This document shows, in pieces, positions 1 through 64,000 of a DNA stretch of 64,000 bases. Where the stretch lies: assembly GCF_015645445.1 (NCBI RefSeq), contig NZ_JADOGI010000008.1, forward strand, positions 1 to 64,000. The letters are read 5' to 3'. The notes below the pieces were generated by a model that saw only the letters and a program-made list of their open reading frames with translations, searched no databases and was not told where the DNA came from. A program made the position numbers and the translations under genes. This stretch comes from Nonomuraea cypriaca. Lineage in GTDB: Bacteria; Actinomycetota; Actinomycetes; Streptosporangiales; Streptosporangiaceae. How positions within the stretch are numbered: the first letter of the stretch is position 1; every line of letters begins with the position of its first letter.

Positions 1-8
1 GGCGGGGG

Positions 9-605
9 GTGATCGCCGGTGGGACGGCGGCCGTTGTGGCCGCCGCTGCCGTCACCGCCGTGGTCGTCAGCACGTCCCAGCCCCCCGACCCGCCGGGCGG
101 CACCGGCACGACGACGAACCCGGCGCCCACGGACGGCGACACGAGCCGCTGGCTGCGCGAGGACTCCGACATCCCAGAGGAGTACCGCGGGCTGATCGTG
201 CAGGCGGGCACGTACTGCGAGCAGCCCGGCCTGAGCCCCGCGCTGATCGCCGCGATGCTCAAGGCGGAGTCGGGCTACAACCCGCGCCTCTCCGATCCGC
301 AACAGGACGAGTACGGCATCGCCAGGTGGACTCCGGACGTGCTGTGGCACTGGCAGCCGGGCGGTCTGAAGCGCCCGGAACCCACGCCGCCGTTCAGCGC
401 CGAGTTGTCGATCCTGTCCATGGGCCGGTTCATGTGCGGGCTCGGCCCGCGGGTGAACGACCTGCCCGGCCAGCCCGCGCTGAAGCTCGCCGCCCTCTAC
501 CGCAGCGGCGTCGACCCGCTGAAGCGGGCAGGCGGCATCCCCGCACGATGGCGTGACTACACCACCAAGGTCTCCCGCTACATCCGCGACTACCAGCCTG
601 CCTGA
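9..605 (+). CDS. Secreted lytic transglycosylase-like protein (5' end possibly outside window)
   Basis: The 198-residue reading frame opens with a hydrophobic stretch (residues 2-20, Ala/Val rich) that acts as a signal peptide or membrane anchor. A Pro/Thr/Gly-rich linker follows to about residue 45, then a compact globular domain. That domain contains AALLKAES-type residues (AMLKAESGYNP, about 82-92), which is the SLT/lysozyme-like motif with the presumptive catalytic Glu, and a later YRSG segment. The family cleaves peptidoglycan glycan strands outside the membrane. The GTG at 9 is the first possible start inside the window. Only eight bases precede it, so the true start may lie upstream. 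It converges with the next gene 13 bp away. Confidence 0.6.
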   Translation: MIAGGTAAVVAAAAVTAVVVSTSQPPDPPGGTGTTTNPAPTDGDTSRWLREDSDIPEEYRGLIVQAGTYCEQPGLSPALIAAMLKAESGYNPRLSDPQQDEYGIARWTPDVLWHWQPGGLKRPEPTPPFSAELSILSMGRFMCGLGPRVNDLPGQPALKLAALYRSGVDPLKRAGGIPARWRDYTTKVSRYIRDYQPA

Positions 606-618
606 GGCACAACCCGGC

Positions 619-2049
619 CTAGCGGCCCGCCCGGGGGGCGGCCGGTTCGGCGATGCGTGTGGGCTCGTCGGATCGCACGATCGTGCCGAGGATGTCGTTC
701 AGCGCCTCGGTCGAGCTTGGATGGGTGTAGACGGCCTCGCGGAGTTCGGCCGCCGTGACGCCGTGCCGCATGGCCAGCGCCACCACGTTGATGATCTCCT
801 GCGCGTCGACGCTCAGCAGCGCGGCGCCGAGGATCTCGTCGGTCTCCACGTCGATCACGAACTTCATCACCCCGCGCGTCTCCTCCACGACGTACGCGCG
901 CGGCATCGCCGCGATGTCCGCCACCCGCTGCCACGCGATCTTGATCCGGCATCCGGCCGCGCGGGCCTCCCTCTCGGTGAGGCCGACGGTGGCCAGCGGC
1001 GGGGTCATGAACAGGGTGGCCGGGATCGCGACCCGGTCCGTGATCGACCGGCCGTCGTCGCCCAGGAGCTGGTCGAGCACGATCCTGCTGTCGTCCAGCG
1101 ACATGTAGGTGAACTGCGGCCCGCCGTTGACGTCGCCGAGCGCGAAGATGTGCGGCCGGCTGGTCCGCAGGTGCTCGTCGACCTCGACCGCCCCGTACCG
1201 GGTCGTCCTGACGCCCGCCGCCTCCAGCCCGAGGTCGTGGGTGACGGCCGCCCGGCCGGTGGCGACGAGGACCGCGTCCGCGTCCACGGTGTGCCGCGCG
1301 CCGTCCTTGCCGTAGACGACGGTGGCGTGGTCGCCGCCGTCGCGGAGCTCGGTGACCTCGGCACTCGTGACGAAGTCCGTGCCCTCGCCGGTGAGGATGT
1401 CCAGGGCCGCGCCGGCGACGTCGCCGTCCAGCCGGCCGAGGATCTCCGGAGCCTCTTCGAGCACGGTGACCTCGGAGCCGAAGCGGTTGTAGATGGAGGC
1501 GAACTCGATGCCGAGGTAGCCGGCGCCGATGATGGTGAGTCGTCGGGGCAGGACGGTGGCGTGGATGAGGTCGGTGCTGGTGACGACGCGCTTGTTGCCG
1601 CGCAGGCCGGGAATGTCCGGGATGATCGGCTCGGAGCCGGTGTTGATCAGGATGTGGCCGGCGGTCACGGTGACGCGATCGTCGCCGGTCACGACCTCGG
1701 CGGTGTGCGGATCGGTGAACGTGGCCCGGCCGGTGAGGACCGTGACCGTGTCGGCGCCGTTGAGCGAGTCGTAGTTGGCGCCGCGCATGAAGCCGGTGAT
1801 CGCCTGCACCTGCCTGATGGAGCGTTCGTACCATTCCTGTGGCGGGTCGTCCGGCCGGCGTTGGCCGGAGTGGTGGACGAGCGCCTTCGACGGCACGCAT
1901 CCGACGTTGGGACACGTGCCGCCGTACATCTGGTCGGACTGCTCCACCATCACGACGCGCTTGCCGCGCCGGCCCATCGCGGCGGCCACCGTCTTGCCGC
2001 CCTTCCCGAAGCCGATGACGAGCAGATCGGCGTGGATCTCGTTACTCAT
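619..2049 (-). CDS. rclA: RclA-like FAD/NAD(P) pyridine nucleotide-disulfide oxidoreductase
   Basis: This 476-residue class I flavin disulfide reductase has an N-terminal dinucleotide fold (VIGFGKGGKT, about 11-20) and a redox-active disulfide C46-x4-C51 in GGTCPNVGCVPSK. It also has a second nucleotide fold near IIGAGYLGIEF, an FAD-binding ALGDVNGG motif and a C-terminal dimerisation domain. The segments GGPQFTYMSLDD, FMTPPLATVGLTE and VDAQEIINVV match my memory of Escherichia coli RclA, the hypothiocyanous acid reductase, better than mercuric or lipoamide reductases. The C-terminal Cys pair of MerA is absent. The start at 2049 is preceded by GGGGGAG; an upstream in-frame start at 2115 has no such site. 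A role in defence against reactive chlorine or thiocyanate oxidants is inferred. Confidence 0.8.
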   Translation of the reverse strand: MSNEIHADLLVIGFGKGGKTVAAAMGRRGKRVVMVEQSDQMYGGTCPNVGCVPSKALVHHSGQRRPDDPPQEWYERSIRQVQAITGFMRGANYDSLNGADTVTVLTGRATFTDPHTAEVVTGDDRVTVTAGHILINTGSEPIIPDIPGLRGNKRVVTSTDLIHATVLPRRLTIIGAGYLGIEFASIYNRFGSEVTVLEEAPEILGRLDGDVAGAALDILTGEGTDFVTSAEVTELRDGGDHATVVYGKDGARHTVDADAVLVATGRAAVTHDLGLEAAGVRTTRYGAVEVDEHLRTSRPHIFALGDVNGGPQFTYMSLDDSRIVLDQLLGDDGRSITDRVAIPATLFMTPPLATVGLTEREARAAGCRIKIAWQRVADIAAMPRAYVVEETRGVMKFVIDVETDEILGAALLSVDAQEIINVVALAMRHGVTAAELREAVYTHPSSTEALNDILGTIVRSDEPTRIAEPAAPRAGR

Positions 2050-2176
2050 GGCTCTCCCCCGTATCGGTACGATCGACGCCCCCCTGGTCATCGACCCCCT
2101 CGTACTGCATTCCACCCGTACGGGGTTATAAAGCCGTCACCGCTAAAGCCGCTTCCAGCCGGTTCATAGCGATGCC

Positions 2177-3088
2177 TTATGACCCCGATAAGGCGTCGTC
2201 CGGATCCCTGAAGCCGCCGACGAACCTGGCCAGATCGCGGCGGCGCGAACCGGCCGGCCACACCACCCACGTACGGCGGACCAACGGGTGCCCCACCAGC
2301 GGCGACCAGGTGATGCTCTCGGGAAGGGGCTGCGACCAGTTCGGCGGCGCCAGCGCGAAGGCCCGCCCGGAGCCCACGGCGGCCAGTTTCACCTCCGCGA
2401 TCAGCTCCTGGCCCTCGGGGGCGGCCGGGCCGAGATCGAGGCCGTGGCCGCGCAGGATGGCGGTGAGCTCGTCGTACCAGGCCGGGCTGCCGGAGCGGGG
2501 GAAGGAGACCCACTCGAGCCCGCCGAGCGCGTCCAGCCGTACGCCCTCAGGGCCGGCCAGCTCGGCGGCCTGCTCGGCGGCGAGCAGCACGCCGAGGTGC
2601 TCCCTGACCACCAGCATCGCGTCGAACTCCGGCCCGGCGGGACGCTCACGCAACAGGCCGGCGTCGAGCTCACCGGCCCGCAACGCGGCCAGCTGGGCGG
2701 CCGTCGAGAGGTGACGTACCTGCACCCGGGTCGCGGGAGAGGTCAGGGAGAGCTGCTCCAGCGGTGGCCCGAGCAGGCCGGACGGCAGTTCCAGGGGGAT
2801 CCCCAGCCGCAGCACCCCGCCCCCGTCGCCGGTGTGGGCGGCCATCGTCCGCAGCGCCTGGTCGTAGCGGGCCAGCACGGCACGCGCCTCGGCCAGCAGC
2901 GTCCTGCCCTCCTCCGTGGGCGTCACTCCGGTGCTGCTGCGGACCAGCAGCCTGACCCCGAGCTCGCGCTCCAGCGCGTTGATCGTCTGTGACAGCGCGG
3001 GCTGGCTGATGTGCAGCACGCGCGCGGCCGCCGACATACCGCCTTTCTCGGCCACCGTGACGAACATCCGCAGCTCACGCAGCTCCAT
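2177..3088 (-). CDS. LysR-family transcriptional regulator
   Basis: The 303-residue protein has the standard LysR layout. A winged helix-turn-helix lies at residues 1-60 (ELRELRMFVTVAEKGGMSAAARVLHISQPALSQTI...), followed by a linker helix and a periplasmic-binding-protein-like effector domain from about 90. It is divergent from the FAD oxidase at 3219, the usual arrangement for a LysR activator and its target. It is also co-directional with, and about 125 bp upstream of, the RclA-like gene, so it may control both. A perfect inverted repeat at 3093-3108 sits just before its start codon and could be its autoregulatory site. The effector is unknown. Confidence 0.85.
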   Translation of the reverse strand: MELRELRMFVTVAEKGGMSAAARVLHISQPALSQTINALERELGVRLLVRSSTGVTPTEEGRTLLAEARAVLARYDQALRTMAAHTGDGGGVLRLGIPLELPSGLLGPPLEQLSLTSPATRVQVRHLSTAAQLAALRAGELDAGLLRERPAGPEFDAMLVVREHLGVLLAAEQAAELAGPEGVRLDALGGLEWVSFPRSGSPAWYDELTAILRGHGLDLGPAAPEGQELIAEVKLAAVGSGRAFALAPPNWSQPLPESITWSPLVGHPLVRRTWVVWPAGSRRRDLARFVGGFRDPDDALSGS

Positions 3089-3092
3089 GCGC

Positions 3093-3108
3093 CCATGTCA
3101 CCACATGG
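3093..3108. promoter_or_regulatory. Perfect inverted repeat, candidate LysR operator
   Basis: CCATGT and ACATGG flank the four bases CACC, giving a perfect 16-bp dyad. It lies 4 bp upstream of the LysR start codon, in the 130-bp divergent region shared with the FAD oxidase. Position and symmetry suggest autoregulation. It is not a textbook T-N11-A box, so the assignment is an inference. Confidence 0.4.
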
Positions 3109-3218
3109 CGGGTGCAGCTACCTCCACCCAGGCGTGCATCTGGCTGCATTCTCCGGCGATGACCGCGCTCCTAGTGTCAAAGTCAGCCGTTCCGGGCGGG
3201 CGGCAGAAGGAGTAGATC

Positions 3219-4832
3219 ATGGACAAGGTCACACGCCGTGGATTGCTCGGCGGTACGGCGGCGCTCGGCTGCGCGGCGATGACGGCGGGAGTCGCCCCGA
3301 GCGCGGCGGCCTCCGCCGAGCCGCGGTTCGGCCCCATCGTCGTACGCCCCGCCGACCCCCGCTACGAGGACCTGGCGGAACATCGGGCGAACCACCGCTT
3401 CCGTCCGCGACCCGACTACTTCCACGTGGTCGGCTCCACCGAGCAGGTGGTCGCGGCGGTCAACGCGGCGGTCCGGGAGAACCGCCGCGTCACCGTACGC
3501 AGCGGCGGCCACTGCTACGAGAACTTCGTCGGCGACGGCGCGCAGGTCGTGATCGACATGTGTGGGATGTCGGAGGTCTCCTTCGACCGGCGGCGCGGTG
3601 CGTTCTGCGTCGAGGCCGGCGCCACGCTGCTGCAGGCGTACCGCAGGCTCTACCTGGGCTGGGGCGTCACCATTCCCGGCGGCCAATGCGGGGGCGTGGC
3701 CGCCGGGGGTCACATCGCCGGCGGCGGGTACGGCCCGCTGTCGCGCCGCCACGGCCTCACGGTGGACTACCTGCACGCCGTGGAGGTCGTGGTGGCCGAC
3801 CGCTCCGGCCGGGCCCGCGCGGTGGTGGCGACCAGGGACCCGGACGACCCGAACCACGACCTGTGGTGGGCGCACACGGGCGGCGGTGGCGGCAACTTCG
3901 GCATCGTCACGCGCTACTGGATGCGCGACCCGGACGTCAGGGGAGGCGACCCGGCCGAGCTGCTGCCCAGACCGCCCGCCACCATGCTGTCCGGCGTGGG
4001 TCTCTGGTCGTGGGACGGCATGACGAAGGAGTCGTTCCGCAGACTGCTGCGCAACTACGCGGAATGGCACCAGCGCCACAACTCCCCGGGAGGTCCCGAG
4101 GCGTCGCTGTTCGGCTCCCTGCTCGTCGGCGGCCGCCAGCCTGCCGCCGACCCCGGCGGCATCGTCCTGCCCGCCGAGATCGACGCCGCCGTCCCCGGCG
4201 CCGAGACGCTTCTGCGCGACCACTTCGCCGCCGTGGGCGAGGGTGTCACCCCCGACGTGTTCGTCACTCCGTTCCAGCGCGCTCCCTGGTACCAGCACAT
4301 GCATACGGCCTCGACCGGCGGGGTGTCGGAGGCGGGCCGTTACAAGGGCAAGTCCGCCTACCTGCGCGAGCCGTTCACCGACGCGCAGGCGGACGTGGCC
4401 TTCGACCACCTCGGCACCGCCGGGGACGTCTCGAAGAGCGGCCTGCTCTGGCTCCTGGGGTACGGCGGCCAGGTCAACACGGTCCCGCCGGCGGCCACCG
4501 CCACGGTGGAACGCGAGTCGATCATGAAGATGATCCACCTGGTCACCTGGGAGGAGGGCCAGGACGGCGCGGCACATCTGGAGTGGGTGCGCCGGCTCCA
4601 CCAGGGGACGTTCGAGGCGACCGGAGGCGTGCCCGTGCCAGGGGGCAACTGCGGCGGCGCCTACATCAACTACCCGGACACCGACCACGCCGACCCCGCG
4701 TGGAACACCTCCGGCGTGCCGTGGTCCACGATCTACTACGGCGCCAACTACGCCCGCCTGCAGCGGGTCAAGGCCCGCTGGGACCCGCGCGACGTCTTCC
4801 ACCACGCCCTGTCGGTGCGCCTGCCGACGTGA
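3219..4832 (+). CDS. Secreted bicovalent FAD-linked oxidase (berberine bridge enzyme-like)
   Basis: The 537-residue protein starts with a Tat signal (TRRGLLGG, residues 5-12, then a hydrophobic Ala/Gly stretch ending near AAASAEP). A PCMH-type FAD domain follows, with VRSGGHCY (H98) and PGGQCGGVAAGG (C157). Both residues needed for 8-alpha-histidyl and 6-S-cysteinyl flavin attachment are therefore present, as in glucooligosaccharide oxidase and aclacinomycin oxidoreductase. The C-terminal BBE domain ends with NYPDTDH...YYGANYARLQRVKARWDPRDVF. The family oxidises sugars, alcohols or secondary metabolites with O2 outside the membrane; the substrate cannot be read from sequence. It is probably controlled by the divergent LysR gene. 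Confidence 0.85.
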   Translation: MDKVTRRGLLGGTAALGCAAMTAGVAPSAAASAEPRFGPIVVRPADPRYEDLAEHRANHRFRPRPDYFHVVGSTEQVVAAVNAAVRENRRVTVRSGGHCYENFVGDGAQVVIDMCGMSEVSFDRRRGAFCVEAGATLLQAYRRLYLGWGVTIPGGQCGGVAAGGHIAGGGYGPLSRRHGLTVDYLHAVEVVVADRSGRARAVVATRDPDDPNHDLWWAHTGGGGGNFGIVTRYWMRDPDVRGGDPAELLPRPPATMLSGVGLWSWDGMTKESFRRLLRNYAEWHQRHNSPGGPEASLFGSLLVGGRQPAADPGGIVLPAEIDAAVPGAETLLRDHFAAVGEGVTPDVFVTPFQRAPWYQHMHTASTGGVSEAGRYKGKSAYLREPFTDAQADVAFDHLGTAGDVSKSGLLWLLGYGGQVNTVPPAATATVERESIMKMIHLVTWEEGQDGAAHLEWVRRLHQGTFEATGGVPVPGGNCGGAYINYPDTDHADPAWNTSGVPWSTIYYGANYARLQRVKARWDPRDVFHHALSVRLPT

Positions 4833-4854
4833 CGGGCGCCGCCGCCTCCCGCCC

Positions 4855-4885
4855 TGCCGCGTGCCGTCTCCCGCGGCACGCGGCA
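4855..4885. terminator. Bidirectional hairpin terminator between convergent genes
   Basis: A 12-bp perfect stem (4855-4866 pairing with 4874-4885) closes a 7-base loop in the 75-bp gap between the FAD oxidase and the convergent tctA. A second copy of the right arm at 4881-4890 offers an alternative pairing. There is no U-tract, which is usual in high-GC actinobacteria. Confidence 0.6.
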
Positions 4886-4907
4886 CGCGGCGGGGCGTCC
4901 GGGCGGG

Positions 4908-6479
4908 TCAGGAGCCGTTACGGGCGTTGACGGGGGACTCCCGCGTCGCCGCCGCGGAAGGCGGCGAGCCGTCGCCGCCCGGCGGCTCCGACGTGCGCCT
5001 GATCAGCCGGAGGCCGAGGCGGATGAGCGGCCAGAGCACGACGATCGCCACGACGGCGTAGATCAGCACCGCCAGGGCGCTGGACGTGAGCACACTGAGA
5101 CTGCCGTCGCTGATCTGCAGCGCCCTGCGCAGTTGCGTCTCCGCGCGCGGTCCGAGCACCACGCCCACGATGAGCGGGAGCACCGGCAGGTCGTAGCGGC
5201 GCATGGCGAGCCCGAGGCCGCCGAGGACCAGCAGCGTGACCAGGTCGAACGGCTGGGCGTTCAGCGAGTACGCCCCCAGCACGGCGAAGAAGAGAATCCC
5301 GCTGTACAGGTACGGACGCGGAATGCGCAGCAACTTCGCCCAGGCCGGCGCCAGCGGCAGGTTGATGACCAGCAGGAGCGCGTTGCCGATGAAGAGGCTG
5401 GCGATCAGGGCCCACACGAGTTCGGGCTCGTTGGACATGAGCTGGGGGCCTGGCTGGATGCCGTACGTGGTGAAGGCGGCCAGCATGACCGCGGTCGTCG
5501 CGCTCGCCGGCAGGCCGAGCGTGAGCAGGGAGGTCATCGACCCCGCGGCGGAGGCGTTGTTGGCCGCCTCAGGCCCGGCGACCCCTTCGATCGCCCCGCG
5601 CCCGAACTCCTCCGGCCTCTTCGTCAGCCGCTTCTCGACCGTGTAGGACAGGATCGTCGGGATCTCCGCACCGCCGGCGGGCAGGGCGCCGAAGGGGTAA
5701 CCCAGGGCGGTGCCGCGCAGCCAGGGCTTCCATGACCGCCGCCAGTCGGACCGGCTCATCCAGGGCCGGCCGGGCGCCATGGGCCGGTCCGCGCCGCCGT
5801 CCCGGTGGATGGCGATCCACAGCGCCTCCCCCACCGCGAACACCGCCACGGCGACGAGCACGATGTCGATCCCGTCGATGAGCTGCGGGACGCCGAAGGT
5901 GAGGCGTTGCTGGCCGGTCTGCGGATCGAGGCCGACCAGTCCGATCGTGAGTCCGAGCGCCAGGGAGGCGAACCCGCGTACGCGCGACGCGCCGAGGGTC
6001 GCGGTCACGGCCACGAACGCCAGCACCATGATGGCGAAGTACTCCGGCGCGCCGAGTTCGACCGCGAGGCGGGCGATCGGCGTGGCCAGGAACACCAGCA
6101 GCGCGGAGCCGATGGTGCCCGCGATGAAGGAGCCGATGGCGGCCGTGGCCAGCGCCTGCGCGGCCCTGCCCGTCCTGGCCATCAGGTGGCCTTCGATGGC
6201 GGTCACCACCGTGGAGCTCTCCCCCGGGGTGTTGAGCAGGATCGAGGTGGTCGACCCGCCGTACGCGCCGCCGTAGAAGATGCCGGCGAACATGATGAAC
6301 GCGCTCGTCGGCTCCAGCGCGTACGTCAGCGGCAGCAGCAACGCGATGCTCATCGACGTGCCGAGCCCAGGCAGGACGCCCACGGCGGTGCCGAGGATGA
6401 CGCCGATCGCCGCGTAGAGCAGGTTCATCGGGGTGAGCGCGGTGCCGAACCCCGCGGCGAGTTGTGCCAGCGTGTCCAT
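4908..6479 (-). CDS. tctA: Tripartite tricarboxylate transporter, large membrane subunit TctA
   Basis: This 523-residue polytopic membrane protein has the TctA hallmarks: GVLPGLG near residues 38-44, [19 protein letters not shown] and a second GGAEIPT...[12 protein letters not shown] half, reflecting the internal duplication of the family. With TctB it forms the cation-coupled channel that accepts substrate from the TctC binding protein. The ATG at 6479 shares one base with the tctB stop (TGATG), which sets the start and indicates translational coupling. It is the last gene of the Ldh-tctC-tctB-tctA operon. Family substrates include citrate, tartrate and aromatic acids such as terephthalate; the specificity here is unknown. 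Confidence 0.9.
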
Positions 6480-7063
6480 CACAGGATCCCCTGCAGGACT
6501 CCCGCGGGCAGGTGGATGCCGAGTCCCGCGTCGAACAGGTAGAACGAGCCGAGCGCCAGTCCGGCTGCCACGGCGAGGTCACGCAGTTGGTGGCGGCTGC
6601 CCAGCGCGTAGCAGGACAACCAGAACAGCAGCCCGCCGGCGATCACCCAGCCGGCCGGCTCGATCAGCGCGATCGTGAGGACCAGTGCGCCGGCCAGCAC
6701 GACCGCGGTCTTCCAGCCGCCGCTCCTGTCGCGCTCCTCGTCGTCGCTCTCGTGGGTCCCGCTACCGTCACCGTCGTGGGTCCCACCGTCCTGCGTCCCG
6801 CTCTCGCCACCGTCCTGCGTCCCGCTCTCGCCGCCTTCCCCGGCCCGGCTCTGGGCTCGTCCGCGGATGATCTCCACGGTGAGCAGCGCCGCGCAGAGGA
6901 CCAGGAGGCCGACCACGACGCTGGGGATGGCGGCCGGGCCGACGGGTCCCCGTTGCGCGTAGGCGCCGGACAGGTGGGTGAGGTCCCAGGCGACGAGGGC
7001 GGCCACGCCGAGCAGCAGGGCCACCACGCCGATGTCGGTCAGCGGCTTGCCCGGCCCGCTCAC
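6479..7063 (-). CDS. tctB: Tripartite tricarboxylate transporter, small membrane subunit TctB
   Basis: The 194-residue protein has four predicted membrane segments in two pairs, as expected for TctB. The pairs are separated by an unusually long acidic hydrophilic loop (about residues 68-105) that contains the octapeptide ESGTQDGG twice in tandem, followed by [19 protein letters not shown]. The GTG start at 7063 overlaps the tctC stop in GTGA; the stop overlaps the tctA start. The loop repeat is encoded by a 24-bp direct repeat at 6786-6833. TctB subunits usually have about 150-170 residues, so the extra length is this loop. Confidence 0.85.
6786..6833. repeat. 24-bp tandem duplication in tctB
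   Basis: Two 24-bp copies (6786-6809 and 6810-6833) differ at one base and encode the repeated ESGTQDGG octapeptide in the acidic loop between the TctB helix pairs. It is in frame, so the protein is only lengthened. Confidence 0.75.
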
Positions 7064-8043
7064 AGGGCACCCGCCTCCTTGAGTATCTGGCCGATGCGGT
7101 CCTGCTCGGTCGCCATGAACGTGCCGAACTCGGGTCCGGCCAGGAACGCGTCGTACTGCCCGTTCTTCTGCAGCGTCTGCTTCCACTCCGGCTTGTCGCG
7201 CAGCCGGCGGAACACGTCGATCAGCTTGTTCTTGTCGTCCTCGCTGATCCCCGGCGGCGCGATGAAGCCGCGCCAGTTGGAGAAGACCAGGTCGACGCCC
7301 TGCTCCTTCAGCGTCGGCGCGTTCACCTCGGCCAGGCGCTCGGCGCTGGAGACCGCGAGCACCCGCAGCTCTCCGGACTCGATCTGGTCGGCCCACTCGG
7401 CGTATCCGGAGGCCGCGAACGCCACCTTGTTCCCCAGGACCGCGGGCAGCAGTTCGCCGCCGCCGTCGTACTGGACGAAGTTGACCTCCTTGGGATCGAT
7501 CCCGGCGGCCTTGGCGAGAAGCATGATGTACGTGTAGTCGGGCCCGCCGACCGCGCCCCCGCCGCCGGGCACCTTGCCCGGGTTCTCCTTCCACGCCTCG
7601 AGCAGCTGGTCCAGCGTCTTGTACGGCGATGAGGCGGACACCGCGATGATGCTCGGCTCCTCCAGCACCCGGGCGATCGGCGTGACGTCCTTCAGTGTCA
7701 CGGGCGCCTTGTTGGCCAGCACGGCTCCGGTGACGGCCAGGCCGGTGGTCATCAGCGTGTCCGCCTGGCCCTTCTGGTTCACCAGTTGCTGGAGCGCCAC
7801 AGTGCCGTCCGCGCCCGGTTTGTTGATGACGTCCGTACGGTTCACGATCTTGGTGTCGGACAGGGTCTTGGCGATCTGGCGGGCCATCGTGTCGTAGCCG
7901 CCGCCGGGCGAGTTCCCGACCACGACGTGCATGTTGCGGGCGGGGGATGCCGTGTCCTCGCCCGCGGTCGTACCGCACGCGGTGATCGACAGCAGCAGGG
8001 CGAAGGCGCCGGCGAGGGCTCGGGAACGGGTTGTGTGCTTCAT
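7060..8043 (-). CDS. tctC: Tripartite tricarboxylate transporter, extracytoplasmic binding lipoprotein TctC
   Basis: The 327-residue protein starts with a lipoprotein signal (positively charged MKHTTRSR, hydrophobic core, lipobox SITAC with Cys near residue 23). The mature part follows the Bug/TctC fold, with the characteristic NSPGGGYDTMARQIA stretch near the N terminus. It captures an organic acid at the outer face of the membrane and delivers it to TctAB. It lies 18 bp downstream of the Ldh-family gene and overlaps tctB by 4 bp. The regulator encoded divergently at 9326 is its probable controller. Confidence 0.9.
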   Translation of the reverse strand: MKHTTRSRALAGAFALLLSITACGTTAGEDTASPARNMHVVVGNSPGGGYDTMARQIAKTLSDTKIVNRTDVINKPGADGTVALQQLVNQKGQADTLMTTGLAVTGAVLANKAPVTLKDVTPIARVLEEPSIIAVSASSPYKTLDQLLEAWKENPGKVPGGGGAVGGPDYTYIMLLAKAAGIDPKEVNFVQYDGGGELLPAVLGNKVAFAASGYAEWADQIESGELRVLAVSSAERLAEVNAPTLKEQGVDLVFSNWRGFIAPPGISEDDKNKLIDVFRRLRDKPEWKQTLQKNGQYDAFLAGPEFGTFMATEQDRIGQILKEAGAL

Positions 8044-8061
8044 GTGAGGGGTGCTCCTTGG

Positions 8062-9096
8062 CTAGGAGTGTTCGCTGAGTGAGGCCAGGGTCCGCAGGGC
8101 GTGCAGGTCCTCGTCGGGGACCTCGACGCCGTCGCGTACCTGGCGGTGGTAGGCGGCCATCTCGCTCTCGCCGGGGACGCGTACCGGGACGGCTGGGTCG
8201 GTGGCGGGGGTGTCGTGCAGGATGCGGACGAAGTCGGTCATCCGCTCGGTGAGCTCGGACCCGCCCATGAGAGGGGCGGTGTCGACCAGGATGAACAGGT
8301 GGCCGAGGTCCTGCGCCCGCTCGGGATCGGTGCTCCAGGAGCTCACCCGGTCCAGGTAGGCGGCTCCCGACAGAAGGCCCGCGAACAGGTCGATCATGAG
8401 GGAGAGGCCGTAGCCCTTGTGGCCGCCGATCGGCTGGAGGAAGCCCTCCAGGGCCTCGGCGGGGTCCGTGGTCGGGCGCCCGTCCCGGTCGGTCGCCCAG
8501 GTGCCGGGGATCTCCGTACCGGCTTTGGCGGCGCCGCGGATCTTGGCGCGGGCCACCACGCTCATCGCGATGTCCAGCAGCAGCGGATCGCCGCCGGGGC
8601 GGGGCACGCCCAGGCCGATGGGGTTGTTCCCGAGCCTGGCCTCCTGGCCGCCCCAGGGCGCGATGGTGGTCGTGGCGTTGCTGGCGATGATCGTCGCGAA
8701 CCCCTCCTGGGCGGCCAGGAACAGGTACGGCATGATCGGGCCGAAGTGGTTGCTGTGGCGGGCGAAGGCCGCGCCGATCCCGGTGGCCCGCGCTCCCGCC
8801 ATGGCGGCCCGCAGGGCCCGGGCTCCGATGAGCGGGCCGATCCCGTTCGCGCCGTCGACCCTGGCCATTGCCGGGGCCACCATGTCCGTGGTGATCTCGG
8901 CGGTCAGGTCGATGCCGCCGAGATGGGCCCGTTCCAGGTACTGGGGGATGCGCTGGACGCCGTGGGTCCTGATCCCGAACAGCTCGGCGAGCACCAGCAC
9001 GTCGGCCACCTGGCCGGCGTCGTCCGCCGGTAGCCCGGCCGTGCACAGCGCGGCGGCCGCGAGGTCGTGCAGCTGCTGCCGGGTGATCGTGGTCAT
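8062..9096 (-). CDS. Ldh-family NAD(P)-dependent 2-hydroxyacid (malate/L-lactate) dehydrogenase
   Basis: The 344-residue protein belongs to the type-2 malate/lactate dehydrogenase family (YlbC/YbiC/ComC-like), recognised from RTHGVQRIPQYLERAHLGGID, FARHSNHFGP and GGHKGYGLSLMIDLFAGLLSGAAY. Members oxidise 2-hydroxy acids such as malate, lactate, sulfolactate or ureidoglycolate with a nicotinamide cofactor in the cytoplasm. The ATG at 9096 is preceded by GAGAGGAA; an alternative start at 9222 would run through the operator region. It is the first gene of the operon that continues into tctCBA, so the imported acid, or a product of it, is probably its substrate. Confidence 0.85.
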   Translation of the reverse strand: MTTITRQQLHDLAAAALCTAGLPADDAGQVADVLVLAELFGIRTHGVQRIPQYLERAHLGGIDLTAEITTDMVAPAMARVDGANGIGPLIGARALRAAMAGARATGIGAAFARHSNHFGPIMPYLFLAAQEGFATIIASNATTTIAPWGGQEARLGNNPIGLGVPRPGGDPLLLDIAMSVVARAKIRGAAKAGTEIPGTWATDRDGRPTTDPAEALEGFLQPIGGHKGYGLSLMIDLFAGLLSGAAYLDRVSSWSTDPERAQDLGHLFILVDTAPLMGGSELTERMTDFVRILHDTPATDPAVPVRVPGESEMAAYHRQVRDGVEVPDEDLHALRTLASLSEHS

Positions 9097-9168
9097 GCGG
9101 TTCCTCTCGGTGGGGTGAGGGGTTGGCGGGTACGCCGGCACCGTCGTCCCTCGTCTCTCCGACCCCGA

Positions 9169-9209
9169 AATATTGATTAACCTGCCATCAATATTGACGA
9201 CATATTGAT
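9169..9209. promoter_or_regulatory. Cluster of ATTGAT-type half-sites in the Ldh-tct leader
   Basis: AATATTGAT at 9169-9177 and ATCAATATT at 9187-9195 form a perfect 9-bp inverted repeat with a 9-base spacer. TCAATATTGA at 9188-9197 is itself a perfect palindrome, and a further ATATTGAT lies at 9202-9209. This AT-rich block stands out against the surrounding high-GC DNA and is probably an operator for the divergent HTH/citrate-synthase-like regulator. Confidence 0.5.
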
Positions 9210-9212
9210 AGT

Positions 9213-9251
9213 GTGTTGACACTAGGCGGGTCCGATCGCGGGTGTCAACAC
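9213..9251 (-). promoter_or_regulatory. Promoter of the Ldh-tctCBA operon inside a perfect inverted repeat
   Basis: GTGTTGACAC (9213-9222) and GTGTCAACAC (9242-9251) are perfect 10-bp inverted arms separated by 19 bp. Read on the minus strand the right arm supplies TTGACA (9248-9243). The left arm supplies TAGTGT (9224-9219) 18 bp further on, a reasonable -35/-10 pair. A protein bound to the dyad would cover the promoter. The transcription start would lie near 9212, leaving a leader of about 115 nt that contains the ATTGAT cluster. Confidence 0.5.
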
Positions 9252-9288
9252 TCGATTTGCGGCGCGCCGCAGGGGGAATGCACTACAG

Positions 9289-9325
9289 TTGACGAATCAA
9301 CATAGAAATCAACATAGAAACCAAT
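9289..9325 (+). promoter_or_regulatory. Regulator promoter with tandem 12-bp repeats abutting the start codon
   Basis: TTGACG (9289-9294) could be the -35 element. Immediately downstream the 12-mer ATCAACATAGAA occurs twice in tandem (9296-9307 and 9308-9319), followed by ACCAATATGG running into the ATG. The repeats resemble the TCAATATTGA elements on the operon side, so the regulator probably represses itself. A weak -10 (CATAGA, 9313-9318) would place transcription close to A9326, implying a leaderless or very short leader mRNA. Confidence 0.45.
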
Positions 9326-10537
9326 ATGGAGGGTGACGGACTGGTGCCAGGTGAGAGCGCACAAGCCGACACCCTGTCGGTGGCGGAGGCCGCACGGATC
9401 CTCCAGGTGAAGCCCAGCACCGTGTACGCCTACATCAGCCGCGGCCTGCTCCAGAGCGAGCGGTCCCGGGGCCGCAGCTGGTTGTCCCGCGCCGCCGTGG
9501 AGCGGTTCAGCCTGCGCAAGGGCACCCCGCCTGAGCCGTCGCCCGGCGGCTCGGGGCCTGGCGACGTCACCACCCGCGTCGCGCACATCGTCGACGACCA
9601 GCTCTTCTACCGGGGACGACCGGCCACGGAGCTGGCGCGCACGCATTCGTTCGAGTCGGTGGCCGAGCTGTTGTGGGGCGGGCGCGCGAACGCGACCGCA
9701 TGGGTGATCGACGCCAAGACCGTCGAGGCCGTACGCCGGCTGCAGGCGGCGATGCCCGCCTCTAGCCTGCCGCTGGACCGGATCAAGGCCACGACCATGG
9801 TGCTCGGCGCGCTCGACCCGTTCCGCTACGACCTGTCCACGCCGTCGGTCACCTCGGTGGCGCGCACGCTGGCCCCCGCGTTCATCGAGTCGCTCCCCCC
9901 GGCCGCCGCGCCCGCGCCGTCCGGACGGTCGACGGCCGAACGGCTCTGGTCGGCCCTGTCGCCCGGCCCGCCGCTGCCCGCCGACCTCGAACTCATGTCG
10001 GCCGCGCTGGTCCTGTGCGCCGACCACGGCCTCGGGCCGTCGACGCGGGCGGCGCGCGACGCCGCGGCCACCGCCGCCGACCCTTACTCCGTGGTGCTGG
10101 CGGGCACGAGCATGGCCAGCGGGCTGCTGCACGGGGGCGGCTCCTCGCTGGCGGTGCAGGCCTGGCTGGCGGAGATCGACTCCCCGGACCAGGTCGCCAG
10201 GGTGCTGGGACAACGGCTGCAACGCGGTGACGGCCTGTCGGGATTCGGGCAGCCCCGTTACCGAGGCCCCGATCCGCGCGGCGCGATGCTGCTGGCCATG
10301 CTCCCCGCGTCGTCGGCCAGGCCGGAGCGGCTGGAGATCGTCAGGGCCGCCGTGGACCTCGTGATCGAGCGACGGCAGTTGCAGCCGAACGTGGAGTTCG
10401 CGCTCGGGGCGCTGTGCTTCGCCCACGGCATGGCCAACGGCGCAGGCGAGGCCGTCTTCGTGCTGGCCCGCAGCGCCGGCTGGATCGCCCACGCCCTTGA
10501 GGAGTACACGCTCTCGCAGGTGAGGGGCGTGCGTTAG
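9326..10537 (+). CDS. HTH/citrate-synthase-fold transcriptional regulator
   Basis: Residues 16-62 form an excisionase/MerR-like helix-turn-helix (LSVAEAARILQVKPSTVYAYISRGLL). The rest (about 80-403) is a citrate synthase fold: LCADHGLGPST, GLLHGGGSS (H269, equivalent to pig His274), GFGQPRYRGPDPR and NVEFALGAL. The last two motifs normally carry catalytic His320 and Asp375. Here they are Q309 and E357, so citrate synthesis is unlikely and a ligand-sensing role is inferred. It is divergent from Ldh-tctCBA across a repeat-rich region. The start is uncertain: ATG 9326 has no upstream Shine-Dalgarno, while GGAGGG at 9328-9333 could serve GTG 9344. A strong hairpin follows. Confidence 0.8.
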   Translation: MEGDGLVPGESAQADTLSVAEAARILQVKPSTVYAYISRGLLQSERSRGRSWLSRAAVERFSLRKGTPPEPSPGGSGPGDVTTRVAHIVDDQLFYRGRPATELARTHSFESVAELLWGGRANATAWVIDAKTVEAVRRLQAAMPASSLPLDRIKATTMVLGALDPFRYDLSTPSVTSVARTLAPAFIESLPPAAAPAPSGRSTAERLWSALSPGPPLPADLELMSAALVLCADHGLGPSTRAARDAAATAADPYSVVLAGTSMASGLLHGGGSSLAVQAWLAEIDSPDQVARVLGQRLQRGDGLSGFGQPRYRGPDPRGAMLLAMLPASSARPERLEIVRAAVDLVIERRQLQPNVEFALGALCFAHGMANGAGEAVFVLARSAGWIAHALEEYTLSQVRGVR

Positions 10538-10545
10538 AACCACGA

Positions 10546-10577
10546 CGGCTCCGCGGCCCGTACGGGCGGCGGAGCCG
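10546..10577 (+). terminator. Hairpin terminator after the HTH/citrate-synthase-like gene
   Basis: A 9-bp perfect outer stem (10546-10554 with 10569-10577) encloses a 12-bp GCCCGTACGGGC palindrome. It lies 8 bp after the stop codon and has no T-run, typical of GC-rich actinobacterial terminators. Confidence 0.6.
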
Positions 10578-10578
10578 A

Positions 10579-10656
10579 TCGCGTGCCTTATTGGTCAGAC
10601 GCAGTCGCGTGCCTGGACGGTCAGACGCAGTCGCGTGCCTGGTTGGTCAGACGACG
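10579..10656. repeat. Three tandem copies of a 26-bp repeat
   Basis: The unit starting TCGCGTGCCT and ending GGTCAGACGCAG occurs at 10579-10604, 10605-10630 and 10631-10656. Copies one and two differ at only four positions and the third decays at its end. The third copy covers the stop codon of the DHFR-family gene (10647-10649), so the array extends into its 3' coding end. No function is evident. Confidence 0.7.
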
Positions 10657-11255
10657 GAGCCGTAGGACGGCTTGCCCGCCCACTCGTAGGTGACGTACAC
10701 GACGCCGGCGTCGGTCGTGGTGGTGCTGGTGAGCTTCAGGCCGGCCGGCGTGGTGCCCTCCGCGAAGAGCCGCTTACCCTTGCCGAGGACGACGGGGAAG
10801 ACCAGCAGGCGATACTCGTCGACCAGTTCGGCCAACTGCAGCGTACGGATGAGGTCGCTGCTGCCCTGGACCAGGATCTCGCCGTCGGTACGCCGCTTGA
10901 CATCGGCGACCGTCTGGGCGGCCTCGCCCACCAGGACCTCGGTGTTGCGCCACTCGGCCTTCATCGGCGACCTCGTGGCCACGTACTTCGCCATGCTGTT
11001 GATCTTGGCGCCGCCGTCCTCGTCGGACACGTTGGGCCAGTGTGACGCGAGGATGTCGTACGACCTGCGGCCCAGCAGCATGCCGTCCGCGCGCTCGAAC
11101 TGCGGGCCCATGATGCGGTTGAACCCCTCGTCCACGTGCGGCGGCAGCCAGCCGCCGTGCTCGAAGCCGTTGGACTCGTCCTCGCCTGGCCCGCCGGGAG
11201 CCTGCATGACGCCGTCCAACGACACGAAGGTCGAAACCACCAGCTTGCTCGCCAT
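10647..11255 (-). CDS. Dihydrofolate reductase/RibD C-terminal family protein
   Basis: The 202-residue protein has the RibD_C/DHFR-like fold of the many small actinobacterial paralogues: SKLVVSTFVSLDGVMQAPGG at the N terminus, MLLGRRSYDIL in the middle and GEILVQGSSDLIRTLQLAELVDEYRLLVFPVVLGKGKRLF. The family binds NADPH; the actual substrates of these paralogues are mostly unknown, and a true folate role is not implied. The start at 11255 is preceded by AAGGAGCG. Its last residues overlap the 26-bp tandem repeat array. It is monocistronic between opposed neighbours. Confidence 0.8.
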   Translation of the reverse strand: MASKLVVSTFVSLDGVMQAPGGPGEDESNGFEHGGWLPPHVDEGFNRIMGPQFERADGMLLGRRSYDILASHWPNVSDEDGGAKINSMAKYVATRSPMKAEWRNTEVLVGEAAQTVADVKRRTDGEILVQGSSDLIRTLQLAELVDEYRLLVFPVVLGKGKRLFAEGTTPAGLKLTSTTTTDAGVVYVTYEWAGKPSYGSVV

Positions 11256-11759
11256 CCGACGCTCCTTCTCTCACTGGCGGGGTCCGTACGGTCCCGCTCC
11301 TGCCGATGTGCCTTCAGCCTGGCGGATCCCGTTTACGGATCTCTTAAGGCCTCCCTACGGTCAGACCGGCGGCGCACTCAAAAGTGAGCGGCCGACGCGC
11401 CGGCATCATTCTGTACCGGCACTCCCGAATCGGACACCCGCCGAGCACAACCGCAGTGCCGCCGTGTTGATACCGAGGGTCAGGCCAAGATTCATCGGCC
11501 CGCCGGTGGAGGGCCTTCACACAGTCGGTTTCCGACGTTGAGAACGCGGCCTCCGCACTGCGGAGACCCATCCGGACCCGCACGGATGCGATCATGGGCG
11601 CCGGATCACCGCATTCTGGTAACAAACATTTCCCGAAATAACCGGTCTATCGTATTGCCATTGACTGGAATTGTTGGAACATATGGTCTGAGTCATCGAG
11701 TGAGGTCCATAGATCGCTTACCGCAAGAAGGTAGCGGCGAGGGGAAAGGGGCAACGCTC
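11256..11759. other. 504-bp gap upstream of the DUF574 gene
   Basis: I see no convincing gene here. A 93-codon minus-strand frame (11344-11625) lacks a ribosome site and recognisable motifs. The last 130 bp are richer in A/T than the surroundings and hold a possible promoter for the downstream gene (TTGCCA at 11655-11660 with ATATGG-like bases near 11681). The start codon at 11760 is preceded by GAGGGGAAAGGGG. Confidence 0.4.
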
Positions 11760-12596
11760 ATGCACCAACGAGCTGTCCGAAACCTGGCCAAGCTCGATAC
11801 GACGCAAGCCAGGATCACGCGAATATTCGACGCCGCGGCCGGCGGGAAGAACAACTTCCTCGCAGACCAGGACACGGTTCGCCATTTCGATCAAGTGACC
11901 CCCGCCATGACGACCGCGGCCCGCGCCGTGCTCCAGTTCCTGTCCCGGGTGGTACGCCACCTGGCCGCCGTCGAAGGCGTCAACCAGTTCATGATCGTGG
12001 GAAGCGGCGTCTCCAGCGGCCTTTCCGCCGGGCACCGGTTGCATGACATCGCCGGCCGCGCCTCCACCGACCCGGACCTGCGCGTCGTGTACGTGGAGAG
12101 CGACCCGATGACCGTGACCATGGCGCAGGCCACCATCGAGCCGTTCAACGACCTCATCCGCGTGGTCGACGGTGACGTGCGGGAGATCGACGAGCTGCTC
12201 AGGGATCAGGTCGTCCAGACGTTCCTCGACTGGGACCGGCCCCTCGCCATCCTGCTGCTGTCGACGCACAGCCTCGACGACGACGAGTACGCCCACTACG
12301 TCATCAAGCGACTCCGGCACACCGCGCCGCCGGGCAGCTTCCTCACCCTGTTGCACACGACGTTCGACGCCGTACCGCCGGAACTGCTGCCGTCCATCCG
12401 CGACCTGCTCGCCATGACTCTGCCCCGGCTGGCGATCCGTACCCGGGACGAGGTCGAAGCCCTGCTGGAGGGGCTCGACCTGGTGGAGCCAGGACTGGTG
12501 TGGGTGCCGCGGTGGCGTCCAGGCGCGGGCGACCTCGCCTGCGCCGACCAGCCGAGCGCGTCGGGCAACTACGGCGCCGTGGCCCATCTCCCCTGA
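11760..12596 (+). CDS. DUF574 (SAM-dependent methyltransferase-like) protein
   Basis: The 278-residue protein matches the actinobacterial S-adenosyl methyltransferase family PF04672. It has the RIFDAAAGGKNNFLADQDTV motif (about 21-40), the nucleotide-binding strand QFMIVGSGVSSG in the place of the usual LDIGTGLPT, VVYVESDPMTV and LLLSTHSLDDDEYAHYV. Its acceptor is unknown. The glycine-rich SAM loop is less canonical than in most members. Such genes commonly sit next to HATPase/anti-sigma-like proteins and HTH regulators in Streptomyces relatives, and here an HATPase gene follows 124 bp downstream. The start at 11760 is chosen because of the preceding purine-rich GAAAGGGG. Confidence 0.75.
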   Translation: MHQRAVRNLAKLDTTQARITRIFDAAAGGKNNFLADQDTVRHFDQVTPAMTTAARAVLQFLSRVVRHLAAVEGVNQFMIVGSGVSSGLSAGHRLHDIAGRASTDPDLRVVYVESDPMTVTMAQATIEPFNDLIRVVDGDVREIDELLRDQVVQTFLDWDRPLAILLLSTHSLDDDEYAHYVIKRLRHTAPPGSFLTLLHTTFDAVPPELLPSIRDLLAMTLPRLAIRTRDEVEALLEGLDLVEPGLVWVPRWRPGAGDLACADQPSASGNYGAVAHLP

Positions 12597-12686
12597 GGGG
12601 GTCTCTGAACGAGCCCGCGACATGGAATCACAACAATCTTGTCCGCGCCGGATTCCCAAAAGTGAGCACAAGCGCTTATCGTGGGA

Positions 12687-12702
12687 TTGGGAGCGCTCCC
12701 AA
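12687..12702. promoter_or_regulatory. Perfect 16-bp palindrome matching the CebR/LacI-type operator
   Basis: TTGGGAGCGCTCCCAA is a perfect palindrome. Its 14-bp core, TGGGAGCGCTCCCA, is the sequence I know as the cellobiose repressor CebR operator of Streptomyces. It lies 18 bp upstream of the HATPase start at 12721, where a repressor would block transcription. No LacI-family gene or sugar gene is adjacent, so the controlling protein would be encoded elsewhere. Confidence 0.65.
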
Positions 12703-12720
12703 AACGAGAGACGTGATGAC

Positions 12721-13125
12721 ATGGCCCCCCACCCCGGATCCTTGACCTCCACACCGATCCGCACGGTGGAGTGCCTGCTGCCGTCAGTGGCGGCCGGCGT
12801 CGGCGAGGCCCGCTCCCTGGTCCGGGCCGAGCTGACCAAGTGGGGCCTCGATGAGGCGATCGACGACTGCCTGATCATCGTGAGCGAACTCGTCACCAAC
12901 GCCGTCCGCTACGGCGGGTCGGCGTACGCGCTCCGCCTGGAAGACCGCGAGGGCCACCTGTACGGCGAGGTCTTCGATCCCGGCGAAGGCGTGCCCCGCC
13001 CGTGCTCACCCGACGTCAACGCGCTGTCGGGCCGGGGCCTGCAGATCGTCGCGGCGATCGCCGACGACTGGGGAGTGAGCCCCGCCACCGGCGGCAAGAT
13101 CGTCTGGTTCTCGATCCTCCGATAA
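12721..13125 (+). CDS. Anti-sigma-factor-type ATP-binding protein (HATPase_c_2)
   Basis: The 134-residue single-domain protein has the GHKL ATPase signature of SpoIIAB/RsbW-like proteins. The N-box is DDCLIIVSELVTNAVRYGG, the G1 box DPGEGVPRP and the G2 box GRGLQIVAAIADDWGV. Actinobacteria carry dozens of such small kinases. Some are true anti-sigma factors that phosphorylate an antagonist; most are uncharacterised. No anti-anti-sigma or sigma gene is adjacent. The ATG at 12721 fits the family length; a frame extends upstream to 12622 through the palindromic operator but has no supporting motif. Confidence 0.8.
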   Translation: MAPHPGSLTSTPIRTVECLLPSVAAGVGEARSLVRAELTKWGLDEAIDDCLIIVSELVTNAVRYGGSAYALRLEDREGHLYGEVFDPGEGVPRPCSPDVNALSGRGLQIVAAIADDWGVSPATGGKIVWFSILR

Positions 13126-13170
13126 CCGGCTACGCGCGCGCCTCGCCCGGGGCTACCAGGTTCGGGATCC

Positions 13171-14556
13171 TCAGCACTCCGGGGAGGGGTTCTCAGTGCT
13201 GTGGGTTCGGATTCGGAGGACGAAGCGGGCGCCGGTGCCGGAGTCCTCGATGGTCAGCGTGCCGCCGTGGGCTCTCGCGATCTCGCGGGCTATGGGCAGG
13301 CCGAGGCCGGTGCCGCCGGCGTCGCGGTTGCGGGCGGCGTCCAGGCGGGTGAACCGCTGGAAGACGATTTCGCGCTGGTCGGGCGCGATGCCCGCGCCGT
13401 CGTCCAGGACTTCGAGCACGGCCTGCCCGTCCTCCCGCCGTACGGTCACCGCGATCCGGGTCTCGGCGTGCCGCTCGGCGTTGTCCAGCAGGTTCGTCAG
13501 CAGGCGGGCCAGTTGCAGGCGGTCGCCCGTGACGACCACGCCCTCTCGCACGTCGGTGACGACCCGCTTGGCGCGCGGCCTGCCGGTCTCCGTGGTGACC
13601 AGTTCGCTCAGGTCGACGGGCGCGTGGCGGACCGGGGCGCCCGCGTCCAGCTTGGTCAGTGTGAGCAGGTCGGTGACGATGGCCTGGAGCCGGTCCAGGT
13701 TGGCGAGCACCACGTCGCCCACCTGCCCCCAGTCGGCGTCCTCGGGGTGGAGCGTGGCGTCCTCGACCTCGGTTCGCATGGCGGTGATCGGGCTGCGCAG
13801 GTCGTGTGAGGCGTCGGCGGCGAACCTGCGCTGCTGCTCCATCGCGGCCCTCTGCTGCTCCATCGCCGCCTCCAGCCGCTCCAGCGTCTTGTTGCCGGTC
13901 TCGGCCAGGGCCTTGATCTCGTTGTCGCTCTCGGGCACGGGGACGCGCATCCCGCCGCCCCCCGCGGAGATCTCGGCCAGCCTCCTGGTGATGCCGTCGA
14001 CGGGCGCGAGCGTCCTGGCCACGACGCGTGACACCCCGAACCAGGCCACCGTGGCGAGTATCGCCGATATGCAGAGCTGGAAGATGATCACGCCTGCGCT
14101 GACGTACCAGGGCACCGCCGGATCGAAGGCGTAGACGATCCACTCGCCGTCCGGCTCGAACGCGGTCAGGGCGACCACGATCTGGCACCGGCCGGGAAAC
14201 CCGGGCAGGTCGCAGAGCTCCGCGACGCCGTTCGGCTGGTCCCGGTGGGGGATCGCGGTCGTCAGCCTGGGCAGGCCGGCCAGGTTCGGTGTCGAGGACA
14301 CCACGCGCCCGGCCGGGTCGACCACCTGGATGCCGTCGAGCTCGTTGAAGCGCACCACCGGGGACAACCGGTTCCGCTTGACCATGAGGAGCACCTTCAT
14401 TGCCATGCCGGTCACGTCGTGCGCCCGGATGTCGACGACCTCGCCCCGGATGCCGTACAGCACGAACGCGCTGACCACCGTGTTGAGGAGCACCATGGCG
14501 ATGCCGGCGAACAGCGCCAGCCGCGTCCGCAGCGATCGGCCCGACCGTATGCTCAC
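13171..14556 (-). CDS. Orphan transmembrane sensor histidine kinase
   Basis: The 461-residue kinase has a membrane segment at about 13-35, an extracytoplasmic sensor to about 148, and a second membrane segment at 152-174. These are followed by HAMP, a DHp domain with the phospho-acceptor H251 in FAADASHDLRSPITAM, and a HATPase domain (LLTNLLDNAERH, LDDGAGIAP, GGTGLGLPIAREIARAHGG). The heptad AAMEQQR is duplicated (about 230-243) just before the H-box, encoded by a 21-bp tandem repeat. No response regulator gene is adjacent on either side. The GTG at 14556 is preceded by GGGGAGAGG; the longer frame to 14661 has no site. Confidence 0.85.
   Translation of the reverse strand: MSIRSGRSLRTRLALFAGIAMVLLNTVVSAFVLYGIRGEVVDIRAHDVTGMAMKVLLMVKRNRLSPVVRFNELDGIQVVDPAGRVVSSTPNLAGLPRLTTAIPHRDQPNGVAELCDLPGFPGRCQIVVALTAFEPDGEWIVYAFDPAVPWYVSAGVIIFQLCISAILATVAWFGVSRVVARTLAPVDGITRRLAEISAGGGGMRVPVPESDNEIKALAETGNKTLERLEAAMEQQRAAMEQQRRFAADASHDLRSPITAMRTEVEDATLHPEDADWGQVGDVVLANLDRLQAIVTDLLTLTKLDAGAPVRHAPVDLSELVTTETGRPRAKRVVTDVREGVVVTGDRLQLARLLTNLLDNAERHAETRIAVTVRREDGQAVLEVLDDGAGIAPDQREIVFQRFTRLDAARNRDAGGTGLGLPIAREIARAHGGTLTIEDSGTGARFVLRIRTHSTENPSPEC
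13831..13872. repeat. 21-bp tandem duplication in the orphan histidine kinase
   Basis: Copies at 13831-13851 and 13852-13872 are 18/21 identical and duplicate the heptad AAMEQQR in the coiled coil between HAMP and the H-box. A whole heptad keeps the coiled-coil phase, so signalling may be retained. Confidence 0.7.
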
Positions 14557-14780
14557 TCGCCTCTCCCCGTCGATCAGGAGACCACAAGCGGCGGGTTCGC
14601 CGCTAACACAGGGAGATTCATCGACAAATGCGGTTAAGTGAGGACGCACTGCCCTGGACATCCCGCGCCTGCCTCGGCGGGGGAACTGTTCGGGGTGGGA
14701 TGTCGAGAACCCGGCCTGCCGCTCCGACCTCTGTGGTGAAAGCCCTGCTCGGGTACATCAGCACAGAGAGAGGACTGATC

Positions 14781-15167
14781 ATGGGACAGCCTGTGGTGCA
14801 CTTCGAGATCATCGGAAACGACCCCGCGAAGCTCCGCGGCTACTACGGGGGGCTGTTCGGCTGGGAGTTCCACACCGGCGACGCGACCAGCGAGAAGGTC
14901 TCGCAGCCGGGCATGTACGGATTCGTGGACGGAAGCACGACCGGCGACGGTGACGGCATCAACGGCGGCGTCGGCGGCGGCCCGGGGCGCCAGGCCCAGG
15001 TCCTGTTCTACGTGGCCGTTCCCGACGTGGAGGCCGCGCTCAGAGAGGCCGAGAGCCTCGGCGGGAGGCGCCTGATGGGCCCGGAGCCGGAGTCCGGCGA
15101 CTTCGCCGTCGGCCGGTTCGCCGACCCCGAGGGCAACGTCGTCGGCGTCGCCGGTCCATCGGCGTAG
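14781..15167 (+). CDS. VOC (glyoxalase/bleomycin-resistance) family protein
   Basis: The 128-residue protein shows the paired beta-alpha-beta-beta-beta modules of the vicinal oxygen chelate superfamily: VVHFEIIGNDPAKLRGYYGGLFGWEF at the start and VLFYVAVPDVEAALREAESLGGRR followed by FADPEGNVVGV at the end. Metal-ligand positions (H at residue 7 region, E near the C terminus) are plausible but the reaction cannot be assigned. The ATG at 14781 is preceded by GAGAGAGG. It is 37 bp upstream of, and codirectional with, the YCII gene. Confidence 0.8.
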   Translation: MGQPVVHFEIIGNDPAKLRGYYGGLFGWEFHTGDATSEKVSQPGMYGFVDGSTTGDGDGINGGVGGGPGRQAQVLFYVAVPDVEAALREAESLGGRRLMGPEPESGDFAVGRFADPEGNVVGVAGPSA

Positions 15168-15204
15168 CGGACGCCCTCCGGCTCGTCTCGAGGAGGAGGC
15201 CGAG

Positions 15205-15618
15205 ATGAAGTATCTGCTGCTGATCTACGGCAATCCGAAGAACTGGGAGCACCCGCTGTTCCTGCGCGATCCGCGGTTCCTGGCACTGCCGGCGGCCGAG
15301 CGGGACGAGCTGACCAGGCGGGCCGACGCCCTGCACCGGGAGATCATCGAGTCAGGTGAGCTGGTCGTGGGTGTGGCGCTGGCCGATCCGGCACGTGCCA
15401 GGACCGTACGGGTGCGGGGCGGGACCCCGGTCACCACCGACGGCCCCTACGTCGAGGCCAAGGAGCAGTTGGCCGGCTACCTCGTGGTGGACTGCGACGA
15501 CCCGCGACGGGCGGCGGAGATCGCGGCGAGCATCCCCGACGCCCGGTTCGCCGCAGTCGAGGTACGCCCGATCGTGGACGTGCCCGGCGAGGACCAGCGG
15601 GGAACGCGTGGGAGGTGA
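15205..15618 (+). CDS. YCII-related (DGPF) domain protein
   Basis: The 137-residue protein has the DGPF/YCII ferredoxin-like fold: MKYLLLIYGNP, ELVVGVALADPARARTVRVRGGTPVTTDGPYVEAKEQLAGYLVVDCDD and a C-terminal FAAVEVRPIV strand. These proteins usually neighbour an ECF sigma factor of the SigJ/SIG41 type in actinobacteria, but no such gene follows here; the next gene is convergent with only 9 bp between. A strong GAGGAGG site precedes the start. The biochemical function of the family is not established. Confidence 0.8.
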   Translation: MKYLLLIYGNPKNWEHPLFLRDPRFLALPAAERDELTRRADALHREIIESGELVVGVALADPARARTVRVRGGTPVTTDGPYVEAKEQLAGYLVVDCDDPRRAAEIAASIPDARFAAVEVRPIVDVPGEDQRGTRGR

Positions 15619-15627
15619 GCGGGGAGC

Positions 15628-16761
15628 TCAGAGCGGCAGCGGGACGCGGTCGAAGAACCAGTAGAGGCTGACCGCCACGATGGGGACCGTGATCGCGGCC
15701 GGCGCCCAGCGGGCCGCAGGCGTCCGGCGCAGTAGCACCAGCAGGGGGAACAGCACGGCGACGATCGCGAGTTGCGCCGCCTCGATGCCCACGTTGAAGC
15801 TCAGCAGCGACAGGAGCAGCTCCCACGACCCGCTCTCGTCGATGTCCAGCGCGCCCGCGAAGCCCAGCCCGTGCATCAGGCCGAACGCGAAGACGATCGG
15901 CAGCCGCCAGCGGCCCAGCCGGTCGTCCTCGCGGCCCAGGAGGTTCGCGACCGCCACGACCACGATCGACGCCGCGATGACCGGCTCGACGATCTCCCCT
16001 GGAACGTCCACGACGCCCATCGCCGCCAGCAGGAACGTGATGCTGTGGGCGGCCGTGAAGGCGGAGGCCGTGACGACGACGTCGCGCAGCCGGCGCGCGC
16101 CGATGAGCAGGGCGAGCAGGAAGAGGACGTGGTCGAGCCCGAACACCAGGTGCTCGGCGCCGAGAAGGAAGAACTCCCCGATCTGCTGCGAAGCCTGGCG
16201 CTCGCCGACACGCAGCGTCGGGCTTCCCGCGACCAGGACCGCGGAGCCCTGCCTGCCGTCGAGGGTGTACCTGACGATCGTCTCGGTGCTGTGGACGAAG
16301 GTCTCCGCGTCGGGGAACAGCGCGCTCGAGATCGCGTGGCCGCCCCCGGGCCCGCCCGCGCACGCGTAGGCGAAGGTCAGCACCGCGAAGGCCGCCTTGC
16401 CGCGCGGGCGCACGTCCGCGTCGCCCGCCATCGTGGGCGCGCACGGCCGGTCGTCGTACGCGACGGCGAAGCGGCGCGTGACGTACTCGATCACGGCCGC
16501 GCGGTTGATCTTCAGTTGGCGGAGCTGCTCGGCCCGGCCCTTCGCCTCGTACGCCTCCGCGTAGAGCCAGGCCGACTTCATGAGGAGGTCGTATTCGAGT
16601 TCGAGCACGACCTTGACGTCCGTGCCCGTGCCGGTCACCTCGGCGTGGGCGGTGGTGGTGGCCTCGTGCGCCATCGCGGGTGCGGGACGCGCCAGGCCGG
16701 CGAGCACGCCGCCGAGGAGGACGGCGAGGACGGCCGCGGACAGCCGGCGCCTGCGGGACAT
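15628..16761 (-). CDS. HupE/UreJ-type membrane protein with large extracellular domain
   Basis: The 377-residue protein has a signal peptide (MSRRRRLSAAVLAVLLGGVLAG...AMAHE), an extracytoplasmic beta-rich domain to about residue 190 and a C-terminal six-helix membrane domain. That membrane domain carries the HupE_UreJ_2 motifs EHLVFGLDHVLFLLALL, TAAHSITFLLA and FGLMHGLGFAGAL. Conserved His residues in the membrane part suggest metal (nickel or other divalent) handling, as known for HupE/UreJ, but no hydrogenase or urease gene is nearby. It lies downstream of the large metallophosphoesterase and may be cotranscribed despite a hairpin between them. Confidence 0.8.
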   Translation of the reverse strand: MSRRRRLSAAVLAVLLGGVLAGLARPAPAMAHEATTTAHAEVTGTGTDVKVVLELEYDLLMKSAWLYAEAYEAKGRAEQLRQLKINRAAVIEYVTRRFAVAYDDRPCAPTMAGDADVRPRGKAAFAVLTFAYACAGGPGGGHAISSALFPDAETFVHSTETIVRYTLDGRQGSAVLVAGSPTLRVGERQASQQIGEFFLLGAEHLVFGLDHVLFLLALLIGARRLRDVVVTASAFTAAHSITFLLAAMGVVDVPGEIVEPVIAASIVVVAVANLLGREDDRLGRWRLPIVFAFGLMHGLGFAGALDIDESGSWELLLSLLSFNVGIEAAQLAIVAVLFPLLVLLRRTPAARWAPAAITVPIVAVSLYWFFDRVPLPL

Positions 16762-16788
16762 GTCGGGTCTCTCCAGATCAGGGGGAAT

Positions 16789-16817
16789 GCCGCCCCGGAC
16801 CGGGGGCCCGGGGCGGC
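16789..16817 (-). terminator. Hairpin downstream of the metallophosphoesterase gene
   Basis: GCCGCCCCGG (16789-16798) pairs perfectly with CCGGGGCGGC (16808-16817) around a 9-base loop. It sits 11 bp beyond the metallophosphoesterase stop and 28 bp before the HupE-like start, so it may terminate or attenuate transcription between the two. Confidence 0.55.
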
Positions 16818-16828
16818 GGGTGATCGTT

Positions 16829-19800
16829 CTAGCGGTTGAACCAGCGGTACATGGGCGAGTCCGGTCCCCACTTGCCTGGGCGGCCGTGCTCGTCCCTGGT
16901 GACGAAGACGCTCGGCTCGGAGGCCGTCACGCCGCCGCCCGCGGAGCGGGCCGTGACGAACCACGCGTACGCCGTGTCGTCCTTGAGCCGGTCCCAGGTC
17001 ACCGAGGCGACCTCACCCGACGCGACCGTCCCCTTGCCGATGGTCCTGGTCGGGTCGTAGAGCGCCAGCGAGTCGGTCTGGAAGGTCGTCGTGCGTGAGG
17101 TGAGGTCCACCGGCAGCACCATGTTGTCCTCCAGGCCGTTGTAGCGGCGCAGCGGGTCGAACTCGGCGGCGCCGAAGTCGTCGAGCAGCGGCGAGTAGGT
17201 GTCCACGCTCAGCTCGGCCCGCTTGACGTCGAACTGCAGCAGCCGGAAGAAGCTCGCGCCGAACTGGAGCTGGTCCTCCGGGTTGTAGCCGCCGATCTCG
17301 GTGAGCCCGAGCCGGTCGGCGGACACCGTGTAGAACTGGTAGTCCGCCAGCAGCTCGACGACGCCGTTGCCGACCTGGCCCACCTTCGGCTTCACGTTGG
17401 TGCCCACGCCGTGCTCGTGGCCGGCGAGGATGAGGAAGACGTTCTGGTTCTTCTCGACCACGGTCTTGTACAGCATCGAGCCGTCGGGAGCGGAGAATCC
17501 GGCGCCGCGCCCGTCGGGGTTGGTGCTCGGCACGAGGTAGTCGTGCGAGAGCAGGATGCCGTTGCGGTTCGGGAACTTCTTGAAGACGGAGTCGGCCCAT
17601 TCGGCCTCGTCCCTCGTCACGCCGTAGGACAGGCCGACCACGACGAAGTCCAGCCCGCCCGCGGAGAACAGGTCGTAGTGGTTCTGGTTGTCGCCTTCCT
17701 TCCACGGCCCGCCGTACTCGGCGTGCTGCCAGCCCTGCGACGCCTCCTGGTAGCGGCCTGGGCCGTAGTACTTGTTGTAGATCGCCTCCGGGCCGTTCTC
17801 GGTGCCCGACTGGTTGTCGTGGTTGCCGGCGATCACGCCGTTCGGGATGTCCGCGTCGTCCAGCACGCGCTGCTGCTTGGACGACACCTCGAACTCGCCG
17901 ACGACCTGCCGCCGCATGGCCTCGTCCGCGGGCTTGCGGATGTTGTTCTCGATGATGTCGCCGGTGTGGGCGACGTACGAGATCTTGCGCTGGTCCCTGT
18001 TCGCCTTGATCCAGTCGACGACGCCGGCGTAGGCGGACTCCCACACCGCGCGTTCCTCGGGGGTCTCCTGCTCCACCGCGCCCTCGGAGATGTACTGGGT
18101 GTCGGTGAAGTGGACGATCGAGAAGTCGTACGACGCGGGGTCGGCGAAGCCGTTCTGGTCACCGGGGTCGATGTCGTCGGCGAACGGGTCCTCACCCGTC
18201 ACCATGACGTGGACCTGCTGCTTGTCGACGTACTTGCGGTCGGTGACGGCCGTGAGCACCGTCTTGCCCTCTGCGGCGCCGCGGGCGCTCGTCAGCAGGT
18301 CCCACGCCTCGGTCTCGGTGTTCCACACCCGCAGCGACGCCAGCCGCTCGGGGTCGATGACGCCCTCCCAGCGCAGGACCGGGGCGTCCACGTGCCCCTT
18401 CACCCGCACGTCGTAGCGCTGGTAGGTGAGCTCCTGAGCGGCGGGCGCGTCGAGCGTCCTGCCGTCGGCGGGTTCGAGCGCGTCCGTCTTGACGCGCCGC
18501 TCGCCCGGCACCCGCAGGGTCGTGGGGACGGACTCGGCCGTGCCCTGGAACACCTGGTCCGGGGTCAGGATCTCGGCGGCGGAGAACGTCGCCGTCACCC
18601 GGCCGCCGTCGGGTTCTGCCACCTTCGCCGAGAGCCTGGCCGGATCGGAGACGTCGACGGTCCCCATCGCCGGGGTCAATTCGGCGGGGACGTCCGGGAT
18701 GCCGGCCGACTCGAACACGATCTCGCGGGTCGTGGTGTTGCCGAGCCCGTCGGCGCCGGTCACGGCCAGGGTGTGCGGACCTGCCCGCAGGCCGGGGCCC
18801 ACCTGGGCGCCCAGTGCGATCTGCTGACCGTCGAGCTTGACGTCGGGCCCGGACACGACGCCGGAGGCGTCCTCCAGCTTGACGTCCAGCACCACCGCGG
18901 CGGTGATCTTCTCGCCCCCGGCGGGGACGCTGGCCGCGACCGCAGGCGCCGAGTTGTCGGTGATCAGGACGCGGGTGGCGACCTCGCCCGTGGCGGACGT
19001 CGCGGCGAGGGTGTGCCTGCCATCCTTGATCGCGGTGGTGTCGAGGTCCGCGCGCAGGCCCCGGGCCGGGGCGTCCACCAGGAACTGCAGGTCGATCTCG
19101 GTCAGCGGGTTCACGTTGTCGCCGCAGTTGCCGTCGCCCATGCCGTACGAGGTCTTGAGCGACTGGCCGGCCGCCGTGCCCCCGACCGGGGTGAGGACGA
19201 TGTTCGAGATCACGAAGTCGTCGCGGTTGTTGCCGCACGACGTGGGATAGGTGCCGGTCACGAAGTCGATCGTGTTCCAGCCGGGCACGAGGTACTCGTT
19301 CGGGATCGGCAGGTCCACCCGCCGGCTCACGAAGTCGCCGTCGAGCACCACCTTCTGGCCGTTGACCAGCACGAAGTTCTGGTAGCGCGCCTCGATCGAG
19401 TTGCTGCCCACGGTGAAGGCGAGGGTCGCGTCGCCCGAGCCGAGCGTCTCGACGACGTGCACCGCCGGGGCGTCGATCGTGTAGCGCAACTCGACGTCCC
19501 TGAGGGCGGTCTGGCTGCTGCCGCAGGTGCCGTCGCCCATCTCGTACGACGGCTTGACGTCCTGGCCTGTCACCTTGGCGCCGTCGAGGGCGAGGTCCAG
19601 GTTCGCCATCGTGAAGTCGTCGCGGCCGTTGCCGCAGGACTCCTTGTAGTCGCCGGTGACGACCTTGATCACGTTGTCGCCCGGCACGAGGTACCTGGCC
19701 GGGACCGCGACGGTCACCCGCCGGCTCACCCAGGTGCCGCCCAGGTCGATGCGCTTGCCGTTGACGAGCAGGAAGTCGTCGTACCTGTCGTCGATCGAGT

Positions 19801-20791
19801 CCGCGCCCACGTCGAACGCGAACGTCGCGGCGCCGTTCCCGAGCGTGGCCTTCGTGGCGGGCTCGCCGTCGTCGACGGTGAGGGACGCGACGCCGCCCGA
19901 GCCGGCCGCGGGGACCGTCGCGAAGACCGGCTTGGTGCCGGCCACGAGCGTGCCGTCCGTGGGCAGCAGCCGCGGCGCCCCGGCCGGGGCGTTGTTCACG
20001 GTCACGGTGTGCTTGACGGTCACCCCTGCCGCGGTCGTGGCGGTGATGGCGTGCTCGCCGTTGGCCAGCGTCGTCGTGTCCAGGTCCGCGGCCAGGCCCG
20101 TGGTCCCCTGCGGGTCGGACAGGACGAAGAACTTCAGCGTGGCCCGCGTGAGGAGCGAGGTGTTCGAGCCGCAGTTGCCGTCGCCGAAGGAGAACGTGTA
20201 GGGGTTGTCCTCGCCGTCCGCGACCTCGCCGAGGAGTTCGAGGCCCACGTCGGAGAGCACGAAGTCGTCGTGGTTGACGCCGCAGGAGGATGTGATCGTC
20301 CCGACGACGATCTCGACGGTGTTCTCTCCCTTGACGAGGTGCTCGTTCGGGATCTCGACGGTGGCCCGCTCGTTGACGTGGTCGCCGATGTCGCTGCGGT
20401 ACGCGCCGTTGACGAGCACGTAGTTGTGGTAGCGCGCCTCCGTCGAGTTCGAGCCGACGTCGAAGCCGAGCCTGGAGACGCCCACGGTCCTGGTGGCGTC
20501 GAGCGCGGTGCCGTCGACGTCGAGTTTCGTGACGCTGTCACCGGCCGCGGCCGGGACCGCCGCGACCTTCGTGCTGCCCTCCAGGTACGAACCGTCGGCG
20601 GGGGTGAGCGCCGGAGGGCTCGGGGAGCCGGTCGGCGCCGGGCTGGGCCGTCCCCGCTCCGCCGTTCCCGGGTCCGCGTACGCCGCCGTCACCAGGCTGC
20701 TCAAGAGCAGTGCCGCGAGCGCGGCGGCCGTGGCGAGGCGTCCCCGGCTCCGTAAGGCACCCAGTAACCTTCGTGCTGCCCATGGTTGCAT
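16829..20791 (-). CDS. Large secreted metallophosphoesterase with three N-terminal repeats
   Basis: This 1320-residue secreted protein has a signal peptide (about 1-39) and a Pro/Ser linker. Three related modules follow (about 108-226, 324-441, 456-574), each with (D/T)VGxxSxxxRYxxxLVNG, SCGxNxDDF and GDGxCG. Ig-like modules come next, then a calcineurin-like phosphatase (about 889-1200) with FTDTQY, HTGDIIE, GNHDN, SHDY and GHEHG metal-ligand motifs, and finally a fibronectin-like tail. It probably hydrolyses phosphomonoesters or diesters outside the cell or at the surface. The start at 20791 is preceded by AGAAGGGA. The repeated module contains two Cys per copy and I do not recognise it as a named domain. 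Confidence 0.8.
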   Translation of the reverse strand: MQPWAARRLLGALRSRGRLATAAALAALLLSSLVTAAYADPGTAERGRPSPAPTGSPSPPALTPADGSYLEGSTKVAAVPAAAGDSVTKLDVDGTALDATRTVGVSRLGFDVGSNSTEARYHNYVLVNGAYRSDIGDHVNERATVEIPNEHLVKGENTVEIVVGTITSSCGVNHDDFVLSDVGLELLGEVADGEDNPYTFSFGDGNCGSNTSLLTRATLKFFVLSDPQGTTGLAADLDTTTLANGEHAITATTAAGVTVKHTVTVNNAPAGAPRLLPTDGTLVAGTKPVFATVPAAGSGGVASLTVDDGEPATKATLGNGAATFAFDVGADSIDDRYDDFLLVNGKRIDLGGTWVSRRVTVAVPARYLVPGDNVIKVVTGDYKESCGNGRDDFTMANLDLALDGAKVTGQDVKPSYEMGDGTCGSSQTALRDVELRYTIDAPAVHVVETLGSGDATLAFTVGSNSIEARYQNFVLVNGQKVVLDGDFVSRRVDLPIPNEYLVPGWNTIDFVTGTYPTSCGNNRDDFVISNIVLTPVGGTAAGQSLKTSYGMGDGNCGDNVNPLTEIDLQFLVDAPARGLRADLDTTAIKDGRHTLAATSATGEVATRVLITDNSAPAVAASVPAGGEKITAAVVLDVKLEDASGVVSGPDVKLDGQQIALGAQVGPGLRAGPHTLAVTGADGLGNTTTREIVFESAGIPDVPAELTPAMGTVDVSDPARLSAKVAEPDGGRVTATFSAAEILTPDQVFQGTAESVPTTLRVPGERRVKTDALEPADGRTLDAPAAQELTYQRYDVRVKGHVDAPVLRWEGVIDPERLASLRVWNTETEAWDLLTSARGAAEGKTVLTAVTDRKYVDKQQVHVMVTGEDPFADDIDPGDQNGFADPASYDFSIVHFTDTQYISEGAVEQETPEERAVWESAYAGVVDWIKANRDQRKISYVAHTGDIIENNIRKPADEAMRRQVVGEFEVSSKQQRVLDDADIPNGVIAGNHDNQSGTENGPEAIYNKYYGPGRYQEASQGWQHAEYGGPWKEGDNQNHYDLFSAGGLDFVVVGLSYGVTRDEAEWADSVFKKFPNRNGILLSHDYLVPSTNPDGRGAGFSAPDGSMLYKTVVEKNQNVFLILAGHEHGVGTNVKPKVGQVGNGVVELLADYQFYTVSADRLGLTEIGGYNPEDQLQFGASFFRLLQFDVKRAELSVDTYSPLLDDFGAAEFDPLRRYNGLEDNMVLPVDLTSRTTTFQTDSLALYDPTRTIGKGTVASGEVASVTWDRLKDDTAYAWFVTARSAGGGVTASEPSVFVTRDEHGRPGKWGPDSPMYRWFNR

Positions 20792-20960
20792 CGGGTGCTG
20801 TCCCTTCTCTTTCTTGCACAAGCACAGATGGCCTGCCTTCGGCGGGTCACGATGGAGTGCACGAGTGAACGAAGTGCGTGGAGAGACTGACGAGAAAGGG
20901 AATGATCAGCCTCATTCTGGACGCCAGGCGCCGCTGACCCCCTCCTGTATCCTCTTGGGC

Positions 20961-21746
20961 ATGCCCACCGACCCCCCAGCACCGATGGGCCTTGATCTGT
21001 CGCGATCCCACCGAGGGCTGCTGACCGAGCGCATCGCGCGTCAGCTGGAGCTCGACATCCGTTCCGGGGACATTCGGGCGGGGTCCAAACTGCCTTCTGA
21101 GCGTGAGCTCGCCGCCCAGTTCGGGGCGAGCAGGAATGTGGTGCGTGAGGTGCTGCGGCGGCTGGAGGCGCAGCACCTGATCGAGGTGGCGCCGGGCCGG
21201 GGGTCGTTCGTCAGGGAGCAGTCCTCCGTGCAGGCCCGCAGCTATGACGCCCTCTACCGGGCCGGACGGCCGACGGTGCGGCAGCTCATCGAGGCGCGTG
21301 TCTCGCTGGAGGTGGAGATCGTCGGGCTGGCGGCCGAGCGGGCCACCGAGGCCCACCTCGCCACGATGCGGGCGGCCAACGACGTGTTGCTCAGGGCGAC
21401 CGACGTGGTCGGCAAGTCCTACGCCGACATCGACTTCCACGACGCGGTCGCGCAGGCGAGCGGCAATCCGGTGCTGCGGATCATGCTGTCGTCGATCAGC
21501 GGCATGATGTTCGAGATGATGCTCCGCTCGCATTCCGATCCGTCCATCGGGGAGCCCGGCGTGGCCCACCACCCCGAGATCCTCGAGGCGATCGTGGCCA
21601 GGGACGCCGTGCTGGCCAGGGAGCGCATGCGCGAGCACCTCATGCTCGGGCTGCGCACGTACGGCAGGGATCTCGACCTCAGCGTGGACGTGATGGCGCG
21701 CCAGCACATCGAGACGCTGCTGAGCCAGTCGAAAGGCCGTGGCTGA
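20961..21746 (+). CDS. GntR-family (FadR/FCD subfamily) regulator
   Basis: The 261-residue protein has a winged helix (ITERIARQLELDIRSGDIRAGSKLPSERELAAQFGASRNVVREVLRRLEAQHLIEVAPGRGSFV in outline) and an all-helical FCD domain whose metal-binding His/Asp pattern is visible (DIDFHDAV, HHPEIL, REHLMLG). It precedes, on the same strand, an ABC sugar importer and an enolase-type sugar-acid dehydratase, so repression of that operon by a sugar acid ligand is the likely role. An inverted repeat of GntR type lies at 21797-21822. ATG 20985 is an alternative start; neither has a clear Shine-Dalgarno. Confidence 0.85.
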   Translation: MPTDPPAPMGLDLSRSHRGLLTERIARQLELDIRSGDIRAGSKLPSERELAAQFGASRNVVREVLRRLEAQHLIEVAPGRGSFVREQSSVQARSYDALYRAGRPTVRQLIEARVSLEVEIVGLAAERATEAHLATMRAANDVLLRATDVVGKSYADIDFHDAVAQASGNPVLRIMLSSISGMMFEMMLRSHSDPSIGEPGVAHHPEILEAIVARDAVLARERMREHLMLGLRTYGRDLDLSVDVMARQHIETLLSQSKGRG

Positions 21747-21796
21747 CTCCGCGCAGTCAAGGGCTGGTCAGGGTGAAAGTCGGCCTGCTAGGGTCC

Positions 21797-21822
21797 CACT
21801 GGTCCTACCAGTTGGACCAGTG
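21797..21822 (+). promoter_or_regulatory. GntR-type operator upstream of the ABC importer operon
   Basis: CACTGGTCC (21797-21805) and GGACCAGTG (21814-21822) are perfect 9-bp arms with an 8-base spacer. TGGTCCTACCA (21800-21810) is an internal TGGT-N3-ACCA palindrome of the FadR/GntR kind. A TAGGGT -10-like hexamer at 21789-21794 would place the transcription start inside the repeat, so binding should repress the importer operon. Confidence 0.6.
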
Positions 21823-21854
21823 CGTGAGGGGACGCGCCGAGCAGAAAGCCGAAC

Positions 21855-23168
21855 ATGAGCATGCCCATCGACAGCCACCACCTGAGCCGACGCTCCTTCG
21901 TCCAGCTGGCGGCCGGCGCCGCCCTCGGCGGCACGGCGCTCGGAGGCTGCGCGGCCGGCGGCGGCAGGCCCTCGCGCGACACCCCGCTGCGGATCCTCGC
22001 CTGCAACCACGTCTGGTCGCAGGCCATCTCGAAGCACCTCGCCGAGTTCGAGGAGCTGGCCGGCCGCCGCGTCTCGATGTCGCTGCTCACCGCGGACCAG
22101 CTCGCCAACAGCTTCAACGTCAAGCTCAACGCCTCCGCCACGGACGTCGACGTCATGATGCTCAGGGCGCTGCAGGAGCAGCTGCTCTTCGCGCACAACG
22201 GCTGGCTCGCCGACCTCACCGACCTGGTGTCGGGCGACGCGGCCTTCGGCTGGAACGACTTCCTGCCGGCCTCGCGTGAGCGCTCCGTCACCACGCGCAA
22301 GGTCCTGACCGTGCCGGTGGTGACCGAGCGGCCGGTCCTGTACTACCGCAAGGACCTGGTCGAAGGCGGTGCGCCGAAGACGCTCGACGACCTGATGGCG
22401 CTGTCGCAGCAGCTCGCGAGGCCGCGTGAGAACTTCTTCGGGTTCGTCGGCCGGGGACAACGCAGCGGCGCCGTGACGCAGTGGTCGAGCTTCCTCTACT
22501 CGCTGGGCGGCGACTTCACCGTCCAGGGGCGATCCGCCATCGCGCGGCCCGAGGCGATCCGCGCGTACGAGTTCTACGGCAGGCTGCTGGATCGGACCGG
22601 CCCGCCTGGCGTCACCAACATGACCCTGGAGCAGGCCATGCCGATCTTCGCCCAGGGCAAGGCGGCCTTCTACGTCGACGCCGACGCGATCTACACCAAC
22701 TTCCTGGACCCGAAGATCTCGACCGTGCGCGACACCGTCGCCTTCGCGCCGTTCCCCGCCGGTCCCGCCGGGTCCCGGCCGTACAACATCCCGTCGTGGA
22801 GCCTCGGCATCAGCGAGTTCTCCCGCCTGCCCGACGAGTCGTGGCAGTTCATCCGCTGGGCCACCAGCCAGGACATGGTCAAGCGGCTCCAGGCGGACGG
22901 GATTCCCGGAGCGCGGCAGTCGGCGTGGTCGGACCGGGCGACGCTGGCGGCGTTCCCGCCCGACCTGGCCACCGCGATGCAGACCAGCTCGCGAATCGGG
23001 GTGAGCATCGACCGGCCGGACGTCCTGCAGGTCGGTCGCGCCCGCGACATCATCGGCCGGCCCCTCGTGGCGGCCATCCTCGGCGAGCCGGTGGCGCCGG
23101 TCGCCCGCGAGGCCGACGCCGAGTTCGCCGACTTCCTCGTCCGCGACAACCGTCACAGGGAGGGCTGA
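21855..23168 (+). CDS. ABC transporter sugar-binding lipoprotein (family 1)
   Basis: The 437-residue protein has a twin-arginine-like signal (LSRRSFVQLAAGAALGG) ending in a lipobox LGGC. The mature domain resembles family 1 extracellular solute-binding proteins (LRILACNHVWSQAISKHLAEFEELAGRRVSM in outline, with YYRKDLVEGG and the C-terminal PSWSLGISEFSRLPDESWQFIRW). It should capture a sugar or sugar acid and pass it to the two permeases that follow. No ATPase gene is in the operon, so a shared MsiK-type ATPase is inferred. The stop overlaps the next start (TGATG). Confidence 0.85.
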   Translation: MSMPIDSHHLSRRSFVQLAAGAALGGTALGGCAAGGGRPSRDTPLRILACNHVWSQAISKHLAEFEELAGRRVSMSLLTADQLANSFNVKLNASATDVDVMMLRALQEQLLFAHNGWLADLTDLVSGDAAFGWNDFLPASRERSVTTRKVLTVPVVTERPVLYYRKDLVEGGAPKTLDDLMALSQQLARPRENFFGFVGRGQRSGAVTQWSSFLYSLGGDFTVQGRSAIARPEAIRAYEFYGRLLDRTGPPGVTNMTLEQAMPIFAQGKAAFYVDADAIYTNFLDPKISTVRDTVAFAPFPAGPAGSRPYNIPSWSLGISEFSRLPDESWQFIRWATSQDMVKRLQADGIPGARQSAWSDRATLAAFPPDLATAMQTSSRIGVSIDRPDVLQVGRARDIIGRPLVAAILGEPVAPVAREADAEFADFLVRDNRHREG

Positions 23169-24106
23169 TGACCGCCACCGCCACGAGGGCGACGCCGGTG
23201 CGCCAGGCCAACGGCCGGTCGCGGACGTTCGAGCAGGCCAACCGGCGGCTGAAGTGGGCGATGCTCGCGCCGGCCCTCACGTTCGTCGGCCTGATGATCG
23301 TCTTTCCGCTGGTCTTCACGCTCAACCTCAGCTTCACCGACGCCTTCGGCGCGGTGAACGCCGGCAAGGGCTACGTCGGCCTGCTGAACTTCGGCGACGC
23401 GCTACTCGACTTCCGCCGCTTCTGGCCCGCCGTCGAGCGCACGGCCCTGTTCACGATCGGCGCGGTGGTCGTCGAGACCGTGCTGGGGATGGCGCTGGCC
23501 ATGCTCATGCGGCGGCCGTTCCTCGGGATCCGCTGGGTGCGTACGGTGCTCGTCATCCCGTTGCTGACCACGCCCGTCGCGGTCGGGATCCTCTGGCTGC
23601 TCATCCTCGACCCGACCAACGGCATCGCCAACCACCTGCTCATGTCCGTGGGGATCCCCCCGCAGGAGTTCCTCGGCTCGGTCAGCCAGTCGCTGCCCCT
23701 CCTCATGCTCATCGACGTGTGGCAGTGGACCCCCATGATGACGCTGCTGCTGCTCGCCGGGCTGGCCACCCTGCCTGGGGAGCCGGAGGAGGCCGCCCAC
23801 GTCGACGGGGCCGGCCTGTGGCAGCGCTTCAGGTACGTCGTCCTGCCCATGCTCGGCCCGACCCTGACCACGGCCGTCGTGCTGCGCTCCGTCGACGCGC
23901 TCAAGACCTTCGACATCCTGTACGCCACCAAGGGCCCGGGCGGCGGATCCGACTTCGAGGCCGAGACCCTCAACGTCTACGCCTACGGCCTCACCTTCGA
24001 CTACCAGGAATACGGTCTGGCCTCGGCCGTCCTCGTCCTGTTCACCCTGGCCATCATCGGCGTCGTGATCCTGCTGCGGCGCCGCCCGGGAAGGAAGTCC
24101 GCATGA
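23168..24106 (+). CDS. ABC sugar transporter permease (MalF-type)
   Basis: The 312-residue inner-membrane permease has six predicted helices and the binding-protein-dependent transport EAA loop [23 protein letters not shown] (about 205-227). It overlaps the binding-protein stop by one base and the next permease by four (ATGA), so the three are translationally coupled. With the MalG-type partner it forms the channel of a carbohydrate importer. The N-terminal 30 residues are cytoplasmic and basic. Confidence 0.9.
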
Positions 24107-24933
24107 GCTCCGCCGCCCCCTCCCAGCGGCGCGTCGTGTCCTGGTTGCGCGGCGCCGCCATCACGGTCGTGTGCCTGGGCTTCGTCCTGCCGCTCGTCTG
24201 GATGTTCGCCGCCGCCTTCAAGACGAACGTGCAGGTCACCGACCCCAGCGTGGGGCTCGTCTTCTCCCCCACCCTGGAGAACTTCTCGAACGTCCTCGCC
24301 GACGGCGAGATCCTCCGGTCGCTCGTCAACTCGCTGATCGTCGGAGCCGTGTCCACGGTCCTGTCCGCGATCATCGCCGTGCCCGCCGCCTGGGCGGTCG
24401 GGCGGTTCCGGATGTACCGCACCGGCTCCCTCGTCCTCGTGGCGCGCATCGTCCCCGGGATCTCCCTACTCGTGCCCTGGTACTACCTGTTCGCCCAGGC
24501 CGGGCTGGTGGGCAGCTACACCGTGCTGGTCCTCAGCCACATGTTCGTCTCGGTGCCGCTGATCATGTGGATCATGATCGGTTTCTTCGAGGGGCTGCCG
24601 ATCGAGCTGGAGGAGGCCGCGCGTACCGACGGGCTGAGCGCCTTCGGCGCGTTCTTGCGCATCGCGCTGCCGCTGGCCGCGCCAGGCACCACGACCGCGT
24701 CGGTCCTGGCGTTCGTGGCGAGCTGGAACAACTTCATGTTCGCGCTGATCTTCTCGGACGAGAACACGCAGACCGCGCCGGTGACGCTGTTCAACTTCAT
24801 CTCCTACGCCAGCACCGACTGGGGCGGCCTGATGGCCGCCGCCTCCCTCATGACGGTGCCGGTCGTCATCGTCGCGGTGCTCGGGCAGAAGTACCTCGTC
24901 GCGGGGCTGACGGCCGGAGCCACCAAGGGCTGA
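24103..24933 (+). CDS. ABC sugar transporter permease (MalG-type)
   Basis: The 276-residue second permease has six predicted helices and an EAA motif [26 protein letters not shown] (about 168-193) typical of MalG-type carbohydrate permeases. The start lies in the ATGA overlap with the preceding permease. It ends 26 bp before the dehydratase gene. No nucleotide-binding subunit gene is present in the cluster, which is common for CUT1 systems in actinobacteria that share one ATPase. Confidence 0.9.
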
Positions 24934-24959
24934 CCGAGCCCGCAGCAGAAAGGCAGCAC

Positions 24960-26150
24960 ATGAAGATCGTCGACGCCGCCGTGGTCCTGACCAGTCCTGG
25001 CCGCAACTTCGTCACTCTGAAGGTGGAGACCGACGAGGGCGTCACCGGCCTCGGCGACGCGACACTCAACGGACGCGAGGTCGCCGTGGCCGGCTACCTG
25101 CGGGAGCACGTGGTCCCGCTGCTCCTGGGTACCGACCCGCACCGCATCGAGGACACCTGGCAGTCCCTCTACCGTGGCGCCTACTGGCGGCGCGGGCCGG
25201 TGACGATGGCCGCGATCGCCGCCGTCGACATCGCGCTGTGGGACATCAAGGCGAAGGTGGCGGGCCTGCCGCTGTACCAGTTGCTGGGCGGCGCGAGCCG
25301 GGACCGCGTACGCGCCTACGGCCACGCCTCCGGGCGCGACCTCCCCGAGCTGTTCGACTCCGTCCGCGCCCTGCTCGCCGACGGCTACCAGGCGATCCGC
25401 GTGCAGACGGGCGTCCCGGGACTCGACCGCGTGTACGGCGTCCGCTCCTCCCCCGGCGGCGCCCGGCCCGTGGTGGAGGACTGGGACACCGCCGCCTACC
25501 TGCGTCACCTCCCCAAGGTCTTCGACGCGGTACGCCAGGAGTTCGGCCCCGATCTGCCCCTGCTCCACGACGCACACCACCGCCTCACGCCGAGCCAGGC
25601 CGCCCGCCTGGGCAAGGACCTGGAGCCGTACGACCTGTTCTGGCTGGAGGACTGCACGCCCGCCGAGAACCAGGAGGGGCTGCGCCTCGTCCGCGGGCAC
25701 ACGACCACACCCCTGGCCATCGGCGAGGTCTTCAACACCGTCTTCGACTACCAGACGCTGGTGACCGAGCAGCTCATCGACTACGTACGCTCCGCCGTCA
25801 CGCATTTCGGCGGCGTGTCCCCCATGAGGAAGCTGTTCGACTTCGCCGCCCAATACCAGATCAAGAGCGCCATCCACGGGCCCGAGGACATCTCCCCCAT
25901 CGGCATGGCCGCCGCCGTCCACCTGGACCTCGCGATCCACAACTTCGGCATCCAGGAGTACTCCGGGCACACCGAGCTGACCAACGCGGTGTTCCCGCAC
26001 GCCTACACCTTCACCGACGGGCACCTGCATCCGGGAGAGGCGCCTGGGCTGGGGATCGAGCTCGACGAGGAGCTGGCGGCGGCGCACCCGTACGAACGGG
26101 CCTACCTGCCGATCAACCGGCTCCACGACGGCACCGTCCACGACTGGTGA
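24960..26150 (+). CDS. Enolase-superfamily sugar-acid dehydratase (ManD/RspA-like)
   Basis: The 396-residue protein has the mandelate racemase/enolase capping domain and barrel with all metal ligands visible: D204 and H206 (LLHDAHHR), E230 ([11 protein letters not shown]), E256 (AIGEVFNT) and H306 ([14 protein letters not shown]). The HDAHHR, ED-PAE and [10 protein letters not shown] motifs are those of the D-mannonate/D-gluconate dehydratase (ManD, RspA) subgroup, which removes water from sugar acids to give 2-keto-3-deoxy acids. It follows a sugar ABC importer and a GntR gene, consistent with uptake and first-step catabolism of a hexonate or uronate derivative. A GCAGAAAGGCA site precedes the ATG. 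Confidence 0.85.
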
Positions 26151-26154
26151 GGGA

Positions 26155-26192
26155 TTGAGTCGATTGACTTAAACAGGTGAAGTGACTTGAAT
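26155..26192 (+). promoter_or_regulatory. Promoter and TetR-type operator of the P450 operon
   Basis: TTGACT (26164-26169) and TTGAAT (26187-26192) are separated by exactly 17 bp, one of the clearest promoters in the window. An imperfect dyad, TTGAGTC...GACTTAA (26155-26172, 14 of 18 positions symmetric), overlaps the -35. TGACTT recurs at 26183-26188 over the -10. The TetR gene in this operon is the obvious candidate repressor. Confidence 0.6.
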
Positions 26193-26224
26193 GAGCGTCA
26201 CCATCGCCTCTCACGGGAGTGATC

Positions 26225-27433
26225 TTGAGCGAGCTCAGCGCCCAGGCGCCTGACTACCCCTTCCGCAATCCCACCCCGCTTGAGCCGCCGCGGGAGTGGG
26301 CCGAGCTGCGGCAGGGCTGCCCGATCGCGCCGATCCGGCTGGCCAGCGGCGACCAGGCGCTGCTGCTCACCAGGTACGCCGACGTCAAGCAGGTCCTGTC
26401 CGACCCCCGCTTCACCCGTCAGCTCGACGCCGAGGACGCCGCCCGTGTCACCGCCAACGAGTCAGGCGGCGTGTTCGGCAGCGGCGGCAGCGCCATGACC
26501 GGCGAGAACCACCGGGCCTGGCGCCAGCTCATCGGCAAGGCGTTCACCGCCAAGCGCGTCACCGCGATGCAGCCCAGGATCGAGGCGATGGCCGGGCGCC
26601 TGGTCGAAGAGCTGGTCGCCCAGGGAGCGCCGGGCGACCTGGTGAGCACGGTCGGTTTCCCGTTGCCTGTGTGGGCGATCTGCGATCTGCTGGGCGTGCC
26701 GGACTCCGACCGCGACCGGTTCGCGTACTGGTCGGACACCATGCTCAGCATGACCAGGTTCAGCCAGGAGGAGATCGACGCGGCGCAGGCCGAGTTCAAC
26801 GCGTACCTCGTCGCGCACGTCGAGACCAAGCGCGCCGAGCCGGGCGACGACCTGATCAGCGAGCTGCTCGCGATCGTCGAGGGGCTGGATGGGCGGCTGA
26901 CCGAGCGACTCCTGCTCGGCACGGCCAAGGGCCTGCTGGTGGCCGGGCACGAGACCACCGCGAACATGATCGGCAAGATGGTGTCGATGCTGCTGGCCGA
27001 CCGTACGCGCTGGGAGGCGCTGCTGGCCGACCGCGCGCTGATCCGCCCGGCGGTGGAGGAGACGCTGCGCTTCGACGCCAACCCGGGCTTCGGCATGCCG
27101 CGCTACCTCGGCGAGGAGGTCGAGGTGGCGGACGAGACCCTGCCGAAGGGCACCACGGTCGTGTGCAGCATGGCCGCGGCCAACCGGGACGAGGAGCAGT
27201 TCGAGCGGGCCGCCGAGCTGCGTCTTGATCGCTCGCCGAACCCGCATCTGGCCTTCGGCGCGGGTCCGCACTCCTGCCTGGGCCAGGCGCTGGCCCGCAC
27301 CGAGTTGCAGACCGTGCTCAAGGTCCTGCTCGAGCGCCTGCCCACGCTGGAGCTGGCCGTCCCCGCCGAGGAGCTCCCGCGCCGCGAGGGCCTGATCATC
27401 GGCGGGCTTGAGCGGGTGCCGGTGCGGTGGTGA
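26225..27433 (+). CDS. Cytochrome P450 (bacterial class I)
   Basis: The complete P450 (402 residues from the TTG start) has the I-helix LLVAGHETTANM, the ExxR motif EETLRF, and the heme loop FGAGPHSCLGQALAR with the thiolate Cys. It resembles the CYP105/CYP107-like soluble actinobacterial enzymes. The TTG at 26225 is preceded by GGGAG at a 5-base spacing; the GTG at 26219 overlaps that site. The stop overlaps the TetR gene, and a [3Fe-4S] ferredoxin follows, forming an electron-supply operon. The substrate is unknown; the reductase must come from elsewhere. Confidence 0.85.
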   Translation: MSELSAQAPDYPFRNPTPLEPPREWAELRQGCPIAPIRLASGDQALLLTRYADVKQVLSDPRFTRQLDAEDAARVTANESGGVFGSGGSAMTGENHRAWRQLIGKAFTAKRVTAMQPRIEAMAGRLVEELVAQGAPGDLVSTVGFPLPVWAICDLLGVPDSDRDRFAYWSDTMLSMTRFSQEEIDAAQAEFNAYLVAHVETKRAEPGDDLISELLAIVEGLDGRLTERLLLGTAKGLLVAGHETTANMIGKMVSMLLADRTRWEALLADRALIRPAVEETLRFDANPGFGMPRYLGEEVEVADETLPKGTTVVCSMAAANRDEEQFERAAELRLDRSPNPHLAFGAGPHSCLGQALARTELQTVLKVLLERLPTLELAVPAEELPRREGLIIGGLERVPVRW

Positions 27434-28071
27434 AGGTGGCCGTCAGGTCCGAGCGCGCCCAGGAGACCCGCGTGGCCATCCTGGACGCCGCCGAGCGACT
27501 GTTCGCCGAGCACGGCGTCGGCGAGGTCTCCAACCGCCAGATCAGCGAGGCCGCCGGGCAGGCGAACAACTTCGCGGTCGGCTACCACTTCGGCTCCAAG
27601 ACCGAGCTGGTGCGGGCCATCGTGCACCGCTACGCCACGGAGACGGAGCAGCGGCGCCTGCGGATGCTGGCCGCGTTACCCGACTCCGCGGACCTGCGCG
27701 AGTGGATCTCCTGCCTGGTACGCCCCGTCACCGATCACCTCGACGGCCTGGGTGTGCCGAGCTGGCGGGCCCGGTGCCTGGCCCAGGCCAACACCGTGCC
27801 CGCCCTGCGCAGGATCGTCATCGAGGAGTCCGTGGCGACGCCTTCCATGCGGCGCACCCTGGAGGGCATGTCCCGCCTGCTGCCCGGCCTGCCCGAGGAG
27901 GTGCACAGGGAGCGCGGCGACATGAGCCGGCTGCTCGTGCTGCACACGCTGGCCGAGCGTGAGCGGGCCCTGCACGAGGGCGGGACGACGGCGCGTACGA
28001 GCTGGGAGGCCACCGCCGTCGGACTCATCGACGCGCTGGGCGGCCTGTGGTTCGCCCCGGTCACCACATGA
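27430..28071 (+). CDS. TetR-family regulator in the P450 operon
   Basis: The 213-residue protein has an N-terminal TetR helix-turn-helix (RVAILDAAERLFAEHGVGEVSNRQISEAAGQANNFAVGYHFGSKTELVRAI in outline) and a helical ligand domain. GTG 27430 overlaps the P450 stop (GTGA), showing translational coupling. It probably represses the P450 promoter at 26164-26192, where an imperfect dyad lies, with the P450 substrate or product as inducer. Confidence 0.85.
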   Translation: MKVAVRSERAQETRVAILDAAERLFAEHGVGEVSNRQISEAAGQANNFAVGYHFGSKTELVRAIVHRYATETEQRRLRMLAALPDSADLREWISCLVRPVTDHLDGLGVPSWRARCLAQANTVPALRRIVIEESVATPSMRRTLEGMSRLLPGLPEEVHRERGDMSRLLVLHTLAERERALHEGGTTARTSWEATAVGLIDALGGLWFAPVTT

Positions 28072-28105
28072 TGAGCTGGAGGCCGGCACGACTGAGGGGA
28101 AGAAC

Positions 28106-28300
28106 GTGAAAGTCACCGTTGACCGGGACAAGTGCTGCGGCGCGGGGCAGTGCGTGCTGCTCGCGCCCGACGTGTTCGACCAGGATGAGGACGACGGCAT
28201 CGTGCTCCTGCTCGACCCGTCACCCGCCCAGGAGCGCCACGCGATCGTCCGCGAGGCCGCGAGCGTCTGCCCGACCGGCGCGATCTCCCTGGAGGAGTGA
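28106..28300 (+). CDS. [3Fe-4S] ferredoxin
   Basis: The 64-residue acidic protein has the P450-partner ferredoxin pattern: DKCCGAGQC near residues 8-16, an acidic middle (DQDEDDG) and a C-terminal VCPTGAI carrying the last cluster Cys. It donates electrons to the P450 two genes upstream. The GTG start at 28106 follows GAGGGGA. It ends 9 bp before the convergent PucR gene. Confidence 0.9.
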   Translation: MKVTVDRDKCCGAGQCVLLAPDVFDQDEDDGIVLLLDPSPAQERHAIVREAASVCPTGAISLEE

Positions 28301-28309
28301 CACCCGGCC

Positions 28310-29764
28310 TCAGTCCATGAGACCGAGCTGGCGGCCGGCCCGCAGGGCCAGCCAGACCTCGGCGAACGCGGCGGTGGACGACAGGTCGCGGCCCGTCAGC
28401 TCGGCGAACCTGCGCAGCCGGTACGCCAGGGTGTTGGGATGGATGTGCAGCGCGGCGGCGGCGTCCTCGGCACGCCGGTCGCGCTCCATCCAGGTCCGCA
28501 CGGACGTCAGGAGATGGGAGCCGTGCGCCGCGTCGTAGGCCAGCGCCTGGCCGAGCACGTTCTCGACGAGCGCGGTGAGCGCCCACGGGTCGTCGGGCAG
28601 CCATCTGCCGGTGGTGTCGTCGCCGTACCTGATCAGGGCGTGCCCCGACTCCGACGCCGTGGACGCCGCCCATACCGCCTCCCGCTTGGCGACCTGCATG
28701 GGCTCCCCTGGCGGGAACGGCCTGCTCATGCCCGCCGCGACGCCAGGCAGCACGGCGAGCGCCGCGCCGAGTGCGGGTGAGCCGAGCACGTAGCGGTCGT
28801 CGCCCCTGCGCAGCATGAGGTGCGGCTGGTCGTCGAGCGCGCGGTGGATGGCCTCGTCGGACACGTCCCTGACCACGAGCAGGACCAGCTCGCCGTCCGC
28901 CGGCAGGCCCGCCCTGACCAGGCGCCGCCGGGCCGTGGCCGGTTCGAGTACGTCCTGGAGCAGCTCGGACAGGGTCTCCGCGCCCTCGCGGCGCAGCGTC
29001 TCGCGCTCGTGGCGGGCCATGGCCACCTGCAGCGCGGCCACCGTGGCGATGTGCTGCACCACGGCCAGGCCGGCGGGCCTCGCCCCCTGACGCTCGAACG
29101 CGACGAGGAAGCCCGCGGGACCACCAGGCGCCGGCACGGGCAGCACGAAGCCGCCCGGAATCGTGGGCGGCGCCTCCGGCTCGGACGGGAGCACGGCGAC
29201 GTCGGGCACCGGCACGCCGGGGAGCAACGGCCGGCCCTGCGGGGTGCACAGGTAGACCTCGTAGCCGGACAGCCGTTCCAGCCGTCTGAACAGCGTCGCC
29301 GTGTCGAGGTCCTCGGCCGCCAGCCAGCGCAGCGCGCCGAACACCTGGAGTTGCGCGCCGAGGCGCTGGCTCGCGTCCTCCCGCGCGGCGGCGGCCACCT
29401 CCTGGGAGATCGCGATGAACGGCACCGCCAGCGGCACCTCCAGCACTGGCATCCCCCGCTCCTCGGCGGCCTGGAAGAACGCCTCGTGCAGCGGCGGCAC
29501 GTGCAGCTGCGCCGACAGGGCGAGCGCGGACACGCCCGCGTCGTCGAGCCGTTCCAGATAGGCGCGCTGTTCGGCGGCTCCGCGCGGGATCGCGATCCCC
29601 GCGGTCATGATGACCTCCGCGCCGAGCAGCCAGGGCGTGGGGTCGTCGAGCTCGCTGACGTGCGCCCACGACACCGAACGTGCCAGCCCGGCCGCACCGG
29701 CCAGCAGCCGCAGCTGCAGGGCCGGCGAGCGCAGCAGGTCCTCCACGGACACGTTCGTGTTCAC
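28310..29764 (-). CDS. PucR-family transcriptional regulator
   Basis: The 484-residue protein has an N-terminal PucR sensory domain (SVEDLLRSPALQLRLLAG, WLLGAEVIMTAGI), a middle CdaR GGDEF-like domain and a C-terminal PucR helix-turn-helix (AALHIHPNTLAYRLRRFAELTGRDL). Family members respond to purines, amino acids or other nitrogen compounds. The start is uncertain among TTG 29770, GTG 29764 and GTG 29752, none with a strong ribosome site. No obvious target gene is divergent; the nearest genes are a small membrane protein and Lsr2. Confidence 0.8.
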   Translation of the reverse strand: MNTNVSVEDLLRSPALQLRLLAGAAGLARSVSWAHVSELDDPTPWLLGAEVIMTAGIAIPRGAAEQRAYLERLDDAGVSALALSAQLHVPPLHEAFFQAAEERGMPVLEVPLAVPFIAISQEVAAAAREDASQRLGAQLQVFGALRWLAAEDLDTATLFRRLERLSGYEVYLCTPQGRPLLPGVPVPDVAVLPSEPEAPPTIPGGFVLPVPAPGGPAGFLVAFERQGARPAGLAVVQHIATVAALQVAMARHERETLRREGAETLSELLQDVLEPATARRRLVRAGLPADGELVLLVVRDVSDEAIHRALDDQPHLMLRRGDDRYVLGSPALGAALAVLPGVAAGMSRPFPPGEPMQVAKREAVWAASTASESGHALIRYGDDTTGRWLPDDPWALTALVENVLGQALAYDAAHGSHLLTSVRTWMERDRRAEDAAAALHIHPNTLAYRLRRFAELTGRDLSSTAAFAEVWLALRAGRQLGLMD

Positions 29765-29836
29765 ACACAAAGGGTATGGCGTGTTTTCGGCGCTGCCCCA
29801 ACCGAAGGTCCGTGGTCGGGCCCACCCGACGCCAGG

Positions 29837-30025
29837 CTAGTTGCCGCGGGAGCGGGCGGCGGCCTGGGCGACGAGCAGGGCGACGCAGACCAGCACGGCG
29901 ACGCCGAGCACGGCCATGAGGACGATCTGAACGGTCCCCGTCAGGTCGCTGGCCATGACCATGGCCAAAGCCAGAACGAGCACACCCGCCACGTTGATCA
30001 GCAGCACCGGCGAACCTTTGATCAA
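29837..30025 (-). CDS. Small two-helix membrane protein
   Basis: This 62-residue hypothetical protein is nearly all hydrophobic, with two predicted membrane helices (about 7-25 and 32-53) and a short basic tail AARSRGN. The TTG start at 30025 has a well-placed GAGAGGGG upstream, which supports it as a real gene. It resembles no family I can name. It lies between the PucR gene and lsr2, all on the minus strand. Confidence 0.5.
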   Translation of the reverse strand: MIKGSPVLLINVAGVLVLALAMVMASDLTGTVQIVLMAVLGVAVLVCVALLVAQAAARSRGN

Positions 30026-30088
30026 GACGCCACCCCTCTCATCACGGCAAGAGTCTGGGCGTGCCGGACCGTGGCGGGCAAGACCCTG

Positions 30089-30117
30089 ATGTCATCGGTG
30101 TGAGATGACATGTGTCA
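30089..30117. promoter_or_regulatory. Overlapping inverted repeats between lsr2 and the small membrane gene
   Basis: ATGTCATC (30089-30096) and GATGACAT (30104-30111) are perfect 8-bp arms with a 7-base spacer. TGACA-TG-TGTCA (30106-30117) overlaps the right arm. The element may end lsr2 transcription or act as an operator for the small membrane gene; sequence alone does not decide. Confidence 0.35.
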
Positions 30118-30135
30118 ATCGATGGCACGTGTCCC

Positions 30136-30483
30136 TTAGTGGGCGGCTTCGTACTTCTCGACCACGCTGGCCGCGATGCGCCCGCGCTCGCTCACCGGCA
30201 GCCCGTGGGTCTTGGCCCACTTGCGGATCACGGCGGACTTCTCGCGGCTCATGGCCCGAGCGGCGCCACCGGCCGCGCGCCGTCCACGGGCGCCCCGCTC
30301 GGCCTTGACCGGGCGGGCCTTGAGGAGGAACGGCCGCAGCGCGTCACGCAAGGCCTGCTCGTTCTTGTCGCCGAGGTCGATCTCATATGCGACGCCGTCG
30401 ATTCCGAACTTGACGGTGTTCTCCGAGTCCATCGGGCTTCCGTCGAGGTCGTCTATGAAAATCTCTTGAATCTGCTTAGCCAT
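30136..30483 (-). CDS. lsr2: Lsr2-family nucleoid-associated silencer
   Basis: The 115-residue Lsr2 has the N-terminal oligomerisation domain MAKQIQEIFIDDLDGSPMDSENTVKFGIDGVAYEIDL (in outline), a basic Ala/Gly/Arg linker and the C-terminal DNA-binding domain with WAKTHGLPVSERGRIAASVVEKY, including the RGR-type AT-minor-groove motif. Lsr2 coats and silences AT-rich, often horizontally acquired DNA. GGAG lies 8 bases before the ATG. A TATAGT -10-like hexamer at 30522-30517 gives a short leader. Actinobacteria often have two Lsr2 paralogues; this may be the accessory one. Confidence 0.92.
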   Translation of the reverse strand: MAKQIQEIFIDDLDGSPMDSENTVKFGIDGVAYEIDLGDKNEQALRDALRPFLLKARPVKAERGARGRRAAGGAARAMSREKSAVIRKWAKTHGLPVSERGRIAASVVEKYEAAH

Positions 30484-30935
30484 GCCGGCGCTCCAAACTC
30501 GATACGGTTATTGGGTACTATAGCGCTCTTCAGTAGGTCCGGCGCGTCTACCACCTTCTGACCTGTTCAGTGGCCTGGCCTGGAAGTACGCGGCCATTCA
30601 CCCCGACATCAGGCCGACCGCCCGCAGTCGGCCGGCAACCATCCTGGTCGTACGGTCGTGGCTAATGCGGGGCGCGACACACATGATCATTAGTTGGAGA
30701 ACATCCGGTGGTGCGGTTGTGCTCCCGGGAGAATATCCCCTCCAGGCCGGCGTGCGATGGCGCCCACACTATCGGGGTTAAATTCAAATTCGCCGCAGTA
30801 TCAGTACGGAAGGGTCACGAGAGCGTCCTTGTCTTTGCCGGCAATCGCCCGGCGACCTGGCGCGCCCCCGGTGGTCCTGCACCCGGTCAGATTTATCCAA
30901 GAGTTCCCGCCGGGTCGCGCCTACGGTGGGGTTCC
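30484..30935. other. 452-bp comparatively AT-richer gap upstream of lsr2
   Basis: No gene is supported here. The lsr2-proximal end holds its probable promoter. From about 30660 to 30830 the DNA is noticeably richer in A/T than the flanks (for example GGTTAAATTCAAATTC near 30776), the type of sequence Lsr2 binds. The end nearest 30936 provides GGTGGGG as ribosome site for the GMC remnant. Confidence 0.4.
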
Positions 30936-31175
30936 ATGGACATCGATCATCTGATCGTCGGAGCAGGGACCGCGGGGTGCGTGCTGGCCGCCCGGCTCTC
31001 GGCGGATCCCCTGCGGCGGGTGGCCGTCCTCGTGGGCGAGGACTGCCGCGTCCACGGCGTCGACGGCCTCAGGATCGCCGACCTGTCCATCGTCCCCGTC
31101 CCGCTCCGCGCGACGACCGCACTCGACGCCATGATGGTCGGCGAACACGCCGCCACCCTGATCCTGGGAACGTGA
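30936..31175 (+). pseudogene. GMC oxidoreductase remnant with internal in-frame deletion
   Basis: The 79-residue frame begins with the FAD-binding N terminus of a GMC oxidoreductase (HLIVGAGTAGCVLAARLSADP, residues 5-25). After about residue 36 it jumps directly to the family's C-terminal substrate/FAD segment (CRVHGVDGLRIADLSIVP...DAMMVGEHAATLI, 37-76). A complete enzyme has about 500-560 residues, so roughly 430 internal residues are missing while the frame is kept. Start codon and a GGTGGGG site are intact, so a micro-protein may still be made. It cannot be an active alcohol or choline dehydrogenase. Confidence 0.8.
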
Positions 31176-31204
31176 CACGGTAGCCTGCCGGAACACAGCA
31201 AAAG

Positions 31205-31240
31205 CCGTGATCCCGCCCCTGGCGGAGCGGGATCACGGCC
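31205..31240 (-). terminator. Strong hairpin terminator of the SPW-repeat gene
   Basis: A perfect 13-bp stem (31205-31217 with 31228-31240) encloses a 10-base loop. On the minus strand it is followed by TTTT, an intrinsic terminator 10 bp after the SPW gene stop. It also lies 29 bp downstream of the GMC remnant stop on the plus strand. Confidence 0.8.
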
Positions 31241-31249
31241 CTCCTGTTG

Positions 31250-31609
31250 TCAGGCTGTCGCGGACTTCCTGCCGCTCCGAGTCTGAGGTACGGCGACCCA
31301 CAGGCCCGCGACGACGGCCAGCACGCCCGCGATCCAGGCGGTCCACGCCGCGCCGGGCACGTCCTGGAAGCCGAGCGCCCAGGGTGCGATGAACAGCAGC
31401 ACACCGAGGACGACGTGCGTCCATTCGCTGGCGACCGCCTCAGGCACGGCGAGCGACCACAGCGCGCCGACGGCGAGCAGGACACCGAGGATGATCAGCG
31501 CCCAGGTGCCGCCGGTGCTGTCTGGCATGAACCACAGCGGGGTGAGCGCGGTCACCACGCCGACGACGAGCGCCACCCAGTCCTGCCAGCGAACCCACTT
31601 CCTGTTCAT
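31250..31609 (-). CDS. SPW-repeat integral membrane protein
   Basis: The 119-residue protein has four predicted helices in two similar halves. The halves begin with WQDWVALVVGVVTALTPLWF and TWTHVV-like WTHVVLGVLLFIAPWALGF, the two-copy SPW repeat arrangement (PF03779). The family has no established function. A canonical GGGAGGTGTTCAC precedes the ATG. It is transcribed alone and ends at the strong hairpin 31205-31240. Confidence 0.85.
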   Translation of the reverse strand: MNRKWVRWQDWVALVVGVVTALTPLWFMPDSTGGTWALIILGVLLAVGALWSLAVPEAVASEWTHVVLGVLLFIAPWALGFQDVPGAAWTAWIAGVLAVVAGLWVAVPQTRSGRKSATA

Positions 31610-31950
31610 GTGAACACCTCCCAAGAGGCCGGTCACCTGCCGGTCTCCGCTTCCTTCTTCTCCTCTTCGGAGTCATCGGGGAGCGCCGCTTCGGTCGTGC
31701 GGAACGGTCCTGCGGCCGGGCCTGTCGCGGCGGTGGCGTGAGGACCGACCGCGCGATCGAAGGTGTTGGCACTCTCCAACGAAGAGTGCTAATTCCTATG
31801 TAACACCGAGCGCACCGGGCAGGCAACTCCCCCTGCCCAACGGGCGGCGGGGCAGCCGGAACAGGGGCTTCGCTAGGCTGAGGTCATGGTTAACGTACGC
31901 CGTCGAGTCATGTGCCCCGCCGCGCGTGTTCAGCGACCCGCCGAGGACCG

Positions 31951-32751
31951 GTGAGCGGGCAGGAGCGGCCGGCGGAGTTCGTTCAGTCACTCGAACGCGG
32001 CCTGTTGATCATCAGGAGCTTCACCCCCCGGCATTCCCGGATGACGTTGACGGAGGTCGCCGAGCGGACGCACATGCCCAGGTCGGCCGCGCGGCGCTTC
32101 CTGCTCACCCTGGAGAGCCTCGGCTACGTCCGGCAGGACGGGCGGTATTTCTCGTTGAGTCCTTCCGTGCTGGAGCTCGGTTACAGCTATCTGTCCTCGG
32201 TTCATCCTTGGGACGCGGCGCATCCGCTGCTTGAGCACCTCAGCGACGACATCGACGAGAACGTCCTGGCGGGGGTCCTGGACGGCACCGACGTCGTGTG
32301 CGTGGACAGGACCAGCCGGCGGCTGGTGACGTTCGCGGTGTTCGTGGGCGGCCGGGTCCCCGCGCACGCCTCCTCGATGGGCCGCGCCATCCTCGCCCAC
32401 CTCGAACCGGAGGAGCTGGACCGCTATTTCGCCACCGCCGAGCTCGTCGCGGTGACCGAGGCGACCACCACGGACGAGCAGCGGTTGCGCGCCGAGCTCG
32501 CCCAGGTCAGGAAGCAGGGATGGGCGACGACCGAACACGAGCTGGAGCGCGGCCTGATGTCGGTCTCCGCCCCGGTCTTCGGCCCGAACGGCCAGGTGGT
32601 CGCGGCCATCAACGTGTCCGCGCACGGAGGCCGGCTGAGCCAGGCCGACGTCGAGGCGCGCATCAGCCCGCCGCTGCTCGACTGCGCCCGCAACGTGAGC
32701 ATCCTGTTCGGCGCCCGGTCGGCGTTCAACGGATCCGAGCGCCGGAGATAG
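31951..32751 (+). CDS. IclR-family regulator (PcaR/PcaU-like)
   Basis: The 266-residue protein has an N-terminal winged helix (EFVQSLERGLLIIRSF...MTLTEVAERTHMPRSAARRFLLTLESLGYV in outline) and the IclR GAF-like effector domain with PAHASSMGRAILAHL and SVSAPVFGPNGQVVAAINVS. The opening SLERGL and SYLSS segments resemble the PcaU/PcaR subgroup that senses aromatic or carboxylic acids. GTG 31951 follows CGAGGA. It converges with the end of the eleven-gene catabolic operon, one base apart, and is its likely regulator through the inverted repeat at 44393-44410. Confidence 0.85.
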   Translation: MSGQERPAEFVQSLERGLLIIRSFTPRHSRMTLTEVAERTHMPRSAARRFLLTLESLGYVRQDGRYFSLSPSVLELGYSYLSSVHPWDAAHPLLEHLSDDIDENVLAGVLDGTDVVCVDRTSRRLVTFAVFVGGRVPAHASSMGRAILAHLEPEELDRYFATAELVAVTEATTTDEQRLRAELAQVRKQGWATTEHELERGLMSVSAPVFGPNGQVVAAINVSAHGGRLSQADVEARISPPLLDCARNVSILFGARSAFNGSERRR

Positions 32752-32752
32752 G

Positions 32753-33757
32753 TCAGCCGAGGGCCTGGATGTCCGCGACCGCCCTGGCGAAGGACCGCCA
32801 GTCGGTGTCCCCACGCGGCGCCGGCAGCTGAACGGCGTCGACCAGGCCGCCGAAGCGTTCGCCGACCGCCGCGCCGATCCCCTCGTACGGCGCCACGGCG
32901 CAGAAGAGTTCGAGCACCTCGTCATCGACCTTCGAGGCGAGCTCGTCCCACCGTCCCTCGCGTACCGTCCGCTGCAGCTCCTCCCCCAGGTCGTCCAGCC
33001 CATGGTGGGCGAGAACGGGCAGGTAGGAACGGGTGGACCCGTAGAACCCGACCCTCCTCCTGACGTGTTCGCGGGCCGCGCGCACGTCCTCCGCCGTCGC
33101 GCCGGTGGCCACGAAGCCGCCGCCGGTGACGCGCACTTCTCCGCTCGTGCGAGCCGCGCCGGTGATCGTGGGGAGGGCGACGTCGGACACGTACGCGCGG
33201 GTGCTGAACGGATGCAGCCGCACGCCGTCGCACAGGGACGCGGCGGTCGTGAGGTTGTAGCGGTTCACCGCGGCCAGGTCGACGGGAATCGGCGCATGGT
33301 CAGACGCGGGCCGGAACTCCGGGGTCATCAGGGTGTGCCGGTAGAACGGCCCCTCGTGGCGCAGCTCGCCGCCGGTTTCCCACGCCCGCCAGATGGCCCG
33401 CAGCGCGGAGACGTAGTCACGCATCCGTGGTCCAGGCGAGTCCCACGCAGTCGAGAAGCGTTCCTCGATGTGCCGTCTGACCTGGGTGCCGAGCCCGAGC
33501 CTGAACCGGCCCCCGCTGTGGTCGGCGAGCATCCGCGCCTGCGTGGCCAGCACCATCGGGCTGCGCGGGAACGCGATCGTGACCGCCGTGGCGAGCTCCA
33601 CGCGGGAGGTGGCCGACGCGACGGCCATCAGCGTGAGCAGCGGATCGCGGGTGACCTCCGCGTCGCAGACTGTGTCGACCCCGGCCTGCTCCAGACGGGC
33701 GGCCAGCTCGGGCACGTCGCCCAGCGGAACGTCGCGCAGGCTCACTTCGACCCTCAT
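32753..33757 (-). CDS. LLM-class (luciferase-like, probably F420-dependent) oxidoreductase
   Basis: The 334-residue protein has the bacterial luciferase-like barrel: LARLEQAGVDTVCDAEV, SRVELATAVTIAFPRSPMVLATQARMLADHSGGRFRLGLGTQVRRHIE and RMRDYVSALRAIWRAW. The TIM3612/F420-LLM annotation for such actinobacterial proteins is typical; cofactor F420 rather than FMN is inferred. Its ATG overlaps the acyl-CoA dehydrogenase stop (ATGA). It is the last gene of the catabolic operon and may carry out a hydride transfer or oxygenation on an acyl-CoA or the ketone released by the aldolase. Confidence 0.8.
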   Translation of the reverse strand: MRVEVSLRDVPLGDVPELAARLEQAGVDTVCDAEVTRDPLLTLMAVASATSRVELATAVTIAFPRSPMVLATQARMLADHSGGRFRLGLGTQVRRHIEERFSTAWDSPGPRMRDYVSALRAIWRAWETGGELRHEGPFYRHTLMTPEFRPASDHAPIPVDLAAVNRYNLTTAASLCDGVRLHPFSTRAYVSDVALPTITGAARTSGEVRVTGGGFVATGATAEDVRAAREHVRRRVGFYGSTRSYLPVLAHHGLDDLGEELQRTVREGRWDELASKVDDEVLELFCAVAPYEGIGAAVGERFGGLVDAVQLPAPRGDTDWRSFARAVADIQALG

Positions 33758-34986
33758 CGGGCATGCACCTCCGCGCCGGGGATTCCGTGCCGCAAGAGGT
33801 TCCTGGCGATGGTCACCCGGTGGATCTCCGACGCGCCCTCGACGATGCGCCAGACGCGGACGAGACGGTAGTAGTACTCGATCGGCAGTTCCTTGCCCAG
33901 CCCCATGCCGCCGTGCGCCTGCAGGCAGCGGTCGGCCACCTGCTGCAGCAGCTCGGTGCCGAGCACCTTGGCCGTGGACGCCTCGAATCTGATGTCGCCT
34001 ACGCCCGCGTCCAGCTTGGCCGCGGCGTCCCGGTTGACCAGCCGGCTGGTGTGCAGGCCGATGCCGGCGTCGGCGATCCAGTTCTGGATGGTCTGCCGGG
34101 CCGCGAGCGGCTCGCCGAAGGTCACCCGCTCCTTCGCGTACGCCATCATCATGCCGAGCAGCCGCTCGGTGGCGCCCACGCAGCGGGCGGCGATCTCCAG
34201 GCGGCGCACGGACAACCGGTTCTGCATGGGCACGAACGCGTCGCCGACGTCGCCGAGCACCTGCTCGTCCCCGAGTTCGACGTCGTCGAAGCGGATCTCG
34301 CACGGCCGGTAGTTGGAGATCGTCGGCAGCCGCCGCTCGACCACCACCCCTGGCGTGCCACGGTCGACGAGAAAGGCGGTCATGCCGCCCCGGCTGCCCT
34401 TCTCGCGATCGGTCACGGCCACCACGATCAGGAAGTCGGCCCAGTCCGCCTTGCCGATCCACTTCTTGCGCCCGTTGAGCACCCACCGGCCGCCGGCGCG
34501 CCTGGCCGTCGTTTCGATGCCCGACACGTCCGAGCCCGCGCCGGGCTCGGTGATCGCCACGCCTGAGGTGATCTCCCCCCGCGCGTACGGGTCCAGATAG
34601 CGCGCCCGCTGCCCGGCGTCGCAGGCGGCCGACAGCCAGTGCAGGTTCGGCGAGTCCGGCGGCAGCACGAACGGCACGATGGTCTTGGCCATCTCCTCCA
34701 CGGCCGCCATCTTGTCTAGGTTCGTCAGCCCGAGGCCGCCGTACTCCGCGGGAACGTCGATCCCCCACAGGCCACGCTCGCGGGCCGCGGCCAGCAGCCG
34801 CTCATAGACCTCGGGCGGCAGGTCGCCGACGGGGTCGAACAGATAGCTCTTGCCGGGCTCGGCGGCGAACGGCTCGGTGCGGCTCGACGCTTCGAGCTCC
34901 CATCTGATGACGTCCGGCTCCAGCGGCAGGAGCTCGTCGTCGACGAACGCGCGTACCCGCTGCCTGAGGTCTTCCGCGGCCTTCAT
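33754..34986 (-). CDS. Acyl-CoA dehydrogenase
   Basis: The 410-residue flavoprotein has the three-domain acyl-CoA dehydrogenase fold. The FAD/substrate motif is ITSGVAITEPGAGSDVSGI with GRWVLNGRKKWIGKADWADF, and the C-terminal helical domain has LQAHGGMGLGKELPIEYYYRLVRVWRIVEGASEIHRVTIARNLL. It introduces a 2,3 double bond into an acyl-CoA. AGGAGGAA sits 8 bases before ATG 34986; the longer frame to 35007 has no site. It lies 24 bp after the PrpD gene and overlaps the LLM gene. It supplies the enoyl-CoA for the hydratase encoded upstream in the same operon. Confidence 0.9.
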   Translation of the reverse strand: MKAAEDLRQRVRAFVDDELLPLEPDVIRWELEASSRTEPFAAEPGKSYLFDPVGDLPPEVYERLLAAARERGLWGIDVPAEYGGLGLTNLDKMAAVEEMAKTIVPFVLPPDSPNLHWLSAACDAGQRARYLDPYARGEITSGVAITEPGAGSDVSGIETTARRAGGRWVLNGRKKWIGKADWADFLIVVAVTDREKGSRGGMTAFLVDRGTPGVVVERRLPTISNYRPCEIRFDDVELGDEQVLGDVGDAFVPMQNRLSVRRLEIAARCVGATERLLGMMMAYAKERVTFGEPLAARQTIQNWIADAGIGLHTSRLVNRDAAAKLDAGVGDIRFEASTAKVLGTELLQQVADRCLQAHGGMGLGKELPIEYYYRLVRVWRIVEGASEIHRVTIARNLLRHGIPGAEVHAR

Positions 34987-35010
34987 GGTCAGTTCCTCCT
35001 GGGTCATGGG

Positions 35011-36354
35011 TCAGGTGAGCACGGCGAGCACATCGCGGACCGGGCGGTCCGCCCAGCGGCGCAGGGCGGCGGCGAAGGGCCGGGCGAGCGGGGCGCGACC
35101 GCCGTGCTCGAAGCAGTCCACGGCTTTCGCGGTGAGCTCCTCCAGGGTCAGGGGGGCGGCCGCGCTGCCCCGCAGGGTCTCGGCCCGGCCCCGGAGCACC
35201 CGTCCATCGGTGAGGTGGAGGCTCACCTCGGCCCAGCGGGGCGCCATCGGGGTGTCGCTCTCAGCCGCCTGTACGCGGGCGAGCAGCCGCTGCGCCTGCG
35301 GTCGCTTCACGGCCTCGTCGGTGAAGCTGCCGAGGCGGGGCCGGCCGTCGAGCAGGGCCGCGGCCATGCCGTACTCCATGCTGAACTTGGCCTCCAGCCC
35401 GGTGGCCGGACGGTGGTGGATCAGCGGGGTGAGCGCCGCGCCGCTGGTTCGCACGTCCACGCGGACGACGTCCTCGGCGTTCACGTCCTGCTCGGTGCGC
35501 AGGTCGAGCACCGCGTCCAGAGCGCGGTGGGCGGCGTAGCACATGGGGTACTTCTTGACGTCCAGGCCGCTGGTACGCAGCTCTCCTGGGGCGGCGCCGA
35601 GTTCGTCGAGCAGATCGTGGAGCCGGCGGGTGATGCCGTCGTCGCCGCCGTACAGGCGGGTGAAGCCTGCGGGGCCGTCCAGCGCGCCGTGGCCCGCCGT
35701 GACGCCGGCCCTGGCCGCGAGCGCGGAACGTACGGCGCTCGCGCATGCGGCGCCGACCTGGAAGGACTTCGCCGGCGTGCCGAAGTTCTCCCGGGTGCCC
35801 GAGCACTGCCCGGCGAACAGCCCGATGGCGTCGGCGATCTGCTCGGCGTCCAGCCGCAGCAGCCGGGCGGCGGCCACGGTCGCGCCGATGCCGCCGATCG
35901 TCGTGGTGCTGTGCCAGCCGGCCGCGTAGTGCGGGACGGCCATCGCCTTCGCCAGCTTGAGCATCACCTCAAAGCCGACGGCGTAGGCGCCGGCCACGGC
36001 GGACCCGTCGGCGTCCTCGGCCCCGGCGAGGGCGAGCAGTCCCGGGATGATCGCGATGCTCGGGTGGCCGCGCAGCGGCGAGGTGACGTCGTCGTAGTCG
36101 AGCACGTGTCCGGCCGCCCCGTTGACCAGGGCTGCCTGCTCGGGAGACACGGGCGGCCCGCCCGTCCACAGCCGCGCGGCTCCGCCCTGGGAGACGGTGG
36201 AGGTCAGCGCGTGGACGACCGGGTCGGCACGGGCGGCGACGGCGACGGCGACGGTGTCGAGCACCGCCCGGCCGACGGCGTCGACGACGTCCGGGGACGC
36301 CTCCGGCGCCGAGGCGGCGTACCGGCCGACGCGTAGCGCCGCGGGGGCGGTCAT
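35011..36354 (-). CDS. MmgE/PrpD-family protein
   Basis: The 447-residue protein belongs to the 2-methylcitrate dehydratase / cis-aconitate decarboxylase / iminodisuccinate epimerase family: DYDDVTSPLRGHPSI, GWHSTTTIGGIGATVAAARLL, FGTPAKSFQVGAACASAV, KKYPMCYAAHRALDAVL and KFSMEYGMAAALLDG. Members act on polycarboxylates by removing or adding water, or by decarboxylation, without metal. With a tricarboxylate transporter in the operon, a di- or tricarboxylic acid substrate is plausible. The start overlaps the preceding CoA-transferase stop (ATGA). The residues of the H-Y-K active site are not assigned here. Confidence 0.85.
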   Translation of the reverse strand: MTAPAALRVGRYAASAPEASPDVVDAVGRAVLDTVAVAVAARADPVVHALTSTVSQGGAARLWTGGPPVSPEQAALVNGAAGHVLDYDDVTSPLRGHPSIAIIPGLLALAGAEDADGSAVAGAYAVGFEVMLKLAKAMAVPHYAAGWHSTTTIGGIGATVAAARLLRLDAEQIADAIGLFAGQCSGTRENFGTPAKSFQVGAACASAVRSALAARAGVTAGHGALDGPAGFTRLYGGDDGITRRLHDLLDELGAAPGELRTSGLDVKKYPMCYAAHRALDAVLDLRTEQDVNAEDVVRVDVRTSGAALTPLIHHRPATGLEAKFSMEYGMAAALLDGRPRLGSFTDEAVKRPQAQRLLARVQAAESDTPMAPRWAEVSLHLTDGRVLRGRAETLRGSAAAPLTLEELTAKAVDCFEHGGRAPLARPFAAALRRWADRPVRDVLAVLT

Positions 36355-37763
36355 CGGAGTGCTCCCGCTGCTCGGTAGGCCGCGATCTGCTCGTCGTCCA
36401 GTCCGAGCACCTCCCTGCACACCTCGTCGGTGTGCTCGCCCAGCAACGGCGCGGAGCGGGTGGGCCGCACGGGCGTGCCGGTGAGACGGAACGGCGGCGC
36501 GTTGTAGAGGCTGGGCCCCATCTCCGGGTGGTCCAGGCGCAGCCAGTGCTCGCGGGCCGCGAGTTGCGGATCGCGGTCGACCAGGTCGGCGGTGTTCTGG
36601 ACGACCCCGGCGGGCACCCCGGCCGCGCGCAGCTCCCCGGCCAGCGCGACGGCGTCACGGCCGGCCACGGCGGCGCCGATCAGCCGGTTCAGCCGGTCGC
36701 GGTCACGGTGCCTGGCCGCCTCGTGCCGCCATTCCGGCTTGTGATCCGGCCTGCCGTCGGGCTCGTGGTCAGGCCTGTGGCCGGGCTCGTGGTCAGGCCT
36801 GTGGCTGGGCTCGTCGTCGGCCTTGTCGTGGGGCTCGTCGTGGGGCTCGTCGTGGGGCTCGTCGTGGGGCTCGTCGTGGGGCTCGTCGTGGGGCTCGTCG
36901 TGGGGCTCGTCGTGGGGCTCGTCGTGGGGCTTGTCGTCGGGCTCGTCGTCGAGGCCGAGTATCCGGACGAGCGACTCCCACTGCTCGTCGCGGAGCACCG
37001 AGATCGCGATCCACCGGTCATCTCCGGCGCAGCGGTACACGCCGTGCGGCGCCCGCCGTGGGTGGTCGTTGCCGAGCGGGCCTGCGTCCCTGCGGTTGAC
37101 GGTCCAGTCCATCAGCAGCGGTCCGAGCACGGCGATGGTCGGCTCGGTCTGCGCGATGTCGATGTACTGGCCGCGTCCCGTACGCCGCCGATGGCGCAGG
37201 GCGGCGAGCACGGCGAAGGCGGCGTGGCACGGGTTCGGGACGTGGTCGGGATAATTGGTGCCGGTCCCGACCGGCTCACGGCCGGGCAGGCCGGTGAAAT
37301 GGTGCAGGCCGATCAGCGCGCTGATCGTGATCCCGTAACCGAGGTAGTCGCGTTCAGGGCCGCTGTCGCCCTGCATCGACATGGCCAGGTAGACGGCTCG
37401 CGGGTTGATCCGGCGCACGTCCTCCCAGCCGAGGCCGAAGCGTTCCATGGTGCCTGGCGTGAAGTTGTTGGTGACCACGTCGCTCTCTGCGACCAGCCGG
37501 CGGGCCAGCTCGCGGCCGCCCTCGGACTTCAGGTCGAGGGCGAGGCTGCGCTTGCTGGTGTTGCGGTCGGCGAAGTAGCCGCTGCGGTTGACGCCCTTCC
37601 GCCCGCCGGCGAACGGCGGGCTGAGCCTGATCCCGTCGATCTTCGCCCGGCTCTCCACCTTGATCACGTCCGCGCCGTGGTCGGCGAGCAGCTTGGTGGT
37701 GAACGAGCCCGCCCCGACCCAGCAGAAGTCGGCGACCCGGATGCCGGAAAGCGGCGGCGTCAT
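36351..37763 (-). CDS. Family III CoA transferase with (HDEP)n insertion
   Basis: The 470-residue CaiB/BaiF-type enzyme has ADFCWVGAGSFTTKLLADHGADVIKVE, KRSLALDLKSEGG, and the catalytic Asp at about residue 173 (NYPDHVPNP). Ordinary members have about 390-410 residues. The excess is a charged insert at about 272-345 consisting of DEPH tetrapeptides (eight perfect 12-bp copies at 36829-36924) plus degenerate HRPDHEPG-type repeats. It interrupts the small-domain region after WESLVRILGLDDEP; the C-terminal domain resumes as RDRLNRLIGAAVAG. Its start overlaps the stop of the next upstream CoA transferase. Confidence 0.85.
   Translation of the reverse strand: MTPPLSGIRVADFCWVGAGSFTTKLLADHGADVIKVESRAKIDGIRLSPPFAGGRKGVNRSGYFADRNTSKRSLALDLKSEGGRELARRLVAESDVVTNNFTPGTMERFGLGWEDVRRINPRAVYLAMSMQGDSGPERDYLGYGITISALIGLHHFTGLPGREPVGTGTNYPDHVPNPCHAAFAVLAALRHRRRTGRGQYIDIAQTEPTIAVLGPLLMDWTVNRRDAGPLGNDHPRRAPHGVYRCAGDDRWIAISVLRDEQWESLVRILGLDDEPDDKPHDEPHDEPHDEPHDEPHDEPHDEPHDEPHDEPHDKADDEPSHRPDHEPGHRPDHEPDGRPDHKPEWRHEAARHRDRDRLNRLIGAAVAGRDAVALAGELRAAGVPAGVVQNTADLVDRDPQLAAREHWLRLDHPEMGPSLYNAPPFRLTGTPVRPTRSAPLLGEHTDEVCREVLGLDDEQIAAYRAAGALR
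36829..36936. repeat. 12-bp minisatellite inside a CoA transferase gene
   Basis: The unit TGGGGCTCGTCG is repeated eight times without a mismatch (36829-36924), followed by one single-base variant (36925-36936). Degenerate copies extend the low-complexity region to about 36740-36950. Because the unit is a multiple of three, copy-number change keeps the frame and only lengthens the HDEP tract. Expansion by slippage is probable. Confidence 0.9.
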
Positions 37764-38956
37764 GCGCTCACCCCCGGACGTCCGATCTCGCTCAGCACCT
37801 GCTCGGTGTGCTCGCCGAGCCGCGGCGCACGGCCGTTCGTCCGCCAGGGCGTCTCACTCAGCAGGTACGGCGCCCCCGGCATCAGCGTGCCGAGCCCCGT
37901 GTTCTCCACGAAGAAACCCCGGTGCGCGAGCTGCCGGTTGTCCACGATGTCGGCCGCGGTGCTGACCGGGCACAACGGCACCCGCCTCCGCTGCGCCGCG
38001 GCGTACAGCTCGGCCTTCGTCCGCCGTGCGGCGAAGGGGCCGAACACCCTGTTGAAGATCCCCTTGGCCTCGTCCCCGGTGACGAACTCCCGCTCACCCC
38101 ACCGGTCGCCGCGCAGCGCCGCCGCTTCGGGGACGTCCTCGGATTCGAGCCAGTCGACGAGGTTGGGCCAGAACCGGTTGCCGCCGATCCCGCCGGCCAG
38201 GATGTAGATCTCGCCGTCCGCGCAGGCGAAGACCCCGGCCCCGGCCCGGTCGCCGACGCCGCTGCCCCTCCCCCGTACCGTGCCTTCCAGGTCGTAGAAC
38301 TGCACGGCGTTCTCCAGCGCGAGCACCACGCACTCCTGGACGGAGACGTCCACGTGCTGGCCGGCCCCGGTGAGCTCCGCCGAGGTGAGCGCCAGCATCG
38401 AGGCGACGGCCCCGAACAGGCCGCCCATCGCCATCGCCTGGTCCCCGGCGGCGCGTACCGGCGGGCCGTCCCGGTACCCGCCCAGCGCCAGCAGTCCGCC
38501 GAGCGCCAGCAGGACCAGGTCGTCCGCCTCGTCCTGGCCGTACGGGCCGTCCTGCCCGAACGGCGTGATGCTGGTCATCACCAGAGCCGGATTGCCCTCG
38601 CTGAGATCGGCCCAGGCCAGGCCACGCGCCGCGGCCACCCCGGGGCGTTCCGTCTCGATGACGAGGTCTGCCGTACGGGCCAGGTCGCGCAGGGTGCGAG
38701 CGCCCTCGGCGCGGTCGAGGTCCAGGACGACGCTGCGCTTGCCGGTGTTGGCGTACGCGAAGGCGAGCCCGGAGTCGGGACCGGGCACGTCGCCGGCGAA
38801 CGGCGGCTCGTGCCGGAGCGGGGTGCCGTCCGGCGGTTCGACCAGGATCACGTCGGCGCCCAGTTCGGCGAACAGCTTGCCGCAGTAGTTGCCCATCGGC
38901 CCGGACAGGTCGAGCACCCGCAGCCCCTCCAGCGCGGCCGGCGCCGTGGTGGTCAC
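37760..38956 (-). CDS. Family III CoA transferase
   Basis: The 398-residue CaiB/BaiF enzyme has VLDLSGPMGNYCGKLFAELGADVILVEPP, the KRSVVLDLDRAEG loop, and the catalytic Asp172 in RAAGDQAMAMGG at the position of formyl-CoA transferase Asp169. It moves CoA from an acyl-CoA donor to a carboxylic acid through a mixed anhydride and glutamyl/aspartyl-CoA thioester route. GTG 38956 overlaps the DUF35 stop (GTGA), and its own stop overlaps the second CoA transferase. Tandem family III genes suggest a heteromeric enzyme, as in succinyl-CoA:benzylsuccinate CoA transferase BbsEF. Confidence 0.9.
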   Translation of the reverse strand: MTTTAPAALEGLRVLDLSGPMGNYCGKLFAELGADVILVEPPDGTPLRHEPPFAGDVPGPDSGLAFAYANTGKRSVVLDLDRAEGARTLRDLARTADLVIETERPGVAAARGLAWADLSEGNPALVMTSITPFGQDGPYGQDEADDLVLLALGGLLALGGYRDGPPVRAAGDQAMAMGGLFGAVASMLALTSAELTGAGQHVDVSVQECVVLALENAVQFYDLEGTVRGRGSGVGDRAGAGVFACADGEIYILAGGIGGNRFWPNLVDWLESEDVPEAAALRGDRWGEREFVTGDEAKGIFNRVFGPFAARRTKAELYAAAQRRRVPLCPVSTAADIVDNRQLAHRGFFVENTGLGTLMPGAPYLLSETPWRTNGRAPRLGEHTEQVLSEIGRPGVSA

Positions 38957-39369
38957 GTCGCCTCCGGGGTGAACCTGGGGATGGTGACGGTCTCGGTGAC
39001 CGGGTCGCAGGCCAGCCGCACCCGCAGCCCGACCTGGACCTCCTCGTTGGGCACCCCGACGACGTTGCTGAACATCCGCGGGCCCTCGTCGAGCTGCACG
39101 AGCACCACGTTGTACGGCACGTCATCGGCGAAGGCCCGGTTGTAGACCTGGTGGAAGACGATCCTGGACATGACCTCGCCCCGGCCGGACAGGGGAACCC
39201 AGGTGGTCTCCTTGGCCAGGCACTGCGGGCAGATCCGGCTGATCGGATACCTGATATGTCCGCATTTTTCGCACTTTTGCAGGGTCAGGGTCTCGGTCTC
39301 GCGCAACGCGTCCCAGAAGGGCCGTGTCTCGTCGGTCAGCTCCGGCAGCGGCTTGGTGTAGTCGGTCAT
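38953..39369 (-). CDS. DUF35 OB-fold / zinc-ribbon acyl-CoA-associated protein
   Basis: The 138-residue protein has an N-terminal helix, a rubredoxin-like zinc ribbon with C33-x2-C36 and C47-x2-C50 (KCEKCGHIRYPISRICPQC), and a C-terminal OB fold (SRIVFHQVY...VVLVQLDEGPRMFSNVVG). DUF35 proteins form obligate complexes with thiolase-fold partners, for example the Ltp2-ChsH2 steroid aldolase and the BbsAB thiolase. Here the partner is the gene immediately upstream, with an ATGA overlap, so a 1:1 complex is strongly expected. Confidence 0.9.
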   Translation of the reverse strand: MTDYTKPLPELTDETRPFWDALRETETLTLQKCEKCGHIRYPISRICPQCLAKETTWVPLSGRGEVMSRIVFHQVYNRAFADDVPYNVVLVQLDEGPRMFSNVVGVPNEEVQVGLRVRLACDPVTETVTIPRFTPEAT

Positions 39370-40532
39370 CTAGTCAGCCCGTCCTTGCTCAGGATCATCG
39401 CGTTCGAGCAGTTCAGCGTCATGCCCCGGCCGGTCACCAGGCACACCTCCGCGTCCTCGACCTGCCGGGGCCCGCCCTGGCCGCGCAGCTGCCGCACCCC
39501 TTCGACGATGTGCAACCAGCCCTCCATGTACGACTCCGACAGGTTTCCGCCGGCGGTGTTGACCGGCAGGTCCCCGCCGAGCTGGATGCGGCCGCCCTCG
39601 ACGAAGGAGCCCGCTTCGCCCACGCCGCAGAACCCGGCGTGTTCCAGCCACAGCAGCACGCTGATCGTGAAGTTGTCGTAGAGCTGGGCCACGTCGACGT
39701 CCGACGGGCCGATGCCGGCCATCTTCCAGGCCCGGTCCAGCGCCTGCTTCTGGTGGGGCACGTACCACCAGTCCTCGCGTTCCAGCGTGCGGGTCGTGTA
39801 GCCCTGCCCCATCCCGGAGATGAACACCGGCGGCTGCCTGGTGTCGCGCGCGCGGGCGCGTTCCGCGGACGTGACGATGACGCACACGCCGCCGTCGCTG
39901 ATCAGGCAGCAGTCGAGCAGCCGCAGCGGCTCCACGATCCAGCGCGACGCCTGGTGGTCGGCGATCGTGATCGGCTTGCGCATGACGGCGTCGGGGTTCA
40001 TCGACGCGTGCCTGCGGCAGGCGACGGCGACCTCGGCGAGCTGCTCACTGGTCGTGCCGTAGAGGGCCATGTGACGGCTGGCCGCGACCGCGCTGTTGGC
40101 GGCGGCGCCCATCATGCCCCAGATGTCCCACGAATCCCCCCAGCCGGAGGCCCTGGAGAACCGGGACCCGCCGGTCTTGGCCGCGTCGCCGAACACGCAG
40201 GCCACGTTCGTGGCCATGCCGGTGCTGACCGCCATCGCGGCCGTCTGCACGAGCGCGCCCGCCGTGCCGCCGCCCATCGACATGCTGCCGGTGAACGCAG
40301 GGTCGATGCCGAGCGTCTCACCGAGCCGCAGGTAGTTGAGCGGGCCTTCGGGGGCCGTGGTGCCGGGGAAGGTCAGCAGTCCATCGATGTCCGACTTGTC
40401 GAGCCCGCTGTCGTCGAGCGCGGCCACGAACGCGTCGGCGGCCAGCGAGAGCTGGGTGCTGCCCGGCAGTTTGCCCTGGGCGGTCTTACCCACCCCGATG
40501 ATCGCGGCCTGGTCCTTCAGCGAATCCTTCAC
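39366..40532 (-). CDS. Thiolase-fold acyl-CoA aldolase candidate (Ltp2-like)
   Basis: The 388-residue thiolase-superfamily protein has AAIIGVGKT at the start and VNTAGGNLSESYMEGW near the end. The nucleophilic Cys of thiolases is absent (SMSMGGGTAG at 83-92 replaces the usual CATG/CSSG), and the GHP His is replaced in SESYMEG. Two tyrosines, Y285 (AQLYDNF) and Y335 (ESYMEG), are 50 residues apart, the spacing of the catalytic Tyr294 and Tyr344 reported for the steroid side-chain aldolase Ltp2. I therefore call it a retro-aldolase rather than a thiolase. GTG 40532 has AGGGG upstream. Its DUF35 partner follows. Confidence 0.8.
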   Translation of the reverse strand: MKDSLKDQAAIIGVGKTAQGKLPGSTQLSLAADAFVAALDDSGLDKSDIDGLLTFPGTTAPEGPLNYLRLGETLGIDPAFTGSMSMGGGTAGALVQTAAMAVSTGMATNVACVFGDAAKTGGSRFSRASGWGDSWDIWGMMGAAANSAVAASRHMALYGTTSEQLAEVAVACRRHASMNPDAVMRKPITIADHQASRWIVEPLRLLDCCLISDGGVCVIVTSAERARARDTRQPPVFISGMGQGYTTRTLEREDWWYVPHQKQALDRAWKMAGIGPSDVDVAQLYDNFTISVLLWLEHAGFCGVGEAGSFVEGGRIQLGGDLPVNTAGGNLSESYMEGWLHIVEGVRQLRGQGGPRQVEDAEVCLVTGRGMTLNCSNAMILSKDGLTR

Positions 40533-40553
40533 AACGCTTCCCCTCATCGTCTG

Positions 40554-41327
40554 TCATCGGCCCTGGAAACGCGGCGCCCGCTTCTCGGCGAACGCCTTAC
40601 GGCCCTCGATGCGGTCCTCGGTGTCCCGGAGCAGGCCCCACACGTAGCTCTCCAGGTCCAGGCCGCGCTCCAAAGGCAGGTCGGGGCCCTCGGTGGCGAG
40701 CCGCTTGACGGCCCGTACGGCGAGCGGCGCGTTACGGGCGATGCGGTCCGCGACCTCCCTGGCCCGCCGCAGCAGTTCGCCCGCCGGGAGGACCTCGCTG
40801 ACCAGGCCCACCCGGTGCGCCTCCGCGGCGTCGATCCGATCGCCGGTGAGCAGCATCTGCATCGCCGTCGACCGCCCGATCATCCGGGTGAGCCGCTGGG
40901 TGCCGCCCGCTCCTGGAATGCTGCCGATCTGGACCTCGGCCAGACCGAACTGGGCCGTCTCGGAACAGATCCTGATGTCGCAGGCCAGGGCGATCTCCAG
41001 GCCGCCGCCGATCGCGTACCCGTTGATCGCCGCGATCACCGGTTTGTCCCTCGGGAACCCCTTGAGCAGATGGTCTCCCCCGTCGCCGAACGCGATCTGC
41101 GCGTACGACTCCGCCGGCGGCATCGTCCGCTTCAGGTCCGATCCCGTGCAGAAGGCGCGATCCCCCGCGCCGGTGATCAGCGCGACCCTGATGGACTCGT
41201 CGGTGTTCACCCGTTCCCACGCCGCGTGCAGCATGGCCCGGGTCTCGGGGTCGATGGAGTTCATCGCCTCCGGCCGGTTGAGCACGATCTCCGCGACCGT
41301 CCCCCGTACCTCTATGTCAACGGACAC
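40554..41327 (-). CDS. Enoyl-CoA hydratase
   Basis: The 257-residue crotonase-fold protein has both catalytic glutamates of rat enoyl-CoA hydratase: E111 in GYAIGGGLEIALACDIRI (Glu144) and E131 in FGLAEVQIGSIPGAGGTQRL (Glu164). The oxyanion-hole loops are intact. It adds water to an enoyl-CoA to give a 3-hydroxyacyl-CoA, which a retro-aldolase could cleave. GTG 41327 follows GAGGAGGAAA. It lies between tctA (25-bp gap) and the aldolase gene (21-bp gap) in the operon. Confidence 0.9.
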   Translation of the reverse strand: MSVDIEVRGTVAEIVLNRPEAMNSIDPETRAMLHAAWERVNTDESIRVALITGAGDRAFCTGSDLKRTMPPAESYAQIAFGDGGDHLLKGFPRDKPVIAAINGYAIGGGLEIALACDIRICSETAQFGLAEVQIGSIPGAGGTQRLTRMIGRSTAMQMLLTGDRIDAAEAHRVGLVSEVLPAGELLRRAREVADRIARNAPLAVRAVKRLATEGPDLPLERGLDLESYVWGLLRDTEDRIEGRKAFAEKRAPRFQGR

Positions 41328-41352
41328 GTGCCCGTTTCCTCCTCATCGTTGA

Positions 41353-42858
41353 TCATGCGGGCGTGGACGCACGCCTGCTTCTGGTGACCAGCCGCCAGAT
41401 CCCGCCGCCGAAGAGGACCACCGCGACGAGCAGCCAGAGGGCCGCGGCGATCGGGCGCTGGACGAAGTAGCCGAAGTCGCCCCGGCTCAGGAACAACCCC
41501 TCGCGCAGGTGCTTCTCCACCAGCGGTCCCAGCACCAGGCCGAGGACGAACGGGGCGAGGGTGAACGACAGCTTGCGCAGGAGGTAGCCCACGGCTCCCA
41601 TGGCGGCCAGCGTGTACACGTCGAGCAGGCTGTTGCGCACGCTGTAGCAGCCGATCGCCGCGATCACCACGATGGCGGGGAAGAGCAGCTGTTTGGGGAT
41701 ACGCAGCAGTTGCACCCACACGCTGACCAGGGGCAGGTTGAGCACCAGCAGCATCATGTTGGCCACGAACATCGTGCCGATGAGCGACCAGAAGATCTCC
41801 GGGTTGTCCTCGATCAGCAGCGGGCCCGGCTCGATGCCCTGCACCTCCATCGCGGAGATCACCAGGGCGAAGGTGGCCGAGAACGGCATGCCCAGCGACA
41901 GCAGCGGCACGAGCCCGCCGACGGCGGCCGCGTTGTTGGCGGCCTCGGGTCCCGCGACCCCTTCGACCGCGCCCGAGCCGAGGTTCGCGCGGTTGCGGGC
42001 GACGCTCTTCTCCAGCCGGTACGACGCGAAGCTCGACAGCGTCGCCGAGGGACCTGGCAGCAGGCCGAAGAGGAACCCCACGGCCGAACCCCGTCCCCAG
42101 GCGGGCACGGCGTCCCGCCACTCCGCGCGGGTGGGCATCAGTTCCCTGAGCCGGACGCTGGTGGGCCGCGCCGACCTCGACGGGTTCTCGACCAGCAGCA
42201 GCAACTCGGCGATGCCGAACAGGCCGATGCCCACGGGCACCAGGTCGATGCCGAGGGCCATCTCCGGCACGTTCAGCGTGTACCTGAACGTGCTGGTGAT
42301 CGCCTCCTGGCCCAGGGTGCCGAGCATCACGCCGACGATCATCGGCAGGAACCCACTGGCCGGGCTGCCGCCCGAGACGCGGGCCAGGGCGAGCAGGCCG
42401 CCGGCCACGAGCGCGAGATATTCGGCGGGGCCGAACAGCAGGCCGACGCCCGACAGCAGCGGGGAGAAGAACGTCACGAGGATGACGCCGATCGCGCCGG
42501 CGATGAACGAGCCGATCGCCATGACGCTCAGCGCGGCTCCCGCCCGGCCCTTCTTGGCCATCGCATGGCCGTCGACGGCGGTCATGACCGAGGCCGCCTC
42601 GCCTGGCATGTTCAGCAGGACCGCGGTCGTCGATCCGCCGTACATCGAGCCGACGTAGATCGCCGCGATCATGACGATGCCGACGATCGGCGACATGGAG
42701 AACGTCAGCGGCAGCACCAGCGCCGCGCCGGCCACCGGGCCGAGCCCGGGGAGCACCCCGATCACCGTGCCGGCCAGGGCGCCGACCAGCGCGGCCAGGA
42801 GCAGTTCAGGGGTGAGCGCCGATTCCAGCCCGAAGATCAGGCCCTCGACGGGGTTCAC
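41353..42858 (-). CDS. tctA: Tripartite tricarboxylate transporter TctA (second system)
   Basis: The 501-residue polytopic protein has TctA signatures GVLPGLGPVAGAALVLPLTF, YGGSTTAVLLNMPGEAASV and [17 protein letters not shown]. It is clearly a different paralogue from the TctA at 4908. The GTG start at 42858 is 3 bp after the tctB stop and is preceded by GGGGGG. It precedes the enoyl-CoA hydratase gene, linking uptake directly to acyl-CoA catabolism. Confidence 0.9.
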   Translation of the reverse strand: MNPVEGLIFGLESALTPELLLAALVGALAGTVIGVLPGLGPVAGAALVLPLTFSMSPIVGIVMIAAIYVGSMYGGSTTAVLLNMPGEAASVMTAVDGHAMAKKGRAGAALSVMAIGSFIAGAIGVILVTFFSPLLSGVGLLFGPAEYLALVAGGLLALARVSGGSPASGFLPMIVGVMLGTLGQEAITSTFRYTLNVPEMALGIDLVPVGIGLFGIAELLLLVENPSRSARPTSVRLRELMPTRAEWRDAVPAWGRGSAVGFLFGLLPGPSATLSSFASYRLEKSVARNRANLGSGAVEGVAGPEAANNAAAVGGLVPLLSLGMPFSATFALVISAMEVQGIEPGPLLIEDNPEIFWSLIGTMFVANMMLLVLNLPLVSVWVQLLRIPKQLLFPAIVVIAAIGCYSVRNSLLDVYTLAAMGAVGYLLRKLSFTLAPFVLGLVLGPLVEKHLREGLFLSRGDFGYFVQRPIAAALWLLVAVVLFGGGIWRLVTRSRRASTPA

Positions 42859-42861
42859 GGG

Positions 42862-43371
42862 TCAGCCCCCCATCAGCGCGCCGGCGGGCAGCCGCACGCC
42901 GAGCAGTTCGAGGAACACGTACGAGATGATCAGGCCGAGCAGGACGCCGTGGAGGACGGCCTTCCACCAGGGGCGGGTGCCGAGCACCCCGACCGCCGCG
43001 GCGCCGAACAGCGCCGCCGCGAGGTACTGGCCGATCAGCGGCAGCAGTAAGAGGTACACCACGATGATCCCGCCCAGTCCGAGGACGAACCGGCCCCGTC
43101 CCGGCGCGGCGCGCTCGTATTCGCCGGTCACCTTGGTGGTGAACCTCGCCTCGGCCATCGTGAGCACGCTGATCACCAGGCACCCCGCCCCGACGATGAT
43201 CGGGTACATCGCGGCCCCCGGCTGGGCCGTCGTGCCCATCGGAAGAGTGAACGCGTGGGCGGTGTAGACGGCTCCCACCGCGAACATCACCGCGCCGACG
43301 ATCATGCGCCCGCGGCGGACCCCGTCCAGGGACGCCTTCGGCGGAGAGACCACGGTCTCGGTCGTTTTCAT
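42862..43371 (-). CDS. tctB: Tripartite tricarboxylate transporter TctB (second system)
   Basis: The 169-residue membrane protein has four predicted helices with a short cytoplasmic N terminus and no extended acidic loop, so it is of normal family length. It has PGAAMYPIIVGAGCLVISVL and the C-terminal YVFLELLGVRLPAGALMGG typical of TctB. The ATG overlaps the tctC stop (ATGA). Confidence 0.9.
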   Translation of the reverse strand: MKTTETVVSPPKASLDGVRRGRMIVGAVMFAVGAVYTAHAFTLPMGTTAQPGAAMYPIIVGAGCLVISVLTMAEARFTTKVTGEYERAAPGRGRFVLGLGGIIVVYLLLLPLIGQYLAAALFGAAAVGVLGTRPWWKAVLHGVLLGLIISYVFLELLGVRLPAGALMGG

Positions 43372-44357
43372 GCCGGTCGCTCCTCCATGAACGCGTTGAT
43401 GCGCTCGTACTCTTCGCGGTATTCGTCGAGTTCGGCCTTGAGCTGGTCGGGCGTGAGCGACTCCAGGACGTAGCCCTTGTCCTCGGCGAACGCGCGGAAC
43501 TCCGCGGAGCGGACGGTGGCGTCGGCCGCACTCTGGAGCCGCTTCAACACCTCGGCGGGGATGCCCTTGGGGGCGATGACGTAGTAGGAGGCCGGCAGGG
43601 TCACGTCGTAGCCCGCTTCCACGACGGATTCGGCCTGCGGGAAGATCTTGTAGGGGCCGTCGTGGAAGACGCCGAGCACGCGCAGCTTGCCCGCCCGTAC
43701 GTGCTCCTTGACCGTGGGGGCGTAACCGGCGGTCGCGTCCACCTCCCCGCTGAGCAGCGCGGTCAGCGCCTCGCCACCGCCGCCGCTGAACGGGACGCCG
43801 GTGAACTCGACCCCGCCCGCCTGGCTGAGCCGCTGGATGGTCAGGTCGGGCGCGGTACGCGCACCGGAGTTGGAGATCTTGATCTGCCCCGGCCGGCGCC
43901 GCGCGTCGTCCATGAAGTCCTTGAACGTCCGCCAGGGGGCGTCGGCGCGGACCGCCAGGATCGTCGGCAGGTCGGCCAGCTTGACCAGCGGCTGGTAGTC
44001 GGCGGTCGAGTGATAGGGCAGGGCGTCGGTCAGGATGGGCTGGTAGGCGACCGCGCTGTTGGAGCTCAGTCCGATCGTGTAGCCGTCCGCCGCGGCCTTG
44101 ACGATCCGGCTGGTGCCGATCGTCGCCGAGCCGCCCTCTCGGTTCTCCACGACGATCGTGGTGCCGAGGTCCTTCTCGAGCTGACGGGTGAACTGCCTGG
44201 CGATCGGGTCGGTGGATCCGCCGGGCGCGTAGGGGACGACGAAGGTCAGCTCATCGGATGGGTAGGGGCCGTCGTCGCCGAATCCCGGGATCGCCGAGCA
44301 GCCGCTCAAGATCAATAGTCCGGCCACCGCCGCCGCGCTCCGCCGTTTGAACGTCAT
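43368..44357 (-). CDS. tctC: Tripartite tricarboxylate transporter binding lipoprotein TctC (second system)
   Basis: The 329-residue protein has a lipoprotein signal with lipobox LSGC (Cys near residue 20) and the Bug/TctC motifs VVPYAPGGSTDPIARQF, VVENREGGSATIG and DGYTIGLSSNS. The conserved Asp-containing loop near GGSTD binds a carboxylate through ordered water in Bug proteins. It is the first gene of the eleven-gene operon; the promoter region upstream holds a perfect inverted repeat at 44393-44410. Confidence 0.92.
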   Translation of the reverse strand: MTFKRRSAAAVAGLLILSGCSAIPGFGDDGPYPSDELTFVVPYAPGGSTDPIARQFTRQLEKDLGTTIVVENREGGSATIGTSRIVKAAADGYTIGLSSNSAVAYQPILTDALPYHSTADYQPLVKLADLPTILAVRADAPWRTFKDFMDDARRRPGQIKISNSGARTAPDLTIQRLSQAGGVEFTGVPFSGGGGEALTALLSGEVDATAGYAPTVKEHVRAGKLRVLGVFHDGPYKIFPQAESVVEAGYDVTLPASYYVIAPKGIPAEVLKRLQSAADATVRSAEFRAFAEDKGYVLESLTPDQLKAELDEYREEYERINAFMEERPA

Positions 44358-44392
44358 CAGCCGTCCGCCTCTGCTTGATCGTACAACCGCAT

Positions 44393-44410
44393 AGCGAACA
44401 AAAGTTCGCT
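44393..44410. promoter_or_regulatory. Perfect inverted repeat, candidate IclR operator of the catabolic operon
   Basis: AGCGAAC and GTTCGCT are separated by AAAA, giving an 18-bp perfect dyad 35 bp upstream of tctC and in the region shared with the divergent CoA transferase. IclR-family sites are often palindromes of this size. The IclR gene at 31951, at the other end of the operon, is the best candidate ligand. Confidence 0.6.
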
Positions 44411-44495
44411 CTCTGGATGCGTTACCGTGACGTTAAGGGGAGGTCACATGGGGTGTCAATGCATCATTTGCGACGAATCTCCGCTTTGTGATGGC

Positions 44496-44576
44496 CTCCC
44501 CGCCTGCCTGGGGAGACTAAACCCCGAGGTCCCGGGGTTCCACCCGGATCTGGACAGTGGTCTGTCATACATGACA
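44496..44576. promoter_or_regulatory. Structured leader/operator region before the divergent CoA transferase
   Basis: Three dyads follow one another: CTCCCC/GGGGAG (44496-44501 and 44510-44515), AACCCCG/CGGGGTT (44520-44526 and 44533-44539) and TGTCAT-AC-ATGACA (44563-44576). The first two could form hairpins in a transcript. The last is a compact GntR- or TetR-like palindrome 49 bp before the start codon. Function is inferred from position only. Confidence 0.4.
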
Positions 44577-44625
44577 CTGTTCTGTGGATGACAGACGCAT
44601 TAATTCCGTGCGGCCACCCGCAGAC

Positions 44626-46098
44626 ATGACGTCCGACCATTGCCGAACCAGGGAGTTCCTCGCCCAGATCTGGGCCGCGCTCGACGGCCACGCCGGCGAC
44701 CTCGACCGCGTCACCGTGACCGGCGACAGTGCCCTGCGGTCCGCGTTCGCCGTGACGGATCTCGCCGCGGCCGGTTTCGGGGCCGCCGGGCTGGCGCTCA
44801 GCCGGCTCGTGGCGACCGAGGGCGGCACGCCGCCGACCGTACGCGTGGACCGTACGCTGTCCAGCGGCTGGTTCGACCTGCCCGTCGGCCCCTCGCTGCC
44901 GCTGACACCGCAGCCGAGCAGGCCGCTGAGCACCACGCATCCGTGGATGACCGAGTTCAGGACGGCCGACGATCGCTGGCTCAGGGTGCAGGGGCTGTTC
45001 CCCCGGCTGCGGGCCCGCATCGCCGGCGCGCTGGGCGTCGCGGAGGATCCGGAGGCGGTCGCGGCGAAGGTGGCCGGGCACGACGCCGACGAGATCGAGC
45101 AGGTCCTCGTCGACGGGGGCGCGGCCGTGGCGGCGAGCCGCAGCCTGGCGGAGTGGCGGGCGCACCCGCAGGCCCGCGCGGTCGCCGCGGAGCCGCTCGT
45201 CGCCGTGGAGCCCGGCGGTGAGTCGCCGGAGTCGTGGCGCCCGACGCCGGGACGGCCGCTGGCCGGCATCCGGGTTCTCGACCTCACCAGGGTGGTCGCC
45301 GGGCCGATGGGCACCAGGTTCCTCGCGGCCTGCGGCGCCGAGGTGCTGCGGCTGGACGCGCCCGACGCCGACGAGACCACCTGGCGCGGCGGCGGGACCG
45401 ACGTCGGGCTGGGGAAGCGGTGGGCGGTGCTCGACCTGCGCACGGCCGAGGGCTGGCGGCGGTTTCTCGACCTGCTGGCCGGCGCCGACGTCCTCGTTCA
45501 CGGGTACCGTCCCGGCGCGATCGACGGGCTGGTGCCGCCGGACGTCCGCGCGGCCGTGCGGCCCGGACTCGTGGAGGTCGCGCTCAACGCGTACGGCTGG
45601 ACCGGCCCCTGGCGGGACCGCCGCGGTTTCGACACACTCGTGCAGTTCAGCACCGGACTGGCCGACGAGACGACGAGCTGGGCGCTGGAGGATCCCGGCA
45701 CGCGGACGCCGATCAACGCGCTGGGCCGCCTCGTGCCTCCCGACCGGCCGCGGCACCTGCCGGTGGAGGCCCTCGACTTCGCGACCGGCTACCAGGTCGC
45801 CGCCGCCGCGATCAACGGCCTGACCCGGCGCCTCACCACGGGCCTGGGCTCGGTGTCGCGGCTGTCCCTGGCGCGCACCGCCGCCCTGCTGGCCGATGCC
45901 GGGCGGCCCGCCGAGGAGCCGCCGATCGACCTCCCGCTGCTCGGGCCCACCGAGGACCGCGTGTACGCCACCCCGCACGGCCCGGTGCGCCGGCTCCGCT
46001 TCCCGGTGGAGATCGACGGCAATCCGCTGTTCTGGGAGCGGCCGTACGAGGCGGTCGGCAGCTCGACCCCGCAGTGGTCCGCGACGCCACCGGCATGA
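44626..46098 (+). CDS. Family III CoA transferase, divergent from the catabolic operon
   Basis: The protein (490 residues from ATG 44626) has an N-terminal extension of about 210 residues, itself related to the small domain of CoA transferases. The classical start of a CaiB domain follows (LAGIRVLDLTRVVAGPMGTRFLAACGAEVLRLD), then KRWAVLDLRTAEG and a catalytic Asp in VEALDFATGYQVAAAAINGL. It should exchange CoA between an acyl-CoA and a free acid. GTG 44584 is an alternative start; neither has a good ribosome site. Divergent placement across the 44393-44410 dyad suggests co-regulation with the eleven-gene operon. Confidence 0.8.
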   Translation: MTSDHCRTREFLAQIWAALDGHAGDLDRVTVTGDSALRSAFAVTDLAAAGFGAAGLALSRLVATEGGTPPTVRVDRTLSSGWFDLPVGPSLPLTPQPSRPLSTTHPWMTEFRTADDRWLRVQGLFPRLRARIAGALGVAEDPEAVAAKVAGHDADEIEQVLVDGGAAVAASRSLAEWRAHPQARAVAAEPLVAVEPGGESPESWRPTPGRPLAGIRVLDLTRVVAGPMGTRFLAACGAEVLRLDAPDADETTWRGGGTDVGLGKRWAVLDLRTAEGWRRFLDLLAGADVLVHGYRPGAIDGLVPPDVRAAVRPGLVEVALNAYGWTGPWRDRRGFDTLVQFSTGLADETTSWALEDPGTRTPINALGRLVPPDRPRHLPVEALDFATGYQVAAAAINGLTRRLTTGLGSVSRLSLARTAALLADAGRPAEEPPIDLPLLGPTEDRVYATPHGPVRRLRFPVEIDGNPLFWERPYEAVGSSTPQWSATPPA

Positions 46099-46204
46099 AC
46101 TCCCAGCGGGCCGCGACACCACCGCGATCGCCCGGCGACCCGCGACGCCGCCGGCACGATCGCCCAGCGACCCGCAATGCCACCGGCACGATTCGTCAGC
46201 GGGC
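46080..46204. repeat. Four degenerate ~32-bp tandem repeats across a convergent gene junction
   Basis: Units of the form CGCGACGCCACCGGCAYGA...CCCAGCGGGC occur at 46080-46111, 46112-46140, 46141-46172 and 46173-46204. They span the last codons of the CoA transferase, the intergenic gap and the last codons of polX. The first and fourth copies therefore lie partly in coding DNA. Confidence 0.7.
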
Positions 46205-47932
46205 CCCCGCGAGGACCTCCTTCTTGCCCAGGAAGGCGGTGAGCCGGTCCAGCGGCCAGGTGTTGATCACGTCGTCGGCCGTGAGCCAGCCACGTTGGGC
46301 GGTGCCGATGCCGTAGCGGAGGTTGTCCAGGTGGCCGACGGCGTGGGAGTCGCTGTCGAGGGCGAAATTCACGCCGTGCCGCTTCGCCCGCCTGATGAGC
46401 TCGGCGGCCAGATCCAGGCGCTCGGGGAAGGCGTTGATCTCCAGCGCGGTCCCAGAGCGCGCGCACGCCTTGAAGACCTGGTCCCAGTCCGCGTCGATCG
46501 GCGGGCGGCGGCCGATCAGCCGGGCGCTGGGATGGCCGATGATGTTGACGCACGGATGCTCGGCGGCGCGTACCAGCCGCCTGGTCGTCCTGTCCTTGGG
46601 CAGGTCGAAGAAGGAGTGGACGGAGGCGACGCACAGGTCGAACCCGGCCAGCACGTCGGGCGGCCAGTCCACGTCGCCGTCGGGGTCGATGTTGAGCTCG
46701 ACGCCGTGCAGCAGCCGGAGCCCGGACGTGCCGTCCAGCTCGCGTACGCGCTCGCGTTGCGCGATGGCCTTCTCCAGCGTCATCTGCTGCATGTAGAGCT
46801 TCGGCCCGTGATCGGTCACGGCGTAGTACGCGTACCCGCGCCCGGCCACGGCCTCCACCATCTCCTCCAGCGAGGCGTGGCCGTCGGTGAGCGTGGTGTG
46901 GGTGTGCAGGTCGCCGCACACGTCGTCCTCGGTGACCAGTTCGGGCAGCTCTCCGGCCAGCGCCGCCTCGATCTCCCCGATGTCCTCGCGCAGGGTCGGC
47001 GGGATCCACGGCAGGCCGAGCCGCCTGTACACCTCCTCCTCGGTCTTGGACACGATCAGCTCTTCTGTGTCGGCGTCGAACAGGCCGTACTCCGACAGCT
47101 TGAGCTTGCGGTGCCCGGCGATCTCACGGGTGCGGATGTTGTGCGCCTTCGAGCCGGTGAAGTACTGCATGGCCGCGCCCCACGCGTCCGGCGGCACCAC
47201 CCGCAGGTCCACCTGGAGCCCCTGACTGGTCCTGACCGAGGTCTTCTTGTCGCCGTGCACGATCACCTCGGTGACCTGGGGCAGATCGATGAAGGCGGAC
47301 ATGAGCACCTTGGGCCGGTTGGAGGTGGCCAGGATGTCGATGTCGCCGATGGTGTCCTTCATCCGGCGCAGCGAGCCGGCGTACCCGCAGCGGCGGCAGC
47401 CCTGCACCGACTTCAGCGCCGTCACGATGTCCTCCGCCAGTGGCATGGCCACGCCGAGCTGGACCCGCTCGCCGGCGTCGCGCAGCAGGGCGATGCCGTG
47501 CAGCAGGTTCTCCTCGGTCTTGGCGCCGAACCCCGGCAGGTCCCGCAGCGCGCCGGCGTGGATCGCCGACTCCAGGCTCTCCGGGGAGTCCACGCCCAGG
47601 CTCTCATGCAGCACCATCGCCCGTTTCGGCCCCAGCGCCGCGATGCGGGTCAGCGCCCGGACCCCTGCGGGTATGCGGCCGCGCAACTCCTCGAGCTGGG
47701 CCATGGTGCCGGAACGCAGATATTCGGCCACCTTGTGCGCGATCTTCTCGCCCACGTTGGGGATCTGCCGCAACTCGCCGGCGTCGTAGCCGTCGATGTC
47801 TGCCGCGTGGGCACCGATGGAGCGGGCCGCCTTCTGGTAGACGCGGATCTTGAAGTCCTCACCGCCGGTGATGGCCAGCAGGTCGGCGTACTCCTCCAGC
47901 ACGGCGGCCACGTCGTCGTTCGTGCGTGCCAT
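46196..47932 (-). CDS. polX: PolX-family DNA polymerase/exonuclease with PHP domain
   Basis: The 578-residue bacterial family X polymerase has an N-terminal 8-kDa helix-hairpin-helix region (ADLLAITGGEDFKIRVYQKAARSI, LRQIPNVGEKIAHKVAEYL), the palm with GSLRRMKDTIGDIDIL and VDLRVV carrying catalytic aspartates, and a C-terminal PHP metallo-domain (DLHTHTTLTDG, VTDHG, HGVELNID, DSDSHAVGHL). PolX fills short gaps and trims 3' ends in base excision repair. Length and domain order are standard. Its 3' end overlaps a tandem repeat array shared with the convergent CoA transferase. Confidence 0.92.
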   Translation of the reverse strand: MARTNDDVAAVLEEYADLLAITGGEDFKIRVYQKAARSIGAHAADIDGYDAGELRQIPNVGEKIAHKVAEYLRSGTMAQLEELRGRIPAGVRALTRIAALGPKRAMVLHESLGVDSPESLESAIHAGALRDLPGFGAKTEENLLHGIALLRDAGERVQLGVAMPLAEDIVTALKSVQGCRRCGYAGSLRRMKDTIGDIDILATSNRPKVLMSAFIDLPQVTEVIVHGDKKTSVRTSQGLQVDLRVVPPDAWGAAMQYFTGSKAHNIRTREIAGHRKLKLSEYGLFDADTEELIVSKTEEEVYRRLGLPWIPPTLREDIGEIEAALAGELPELVTEDDVCGDLHTHTTLTDGHASLEEMVEAVAGRGYAYYAVTDHGPKLYMQQMTLEKAIAQRERVRELDGTSGLRLLHGVELNIDPDGDVDWPPDVLAGFDLCVASVHSFFDLPKDRTTRRLVRAAEHPCVNIIGHPSARLIGRRPPIDADWDQVFKACARSGTALEINAFPERLDLAAELIRRAKRHGVNFALDSDSHAVGHLDNLRYGIGTAQRGWLTADDVINTWPLDRLTAFLGKKEVLAGAR

Positions 47933-47983
47933 GTCGCGTCGTCGCCTCCCTCCTGACCATCCCCTATCCCGAAATCCCGGCCT

Positions 47984-49399
47984 CTATCCCCCGGCGAAGA
48001 CCGGGGGCGTCCGGTCCTTCCATGGCATGGCCCGTTCGAGGTGGGCGGCGACCCTGAAAAGCAGATCCTCCCGGCCGTAGGGGGCGACGAGCTGCACCCC
48101 GATGGGCAGCCCGTCGTCGCTCCTGCCCAGCGGCAGACTGATCGCGGGGTGTCCGGTGACGTTGAACAGCACCGTGAACGGCCCGTAGTCGGCCAGCGAC
48201 CGCAGCCAGCCGGTCACGCTGTAGCTGGGATCGTCGTAACGCAGGGTGCCGTGCGGCGCCGGGGGATGGCCCAGCGTCGGGGTGACGAGCAGGTCGTACT
48301 CCGTGAAGAACGCGCTCACCGAGCGGGTCACCCGGTTCTGCGCGGCGAAGGCGGTCATCATGTCCAGCCCGGTGTACTCCCTCGCCGTCCGCAGGAACCG
48401 CCTGGTGACGGCCTCCATCAGGGCCGGGTCGGGTTGCCTCGGCGCCAGGAGCAGGGTGGAGGAGATCGCCACCCCCTCCGCCACCCATGCCTTCATGACG
48501 GCCTCCCAGTCGACGGCCGGGCCGGCCTCGCTGACGCCGTGCCCGGCCTCCTCCAGCACGTGGCCGGTCCTGATCGCCCAGGCGGCCACCTGCTCATCCA
48601 CCGGCGACCCCGACCACGCCTCGGTGGTCACCGCCACCCGTAGCCGGCCGGGCTCGGCCCGGAGCTCGTCGGCGTACCGGCCGTGCGGGGGCGGCGCGGT
48701 GTACTTGTCGCCGACGCCGGGCCCATGCACGGCGTCCAGGAGGCAGGCGGCGTCGCGGACGGTGCGCGTCAGCGCGAACTCGTACGCCATGCCGAGCATC
48801 GCCTCTCCCATGTCCGGCCCGCACGGGACGCGGCCCCGGCTCGGCTTGAGCCCCACCAGACCGCAGCAGGAGGCCGGGACCCGGATGGACCCGGCTCCGT
48901 CGCTGGCGTGCGCGAGCGGCACGGCGCCGGCCGCGACCAGGGCGGCGGCACCACCGCTTGACCCGCCCGCGCCCCTGTCCAGATCCCAGGGGTTGCGGGC
49001 CGGCCCGTGCCTGACCGGTTCGGTGGCGAAGCTGAGGCACATCTCCGGCACGGTGGTCAGGCCGAGCGTGACCAGGCCGGCGGCCCGGAAGCGGGCCATC
49101 AGGTCGGTGTCGTGCTGGGGGACGACGCCCGGCAGGCTGCGGCTGCCGAGGGAGAACGGCACCCCCTTCGCCACCGGGCCATGATCCTTGATCAGGAACG
49201 GCACCCCGGCGAGCGGTCCGTCCTCCGCATGGTCGAGCGCCGGGGTGAACACCGGCAGCGCCAGCCCGTTCACCTCGGCGTTCATCGCGGCCAGTGCCTG
49301 CCTGGCGGCGGTCTCGACCTCTCCGGCGGTGACCTCGCCGGTCCGGATCAGCTCGCGGAGGCCGATGGCGTCGTACTGCGCGTACTCATGGAGTTGCAT
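47984..49399 (-). CDS. Amidase (amidase signature family)
   Basis: The 471-residue protein has the Ser-cisSer-Lys triad motifs: Lys in VPFLIKDHGPV, the Ser of GAGGSSGGAAALVAAG and the nucleophile region DGAGSIRVPASCCGLVGLKPSRGRV. Members hydrolyse carboxamides, aryl-acylamides or nitrile-derived amides. The ATG at 49399 is preceded by AGGGA; the upstream frame to 49501 is Arg-rich and lacks a site. It stands alone downstream of nothing codirectional nearby and 51 bp before polX on the same strand. Confidence 0.88.
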   Translation of the reverse strand: MQLHEYAQYDAIGLRELIRTGEVTAGEVETAARQALAAMNAEVNGLALPVFTPALDHAEDGPLAGVPFLIKDHGPVAKGVPFSLGSRSLPGVVPQHDTDLMARFRAAGLVTLGLTTVPEMCLSFATEPVRHGPARNPWDLDRGAGGSSGGAAALVAAGAVPLAHASDGAGSIRVPASCCGLVGLKPSRGRVPCGPDMGEAMLGMAYEFALTRTVRDAACLLDAVHGPGVGDKYTAPPPHGRYADELRAEPGRLRVAVTTEAWSGSPVDEQVAAWAIRTGHVLEEAGHGVSEAGPAVDWEAVMKAWVAEGVAISSTLLLAPRQPDPALMEAVTRRFLRTAREYTGLDMMTAFAAQNRVTRSVSAFFTEYDLLVTPTLGHPPAPHGTLRYDDPSYSVTGWLRSLADYGPFTVLFNVTGHPAISLPLGRSDDGLPIGVQLVAPYGREDLLFRVAAHLERAMPWKDRTPPVFAGG

Positions 49400-49750
49400 G
49401 AAAATCCCTGTCGCCCGTAGCTCGATCGGTGGTCTGTGGGATCGGCGGCGCGGCCGCCGACGGCGAACAGCCGGAACAGAGGGATGGGAGGGGGCCGCCA
49501 CGCCGGGCGCCCGCTCCAGAGACCATCCCCTGCGGTGATCGAGGTACTTCTAGGCTCGGGACATCACGGCCCATGGTGGCAGGGGCCGCCATGGGCCGTC
49601 GACCGGTTTTCCGTTTGCCCGGGTTGCGAGGGTCCAGCGCGGAGTACCCGAATGAGGCGGTCACCTACGACTTGAGTCGTAGGCGGCGGCCCCCAAGGTG
49701 CGTCTTGAGGTGGGTGTGGGGGCCGGAACCGACCGGTAGCGTCGATTGTC
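49400..49750. other. 351-bp gap between amidase and sensor-kinase remnant
   Basis: No gene is supported. The region contains the perfect palindrome 49664-49683 and, close to 49751, a TAGCGT -10-like hexamer. The rest holds no repeats or RNA signatures I can recognise. Confidence 0.4.
49664..49683. promoter_or_regulatory. Perfect 20-bp palindrome upstream of the truncated sensor kinase
   Basis: CCTACGACT and AGTCGTAGG flank TG. NarL-family response regulators of actinobacteria often bind TACGAC-type dyads upstream of their own kinase-regulator operon. Here the kinase is truncated and the regulator gene is missing, so the site is probably an orphan of a lost two-component system. Confidence 0.55.
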
Positions 49751-50278
49751 GTGATCCGTCGGATCCTCGCCTCCGGCGAACGTCACCCGCGAGCAGTGGA
49801 CGCGGGTCTCGCCGTGCTGGTCGCGGTGGCGGGCGGGTTCGTGGAGGGTTCGGCCGGATGGGGGTGGCTCTGGGCTGTCTGCCTTCCCCTGGTGTGGCGG
49901 CGGCGGGCGCCGGTTCCTGTCCTCTATGTGACCGTCGGGCTCGGCCTGGTGGCGTACGCCGCCGGGGTCCAGGCGATTCATCCGGCGGCGGCGATCCTGG
50001 TGGCGGCGTACACGGTCGCCCGGCACCGCCCGTGGCGCCGGCTGGTGCCGCCGGTGACGGTGATCGAGGGGGCGTTCCTCTCCGGTGCGTTCCTGGGCGG
50101 GTTGCGGTGGGACGACCTGGTGACGCTGACCTTCGCCATGGCCGCGGCAGTGCTGCTCGGGGTGACGGTTCAGACGAGACGGGCCTATCTCGCGGGGCTG
50201 CGGGAACGCGCCGAGCGCCTGGAACATGAGCGTGACCAGCGTAACCCCATCAACAGCAGGATCGGCGGCCAGCCCTGA
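49751..50278 (+). pseudogene. Truncated NarL-type sensor histidine kinase (membrane part only)
   Basis: The 175-residue frame contains the N-terminal membrane sensor typical of actinobacterial NarL-type kinases: about four or five hydrophobic helices, WRRRAPVPVLY, and then the start of the signalling helix RRAYLAGLRERAERLEHERDQR. At that point a normal protein continues into ARIAREMHD (HisKA_3) and HATPase. Here it ends after eleven unrelated residues. No kinase domains and no response regulator gene are found downstream, so this is a 3'-deleted remnant. GTG 49751 is the start of the family. Confidence 0.75.
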
Positions 50279-50428
50279 CGTAGCGCGTTCATCGCGAGAT
50301 GTGTTCCTTTCGTCAGGGTCCGACGCTAGAGACGGCCCGCCTCCCGCACGACCACCCGAAGTCGGATCCACGGCACCGGCGGCGTACGCCTCAGGTCGCA
50401 GGCGATCCACCGGAGGGTGAGCCGCCGG

Positions 50429-53254
50429 TCACGTGGTCAGCCGGTGGAGCGCGTCGGCCCTCGGAAGGCAGGCGCCCAGGCGGTAGGCCGCGTCGTAGCC
50501 GGCCTGGCCGAGCCGCCGTACGAGCTCCGTGGTCAGCTCGCGCAGCTCGGGGTCGCCGTGGTCGAAGGCGCCGCGGATGACCTGGCTCATCCCCAGCGCG
50601 GTGGCCGCGCCCGCCGGATCGCCTTCCAGGCAGAGCAGCCGGGCCAGGAGCTGCGCGGCGGAGGCGACGTCGCGGACGGCGAACGCCCCGCGCACGGCCT
50701 CGGGCAGGAGCGCGCGGGCCCGCGCCGCGGCCCCCGTCGCGAGCAGGTTCGCCATCCTGACCGGCGCGACCCGGCTCGCGGTCACCTCGCAGGGCATCGA
50801 CAGCTCCCCGGCGAGCGCCTCCAGCCGGTCGAGCGCCGCGTCGGCCTGCTCCGGCTCACCCGAGCGGCGGTGCAGGTCGGCGACGCACAGCAGCAGCTCG
50901 ATCTCCACATGCCGCTGACCACGGTCACTCGCCCGCCGTCGCGCCGCGTCGACGTCTCGCCGGGCGCCCTCCAGGTCGCCCCCGCGCATCCGCACGGTCG
51001 CCAGCCAGGCCCGGTGATAGATCTCCTGCTCCAGAGCGAGTTCGGCGGCCAGTGTCACGCTGCGCTCCGCCTCGGCGACGGCCTTGTCGTGCTCGCCCTC
51101 GACCGAATGGGCGCGCGCCATGGCGGCCAGCGAGACCGCCTGCCCGTAACGCTCCCCCGTCTGCTCGAACTCCCGCACCGCCCGTTCCCGCGGCGTCGCG
51201 CTGCCCTCCCAGTCGCCGCGATCGGCGCGGATGAAGGCCTCCACCAGGAGTGCGCAGGCCCGCGCCCACTGCTCCGGGTGCTGCCTGGCCCGCTGGAGCT
51301 CGCGTTCCGCCAGCTCGTCGAACCCATAGAGGTACGCCCCGGCCGGCGCCACCACCACCAGCGCCGGACAGCGCTCCATCGCCCCGGTGCGGGCACAGTC
51401 CTCGAGCACCGAACGCACCAGCGCGCTGTCGGCGGGCATCGTGCCGCTGTTGCCGGCCAGCAGGTGCACCGCGGTGAACGCGGCCCGCGCATGGCCGGGC
51501 AGCGCGTCGCCGAAGCGCAGCACCTCGGCCACGAAGTCGTCGGACCTGGCGTCGAACCGTACGTTCCAGTACCAATAGAGCGGGCCGAGCAGCCGCCAGG
51601 CCGTGTCGGCGTGGCCGCCGTCGATGGCCGATCGCAGCGCGAAGACCAGGTTGTCGTACTCGGCGTCGAACATCGCTATCGACGCCAGCTGGTGCGCACC
51701 CGTACGCAGCAGGGGCTCGTACTCCTCGCCGAGCCCCACGAAGTACCGCGCGAAACCGGCCGCGACGATCCCCCGCTCATCGGCCCGCAGCCTGCCGGCC
51801 GCGTACGCGCGGATGGTCTCCAGCATCCGGTACCGGTCGCCGGTCTTCGCCACGATGGACTTGTCGACCAGCGAGCTGAGCACGTAGAAGACGTCCTCGC
51901 CTGGCAGCCCCGCGTCCGAGCAGACCGCCTCGATCGCGGCGCCGCTCGCCCCGCCGGGGAATATCGACATCCGCCTGGCCAGCACCCGCTCCTGATCGGT
52001 CAGCAGGTCCCAGCTCCACTCGATCACCGCCAGCAGCGTCCGCTGGCGCGGCAGCGCCGCCCTGTTGCCCGAGCTGAGCAGCCGGAACCGGTCGTCGAGG
52101 CGGTGCGCGATCTGGCTCACGCTCATCGAACGCAACCTGGCCGCCGCCAGCTCCAACGCCAGCGGCAGCCCGTCCAACCGCCGGCAGATGTCCGCCACCG
52201 GGCCTGCCGTGGACTCCTCCAGCGCGAAGCCGGGCTGTACGGCGGCGGCCCGATCGACGAACAGCCGCACCGCCGCCGACCCGCCCGCCTCGGCCGGCTC
52301 CGCGGTCTCCGCGGGCACGTCCAGCGGCCCGAGCGGGCACAGCGCCTCCCCGATGACCGCCAGGGACTCCCTGCTGGTGGCCAGCACGCGCAACCGCGGC
52401 AACAGGTCCAGGAGCTGATCGCCGAACACCGAGACCGCCGCCACCAGGTGCTCGCAGTTGTCCAGCACCAGCACCGCGTCATCGGCGCCGAGCAGCTCGG
52501 CCACCCGCTCGATCAGCCGCGTCGCCCCGTGCCCGGTCTCCGGAGGCCGGAACCCCCTGAGCGCGCCGAGCACCGCGTCGGCCAGCCGGTCGGGCGAACT
52601 CACCTCGGCCAGCGGGACGAACCACACCCGGCCCCGCCGGTACGCCGGATGCCGGGTCGCCGCCTCCACCGCCAGTCTGGTCTTGCCCACGCCACCAGGG
52701 CCGACGACGGTGACCAGCCTGGACGTCTCCATCAGCCCGGCCAGCAGGCTCATCTCCTCCTCCCGGCCGACGAAGCTGGTCAGCTGCGTCAGCAGGCGGC
52801 CGGGTGGCGGCTCCGAGTGCGCCCGCGGCCGGTCGAGCTCGCCCCGGAGCACGGCCAGGTGGGTCTGCTGGAGCTCGGCAGAGGGATCCACGCCGAGCTC
52901 TTCGGCCAGTCCGCGCCGCATGTCCTCGTACACGTCCAGGGCGTCGGACCGCCGTCCCGCCGCGTACAGGGCGCGCATCCGCAGAACGGCGAACCGCTCG
53001 CGCAACGGATGCCTGGCGGCCTCCTCCGCCAGCTCGGACAGCACGTGCGCGTGCCTGCCCAGGCGCAGCTCCGCCTCGAAACGATCCTCCGCCGCCGCCA
53101 CCCGCAGGTCCTCCAGCCGTACGGCGGGAGTACGGCGCGCCGCGGCGACTCCGGCGTCGAGGCAGGAGCCGGCCGGCAGGTCCGCGGTCGAGCCACCGTG
53201 CCCGAGCCACGGGCGGGATCTGGGGTCCGCCGGCGTACTCGATGCGGTTTTCAC
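50429..53254 (-). CDS. AfsR/SARP-like STAND protein lacking its DNA-binding domain
   Basis: From GTG 53254 the 941-residue protein begins within a bacterial transcriptional activation domain (ADLPAG...RLEDLRVAAAEDRFEAELRLGRHAHVLSELAEEAARHPLRERF in outline). An NB-ARC ATPase follows (VVGPGGVGKTRL P-loop, VLVLDNCEH Walker B, LRVLATSRE) and then TPR-like helices to the C terminus. The winged-helix DNA-binding domain and the first part of the BTAD, about 130-150 residues in relatives, are missing. The frame runs on upstream, but only antisense to nothing and through the P450 in another frame. The start lies 4 bp after the P450 stop. Confidence 0.75.
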   Translation of the reverse strand: MKTASSTPADPRSRPWLGHGGSTADLPAGSCLDAGVAAARRTPAVRLEDLRVAAAEDRFEAELRLGRHAHVLSELAEEAARHPLRERFAVLRMRALYAAGRRSDALDVYEDMRRGLAEELGVDPSAELQQTHLAVLRGELDRPRAHSEPPPGRLLTQLTSFVGREEEMSLLAGLMETSRLVTVVGPGGVGKTRLAVEAATRHPAYRRGRVWFVPLAEVSSPDRLADAVLGALRGFRPPETGHGATRLIERVAELLGADDAVLVLDNCEHLVAAVSVFGDQLLDLLPRLRVLATSRESLAVIGEALCPLGPLDVPAETAEPAEAGGSAAVRLFVDRAAAVQPGFALEESTAGPVADICRRLDGLPLALELAAARLRSMSVSQIAHRLDDRFRLLSSGNRAALPRQRTLLAVIEWSWDLLTDQERVLARRMSIFPGGASGAAIEAVCSDAGLPGEDVFYVLSSLVDKSIVAKTGDRYRMLETIRAYAAGRLRADERGIVAAGFARYFVGLGEEYEPLLRTGAHQLASIAMFDAEYDNLVFALRSAIDGGHADTAWRLLGPLYWYWNVRFDARSDDFVAEVLRFGDALPGHARAAFTAVHLLAGNSGTMPADSALVRSVLEDCARTGAMERCPALVVVAPAGAYLYGFDELAERELQRARQHPEQWARACALLVEAFIRADRGDWEGSATPRERAVREFEQTGERYGQAVSLAAMARAHSVEGEHDKAVAEAERSVTLAAELALEQEIYHRAWLATVRMRGGDLEGARRDVDAARRRASDRGQRHVEIELLLCVADLHRRSGEPEQADAALDRLEALAGELSMPCEVTASRVAPVRMANLLATGAAARARALLPEAVRGAFAVRDVASAAQLLARLLCLEGDPAGAATALGMSQVIRGAFDHGDPELRELTTELVRRLGQAGYDAAYRLGACLPRADALHRLTT

Positions 53255-53258
53255 GTCC

Positions 53259-54182
53259 TCACCAGCCGACAGGGAGCCGGTGGACGCCGTAGATGTCCGA
53301 GTTGGTGCGCAGCGGCACGTCCTCGGCCGGGATGGCCAGGCGCAGCCCAGGGAACCGGGTGACCAGCGCGGGAAAGGCGACCCGCAGCTCGACCCTGGCC
53401 AGTTGCTGCCCCAGGCACTGGTGTACGCCGTGGCCGAAGGACACGTGCCCGGTCGCGGGCCGGCGCAGGTCGAGGACGTCGGGGTCGGCGAACCTGGCCG
53501 GGTCCCTGTTGGCGGCCTGCCCCGAGATGGCGACGCTGTCACCGGCCTTGATCACCTGACCGGCGAGCTCGACGTCCTCGAGCGCCGTCCTGACCCCCGT
53601 GTGCGTGATGGTCAGGTAGCGCAGCAACTCCTCCACGGCCCGGTCGGCGAGGCCCGGGCCGGCACGCAGGGCGGCGAGCTGGGCGGGGTTGCTCAGCAGC
53701 GCGAAGGTGCCCAGCGCGAGCATGTTGGCGGTGGTGTCGACTCCGGCGCCCAGCAGCAGCACGCCGACGTTGGTGAGCTCCTCGTCGGTGAGGTCGCCGG
53801 TGGTCAGGTCGCTGAGCAGATCATCGGTGGGGTCGCGGCGCTTGGCCCGCACCAGCTCGCCCAGATATCCCTGCAGCCCGGCGAAGGCGGCGTACTTCTC
53901 CTCCGGCGTGGCGTCGTTGGAGTTCACGGTCACCGCGTGGCGCTGGAAGAGCTCGCGGTCGGCGAAGGGGACGCCGAGCAGCTCACAGATCATCAGGGCG
54001 GGAATCGGCTCCGCGTACGCCTTCACCAGGTCGACCGGCGGGCCCTGCCGCTCCATCGCGTCCAGGTGCTCGGCCGTGACCTGCTCGACGCGCTCCGTGA
54101 GCAGCCGCATCCTGCGGACGGTGAAACGGCCCTCGGGACGCGTGGTCGGCAGCTCCACCAGGATGGGGAGGGAGTCGGGCAC
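53259..54182 (-). pseudogene. Cytochrome P450 with ~90-residue internal N-terminal deletion
   Basis: The 307-residue frame starts like a P450 ([19 protein letters not shown]) and jumps at residue 20 directly to [17 protein letters not shown], a segment that normally follows DPPEHTRLRRLL about 90-100 residues in. The I-helix [13 protein letters not shown], the ExxR pair (E185, R188) and the heme loop [12 protein letters not shown] (C256) are intact. The missing part includes the A to C helices and the B-C substrate loop, so normal catalysis is doubtful. GTG 54182 with AAAGGAAA is a good start, so the shortened protein may still be made. Confidence 0.75.
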
Positions 54183-54410
54183 GGCGTTTCCTTTCGCCTC
54201 GTTCGGTGTCGTCCCTCACGATGCGCGGCCGTGCTGACAGGTGGCTGATACCTCTGGCGCGATCTTGTCAGGTCGTCTCAGCGACCGCGCGGGTGACCCG
54301 TACCAACGCCCTGACCACCGACGACGGAGGACCGATGTTCACGGGCGAGGGCCGGTTCCTCTCGGTGACCACAGGCTGGACCAACCAGCCTCCCCGGTGC
54401 CCGCGCCCGA

Positions 54411-56051
54411 TCACCGGGGATCGGGCGGGGCGGGAACGGCCCGGCCGCAGGCTGTGCCCTTGCAGCCCTGAAGCTGGTCGAGGTGGCGGTCGAGGTGCTC
54501 GACGACCTCGGCGTACGCGGGATCCTCGTGGCGCGAGCGCAGTTCGTGGGGGTCGACCGAGTAGTCGTACAGCTCGCGCTCGCCCTTGACGTAGCGGACG
54601 TACAGGTAACGCCTGGTCCTGATCGCCTCGTAGGCCACGCTGAGCACCTGGCCCTGACCCGGCGGTCTGCGGCCCTGCGCGACCGTGAAGTCCTGGTCGA
54701 GGTCGCCGCGCGCGGCGGCGGCGCCGGACGGGTCGTCCTTCGCCGAGGTCTCGGCCGCGACGGTCGGCAGGGCGCCGTTGCCCGCCTCGTGCAGCACCGG
54801 ACGCAGGCTCGTCTTTTCCGGGTCGCGGGCGTACGGCAGCAGCGAGCGCCCGTCGACCGCCAGCCCGGGACGCACGCCGGCGGCGTCGGCGATCGTGGCG
54901 GCGAGGTCGGTGTTGTTGACCAGTTCCCTCGACGTGCGCCCGGCCGGCAGGCCGGGGCCGCGCACGTAGAGAGGCAGGTGCGAGGACGCCTGATGCGGCA
55001 GGTACTTGCCCGTCGGGATGCGGTGCTCGCCGAAGAAGAAGCCGTTGTCGGCGGCGAAGACCAGGTAGGTGTTGTCCAGTTGCCCGGTCTGCCGCAGCGT
55101 GCCGACGATCCGCTCGACGGCCTCGTCCACGGCGAGCAGTGCCTCCAGCCGGCCCCGGTAGCTCTTCTCGATCTGGGTCTTGGCCTGCGCGGTCAGCCTC
55201 GGGTATGCCCGCATGTACGCAGGCTTGTCGGAGACGTCGGCCTCGTCGAACCAGGGCTTGCGAGGCATGGGCTCGTCGGCGAACTTCCCCTTGTGCCTGG
55301 GCGCGGGCCTGGGTGCGGGGCCGACACCCGCGCCGCCCGCCCTGGGCTGACCGGCCGCCGCCAGGTCCTCCCCGTGCGGGGCGAGGAAGGCCGTGCTGAG
55401 GAAGAACGGCCGGTCTGCCTTGGCCATGCGGTTGATGAAGTCGACCGACTTGTCGCGGTAGACATCGGTCTGGTAGTAGCGCGGGTCCTCGACCTTCGGG
55501 TCGCCGTACGTCGTCAGCTTGCCGTTCTCGTTGAGCGTGTAGCCGTACATGAGGTAGGTCGTGGGGTCGATGGAGCCACGCCATTCCGTCCAGCCCGGTG
55601 GGACGTACGTCTTGTCGCCTTTGCCATAGCCGTTCGGATATTTCCCGATATGGGAGGTGGCGTAGCCGGCGTTCTTCAGCCAGACCGGCAGCGTGTTCTT
55701 GTCGTTGAGCTTGCCGTAGCCGCCGGCCGGGGGCGCGTTGTGCCTGACGCCGTTGTTGTGGGCGTACTGGCCGGTCAGGTACGTCGCGCGGGACGGGCAG
55801 CAGATCGACTCGGAGGCGTAGAAGTTCGCGAAGTCCACGCCGCCCGCACCCAGCAGCTCGCGGGTGCGGGGCATGACCCGCATCGACTCCAGCCACTGGT
55901 CGTCCGTCATGATCATGACGATGTTGGGCTTCTTCGGCGCCTCGCGCGCGGACGCGGCCTCGGGGCCGCCGATCGCGATCACGGCCGTCAGCACCATGGT
56001 GAGGACCAGCCCGATCCGGACCATCCATCTGACCTTCGTCCGTGCAACCAT
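54411..56051 (-). CDS. Secreted sulfatase (formylglycine-dependent)
   Basis: The 546-residue protein has a signal peptide or anchor (about 9-30) and the alkaline-phosphatase-fold sulfatase core: metal-binding NIVMIMTDDQW (D49, D50) and the formylglycine motif SICCPSRATYLTGQ, with C84 as the residue converted by formylglycine-generating enzyme (CxPSR). A later DNGFFFGEHR segment completes the metal site. The family removes sulfate from carbohydrates or aryl esters outside the cytoplasm. The start is preceded by GGAGAGAGGAGAGG. It is 52 bp downstream of the esterase gene and may be cotranscribed with it. Confidence 0.88.
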   Translation of the reverse strand: MVARTKVRWMVRIGLVLTMVLTAVIAIGGPEAASAREAPKKPNIVMIMTDDQWLESMRVMPRTRELLGAGGVDFANFYASESICCPSRATYLTGQYAHNNGVRHNAPPAGGYGKLNDKNTLPVWLKNAGYATSHIGKYPNGYGKGDKTYVPPGWTEWRGSIDPTTYLMYGYTLNENGKLTTYGDPKVEDPRYYQTDVYRDKSVDFINRMAKADRPFFLSTAFLAPHGEDLAAAGQPRAGGAGVGPAPRPAPRHKGKFADEPMPRKPWFDEADVSDKPAYMRAYPRLTAQAKTQIEKSYRGRLEALLAVDEAVERIVGTLRQTGQLDNTYLVFAADNGFFFGEHRIPTGKYLPHQASSHLPLYVRGPGLPAGRTSRELVNNTDLAATIADAAGVRPGLAVDGRSLLPYARDPEKTSLRPVLHEAGNGALPTVAAETSAKDDPSGAAAARGDLDQDFTVAQGRRPPGQGQVLSVAYEAIRTRRYLYVRYVKGERELYDYSVDPHELRSRHEDPAYAEVVEHLDRHLDQLQGCKGTACGRAVPAPPDPR

Positions 56052-56103
56052 CGTGGCATCCTCTCCTCTCTCCTTGGTGTCTCCTTGGCGCCCCCCAGGG
56101 GAA

Positions 56104-57204
56104 TCAGCCAGGTGATCCGGCGAGGAGGGGGTCGATGGTGTGGCGGGCCCTGATCAGGTCCGCGGCGCTTCTGGGGTCGCGTTCGAGCTGGAAGCGGAGC
56201 CAGGCCAGGGCCGCAGGCAGCAGCGTGGCGAGGTGTTCTGAGGCGCAGTGGCCGGCGCCGGGGACGAGCCACGCGGTGGCGTTCGGGTCGCCGTGGAAGA
56301 CCGCGGTGTCCTCCGCCGGCAGGTACGGGTCGGCCGTCCCGTTGACGGCCAGCAGGGGCACGGGAAGCGGGTCGTCCAGCAGCCCCTGCCGGCGCAGTGA
56401 GAAGTCCGCGGCGAAGCGGTCCGCGTCGTCCGCGGTCGGGAGCGCGGCCAGGCCGAGGGCGTGGCCGACGATGCCCGGCATGCCGTTGGGGAGTGTGCTG
56501 AGGTCGACGGTGTGCCCCGCGGCGCCGACCGGCCCGCCGATGTCGACGGCGGCGTGCACCCGGCCGGTGAGGGCGAGCTTGGCGGCCCAGTGCCCGCCGA
56601 AGCTCAGGCCGACGAACGCGGTACGCCCGGCCCCGACGTGCCCGGCGATCCGCTCAACGGCTCCGGCGAGGATGACGTCGGCGTCGGCGGCCAGGGGGAC
56701 CTCTGATTCGCCGGTGCCCGGCATGTCGAGCACGGCCACGGTCATGCCGCGGGCCGCCGCCAGCGCGGTACGGTGCACCTCGACCTTCCAGGTGTCCACT
56801 CCGCCGCTCATGACCAGCAGCGACCTGCTGTCACCGCGATAGAGGTGGACCGGCACCGGCGTGGTGCCCGAGCGGTAGGGCACCTCGCAGACCCAGCGCT
56901 CGAACGCGGCGGCCTTGGGATAGCACGCCAGCTGCCGTTCGTACGCCTGGACCCGCGCGGGGCCGGCCAGGCAGGGGAACCTGGCCGCACCCCAGCACAG
57001 CGCGGCCGTCAGCCACTGCTCGCCGGCCTCGGCCGCCAGGGCCTCCGCACGCCAGACGGGGACCCAGCTCGACGGCCCGTCACCCCACATGTCGTCGACG
57101 CTCGCGCGGACCCGCGAGATCACCGGCTCGGGGATGCCCCAGCCGGCGAACTGGAGTGCGCGCTCCGCGAACACCGTCGCGGGCTCCAGAGGAAACTCGA
57201 ACAT
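56104..57204 (-). CDS. FrsA-like alpha/beta-hydrolase (esterase/lyase type)
   Basis: The 366-residue protein has an N-terminal helical cap (to about 115) and an alpha/beta-hydrolase core with LLVMSGGVDTWK, nucleophile elbow GLSFGGHWAA, acid NGTADPYLP and base GAGHCAS. This is the DUF1100/FrsA-like architecture seen in polyketide-processing and 2,6-dihydroxypseudooxynicotine hydrolase-type enzymes. It lies 8 bp after the TetR gene on the same strand, forming the operon ferredoxin-chimera/TetR/esterase/sulfatase. Confidence 0.82.
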   Translation of the reverse strand: MFEFPLEPATVFAERALQFAGWGIPEPVISRVRASVDDMWGDGPSSWVPVWRAEALAAEAGEQWLTAALCWGAARFPCLAGPARVQAYERQLACYPKAAAFERWVCEVPYRSGTTPVPVHLYRGDSRSLLVMSGGVDTWKVEVHRTALAAARGMTVAVLDMPGTGESEVPLAADADVILAGAVERIAGHVGAGRTAFVGLSFGGHWAAKLALTGRVHAAVDIGGPVGAAGHTVDLSTLPNGMPGIVGHALGLAALPTADDADRFAADFSLRRQGLLDDPLPVPLLAVNGTADPYLPAEDTAVFHGDPNATAWLVPGAGHCASEHLATLLPAALAWLRFQLERDPRSAADLIRARHTIDPLLAGSPG

Positions 57205-57212
57205 GGTTCTCG

Positions 57213-57911
57213 CTATCGGTTCAGGTAGGTCTCGATGCCGTCCAGGACTCGGCGCAGCCCGAACTCGAAGCCGTCGCCCGCCGGTGCGCCGTGCTCCCCC
57301 AGGTGGTCGAGTACGGCGTTCAGGTGGGGGAAGCGCTCCCGCGCGTCCCTGACCAGCTCGTAGATCTCGGTGAAACTCTGCGGTTGCTCGTCGACGGCGG
57401 GCTGGGTGGCTCCTCTGACGTAGCCGTTGACGAGGAGCACGGTCTCGAGCGCCTCGGCGGGCGTCAGGCCGGAGCCGGACATGGTGGCCAGGGCGGCCTC
57501 CAGCCGGGCGGTCTCGTTCGGGCCCAGGACGCGGCGGGTCGTGACGAGGGCGAGGGCCCACGGGTGGCGCAGGAAGATGTCGCGGGTGTCCCTGGCCCAG
57601 CGTTCGATGCCGGCCCGCCAGCGCTCCGGGTCGGTCTGCTCGGGCGGCGGCGGGCCGATGGCGGTGTCCAGCATCAGGCTGATGAGGTCGTCCTTGGTGG
57701 AGACGTGCCGGTAGAGCGACATCGTCCCCGAGCCGAGCCGGGTGGCCAGCCGCTGCATGGACAGCGCGGCCAGCCCTTCGGCGTCGGCGATGTCGATGGC
57801 CTCGGATACGATCCTGTCCAGGCTCAGCGCCGGCTTGGGACCGCGCGGCGGGCGCCGGCGGTCTCCCCAGAGCCAGGCGGCGTCCGTGGGCTTGTCGGGA
57901 CTGCCGGTCAT
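57213..57911 (-). CDS. TetR-family regulator (TetR_C_1 type)
   Basis: The 232-residue protein has a TetR helix-turn-helix (LSLDRIVSEAIDIADAEGLAALSMQRLATRLGSGTMSLYRHVSTKDDLISLML in outline) and a C-terminal domain of the TetR_C_1 type (RWARDTRDIFLRHPWALAL). ATG 57911 overlaps the upstream chimera stop (ATGA), and AAGGAGCA is well placed. It is the likely ligand of the three phased 15-bp sites at 58399-58455, from which it would control both its own operon and the divergent DUF2306 gene. Confidence 0.87.
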   Translation of the reverse strand: MTGSPDKPTDAAWLWGDRRRPPRGPKPALSLDRIVSEAIDIADAEGLAALSMQRLATRLGSGTMSLYRHVSTKDDLISLMLDTAIGPPPPEQTDPERWRAGIERWARDTRDIFLRHPWALALVTTRRVLGPNETARLEAALATMSGSGLTPAEALETVLLVNGYVRGATQPAVDEQPQSFTEIYELVRDARERFPHLNAVLDHLGEHGAPAGDGFEFGLRRVLDGIETYLNR

Positions 57912-58366
57912 CGCGTGCTCCTTGCTCCTACGACGGCTCCCACGAGGTCGCCCACGAGGTCGCCCCAGGGCGTCCCGTCGAGGATGGCGCGGCGGTAGGT
58001 CGCCAGGGCGCGGGCGGCGTTGACGCACAGCGCGCCGCGCAGCAGGCCGTTCCGGCCGAACAGGGCCACCATCGAGTCGCCGTCCTCCTGTATGCGCACC
58101 TCGTCCTCGGGCCCGGCCCGGCCGATGAACCGGACCTTCGCCTCGAACTGGTCGGACCAGAAGTACGGTATCGGGGTGTAGGGGTCGTCCCCCATGAGCA
58201 GGGTGTCGGCGGCCGCCGCCTCGACCTCGTCCCACGCCTCCTCGGGAGGCTCCGCCCGCTGGACGACGGCCTTGCCGGCCGAGTCGTCGATGTCGAACAC
58301 CGACGGCGCCTCCATCAGGCAGCAGGCGTAGCCCTGGCAGATCCCGGGGTCGACGGTCACCCTCAT
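57908..58366 (-). pseudogene. Ferredoxin::ferredoxin-reductase chimera by in-frame deletion
   Basis: Residues 1-50 are the N-terminal part of a [3Fe-4S] P450-type ferredoxin (VTVDPGICQGYACCLMEAPSVFDID), but the C-terminal CP-x-AI cluster ligand is absent. Residues 51-145 are the C-terminal Reductase_C domain of an FAD-dependent ferredoxin reductase (YTPIPYFWSDQFEAKVRFIG, GDSMVALFGRNGLLRGALCVNAARALATYRRAI). The simplest reading is a deletion that fused adjacent ferredoxin and reductase genes in frame, removing about 350 codons. It cannot hold a complete cluster or FAD. Start and ribosome site remain intact. Confidence 0.78.
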
Positions 58367-58398
58367 GACGCTTCGCTCCTTTCCTTCACGACTCTTCT

Positions 58399-58455
58399 GC
58401 GTATGCTATACCCAAATAAGAGTATGACATACGCTAATCTGCGTGCACTGTACGC
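58399..58455. promoter_or_regulatory. Three 15-bp operators at exact 21-bp spacing
   Basis: GCGTATGCTATACCC (58399), GAGTATGACATACGC (58420) and GCGTGCACTGTACGC (58441) align to one dyad consensus, GCGTATGCYRTACGC, and start 21 bp apart, two helical turns. They lie between the minus-strand chimera/TetR operon and the plus-strand DUF2306 gene. The nearby TetR (57213) is the probable ligand. Confidence 0.65.
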
Positions 58456-58474
58456 AACCCGTTGAGGAGCGACC

Positions 58475-59281
58475 ATGACAGAACGCACACCCACGAGTAA
58501 GTCCCGATGGTGGCCCCGGTCGTGGGAACGTCCGTGGATCGCGCCGCTGGTGGTGATCTGCGTCGTGTTCCTGGCGTTCTCGCTGCCGCCGTACCTCGCC
58601 ATGACCCCCCGCATCGAGCTGCGGGAGAGCATCTGGATGCTGCACTTCTGGCTGGTGGCCGCCCACATCTCGTTCGGCTCCATCGCGCTGATGGCGTGCT
58701 GCGTCCAGGTGTGGCCGTGGTTTCGCGGGCGTTTTCCCGCCGTGCACCGGTGGATCGGCCGGATCTACGTCTTCGCGGGCGTCCTGCCCGCCGGGCTGCT
58801 CGGCGTGCTGGTCTCCGTGCTGCACAGCCAGGGCGTGGCCGCCCAGCTCGGGAACCTGCTGCTCAGCCTCCTGTGGCTGTACACGTCGTGGGCCGGCTAC
58901 CGGGCGGCCCGCGAGCGCCGCTTCGCCGAGCACCGCAAGTGGATGGTGCGCGCCTTCATGCTGTGCTTCTCGATCGTGGTGAACCGGCTCTGGGTGCTGG
59001 TGACCCTCGGTCTGGCCATGCCGCAGCTGGAGTCGACGTACAAGGGGGACGAGATCGCGATGGTGCAGTCGGCGACCTCCGCCGCCGTCTGGCTGAGCTG
59101 GGTCGTCAACCTCCTCATCGCCGAATGGTGGCTGCAGTATCGCGGCGCCGCCCGCCGTCGCCGGCCCGCCACCCCGCGCACCCCGGAACCCACCGCAGGT
59201 TCCGCCACGGGGACCGTCACGGAGCCCATCCCTCAGCAGCCGGCGGCGGTGCCCGCCGGCGCGCAGGACGCGCGCGCGTGA
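58475..59281 (+). CDS. DUF2306 family membrane protein
   Basis: The 268-residue protein has about seven hydrophobic helices (from about 22 to 215) and the family motifs WMLHFWLVAAHISFGSIALM, HRWIGRIYVFAGVLPAG, FAEHRKWMVRAFMLCFSIVVNRLW and a C-terminal Pro/Ala-rich cytoplasmic tail. Conserved His residues in helices suggest a heme or metal site, but no function is established for DUF2306. GAGGAG precedes the ATG. It is divergent from the TetR operon across three phased operators, and the secreted hydrolase follows 98 bp downstream. Confidence 0.8.
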   Translation: MTERTPTSKSRWWPRSWERPWIAPLVVICVVFLAFSLPPYLAMTPRIELRESIWMLHFWLVAAHISFGSIALMACCVQVWPWFRGRFPAVHRWIGRIYVFAGVLPAGLLGVLVSVLHSQGVAAQLGNLLLSLLWLYTSWAGYRAARERRFAEHRKWMVRAFMLCFSIVVNRLWVLVTLGLAMPQLESTYKGDEIAMVQSATSAAVWLSWVVNLLIAEWWLQYRGAARRRRPATPRTPEPTAGSATGTVTEPIPQQPAAVPAGAQDARA

Positions 59282-59379
59282 TCGCGCGTCGCGACCAGCC
59301 CGTGGTGCCGCTCCGCCGCCGATCCATCGACCCGGCCACTCCGGTCATCGACCCCGACCACTCCGAGGGAGATCCCAGC

Positions 59380-60327
59380 ATGTCCGAGCCCACTCGACGC
59401 AACCTCCTGCGCGGCACCGCGGCCACGGCGACCGGCGCCGCCGTCGCGGCGCTGGCCGCCCCGGCGGCGGCGCGCGCGGACGGCGACCGCGAGCAGGCGC
59501 CGACCTTCGTCCTCGTGCACAGCACGTCCTGCTCGTCGTCCTGGTGGGGGCCGCTGATCGGCGAGCTCGCCCTGCGCGGTCACCGGGCGCTCGCCGTCGA
59601 CCTGCCCGGCCACGGGCCCGGCGCCTACTACCCCAAGGCGTACCAGGCGCCCCAGGACCTCAAGGCGCTGGCCACCGAGCCCTCACCCACCGCGAAACTC
59701 ACCGTCGACGACTACGCCGAGCACGTCGAACGCGTCGTCACGCGGGCGAGCGCGCGCGGCCCGGTCATCCTCGCCGGGCACGGTGACGCCGGCGGCGCCG
59801 TGCTCGGCAGGCTCGGCAACGCCATTCCCGGCCGCATCAGGCACCTCGTCTACATCGACGCCTTCCTCTGCGTGGACCTGGCCACCATGGGCGACTACCA
59901 GCAGGTGCCGGAGAACGGCGGCGCACTGCCCGTCCCGGCGATCGGGAACCCGGCCGAGCTGGGCGTCGCCCGCATCAACTGGCGCTCGGGGAACCCCAAG
60001 GACGTCGCGGCCTTCAAGGCGGCCCTCGCCGCCGACTTCACCGACGAGGCGCTGCGCGCCATGCTCAACTCCCTCCAGCCCGACGAGGCCGCCGCCGTGT
60101 GGGGCGCGGACGTCAAGGTCGACGCCCGTACGTGGGGGCGCATCCCGCGCACGTACGTCCGATTCAGCAAGGACCGTACGTTCCCTGTGGCGTTGCAGGA
60201 CCGGATGATCCGCGAAGCCGACCGGCTCACCCCTCGCAACCGCTTCAAGGTGCACACCGTGGCCGCACCCCACGCCGGGCCCCTGCACCGGCCCGAGATC
60301 GTCAAGATCCTCGACGGTCTCGCCTGA
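59380..60327 (+). CDS. Tat-exported alpha/beta-hydrolase lacking the nucleophile Ser
   Basis: The 315-residue protein starts with a twin-arginine signal (TRRNLLRGTAATATG...ARA). The mature part is an alpha/beta-hydrolase of the hydroxynitrile-lyase/salicylate-esterase type (FVLVHSTSCSSSWWGPLIGELALRGHRALAVDLPGHG in outline). The elbow that should read GHSxGG is GHGDAGG (133-139), so the usual Ser is G135. The C-terminal His region VAAPHAGPLHRPE is present. It may be a binding protein or use another mechanism; classical esterase activity is unlikely. GAGGGAG precedes ATG 59380. Confidence 0.8.
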   Translation: MSEPTRRNLLRGTAATATGAAVAALAAPAAARADGDREQAPTFVLVHSTSCSSSWWGPLIGELALRGHRALAVDLPGHGPGAYYPKAYQAPQDLKALATEPSPTAKLTVDDYAEHVERVVTRASARGPVILAGHGDAGGAVLGRLGNAIPGRIRHLVYIDAFLCVDLATMGDYQQVPENGGALPVPAIGNPAELGVARINWRSGNPKDVAAFKAALAADFTDEALRAMLNSLQPDEAAAVWGADVKVDARTWGRIPRTYVRFSKDRTFPVALQDRMIREADRLTPRNRFKVHTVAAPHAGPLHRPEIVKILDGLA

Positions 60328-60330
60328 CCG

Positions 60331-60924
60331 CTAACGGGCCTGCTCCTGGGCCGGCCGCCCCCGGTATCCGGCCAGGAGCGCGCCCACGGCGGTGCGGATC
60401 GACTCGCCCACGTCGTCCTCGATGCCGGTGGTCAGTGCGGTGAACAGGATGCCCAGCACGCTCATCTCCAGCAGCATCGCGTCGTCGTCGGTGACGTCGA
60501 TGCCGGCGGCGCGGCACTGGCGGGCGATGAGGTCGCGCCTGCCGCGGATGGCCTCGGTGAGCCGGCTCCGCAGGTGGGGGCTGCGGTTGCTCTCCAGGTG
60601 CAGCTCGAACAGGGCCAGCGGCTCGTGGGGGTCCTCGGTCAGCATCGAGGTCATGACCGCCACCAGGGCCTGCTCCAGATCGGCGGGCGCGAGCGGGCGT
60701 ACGACATGGCTGTCCACGCGCTCGCCGAGGCGCCGGGTGATCCGCTCGATGATCCCGTTGACCAGGGCGTCGCGGGTGCGGAAGTAGCGCGAGGTGGTGC
60801 CCGCCGGCACCGCGGCGGCGGTGTCGACCGCCCGGTGGGTCAGCCCGCGTGACCCCTGTTCTGCGAGCACGGCGATGGCGGCGTCGGCGATGCGATCACG
60901 GCGCTGCGGGTTAGGCGCTGGCAC
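60331..60924 (-). CDS. TetR-family regulator of the FAD monooxygenase
   Basis: The protein (197 residues from GTG 60924) has a TetR helix-turn-helix (RRDRIADAAIAVLAEQGSRGLTHRAVDTAAAVPAGTTSRYFRTRDALVNGI in outline) and a helical effector domain. It overlaps the end of the monooxygenase gene by 14 bp and is cotranscribed with it. A longer form from 60966 is possible. The tandem GCTACA-N2-TGTAGC sites at 62376-62403 upstream of the monooxygenase are its probable operators. Confidence 0.82.
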   Translation of the reverse strand: MPAPNPQRRDRIADAAIAVLAEQGSRGLTHRAVDTAAAVPAGTTSRYFRTRDALVNGIIERITRRLGERVDSHVVRPLAPADLEQALVAVMTSMLTEDPHEPLALFELHLESNRSPHLRSRLTEAIRGRRDLIARQCRAAGIDVTDDDAMLLEMSVLGILFTALTTGIEDDVGESIRTAVGALLAGYRGRPAQEQAR

Positions 60925-62356
60925 GGTCCGGTCGGTCTCCCGGGTCGGGGTGGTCTGCCTGGCCACACCATTTCACCAGAGCCGCGCGGATGCCGTCGTG
61001 ATCGCCGGCCCAGGCGACGTAACCGTCGGGCCGGATCAGCGCGGCCCGCGGCCCGAGCCGGCCGAGGGGCCGGACCTGCCGTACGCGGTCCCGCCATGGG
61101 GCGGCCACGCCGTCGTCCGCCAGCAGGACGAAGCGGCCGTCACGCAGCACCTCGTACAGGCGGCCCTGATCCGTCGGCCCGTCCACGGCTCGACGGCCCG
61201 CGAGCGGGTGGGGGCGCGCTTCGCCGGGCGGATAGGCGATCTCCAGCCCGGACAGTGTCCCGAGGATGCGGCGGCGGCCGGCGCCGGTGCGCAACAGCGC
61301 CGCCATGACCCGCCGGTTGATCTCCAGGCGGATGCCGGATCCGGCCAGCACCAACCGGGTGAGGCGGTCGGTCATCGCCAGTACGGCGGCGCCCACCGGA
61401 TGCCGTTCCGCGTGGTAGGTGTCGAGCAGCCACCGCGGAGCCCAGCCACGCAGCTCGGCGGCGAGCTTCCAGCCGAGGTTGACGGCGTCCTGGATGCCGG
61501 TGTTCATGCCCTGGCCGCCGACGGGTGAGCTCACGTGCGCGGCGTCCCCGATCAGGAAGACCCGGCCGGACCGGTAGTCGCGGGCCTGGCGGCGTTCGGC
61601 GGCGAATCGGGAGAACCAGCGCGGCTCGCTCATGTCGTAGTCGGTGCCTGCGATGCGGTGGAACGCGTCGCGAATCTGCGCGAAGCTCGCCTCCCCTGCC
61701 TCGGAGTCGCCGTTCAGCAGCCACGCGCCGACCCGGAACCAGCCGTCTCCGAACGGTATCGCCACGATCGCGCCCTGGGCGCTCACCTGGTTGATGGGCG
61801 GCAGGCCGGGGCCGGGGACGCGGACGTCGGCCAGCAGCATGGGCATGCTGTAGGTCTCCCCGGTGAAGCCCACGTCCAGCAGTTCGCGTACGGTGCTGTG
61901 CGCGCCGTCGGCGCCGATGACATACCTGGCCGGCAGATCGGTTCCGTCCGCCAGCGTGAGCCGGACGGATTCCGCGTCCTGGGAGAGGCCGACGACGTTC
62001 GCGTTCCTGACGATCTCCACGCCGAGTTCGGCGGCGCGCTCGCGCAGGACCTCCTCCGTGCCGCTCTGCGGCACGATCAGCAGCATCGGATACCGGGTGT
62101 CGAGCCGGCCGAAGTCCACGCGGGTCGCGTAGCCGGGGTGCACGGTCCGCAGCGGGTTACCCCTCGCGACCAGTTCATCGGCCATGCCCCTGGCGTCGAG
62201 CAGCTCCAGGGCCCGGGCGTGCAGGCCGAACGCCCGGGTGACGGCGGAGTCGGTGCCGCGCTTCTCCACGATCGTGCAGGACACGCCCGCCAGGGCCAGC
62301 TCACAGGCGACCATCAGGCCGGTCGGGCCGGCCCCCACGATGACGACGTCGTTCAT
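60911..62356 (-). CDS. FAD-dependent aromatic monooxygenase (PHBH fold)
   Basis: The 481-residue class A flavin hydroxylase has the GxGxxG motif VIVGAGPTGLMVACELALAG (residues 4-23), the DG motif YVIGADGAHSTVRELL and the GD motif VFLIGDAAHVSSPVGGQGMNTGIQDAVNLGWKLA. A C-terminal thioredoxin-like domain ends near CGQADHPDPGDRPD. Relatives hydroxylate phenolic compounds, polyketides or drugs (for example rifampin monooxygenase). The start is 62356, with GAGGGAG upstream. Regulation by the cotranscribed TetR through tandem operators suggests induction by a small toxic or aromatic molecule. Confidence 0.88.
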   Translation of the reverse strand: MNDVVIVGAGPTGLMVACELALAGVSCTIVEKRGTDSAVTRAFGLHARALELLDARGMADELVARGNPLRTVHPGYATRVDFGRLDTRYPMLLIVPQSGTEEVLRERAAELGVEIVRNANVVGLSQDAESVRLTLADGTDLPARYVIGADGAHSTVRELLDVGFTGETYSMPMLLADVRVPGPGLPPINQVSAQGAIVAIPFGDGWFRVGAWLLNGDSEAGEASFAQIRDAFHRIAGTDYDMSEPRWFSRFAAERRQARDYRSGRVFLIGDAAHVSSPVGGQGMNTGIQDAVNLGWKLAAELRGWAPRWLLDTYHAERHPVGAAVLAMTDRLTRLVLAGSGIRLEINRRVMAALLRTGAGRRRILGTLSGLEIAYPPGEARPHPLAGRRAVDGPTDQGRLYEVLRDGRFVLLADDGVAAPWRDRVRQVRPLGRLGPRAALIRPDGYVAWAGDHDGIRAALVKWCGQADHPDPGDRPDRASA

Positions 62357-62375
62357 GACGCTCCCTCGGTCATTC

Positions 62376-62403
62376 GCTACATTTGTAGCGCTACATCTGT
62401 AGC
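62376..62403. promoter_or_regulatory. Two adjacent 14-bp TetR operators before the monooxygenase
   Basis: GCTACATTTGTAGC (62376-62389) and GCTACATCTGTAGC (62390-62403) are directly adjacent palindromes differing at one central base. They lie 20 bp upstream of the monooxygenase start, where a repressor would block initiation. The TetR encoded at the end of this operon is the likely binder. Confidence 0.75.
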
Positions 62404-62445
62404 GTACATCGTGACGCGTGAACCGAGAAGAAGGCACATCGAGAC

Positions 62446-64000
62446 CTACCTGACCGGGGCGGGGACGCGTACGGCGAGCAGGGCGACGTCGTCGTCGTTG
62501 TCGTCGGGGCGGGTGCGGTCGAGGAGCAGGTCGCAGAGGGGTTCCAGGGGACGGCCGGCCAGTGCGGCGGCGTTCCCGCACAACCGGGACAGCCCCTCGT
62601 CGAGGGAGTCGCTGGGGGACTCGATCAGCCCGTCCGTGTAGAGCAGCAGGGTAGAGCGCGGCGGCAGTTCGGTGAAGGCGTCGGCGCGGTCGCAGGGGAG
62701 GCCGGTGCCGAGCAGCAGGCTGTGCCCTTCGTGCAGGAAACGGGTCCGCCCGTCGCTCTCGACCAGGAGCGGGGGCGGATGACCGGCGTTCGTCCAGCGC
62801 AGGTGCCACCGTCCGTCCTCGGCGTGCTCGACCCGGCCGAAGACGACGGTGGCCATCGACGGCTCGACCATGCGTCCCACCGCGCGATCGAGCCGGTCCA
62901 CGACCGCGCTCGGAGGCTCAGGCTGCGTCCCTGCGAAGGCGCGCAGCATGTTGCAGACCTGCGCCATGCCGGCCGCGGCGTCGAGGTCGTGGCCGACCAC
63001 GTCGCCGATCACCAGGCCGGTGGCCGTGTCGGACAGGACGAAGGCGTCGTACCAGTCGCCGCCGACCTGCGAGGCGCGCGGCGCGGGCACGTAGCGCGCG
63101 GCCATCTCCAGCCCCGGCACGCTCGGCAGCCGCGGCAGCAGGTGGCGCTGCATGGTCTCGGCCACCCGACGCTGCCGCTCGTACAGGCGGGCGTTGTCCA
63201 GCGCGAGTCCCGCCCGGCGGGCGATGTCCTCGACCAGCAGGAGGTCGGCCGCGGTGAACGCCCCGGCCCGCTCAGAACGGCCCAGGGTCAGTGCCCCGAT
63301 CACCTCCCGCAGGCCCCGGATCGGCGCGATGCTCGCGGAGTGCATGCCGGTCACCTCGAAGAGCTTCCGCTGGGCGACCGCGATGCCGGAGTCCGGAGGC
63401 CCCTGGTAGTTCTCCGGGCCGGCCAGCGTCGCGGTCACCCCGCGCAGCGCCCGCGACAGGGGCATCGGGGACTCCTGCGGCACCGGCGGCATCGGGCCCT
63501 CCAGGTCCTCCCGGTGCACCAGGACGCCGTTCTCGTGGTGCACCACGGCGGTGCGCGACACCTTTCCCCCCTCGGTGAGCAGGTCCACCACCGCCCAGTC
63601 CGCCAGCAGCGGCACCACCAGGCGCACCAGCTGCTGCAGCGCCTCGCCGACGTCCAGGGTCGAGGTGAGCGTGGTGGTCGTCTCCGCGAGCAGGGTCAGC
63701 CGGTCGAGATCGGACATCGCCTCCGCACGGGTCACCACCTCGGTGGTCTCGGACGGCGCGATCTCGTGGAAGATCACCAGCGTGCCCGTCCTTCCCGTGG
63801 CGATCCGGCAGGGAGTGATCATCCAGGAGACCGCCAGCAGAGAGCCGTCCCCGCGTTCGTACCACTCCTGCTCGCCCTGCGCGGTCCTGCCCGTGAGGTG
63901 CGTCTGCCTCATCAGGCACCTGGCCAGCGGCACGCGCTCGCCGAGTTTCCCCCGGTGCAGCAGTTCATGGGCGTCCTGCCCGATCAGCTCGGCGGCGGTC
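62446..64000 (-). CDS. PAS-GAF-PP2C (SpoIIE-type) serine phosphatase, 5' part outside window
   Basis: The frame stays open to the window edge. The visible part starts inside a PAS domain (AAELIGQDAHELLHRGKLGERVPLARCLMR, ending GTLVIFHEI). A linker and a GAF domain follow (RLTLLAETTTTLTSTLDVGEALQQLVRLVVPLLADWAVVDL ... FEVTGMHSASIAPI in outline), then a PP2C/SpoIIE phosphatase with VGGDWYDAFVLSD, VIGDVVGHDLDAAAGMAQ, TNAGHPPPLLV and LLYTDGLIE. Such proteins dephosphorylate anti-anti-sigma factors in general stress or developmental cascades. Metal-binding Asp residues (GGDWYD, GDVVGHD) are present. The 12721 HATPase could belong to a comparable pathway, though not adjacent. Confidence 0.88.
   Translation of the reverse strand, partial: TAAELIGQDAHELLHRGKLGERVPLARCLMRQTHLTGRTAQGEQEWYERGDGSLLAVSWMITPCRIATGRTGTLVIFHEIAPSETTEVVTRAEAMSDLDRLTLLAETTTTLTSTLDVGEALQQLVRLVVPLLADWAVVDLLTEGGKVSRTAVVHHENGVLVHREDLEGPMPPVPQESPMPLSRALRGVTATLAGPENYQGPPDSGIAVAQRKLFEVTGMHSASIAPIRGLREVIGALTLGRSERAGAFTAADLLLVEDIARRAGLALDNARLYERQRRVAETMQRHLLPRLPSVPGLEMAARYVPAPRASQVGGDWYDAFVLSDTATGLVIGDVVGHDLDAAAGMAQVCNMLRAFAGTQPEPPSAVVDRLDRAVGRMVEPSMATVVFGRVEHAEDGRWHLRWTNAGHPPPLLVESDGRTRFLHEGHSLLLGTGLPCDRADAFTELPPRSTLLLYTDGLIESPSDSLDEGLSRLCGNAAALAGRPLEPLCDLLLDRTRPDDNDDDVALLAVRVPAPVR

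Follow-up and report, generated by a model that had tools for sequence, protein, structure and literature searches.

The beta-oxidation of benzylsuccinate in anaerobic toluene degraders depends on the Bbs proteins (BbsEF, BbsG, BbsH, BbsCD, and BbsAB). In the BbsEF type of CoA-transferase, two paralogous family III subunits are encoded together, and the catalytic Asp, as read by eye from alignments, is found in one subunit only. The itaconate/methylsuccinate cluster of Cupriavidus and Pseudomonas comprises Ict, Ich, Ccl, Mcd, and Msi, according to excerpts of PMC12290011. The steroid aldolases Ltp2-ChsH2 and Sal-Shy combine a thiolase fold with a DUF35 partner.

Here we describe an operon of Nonomuraea cypriaca (contig NZ_JADOGI010000008.1), located in a 64,000-nucleotide stretch of DNA that we refer to as the window. 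As the initial annotation had reported, eleven collinear genes occupy positions 32753-44357 of the minus strand; all ORFs are open and their products belong to the families it had named, with Pfam matches above cut-off to TctC, TctB, TctA, ECH_1, Thiolase_C_1, zf-ChsH2 and OB_ChsH2_C (DUF35), CoA_transf_3 (twice), MmgE_PrpD_N/C, acyl-CoA dehydrogenase (ACAD), and Bac_luciferase. The operon and its flanking features are as follows.

43368..44357, minus strand: operon-leading gene for TctC, the solute receptor of a tripartite tricarboxylate transporter (PF03401, 172 bits)
42862..43371, minus strand: TctB, small membrane subunit (PF07331)
41353..42858, minus strand: TctA, large membrane subunit (PF01970, 471 bits)
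40554..41327, minus strand: crotonase-type enoyl-CoA hydratase, ECH (PF00378)
39366..40547, minus strand: predicted thiolase-fold retro-aldolase (residues, structure model, Foldseek)
38953..39369, minus strand: DUF35/ChsH2-type partner with zinc ribbon and OB fold (Pfam, conserved Cys)
37760..38956, minus strand: CaiB1, family III CoA-transferase subunit lacking the catalytic Asp (closest solved protein 9fn0 chain A)
36351..37763, minus strand: CaiB2, catalytic family III CoA-transferase subunit (closest solved protein 9fn0 chain B)
35011..36354, minus strand: MmgE/PrpD-family protein, probable epimerase of a free 2-substituted succinate (His97/Tyr143 base pair)
33754..35007, minus strand: acyl-CoA dehydrogenase (Pfam, Glu position)
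32753..33757, minus strand: F420-dependent LLM-class oxidoreductase, accessory (TIGR03617, MSMEG_2256, 334 bits, cut-off 278)
31912..32751, plus strand: regulator of the IclR family, placed tail to tail with the operon at a distance of 1 nt (Pfam; homologue likewise placed in locus L048)
44394..44409, no strand assigned: palindrome (GCGAAC-N4-GTTCGC) lying 37-52 nt ahead of the start of tctC
44584..46098, plus strand: divergent CoA_transf_3 protein of 504 aa, of doubtful association (8/50 loci have a homologue)

Most of the genes overlap, in agreement with the initial annotation. Stop/start overlaps of 4 nt occur at six of the ten junctions, namely TctC/TctB, thiolase-fold/DUF35, DUF35/CaiB1, CaiB1/CaiB2, CaiB2/PrpD (the CaiB2 stop overlapping the PrpD start, the ATG at 36354), and ACAD/LLM, the last counted on condition that the LLM gene starts with the ATG at 33757; the remaining four have gaps of 3, 25, 6, and 3 nt. 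The clustering goes beyond chance, because Pseudonocardia sp. MH-G8 (L048) keeps homologues of all eleven genes in order, 61-87% identical, together with a tail-to-tail IclR gene as in N. cypriaca (81%); its operon has one additional gene, of LLM type, after TctA and before ECH. N. cypriaca shares the palindrome preceding tctC with L048 and the near neighbor L047; ahead of the tctC gene of L049 it was not observed, and it occurs at two sites in the whole N. cypriaca genome. The IclR regulator would control the operon through this palindrome as its operator. Neither the adjoining IclR gene nor the palindrome had been mentioned in the initial annotation.

The thiolase-fold protein recurs at 62-89% identity in 50 further loci from five phyla or classes, usually with two CoA-transferases, a hydratase, and DUF35 alongside; the set of CaiB1, CaiB2, ECH, and DUF35 is incomplete at 12 of the 50, several of these being short contigs. 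Homologues of PrpD and TctC accompany it at 32/50 and 27/50 loci, respectively, versus 0/24 paralogue control loci for each. A PrpD at least 45% identical to that of the window is present at 12/50 loci, at the others being more distant or absent, and none lies between CaiB2 and ACAD in L047, whose aldolase is 89% identical. ACAD is not enriched (24/50 loci versus 14/24 paralogue controls). The LLM orthologue cluster is present in 3/51 loci (window included), among the least conserved members, which places the LLM enzyme outside the conserved core. Together with the varying presence of PrpD and ACAD and the low counts of TctB (3/50) and TctA (7/50), this would suit a modular set of loosely associated Tct-type catabolic genes serving several acids, in which the eleven genes do not form one linear pathway. 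We regard such a set as improbable in view of the gene overlaps, the complete gene order in L048, the common palindrome, and the correlated distances of the core proteins (Mantel r of 0.89 for aldolase versus CaiB2 and 0.88 for aldolase versus CaiB1). D-2-hydroxyacid dehydrogenase, PrpF, UbiD, and ThDP enzymes, encoded at 11, 13, 4, and 5 loci, respectively, point to other or additional chemistry in the relatives.

Judging from its residues, the thiolase-fold/DUF35 pair most likely catalyzes an aldol-type cleavage instead of a thiolase cleavage. All 51 orthologues of the thiolase-fold protein have Gly93, His265, Tyr290, Asn292 (in a YDNF motif), Tyr340, and Arg374. In an alignment with the true thiolase P0017 of locus L125, which has the nucleophilic Cys, Gly93 fills the column of that Cys, which is absent from all 51, and Tyr290 and Tyr340 fill both catalytic His columns (HDAF and GHP). 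The two tyrosines align with the Tyr pair of the steroid aldolase Ltp2, the catalytic roles of which, as well as an alpha-methyl-branched substrate, are given in excerpts of PMC12329534; the first is the Tyr of YDxF shared with both Ltp2 and Sal. A Foldseek search with the structure model ranks 4u4e, Ltp2, and Sal-Shy first, and the DUF35 partner has four Cys in 47/47 clustered homologues. Unlike the characterized aldolases, which have YDHF or YDCY, the orthologues lack the oxyanion-hole His of YDHF; as Asn292 stands in place of their His or Cys, the catalytic details are extrapolated. Actinobacterial paralogues also have Gly93 (24/24), Tyr290 (24/24), and Tyr340 (21/24), so these residues point to an aldolase-type superfamily, not to a succinate substrate; 27 positions, Asn292 included, separate the clade from the 24 paralogues.

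These residues bear on two other assignments. The modeled thiolase fold and the DUF35-partnered thiolase of the Bbs pathway (PDB 7pxp) could suit a conventional 3-ketoacyl-CoA thiolase in the ordinary beta-oxidation of a branched acid, which we consider extremely improbable given the Gly in place of Cys and the Tyr in place of both histidines. Within 5 kb, an SDR is encoded at 3/51 orthologue loci, versus 5/9 true-thiolase cluster rows and 5/24 paralogue controls, a count that covers dehydrogenases of the SDR family. The NCBIfam equivalogs BbsA (41 of 250 bits) and BbsB (112 of 750 bits, a cut-off that BbsB-like true thiolases also fall under, with 0/399 genomes above it) are not reached either, and the best NCBIfam names of the clade ("lipid-transfer protein" and "acetyl-CoA acetyltransferase") all score below cut-off. 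Degradation of a steroid or terpenoid side chain of the Ltp2/Sal type, for which these aldolases speak as the closest characterized folds, appears very improbable, since the operon encodes a crotonase in the absence of any MaoC-type hydratase, contains TctCBA, PrpD, and Bbs-type CoA-transferases instead, and has YDNF in place of YDHF or YDCY.

Both family III CoA-transferases listed in the initial annotation are present, and most likely they form one heteromeric enzyme of the benzylsuccinate CoA-transferase type. Each has its own counterpart among the two subunits of that enzyme (9fn0), CaiB2 scoring 325 bits against 9fn0_B (next protein 171) and CaiB1 296 bits against 9fn0_A (next protein 136), and the catalytic Asp is found in 52/52 clustered CaiB2-type homologues (42 loci) versus 0/37 of the CaiB1 type. 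CaiB2 also contains a DEPH-repeat insert.

This kinship bears on the position of the CoA. In a C4-CoA route, as in the methylsuccinate/itaconate cluster, the CoA would be on the carboxyl far from the branch and the hydroxyl on the tertiary carbon that carries a carboxyl; the aldolase would release acetyl-CoA and a 2-oxo acid, resembling citramalyl-CoA lyase by another fold. A CoA transferase, an acyl-CoA dehydrogenase, an MmgE/PrpD isomerase, a hydratase, and a C-C lyase likewise appear in the excerpts of PMC12290011; the D-2-hydroxyacid dehydrogenases (11/51 loci) and TPP-enzyme-family proteins (5/51 loci) of some relatives could handle 2-oxo acids; and an aldolase might have replaced a thiolase because a tertiary alcohol cannot be oxidized. 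We find this route rather unlikely, as the nearest kin of the CoA-transferase pair is the benzylsuccinate enzyme and as the Tyr-Tyr site is that of Ltp2 with its alpha-methyl-branched substrate. To judge from excerpts of PMC10818641, benzoyl-CoA and succinyl-CoA can arise from the product of the benzylsuccinate CoA-transferase only if it bears its CoA adjacent to the branch.

The MmgE/PrpD protein had been annotated as acting on a polycarboxylate, a claim that its residues narrow to a probable epimerization of free 2-substituted succinates. His83, Asp86, His97, Tyr143, His148, Lys196, and Lys267 are present in 23/23 aligned members (cluster n=37), matching the residues named for iminodisuccinate (IDS) epimerase in excerpts of PMC12290011: the His/Tyr base pair, the carboxylate-binding His, Asp, and Lys. 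According to the same excerpts, methylsuccinate isomerase also uses the His/Tyr base pair and has Glu where IDS epimerase, like the window protein, has Asp. With the family profile, IDS epimerase scores 474 bits and 2-methylcitrate dehydratase 86. Two candidate functions were rejected, 2-methylcitrate dehydratase PrpD (NCBIfam equivalog, 54.6 of 950 bits) and mammalian-type cis-aconitate decarboxylase (IRG1), which has no Tyr at the epimerase position in excerpts of PMC7347537, Tyr143 being present in 23/23 members.

In the crotonase, the two positions that we take to be the catalytic Glu pair of rat crotonase are Glu in 46/50 and 44/50 clustered homologues, and the presumed catalytic position of the acyl-CoA dehydrogenase is Glu in 13/13. 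TctA, TctB, and TctC are encoded together, as expected of a tripartite tricarboxylate transporter. Active-site residues, in addition to family names, support the import, CoA activation, dehydrogenation, hydration, and retro-aldol cleavage proposed earlier.

On balance, we lean toward a reading in which the operon serves to take up and degrade a 2-substituted succinate, a C4 dicarboxylate whose C2 bears a side chain, by a retro-aldol variant of the Bbs route; we infer the substrate class, step order, CoA position, and products. TctCBA would take up the acid, MmgE/PrpD would interconvert its (S) and (R) forms, and the heteromeric CaiB1-CaiB2 enzyme would load it with CoA from succinyl-CoA. The acyl-CoA dehydrogenase would then introduce an alpha,beta-double bond, hydration by the crotonase would give a beta-hydroxyacyl-CoA, and this thioester would be split by the thiolase-fold/DUF35 pair in a retro-aldol cleavage, with Tyr290 and Tyr340 as acid-base pair; no hydroxyacyl-CoA dehydrogenase and no free CoA would be needed. 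If CoA is attached to the carboxyl adjacent to the branch, as it is in the Bbs pathway, the products would be an aldehyde or ketone and succinyl-CoA, so that the CoA donor would be regenerated. Some actinobacteria may use the LLM enzyme to process the carbonyl product.

More tentatively, the clade may represent a third catalytic type among thiolase-fold aldolases, marked by Tyr-Asn-Tyr and by an Arg in the loop that is GGG in thiolases. It would split 2-(1-hydroxyalkyl)succinyl-CoA to an aldehyde or ketone and succinyl-CoA and, with the benzylsuccinate-type CoA-transferase, sustain a self-priming cycle in which each succinyl-CoA released is the next CoA donor; alkyl- and arylsuccinates might thus be cleaved independently of oxygen, with no hydroxyacyl-CoA dehydrogenase or thiolase, across distant bacterial phyla. 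If the proposed pathway is true, Bbs logic for 2-substituted succinates reaches beyond anaerobic hydrocarbon degraders, one retro-aldol step can replace the last two Bbs steps, and a thiolase-fold clade of about 50 genomes gains a function. It would also suggest definite substrates and assays to try on the large MmgE/PrpD, CaiB, and TctC families, for which few substrates are known, and succinyl-CoA-releasing aldolases would be of use for synthesis.

The initial annotation did not recognize the combination as a described pathway, which is fair for the exact set, and in searches of an open-licence library we recognized no paper describing it; the chemistry, however, is close to that of the Bbs pathway and the methylsuccinate/itaconate cluster. 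With the former the operon shares the closest CoA-transferase subunits, a DUF35-partnered thiolase-fold enzyme, by function an acyl-CoA dehydrogenase and a hydratase, and probably succinyl-CoA as CoA donor; it differs in its aldolase-type site, in having no BbsCD-type dehydrogenase, and in the addition of PrpD, TctCBA, LLM, and IclR. The BbsB-like thiolase clusters of Burkholderiales (L125, L127-L130) also have CaiB, PrpD, and TctC homologues nearby, and DUF35 or IclR in most, but their thiolase is a true one, having Cys and HDAF, and they encode an SDR and only one detected CaiB homologue. Where the itaconate/methylsuccinate cluster has Ict, Ich, and Ccl, presumably members of different families, the operon uses a family III CoA-transferase pair, a crotonase, and a thiolase-fold/DUF35 lyase. 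The operon is best read as a parallel to that published cluster, an apparently new gene set for what seems, from its sequence, to be chemistry of a known kind.

The eleven minus-strand genes, carried in an 11.5-Mb draft genome, overlap by 4 nt at six of their ten junctions and are separated by gaps of 3, 25, 6, and 3 nt at the others, and the operon finding itself is sound. The operon and its adjoining regulatory features are as follows.

44357 to 32753, minus strand (read leftwards): eleven genes, namely tctC, tctB, tctA, crotonase hydratase (ECH), thiolase-fold protein, DUF35, two family III CoA-transferase proteins (CaiB1, CaiB2), MmgE/PrpD (PrpD), acyl-CoA dehydrogenase (ACAD), and LLM oxidoreductase (LLM)
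31912 to 32751: IclR gene, tail to tail with the last operon gene, 1 nt apart
44394 to 44409: palindrome GCGAAC-TTTT-GTTCGC, upstream of tctC

Around the palindrome, 25 of 27 nt are identical in the window, in a near relative (L047), and in Pseudonocardia sp. MH-G8 (L048), while the flanking upstream DNA aligns poorly; a further locus, L049, has no palindrome at the same place upstream of tctC. The whole genome holds two copies, the tctC-upstream site included. The core CGAAC-N4-GTTCG occurs at 9 of 130 loci, among them the window, L047, and L048, and at the other loci it is not obviously upstream of a comparable operon. The palindrome together with the adjoining IclR gene suggests a dedicated candidate operator for IclR. 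A sigma-70 scan found no promoter-like site, terminator-like sites numbered 3 against 3.0 expected from shuffles, and neither an Rfam match at the gathering threshold nor a tRNA was found. An antisense ORF at 44464-46122, which has no Pfam match, was rejected as a high-GC artefact.

The recurrence of the operon was analyzed in one genome from each of 84,980 species, using the thiolase-fold protein aligned with one relative as the query. This single scan, with the patterns W[DG]IWGM[MF] and DWWY[VL]PH, yielded 50 loci whose thiolase-fold proteins are 62-89% identical, spread, by record title, over Actinomycetota, Alpha- and Betaproteobacteria, Chloroflexi, and Rokubacteria, with one titled Thermomonas; two of them (L068 and L095) lie in the same genome, and an additional, more distant copy at L079 (34% identical) was left out of the 52 clustered sequences. 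For comparison, we used 24 loci of chosen paralogues, mostly top search matches (best thiolase-fold copies 37-46% identical), 21 from other genomes of the window's class and three from its own genome; all belong to that class and two are shorter than 15 kb.

Table. Presence of window-protein homologues at the 50 loci and at the 33 of them of at least 18 kb (tblastn, E up to 1e-8, anywhere in the locus stretch; orthology and operon membership are not implied), and Mantel correlation of distances with the aldolase (each p <= 0.001 by permutation; shared species history contributes to r)
Protein; 50 loci; 33 loci; r (n)
DUF35; 49; 33; 0.77 (46)
ECH; 46; 32; 0.69 (45)
CaiB2; 45; 32; 0.89 (42)
CaiB1; 42; 31; 0.88 (36)
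PrpD; 32; 26; 0.78 (26)
TctC; 27; 17; 0.57 (27)
ACAD; 24; 15; 0.65 (13)
TctA; 7; 6; not given
LLM; 4; 4; not given
TctB; 3; 2; not given

CaiB1, CaiB2, ECH, and DUF35 occur together at 38 of the 50 loci, and 12 have a PrpD whose identity to that of the window is 45% or higher. The initial annotation had singled out the combination of TctC, DUF35, PrpD, and LLM for a gene-neighbourhood search; DUF35 (49/50), PrpD (32/50), and TctC (27/50) do recur with the aldolase, but LLM does so at just 4 of 50. By tblastn, PrpD, TctC, TctA, TctB, and LLM are each absent from all 24 paralogue loci, and ACAD is as common there (14/24). Restricting the count to the 13 loci counted as actinobacterial gives PrpD at 9, TctC at 3, and TctA at 6, versus 0/24 controls for each. 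All eleven genes, in the same order and with IclR, are found in Pseudonocardia sp. MH-G8; in L047, CaiB2 and ACAD have no PrpD between them and the contig stops inside ACAD. TctA and TctB were not found in L049. An orthologue at E <= 1e-120 was detected in 3 of 199 other sampled genomes of the window's family and in 0 of the 10 listed genomes of its genus, a distribution that suggests horizontal transfer. In our searches of an open-licence library, we recognised no description of this operon.

Neighbouring genes in the relatives were called with a codon model, so that starts are rough and a few genes are missed, and Pfam names refer to one representative per cluster. Among the 51 orthologue loci (the window included), the neighbours comprise D-2-hydroxyacid dehydrogenase (11 loci), ALDH (10), PrpF (13), and TPP-enzyme-family proteins (5); these enzymes indicate that the product or substrate probably differs among lineages. 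At five loci (L085, L086, L087, L088, and L093), an RpiR regulator and a TPP-family enzyme invariably accompany the aldolase core; four of them also have a UbiD decarboxylase (all except L087), four another LLM protein (all except L086), and three (L085, L086, and L088) a UbiX-type flavoprotein. L062, L075, and L078 are actinobacterial variants in which the core lies among several PrpD genes and genes for an MFS transporter, an FAD_binding_2 protein, and an HTH-containing protein of the citrate-synthase family. Upstream of ECH, L047, L048, L049, and L050 have another LLM-type gene (cluster K20, about 267 aa), which in three of the four stands between TctA (TctC in L049) and ECH; the window lacks it and has a 25-nt gap at that place.

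The closest solved relatives of the thiolase-fold protein, both by sequence and by Foldseek with an AlphaFold2 model (mean pLDDT 88; below 50 for residues 128-144), are 4u4e (a putative thiolase), Ltp2, and Sal. According to PMC12329534, Ltp2 uses Tyr294 of YDHF as the base, His in the oxyanion hole, and Tyr344 as the acid; Sal relies on the Tyr and Cys of YDCY, with Gly replacing the nucleophilic Cys of thiolases. Compared with the Cys-thiolase P0017 of locus L125, all 51 orthologues have Gly93 for Cys, Tyr290 for the HDAF His, Asn292 for the HDAF Ala, Tyr340 for the GHP His, and Arg374 in place of one Gly in the C-terminal GGG loop, which has a catalytic role in thiolases. These five positions are outside the scan patterns, which contain Trp143 and His265, so that conservation of the latter two is partly selected. 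Among the paralogues, Gly93 and Tyr290 are found in 24/24 and Tyr340 in 21/24, and position 292 is Cys in 15, His in 7, and Ala in 2, with Asn292 and Arg374 in 0/24 each. The aldolase-type site is therefore a feature of the wider family; the clade is marked by Asn292 and Arg374, and 27 specific positions in total were identified for it (conserved in 49 or more of the 52 sequences and in no more than 3 of 24 paralogues). Retro-aldol cleavage, the central proposal of the initial annotation, is well supported by the predicted active-site residues.

A retro-aldolase requires no hydroxyacyl-CoA dehydrogenase. With SDRs alone searched as dehydrogenases, one lies within 5 kb at 3/51 orthologue loci, 5/24 paralogue loci, and 5/9 rows of BbsB-like true thiolases; the last five are among the six rows that exceed about 4 kb. 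The nine rows are the weaker matches of a search for true bbs operons (benzylsuccinate beta-oxidation, Bbs), in which 0 of 399 genomes passed the BbsB cut-off. All nine are closely related (88-98% identity to the first row) and form a single lineage; L124 and L130 denote one and the same place, and L121, L123, and L124 span only about 4 kb. This Burkholderiales comparison cluster encodes a BbsB-like true thiolase with NACSS and HDAF. L125 and L127-L130 combine the true thiolase with CaiB, SDR, PrpD, and TctC; DUF35 or IclR was also detected in most of them, and they are a thiolase counterpart of the aldolase operon.

Both CoA-transferase proteins resemble the benzylsuccinate CoA-transferase structure 9fn0, CaiB2 matching chain B (325 bits; next protein 171) and CaiB1 matching chain A (296 bits; next protein 136). 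At the catalytic Asp position of family III CoA-transferases, a joint alignment has Asp in 52/52 CaiB2-type and 0/37 CaiB1-type proteins. Because each protein pairs with one 9fn0 chain and CaiB1 lacks the Asp, the two most likely form one heteromer, and the same evidence disfavours two independent CoA-transferases. PMC10818641 gives succinyl-CoA as the donor of benzylsuccinate CoA-transferase, and benzoyl-CoA and succinyl-CoA as the end products of its pathway. CaiB2 of the window carries an in-frame tandem repeat (36736-36949, about residues 272-346) that encodes DEPH repeats, with a 12-nt unit in 11.9 copies (93% matches, 36807-36949) and a 24-nt unit alongside; the insert is absent from the aligned CaiB2 homologues of L048, L059, and L087. 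The window also encodes a divergent CoA_transf_3 protein of 504 aa (44584-46098, plus strand; conserved domain from residue 226), with homologues at 8/50 orthologue loci versus 0/24 controls.

A PrpD profile built from 23 of 37 clustered members scored 474 bits with iminodisuccinate (IDS) epimerase, 385 with B. subtilis 'IRG1', 277 with cis-aconitate decarboxylase, and 86 with 2-methylcitrate dehydratase. The IDS epimerase residues H85, D88, H99, Y145, H150, K198, and K266, as listed in PMC12290011, correspond to H83, D86, H97, Y143, H148, K196, and K267 of the operon PrpD, invariant in 23/23. Mammalian IRG1 lacks the Tyr, according to PMC7347537. The profile scores and Tyr143 disfavour a 2-methylcitrate dehydratase or a cis-aconitate decarboxylase. 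PMC12290011 also describes a C4 dicarboxylate backbone shared by the substrates of characterised MmgE/PrpD members, and reports that in the itaconate cluster the MmgE/PrpD protein that adjoins an acyl-CoA dehydrogenase is an (S)-(R)-methylsuccinate isomerase.

TctC matched several receptors of its family in the PDB with no clear substrate. A second Tct system in the window (TctA 4908-6482, TctC 7060-8043) adjoins an Ldh_2-family malate/L-lactate dehydrogenase (8062-9222). Three features point jointly to a 2-substituted succinate as the putative substrate: the CoA-transferase is of the benzylsuccinate type, the predicted epimerase of the succinate type, and the importer of the tripartite tricarboxylate type. 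ACAD would catalyze dehydrogenation and ECH hydration, both families having a catalytic Glu, and the Ltp2-like aldolase would perform retro-aldol cleavage. The CoA-transferase kinship and the Tyr-Tyr site, shared with the Ltp2 aldolase that acts on an alpha-branched side chain, favour CoA next to the branch, with a carbonyl compound and succinyl-CoA as products. They argue against CoA on the far carboxyl, a less favoured route that would yield a 2-oxo acid and acetyl-CoA. The D-2-hydroxyacid dehydrogenases and TPP-family enzymes of the relatives favour this second route.

Activation and oxidation in the operon would be similar to those of the Bbs pathway, and the thiolase-fold aldolase is distinct. 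A probable epimerase is common to the operon and to methylsuccinate use; Ict, Ich, and Ccl of the itaconate cluster probably belong to protein families other than those of the operon's CoA-transferase, hydratase, and thiolase-fold enzyme. As judged from its genes, the apparent novelty of the operon is the combination of Bbs-like activation and oxidation, a methylsuccinate-type epimerase, and a distinct thiolase-fold aldolase.
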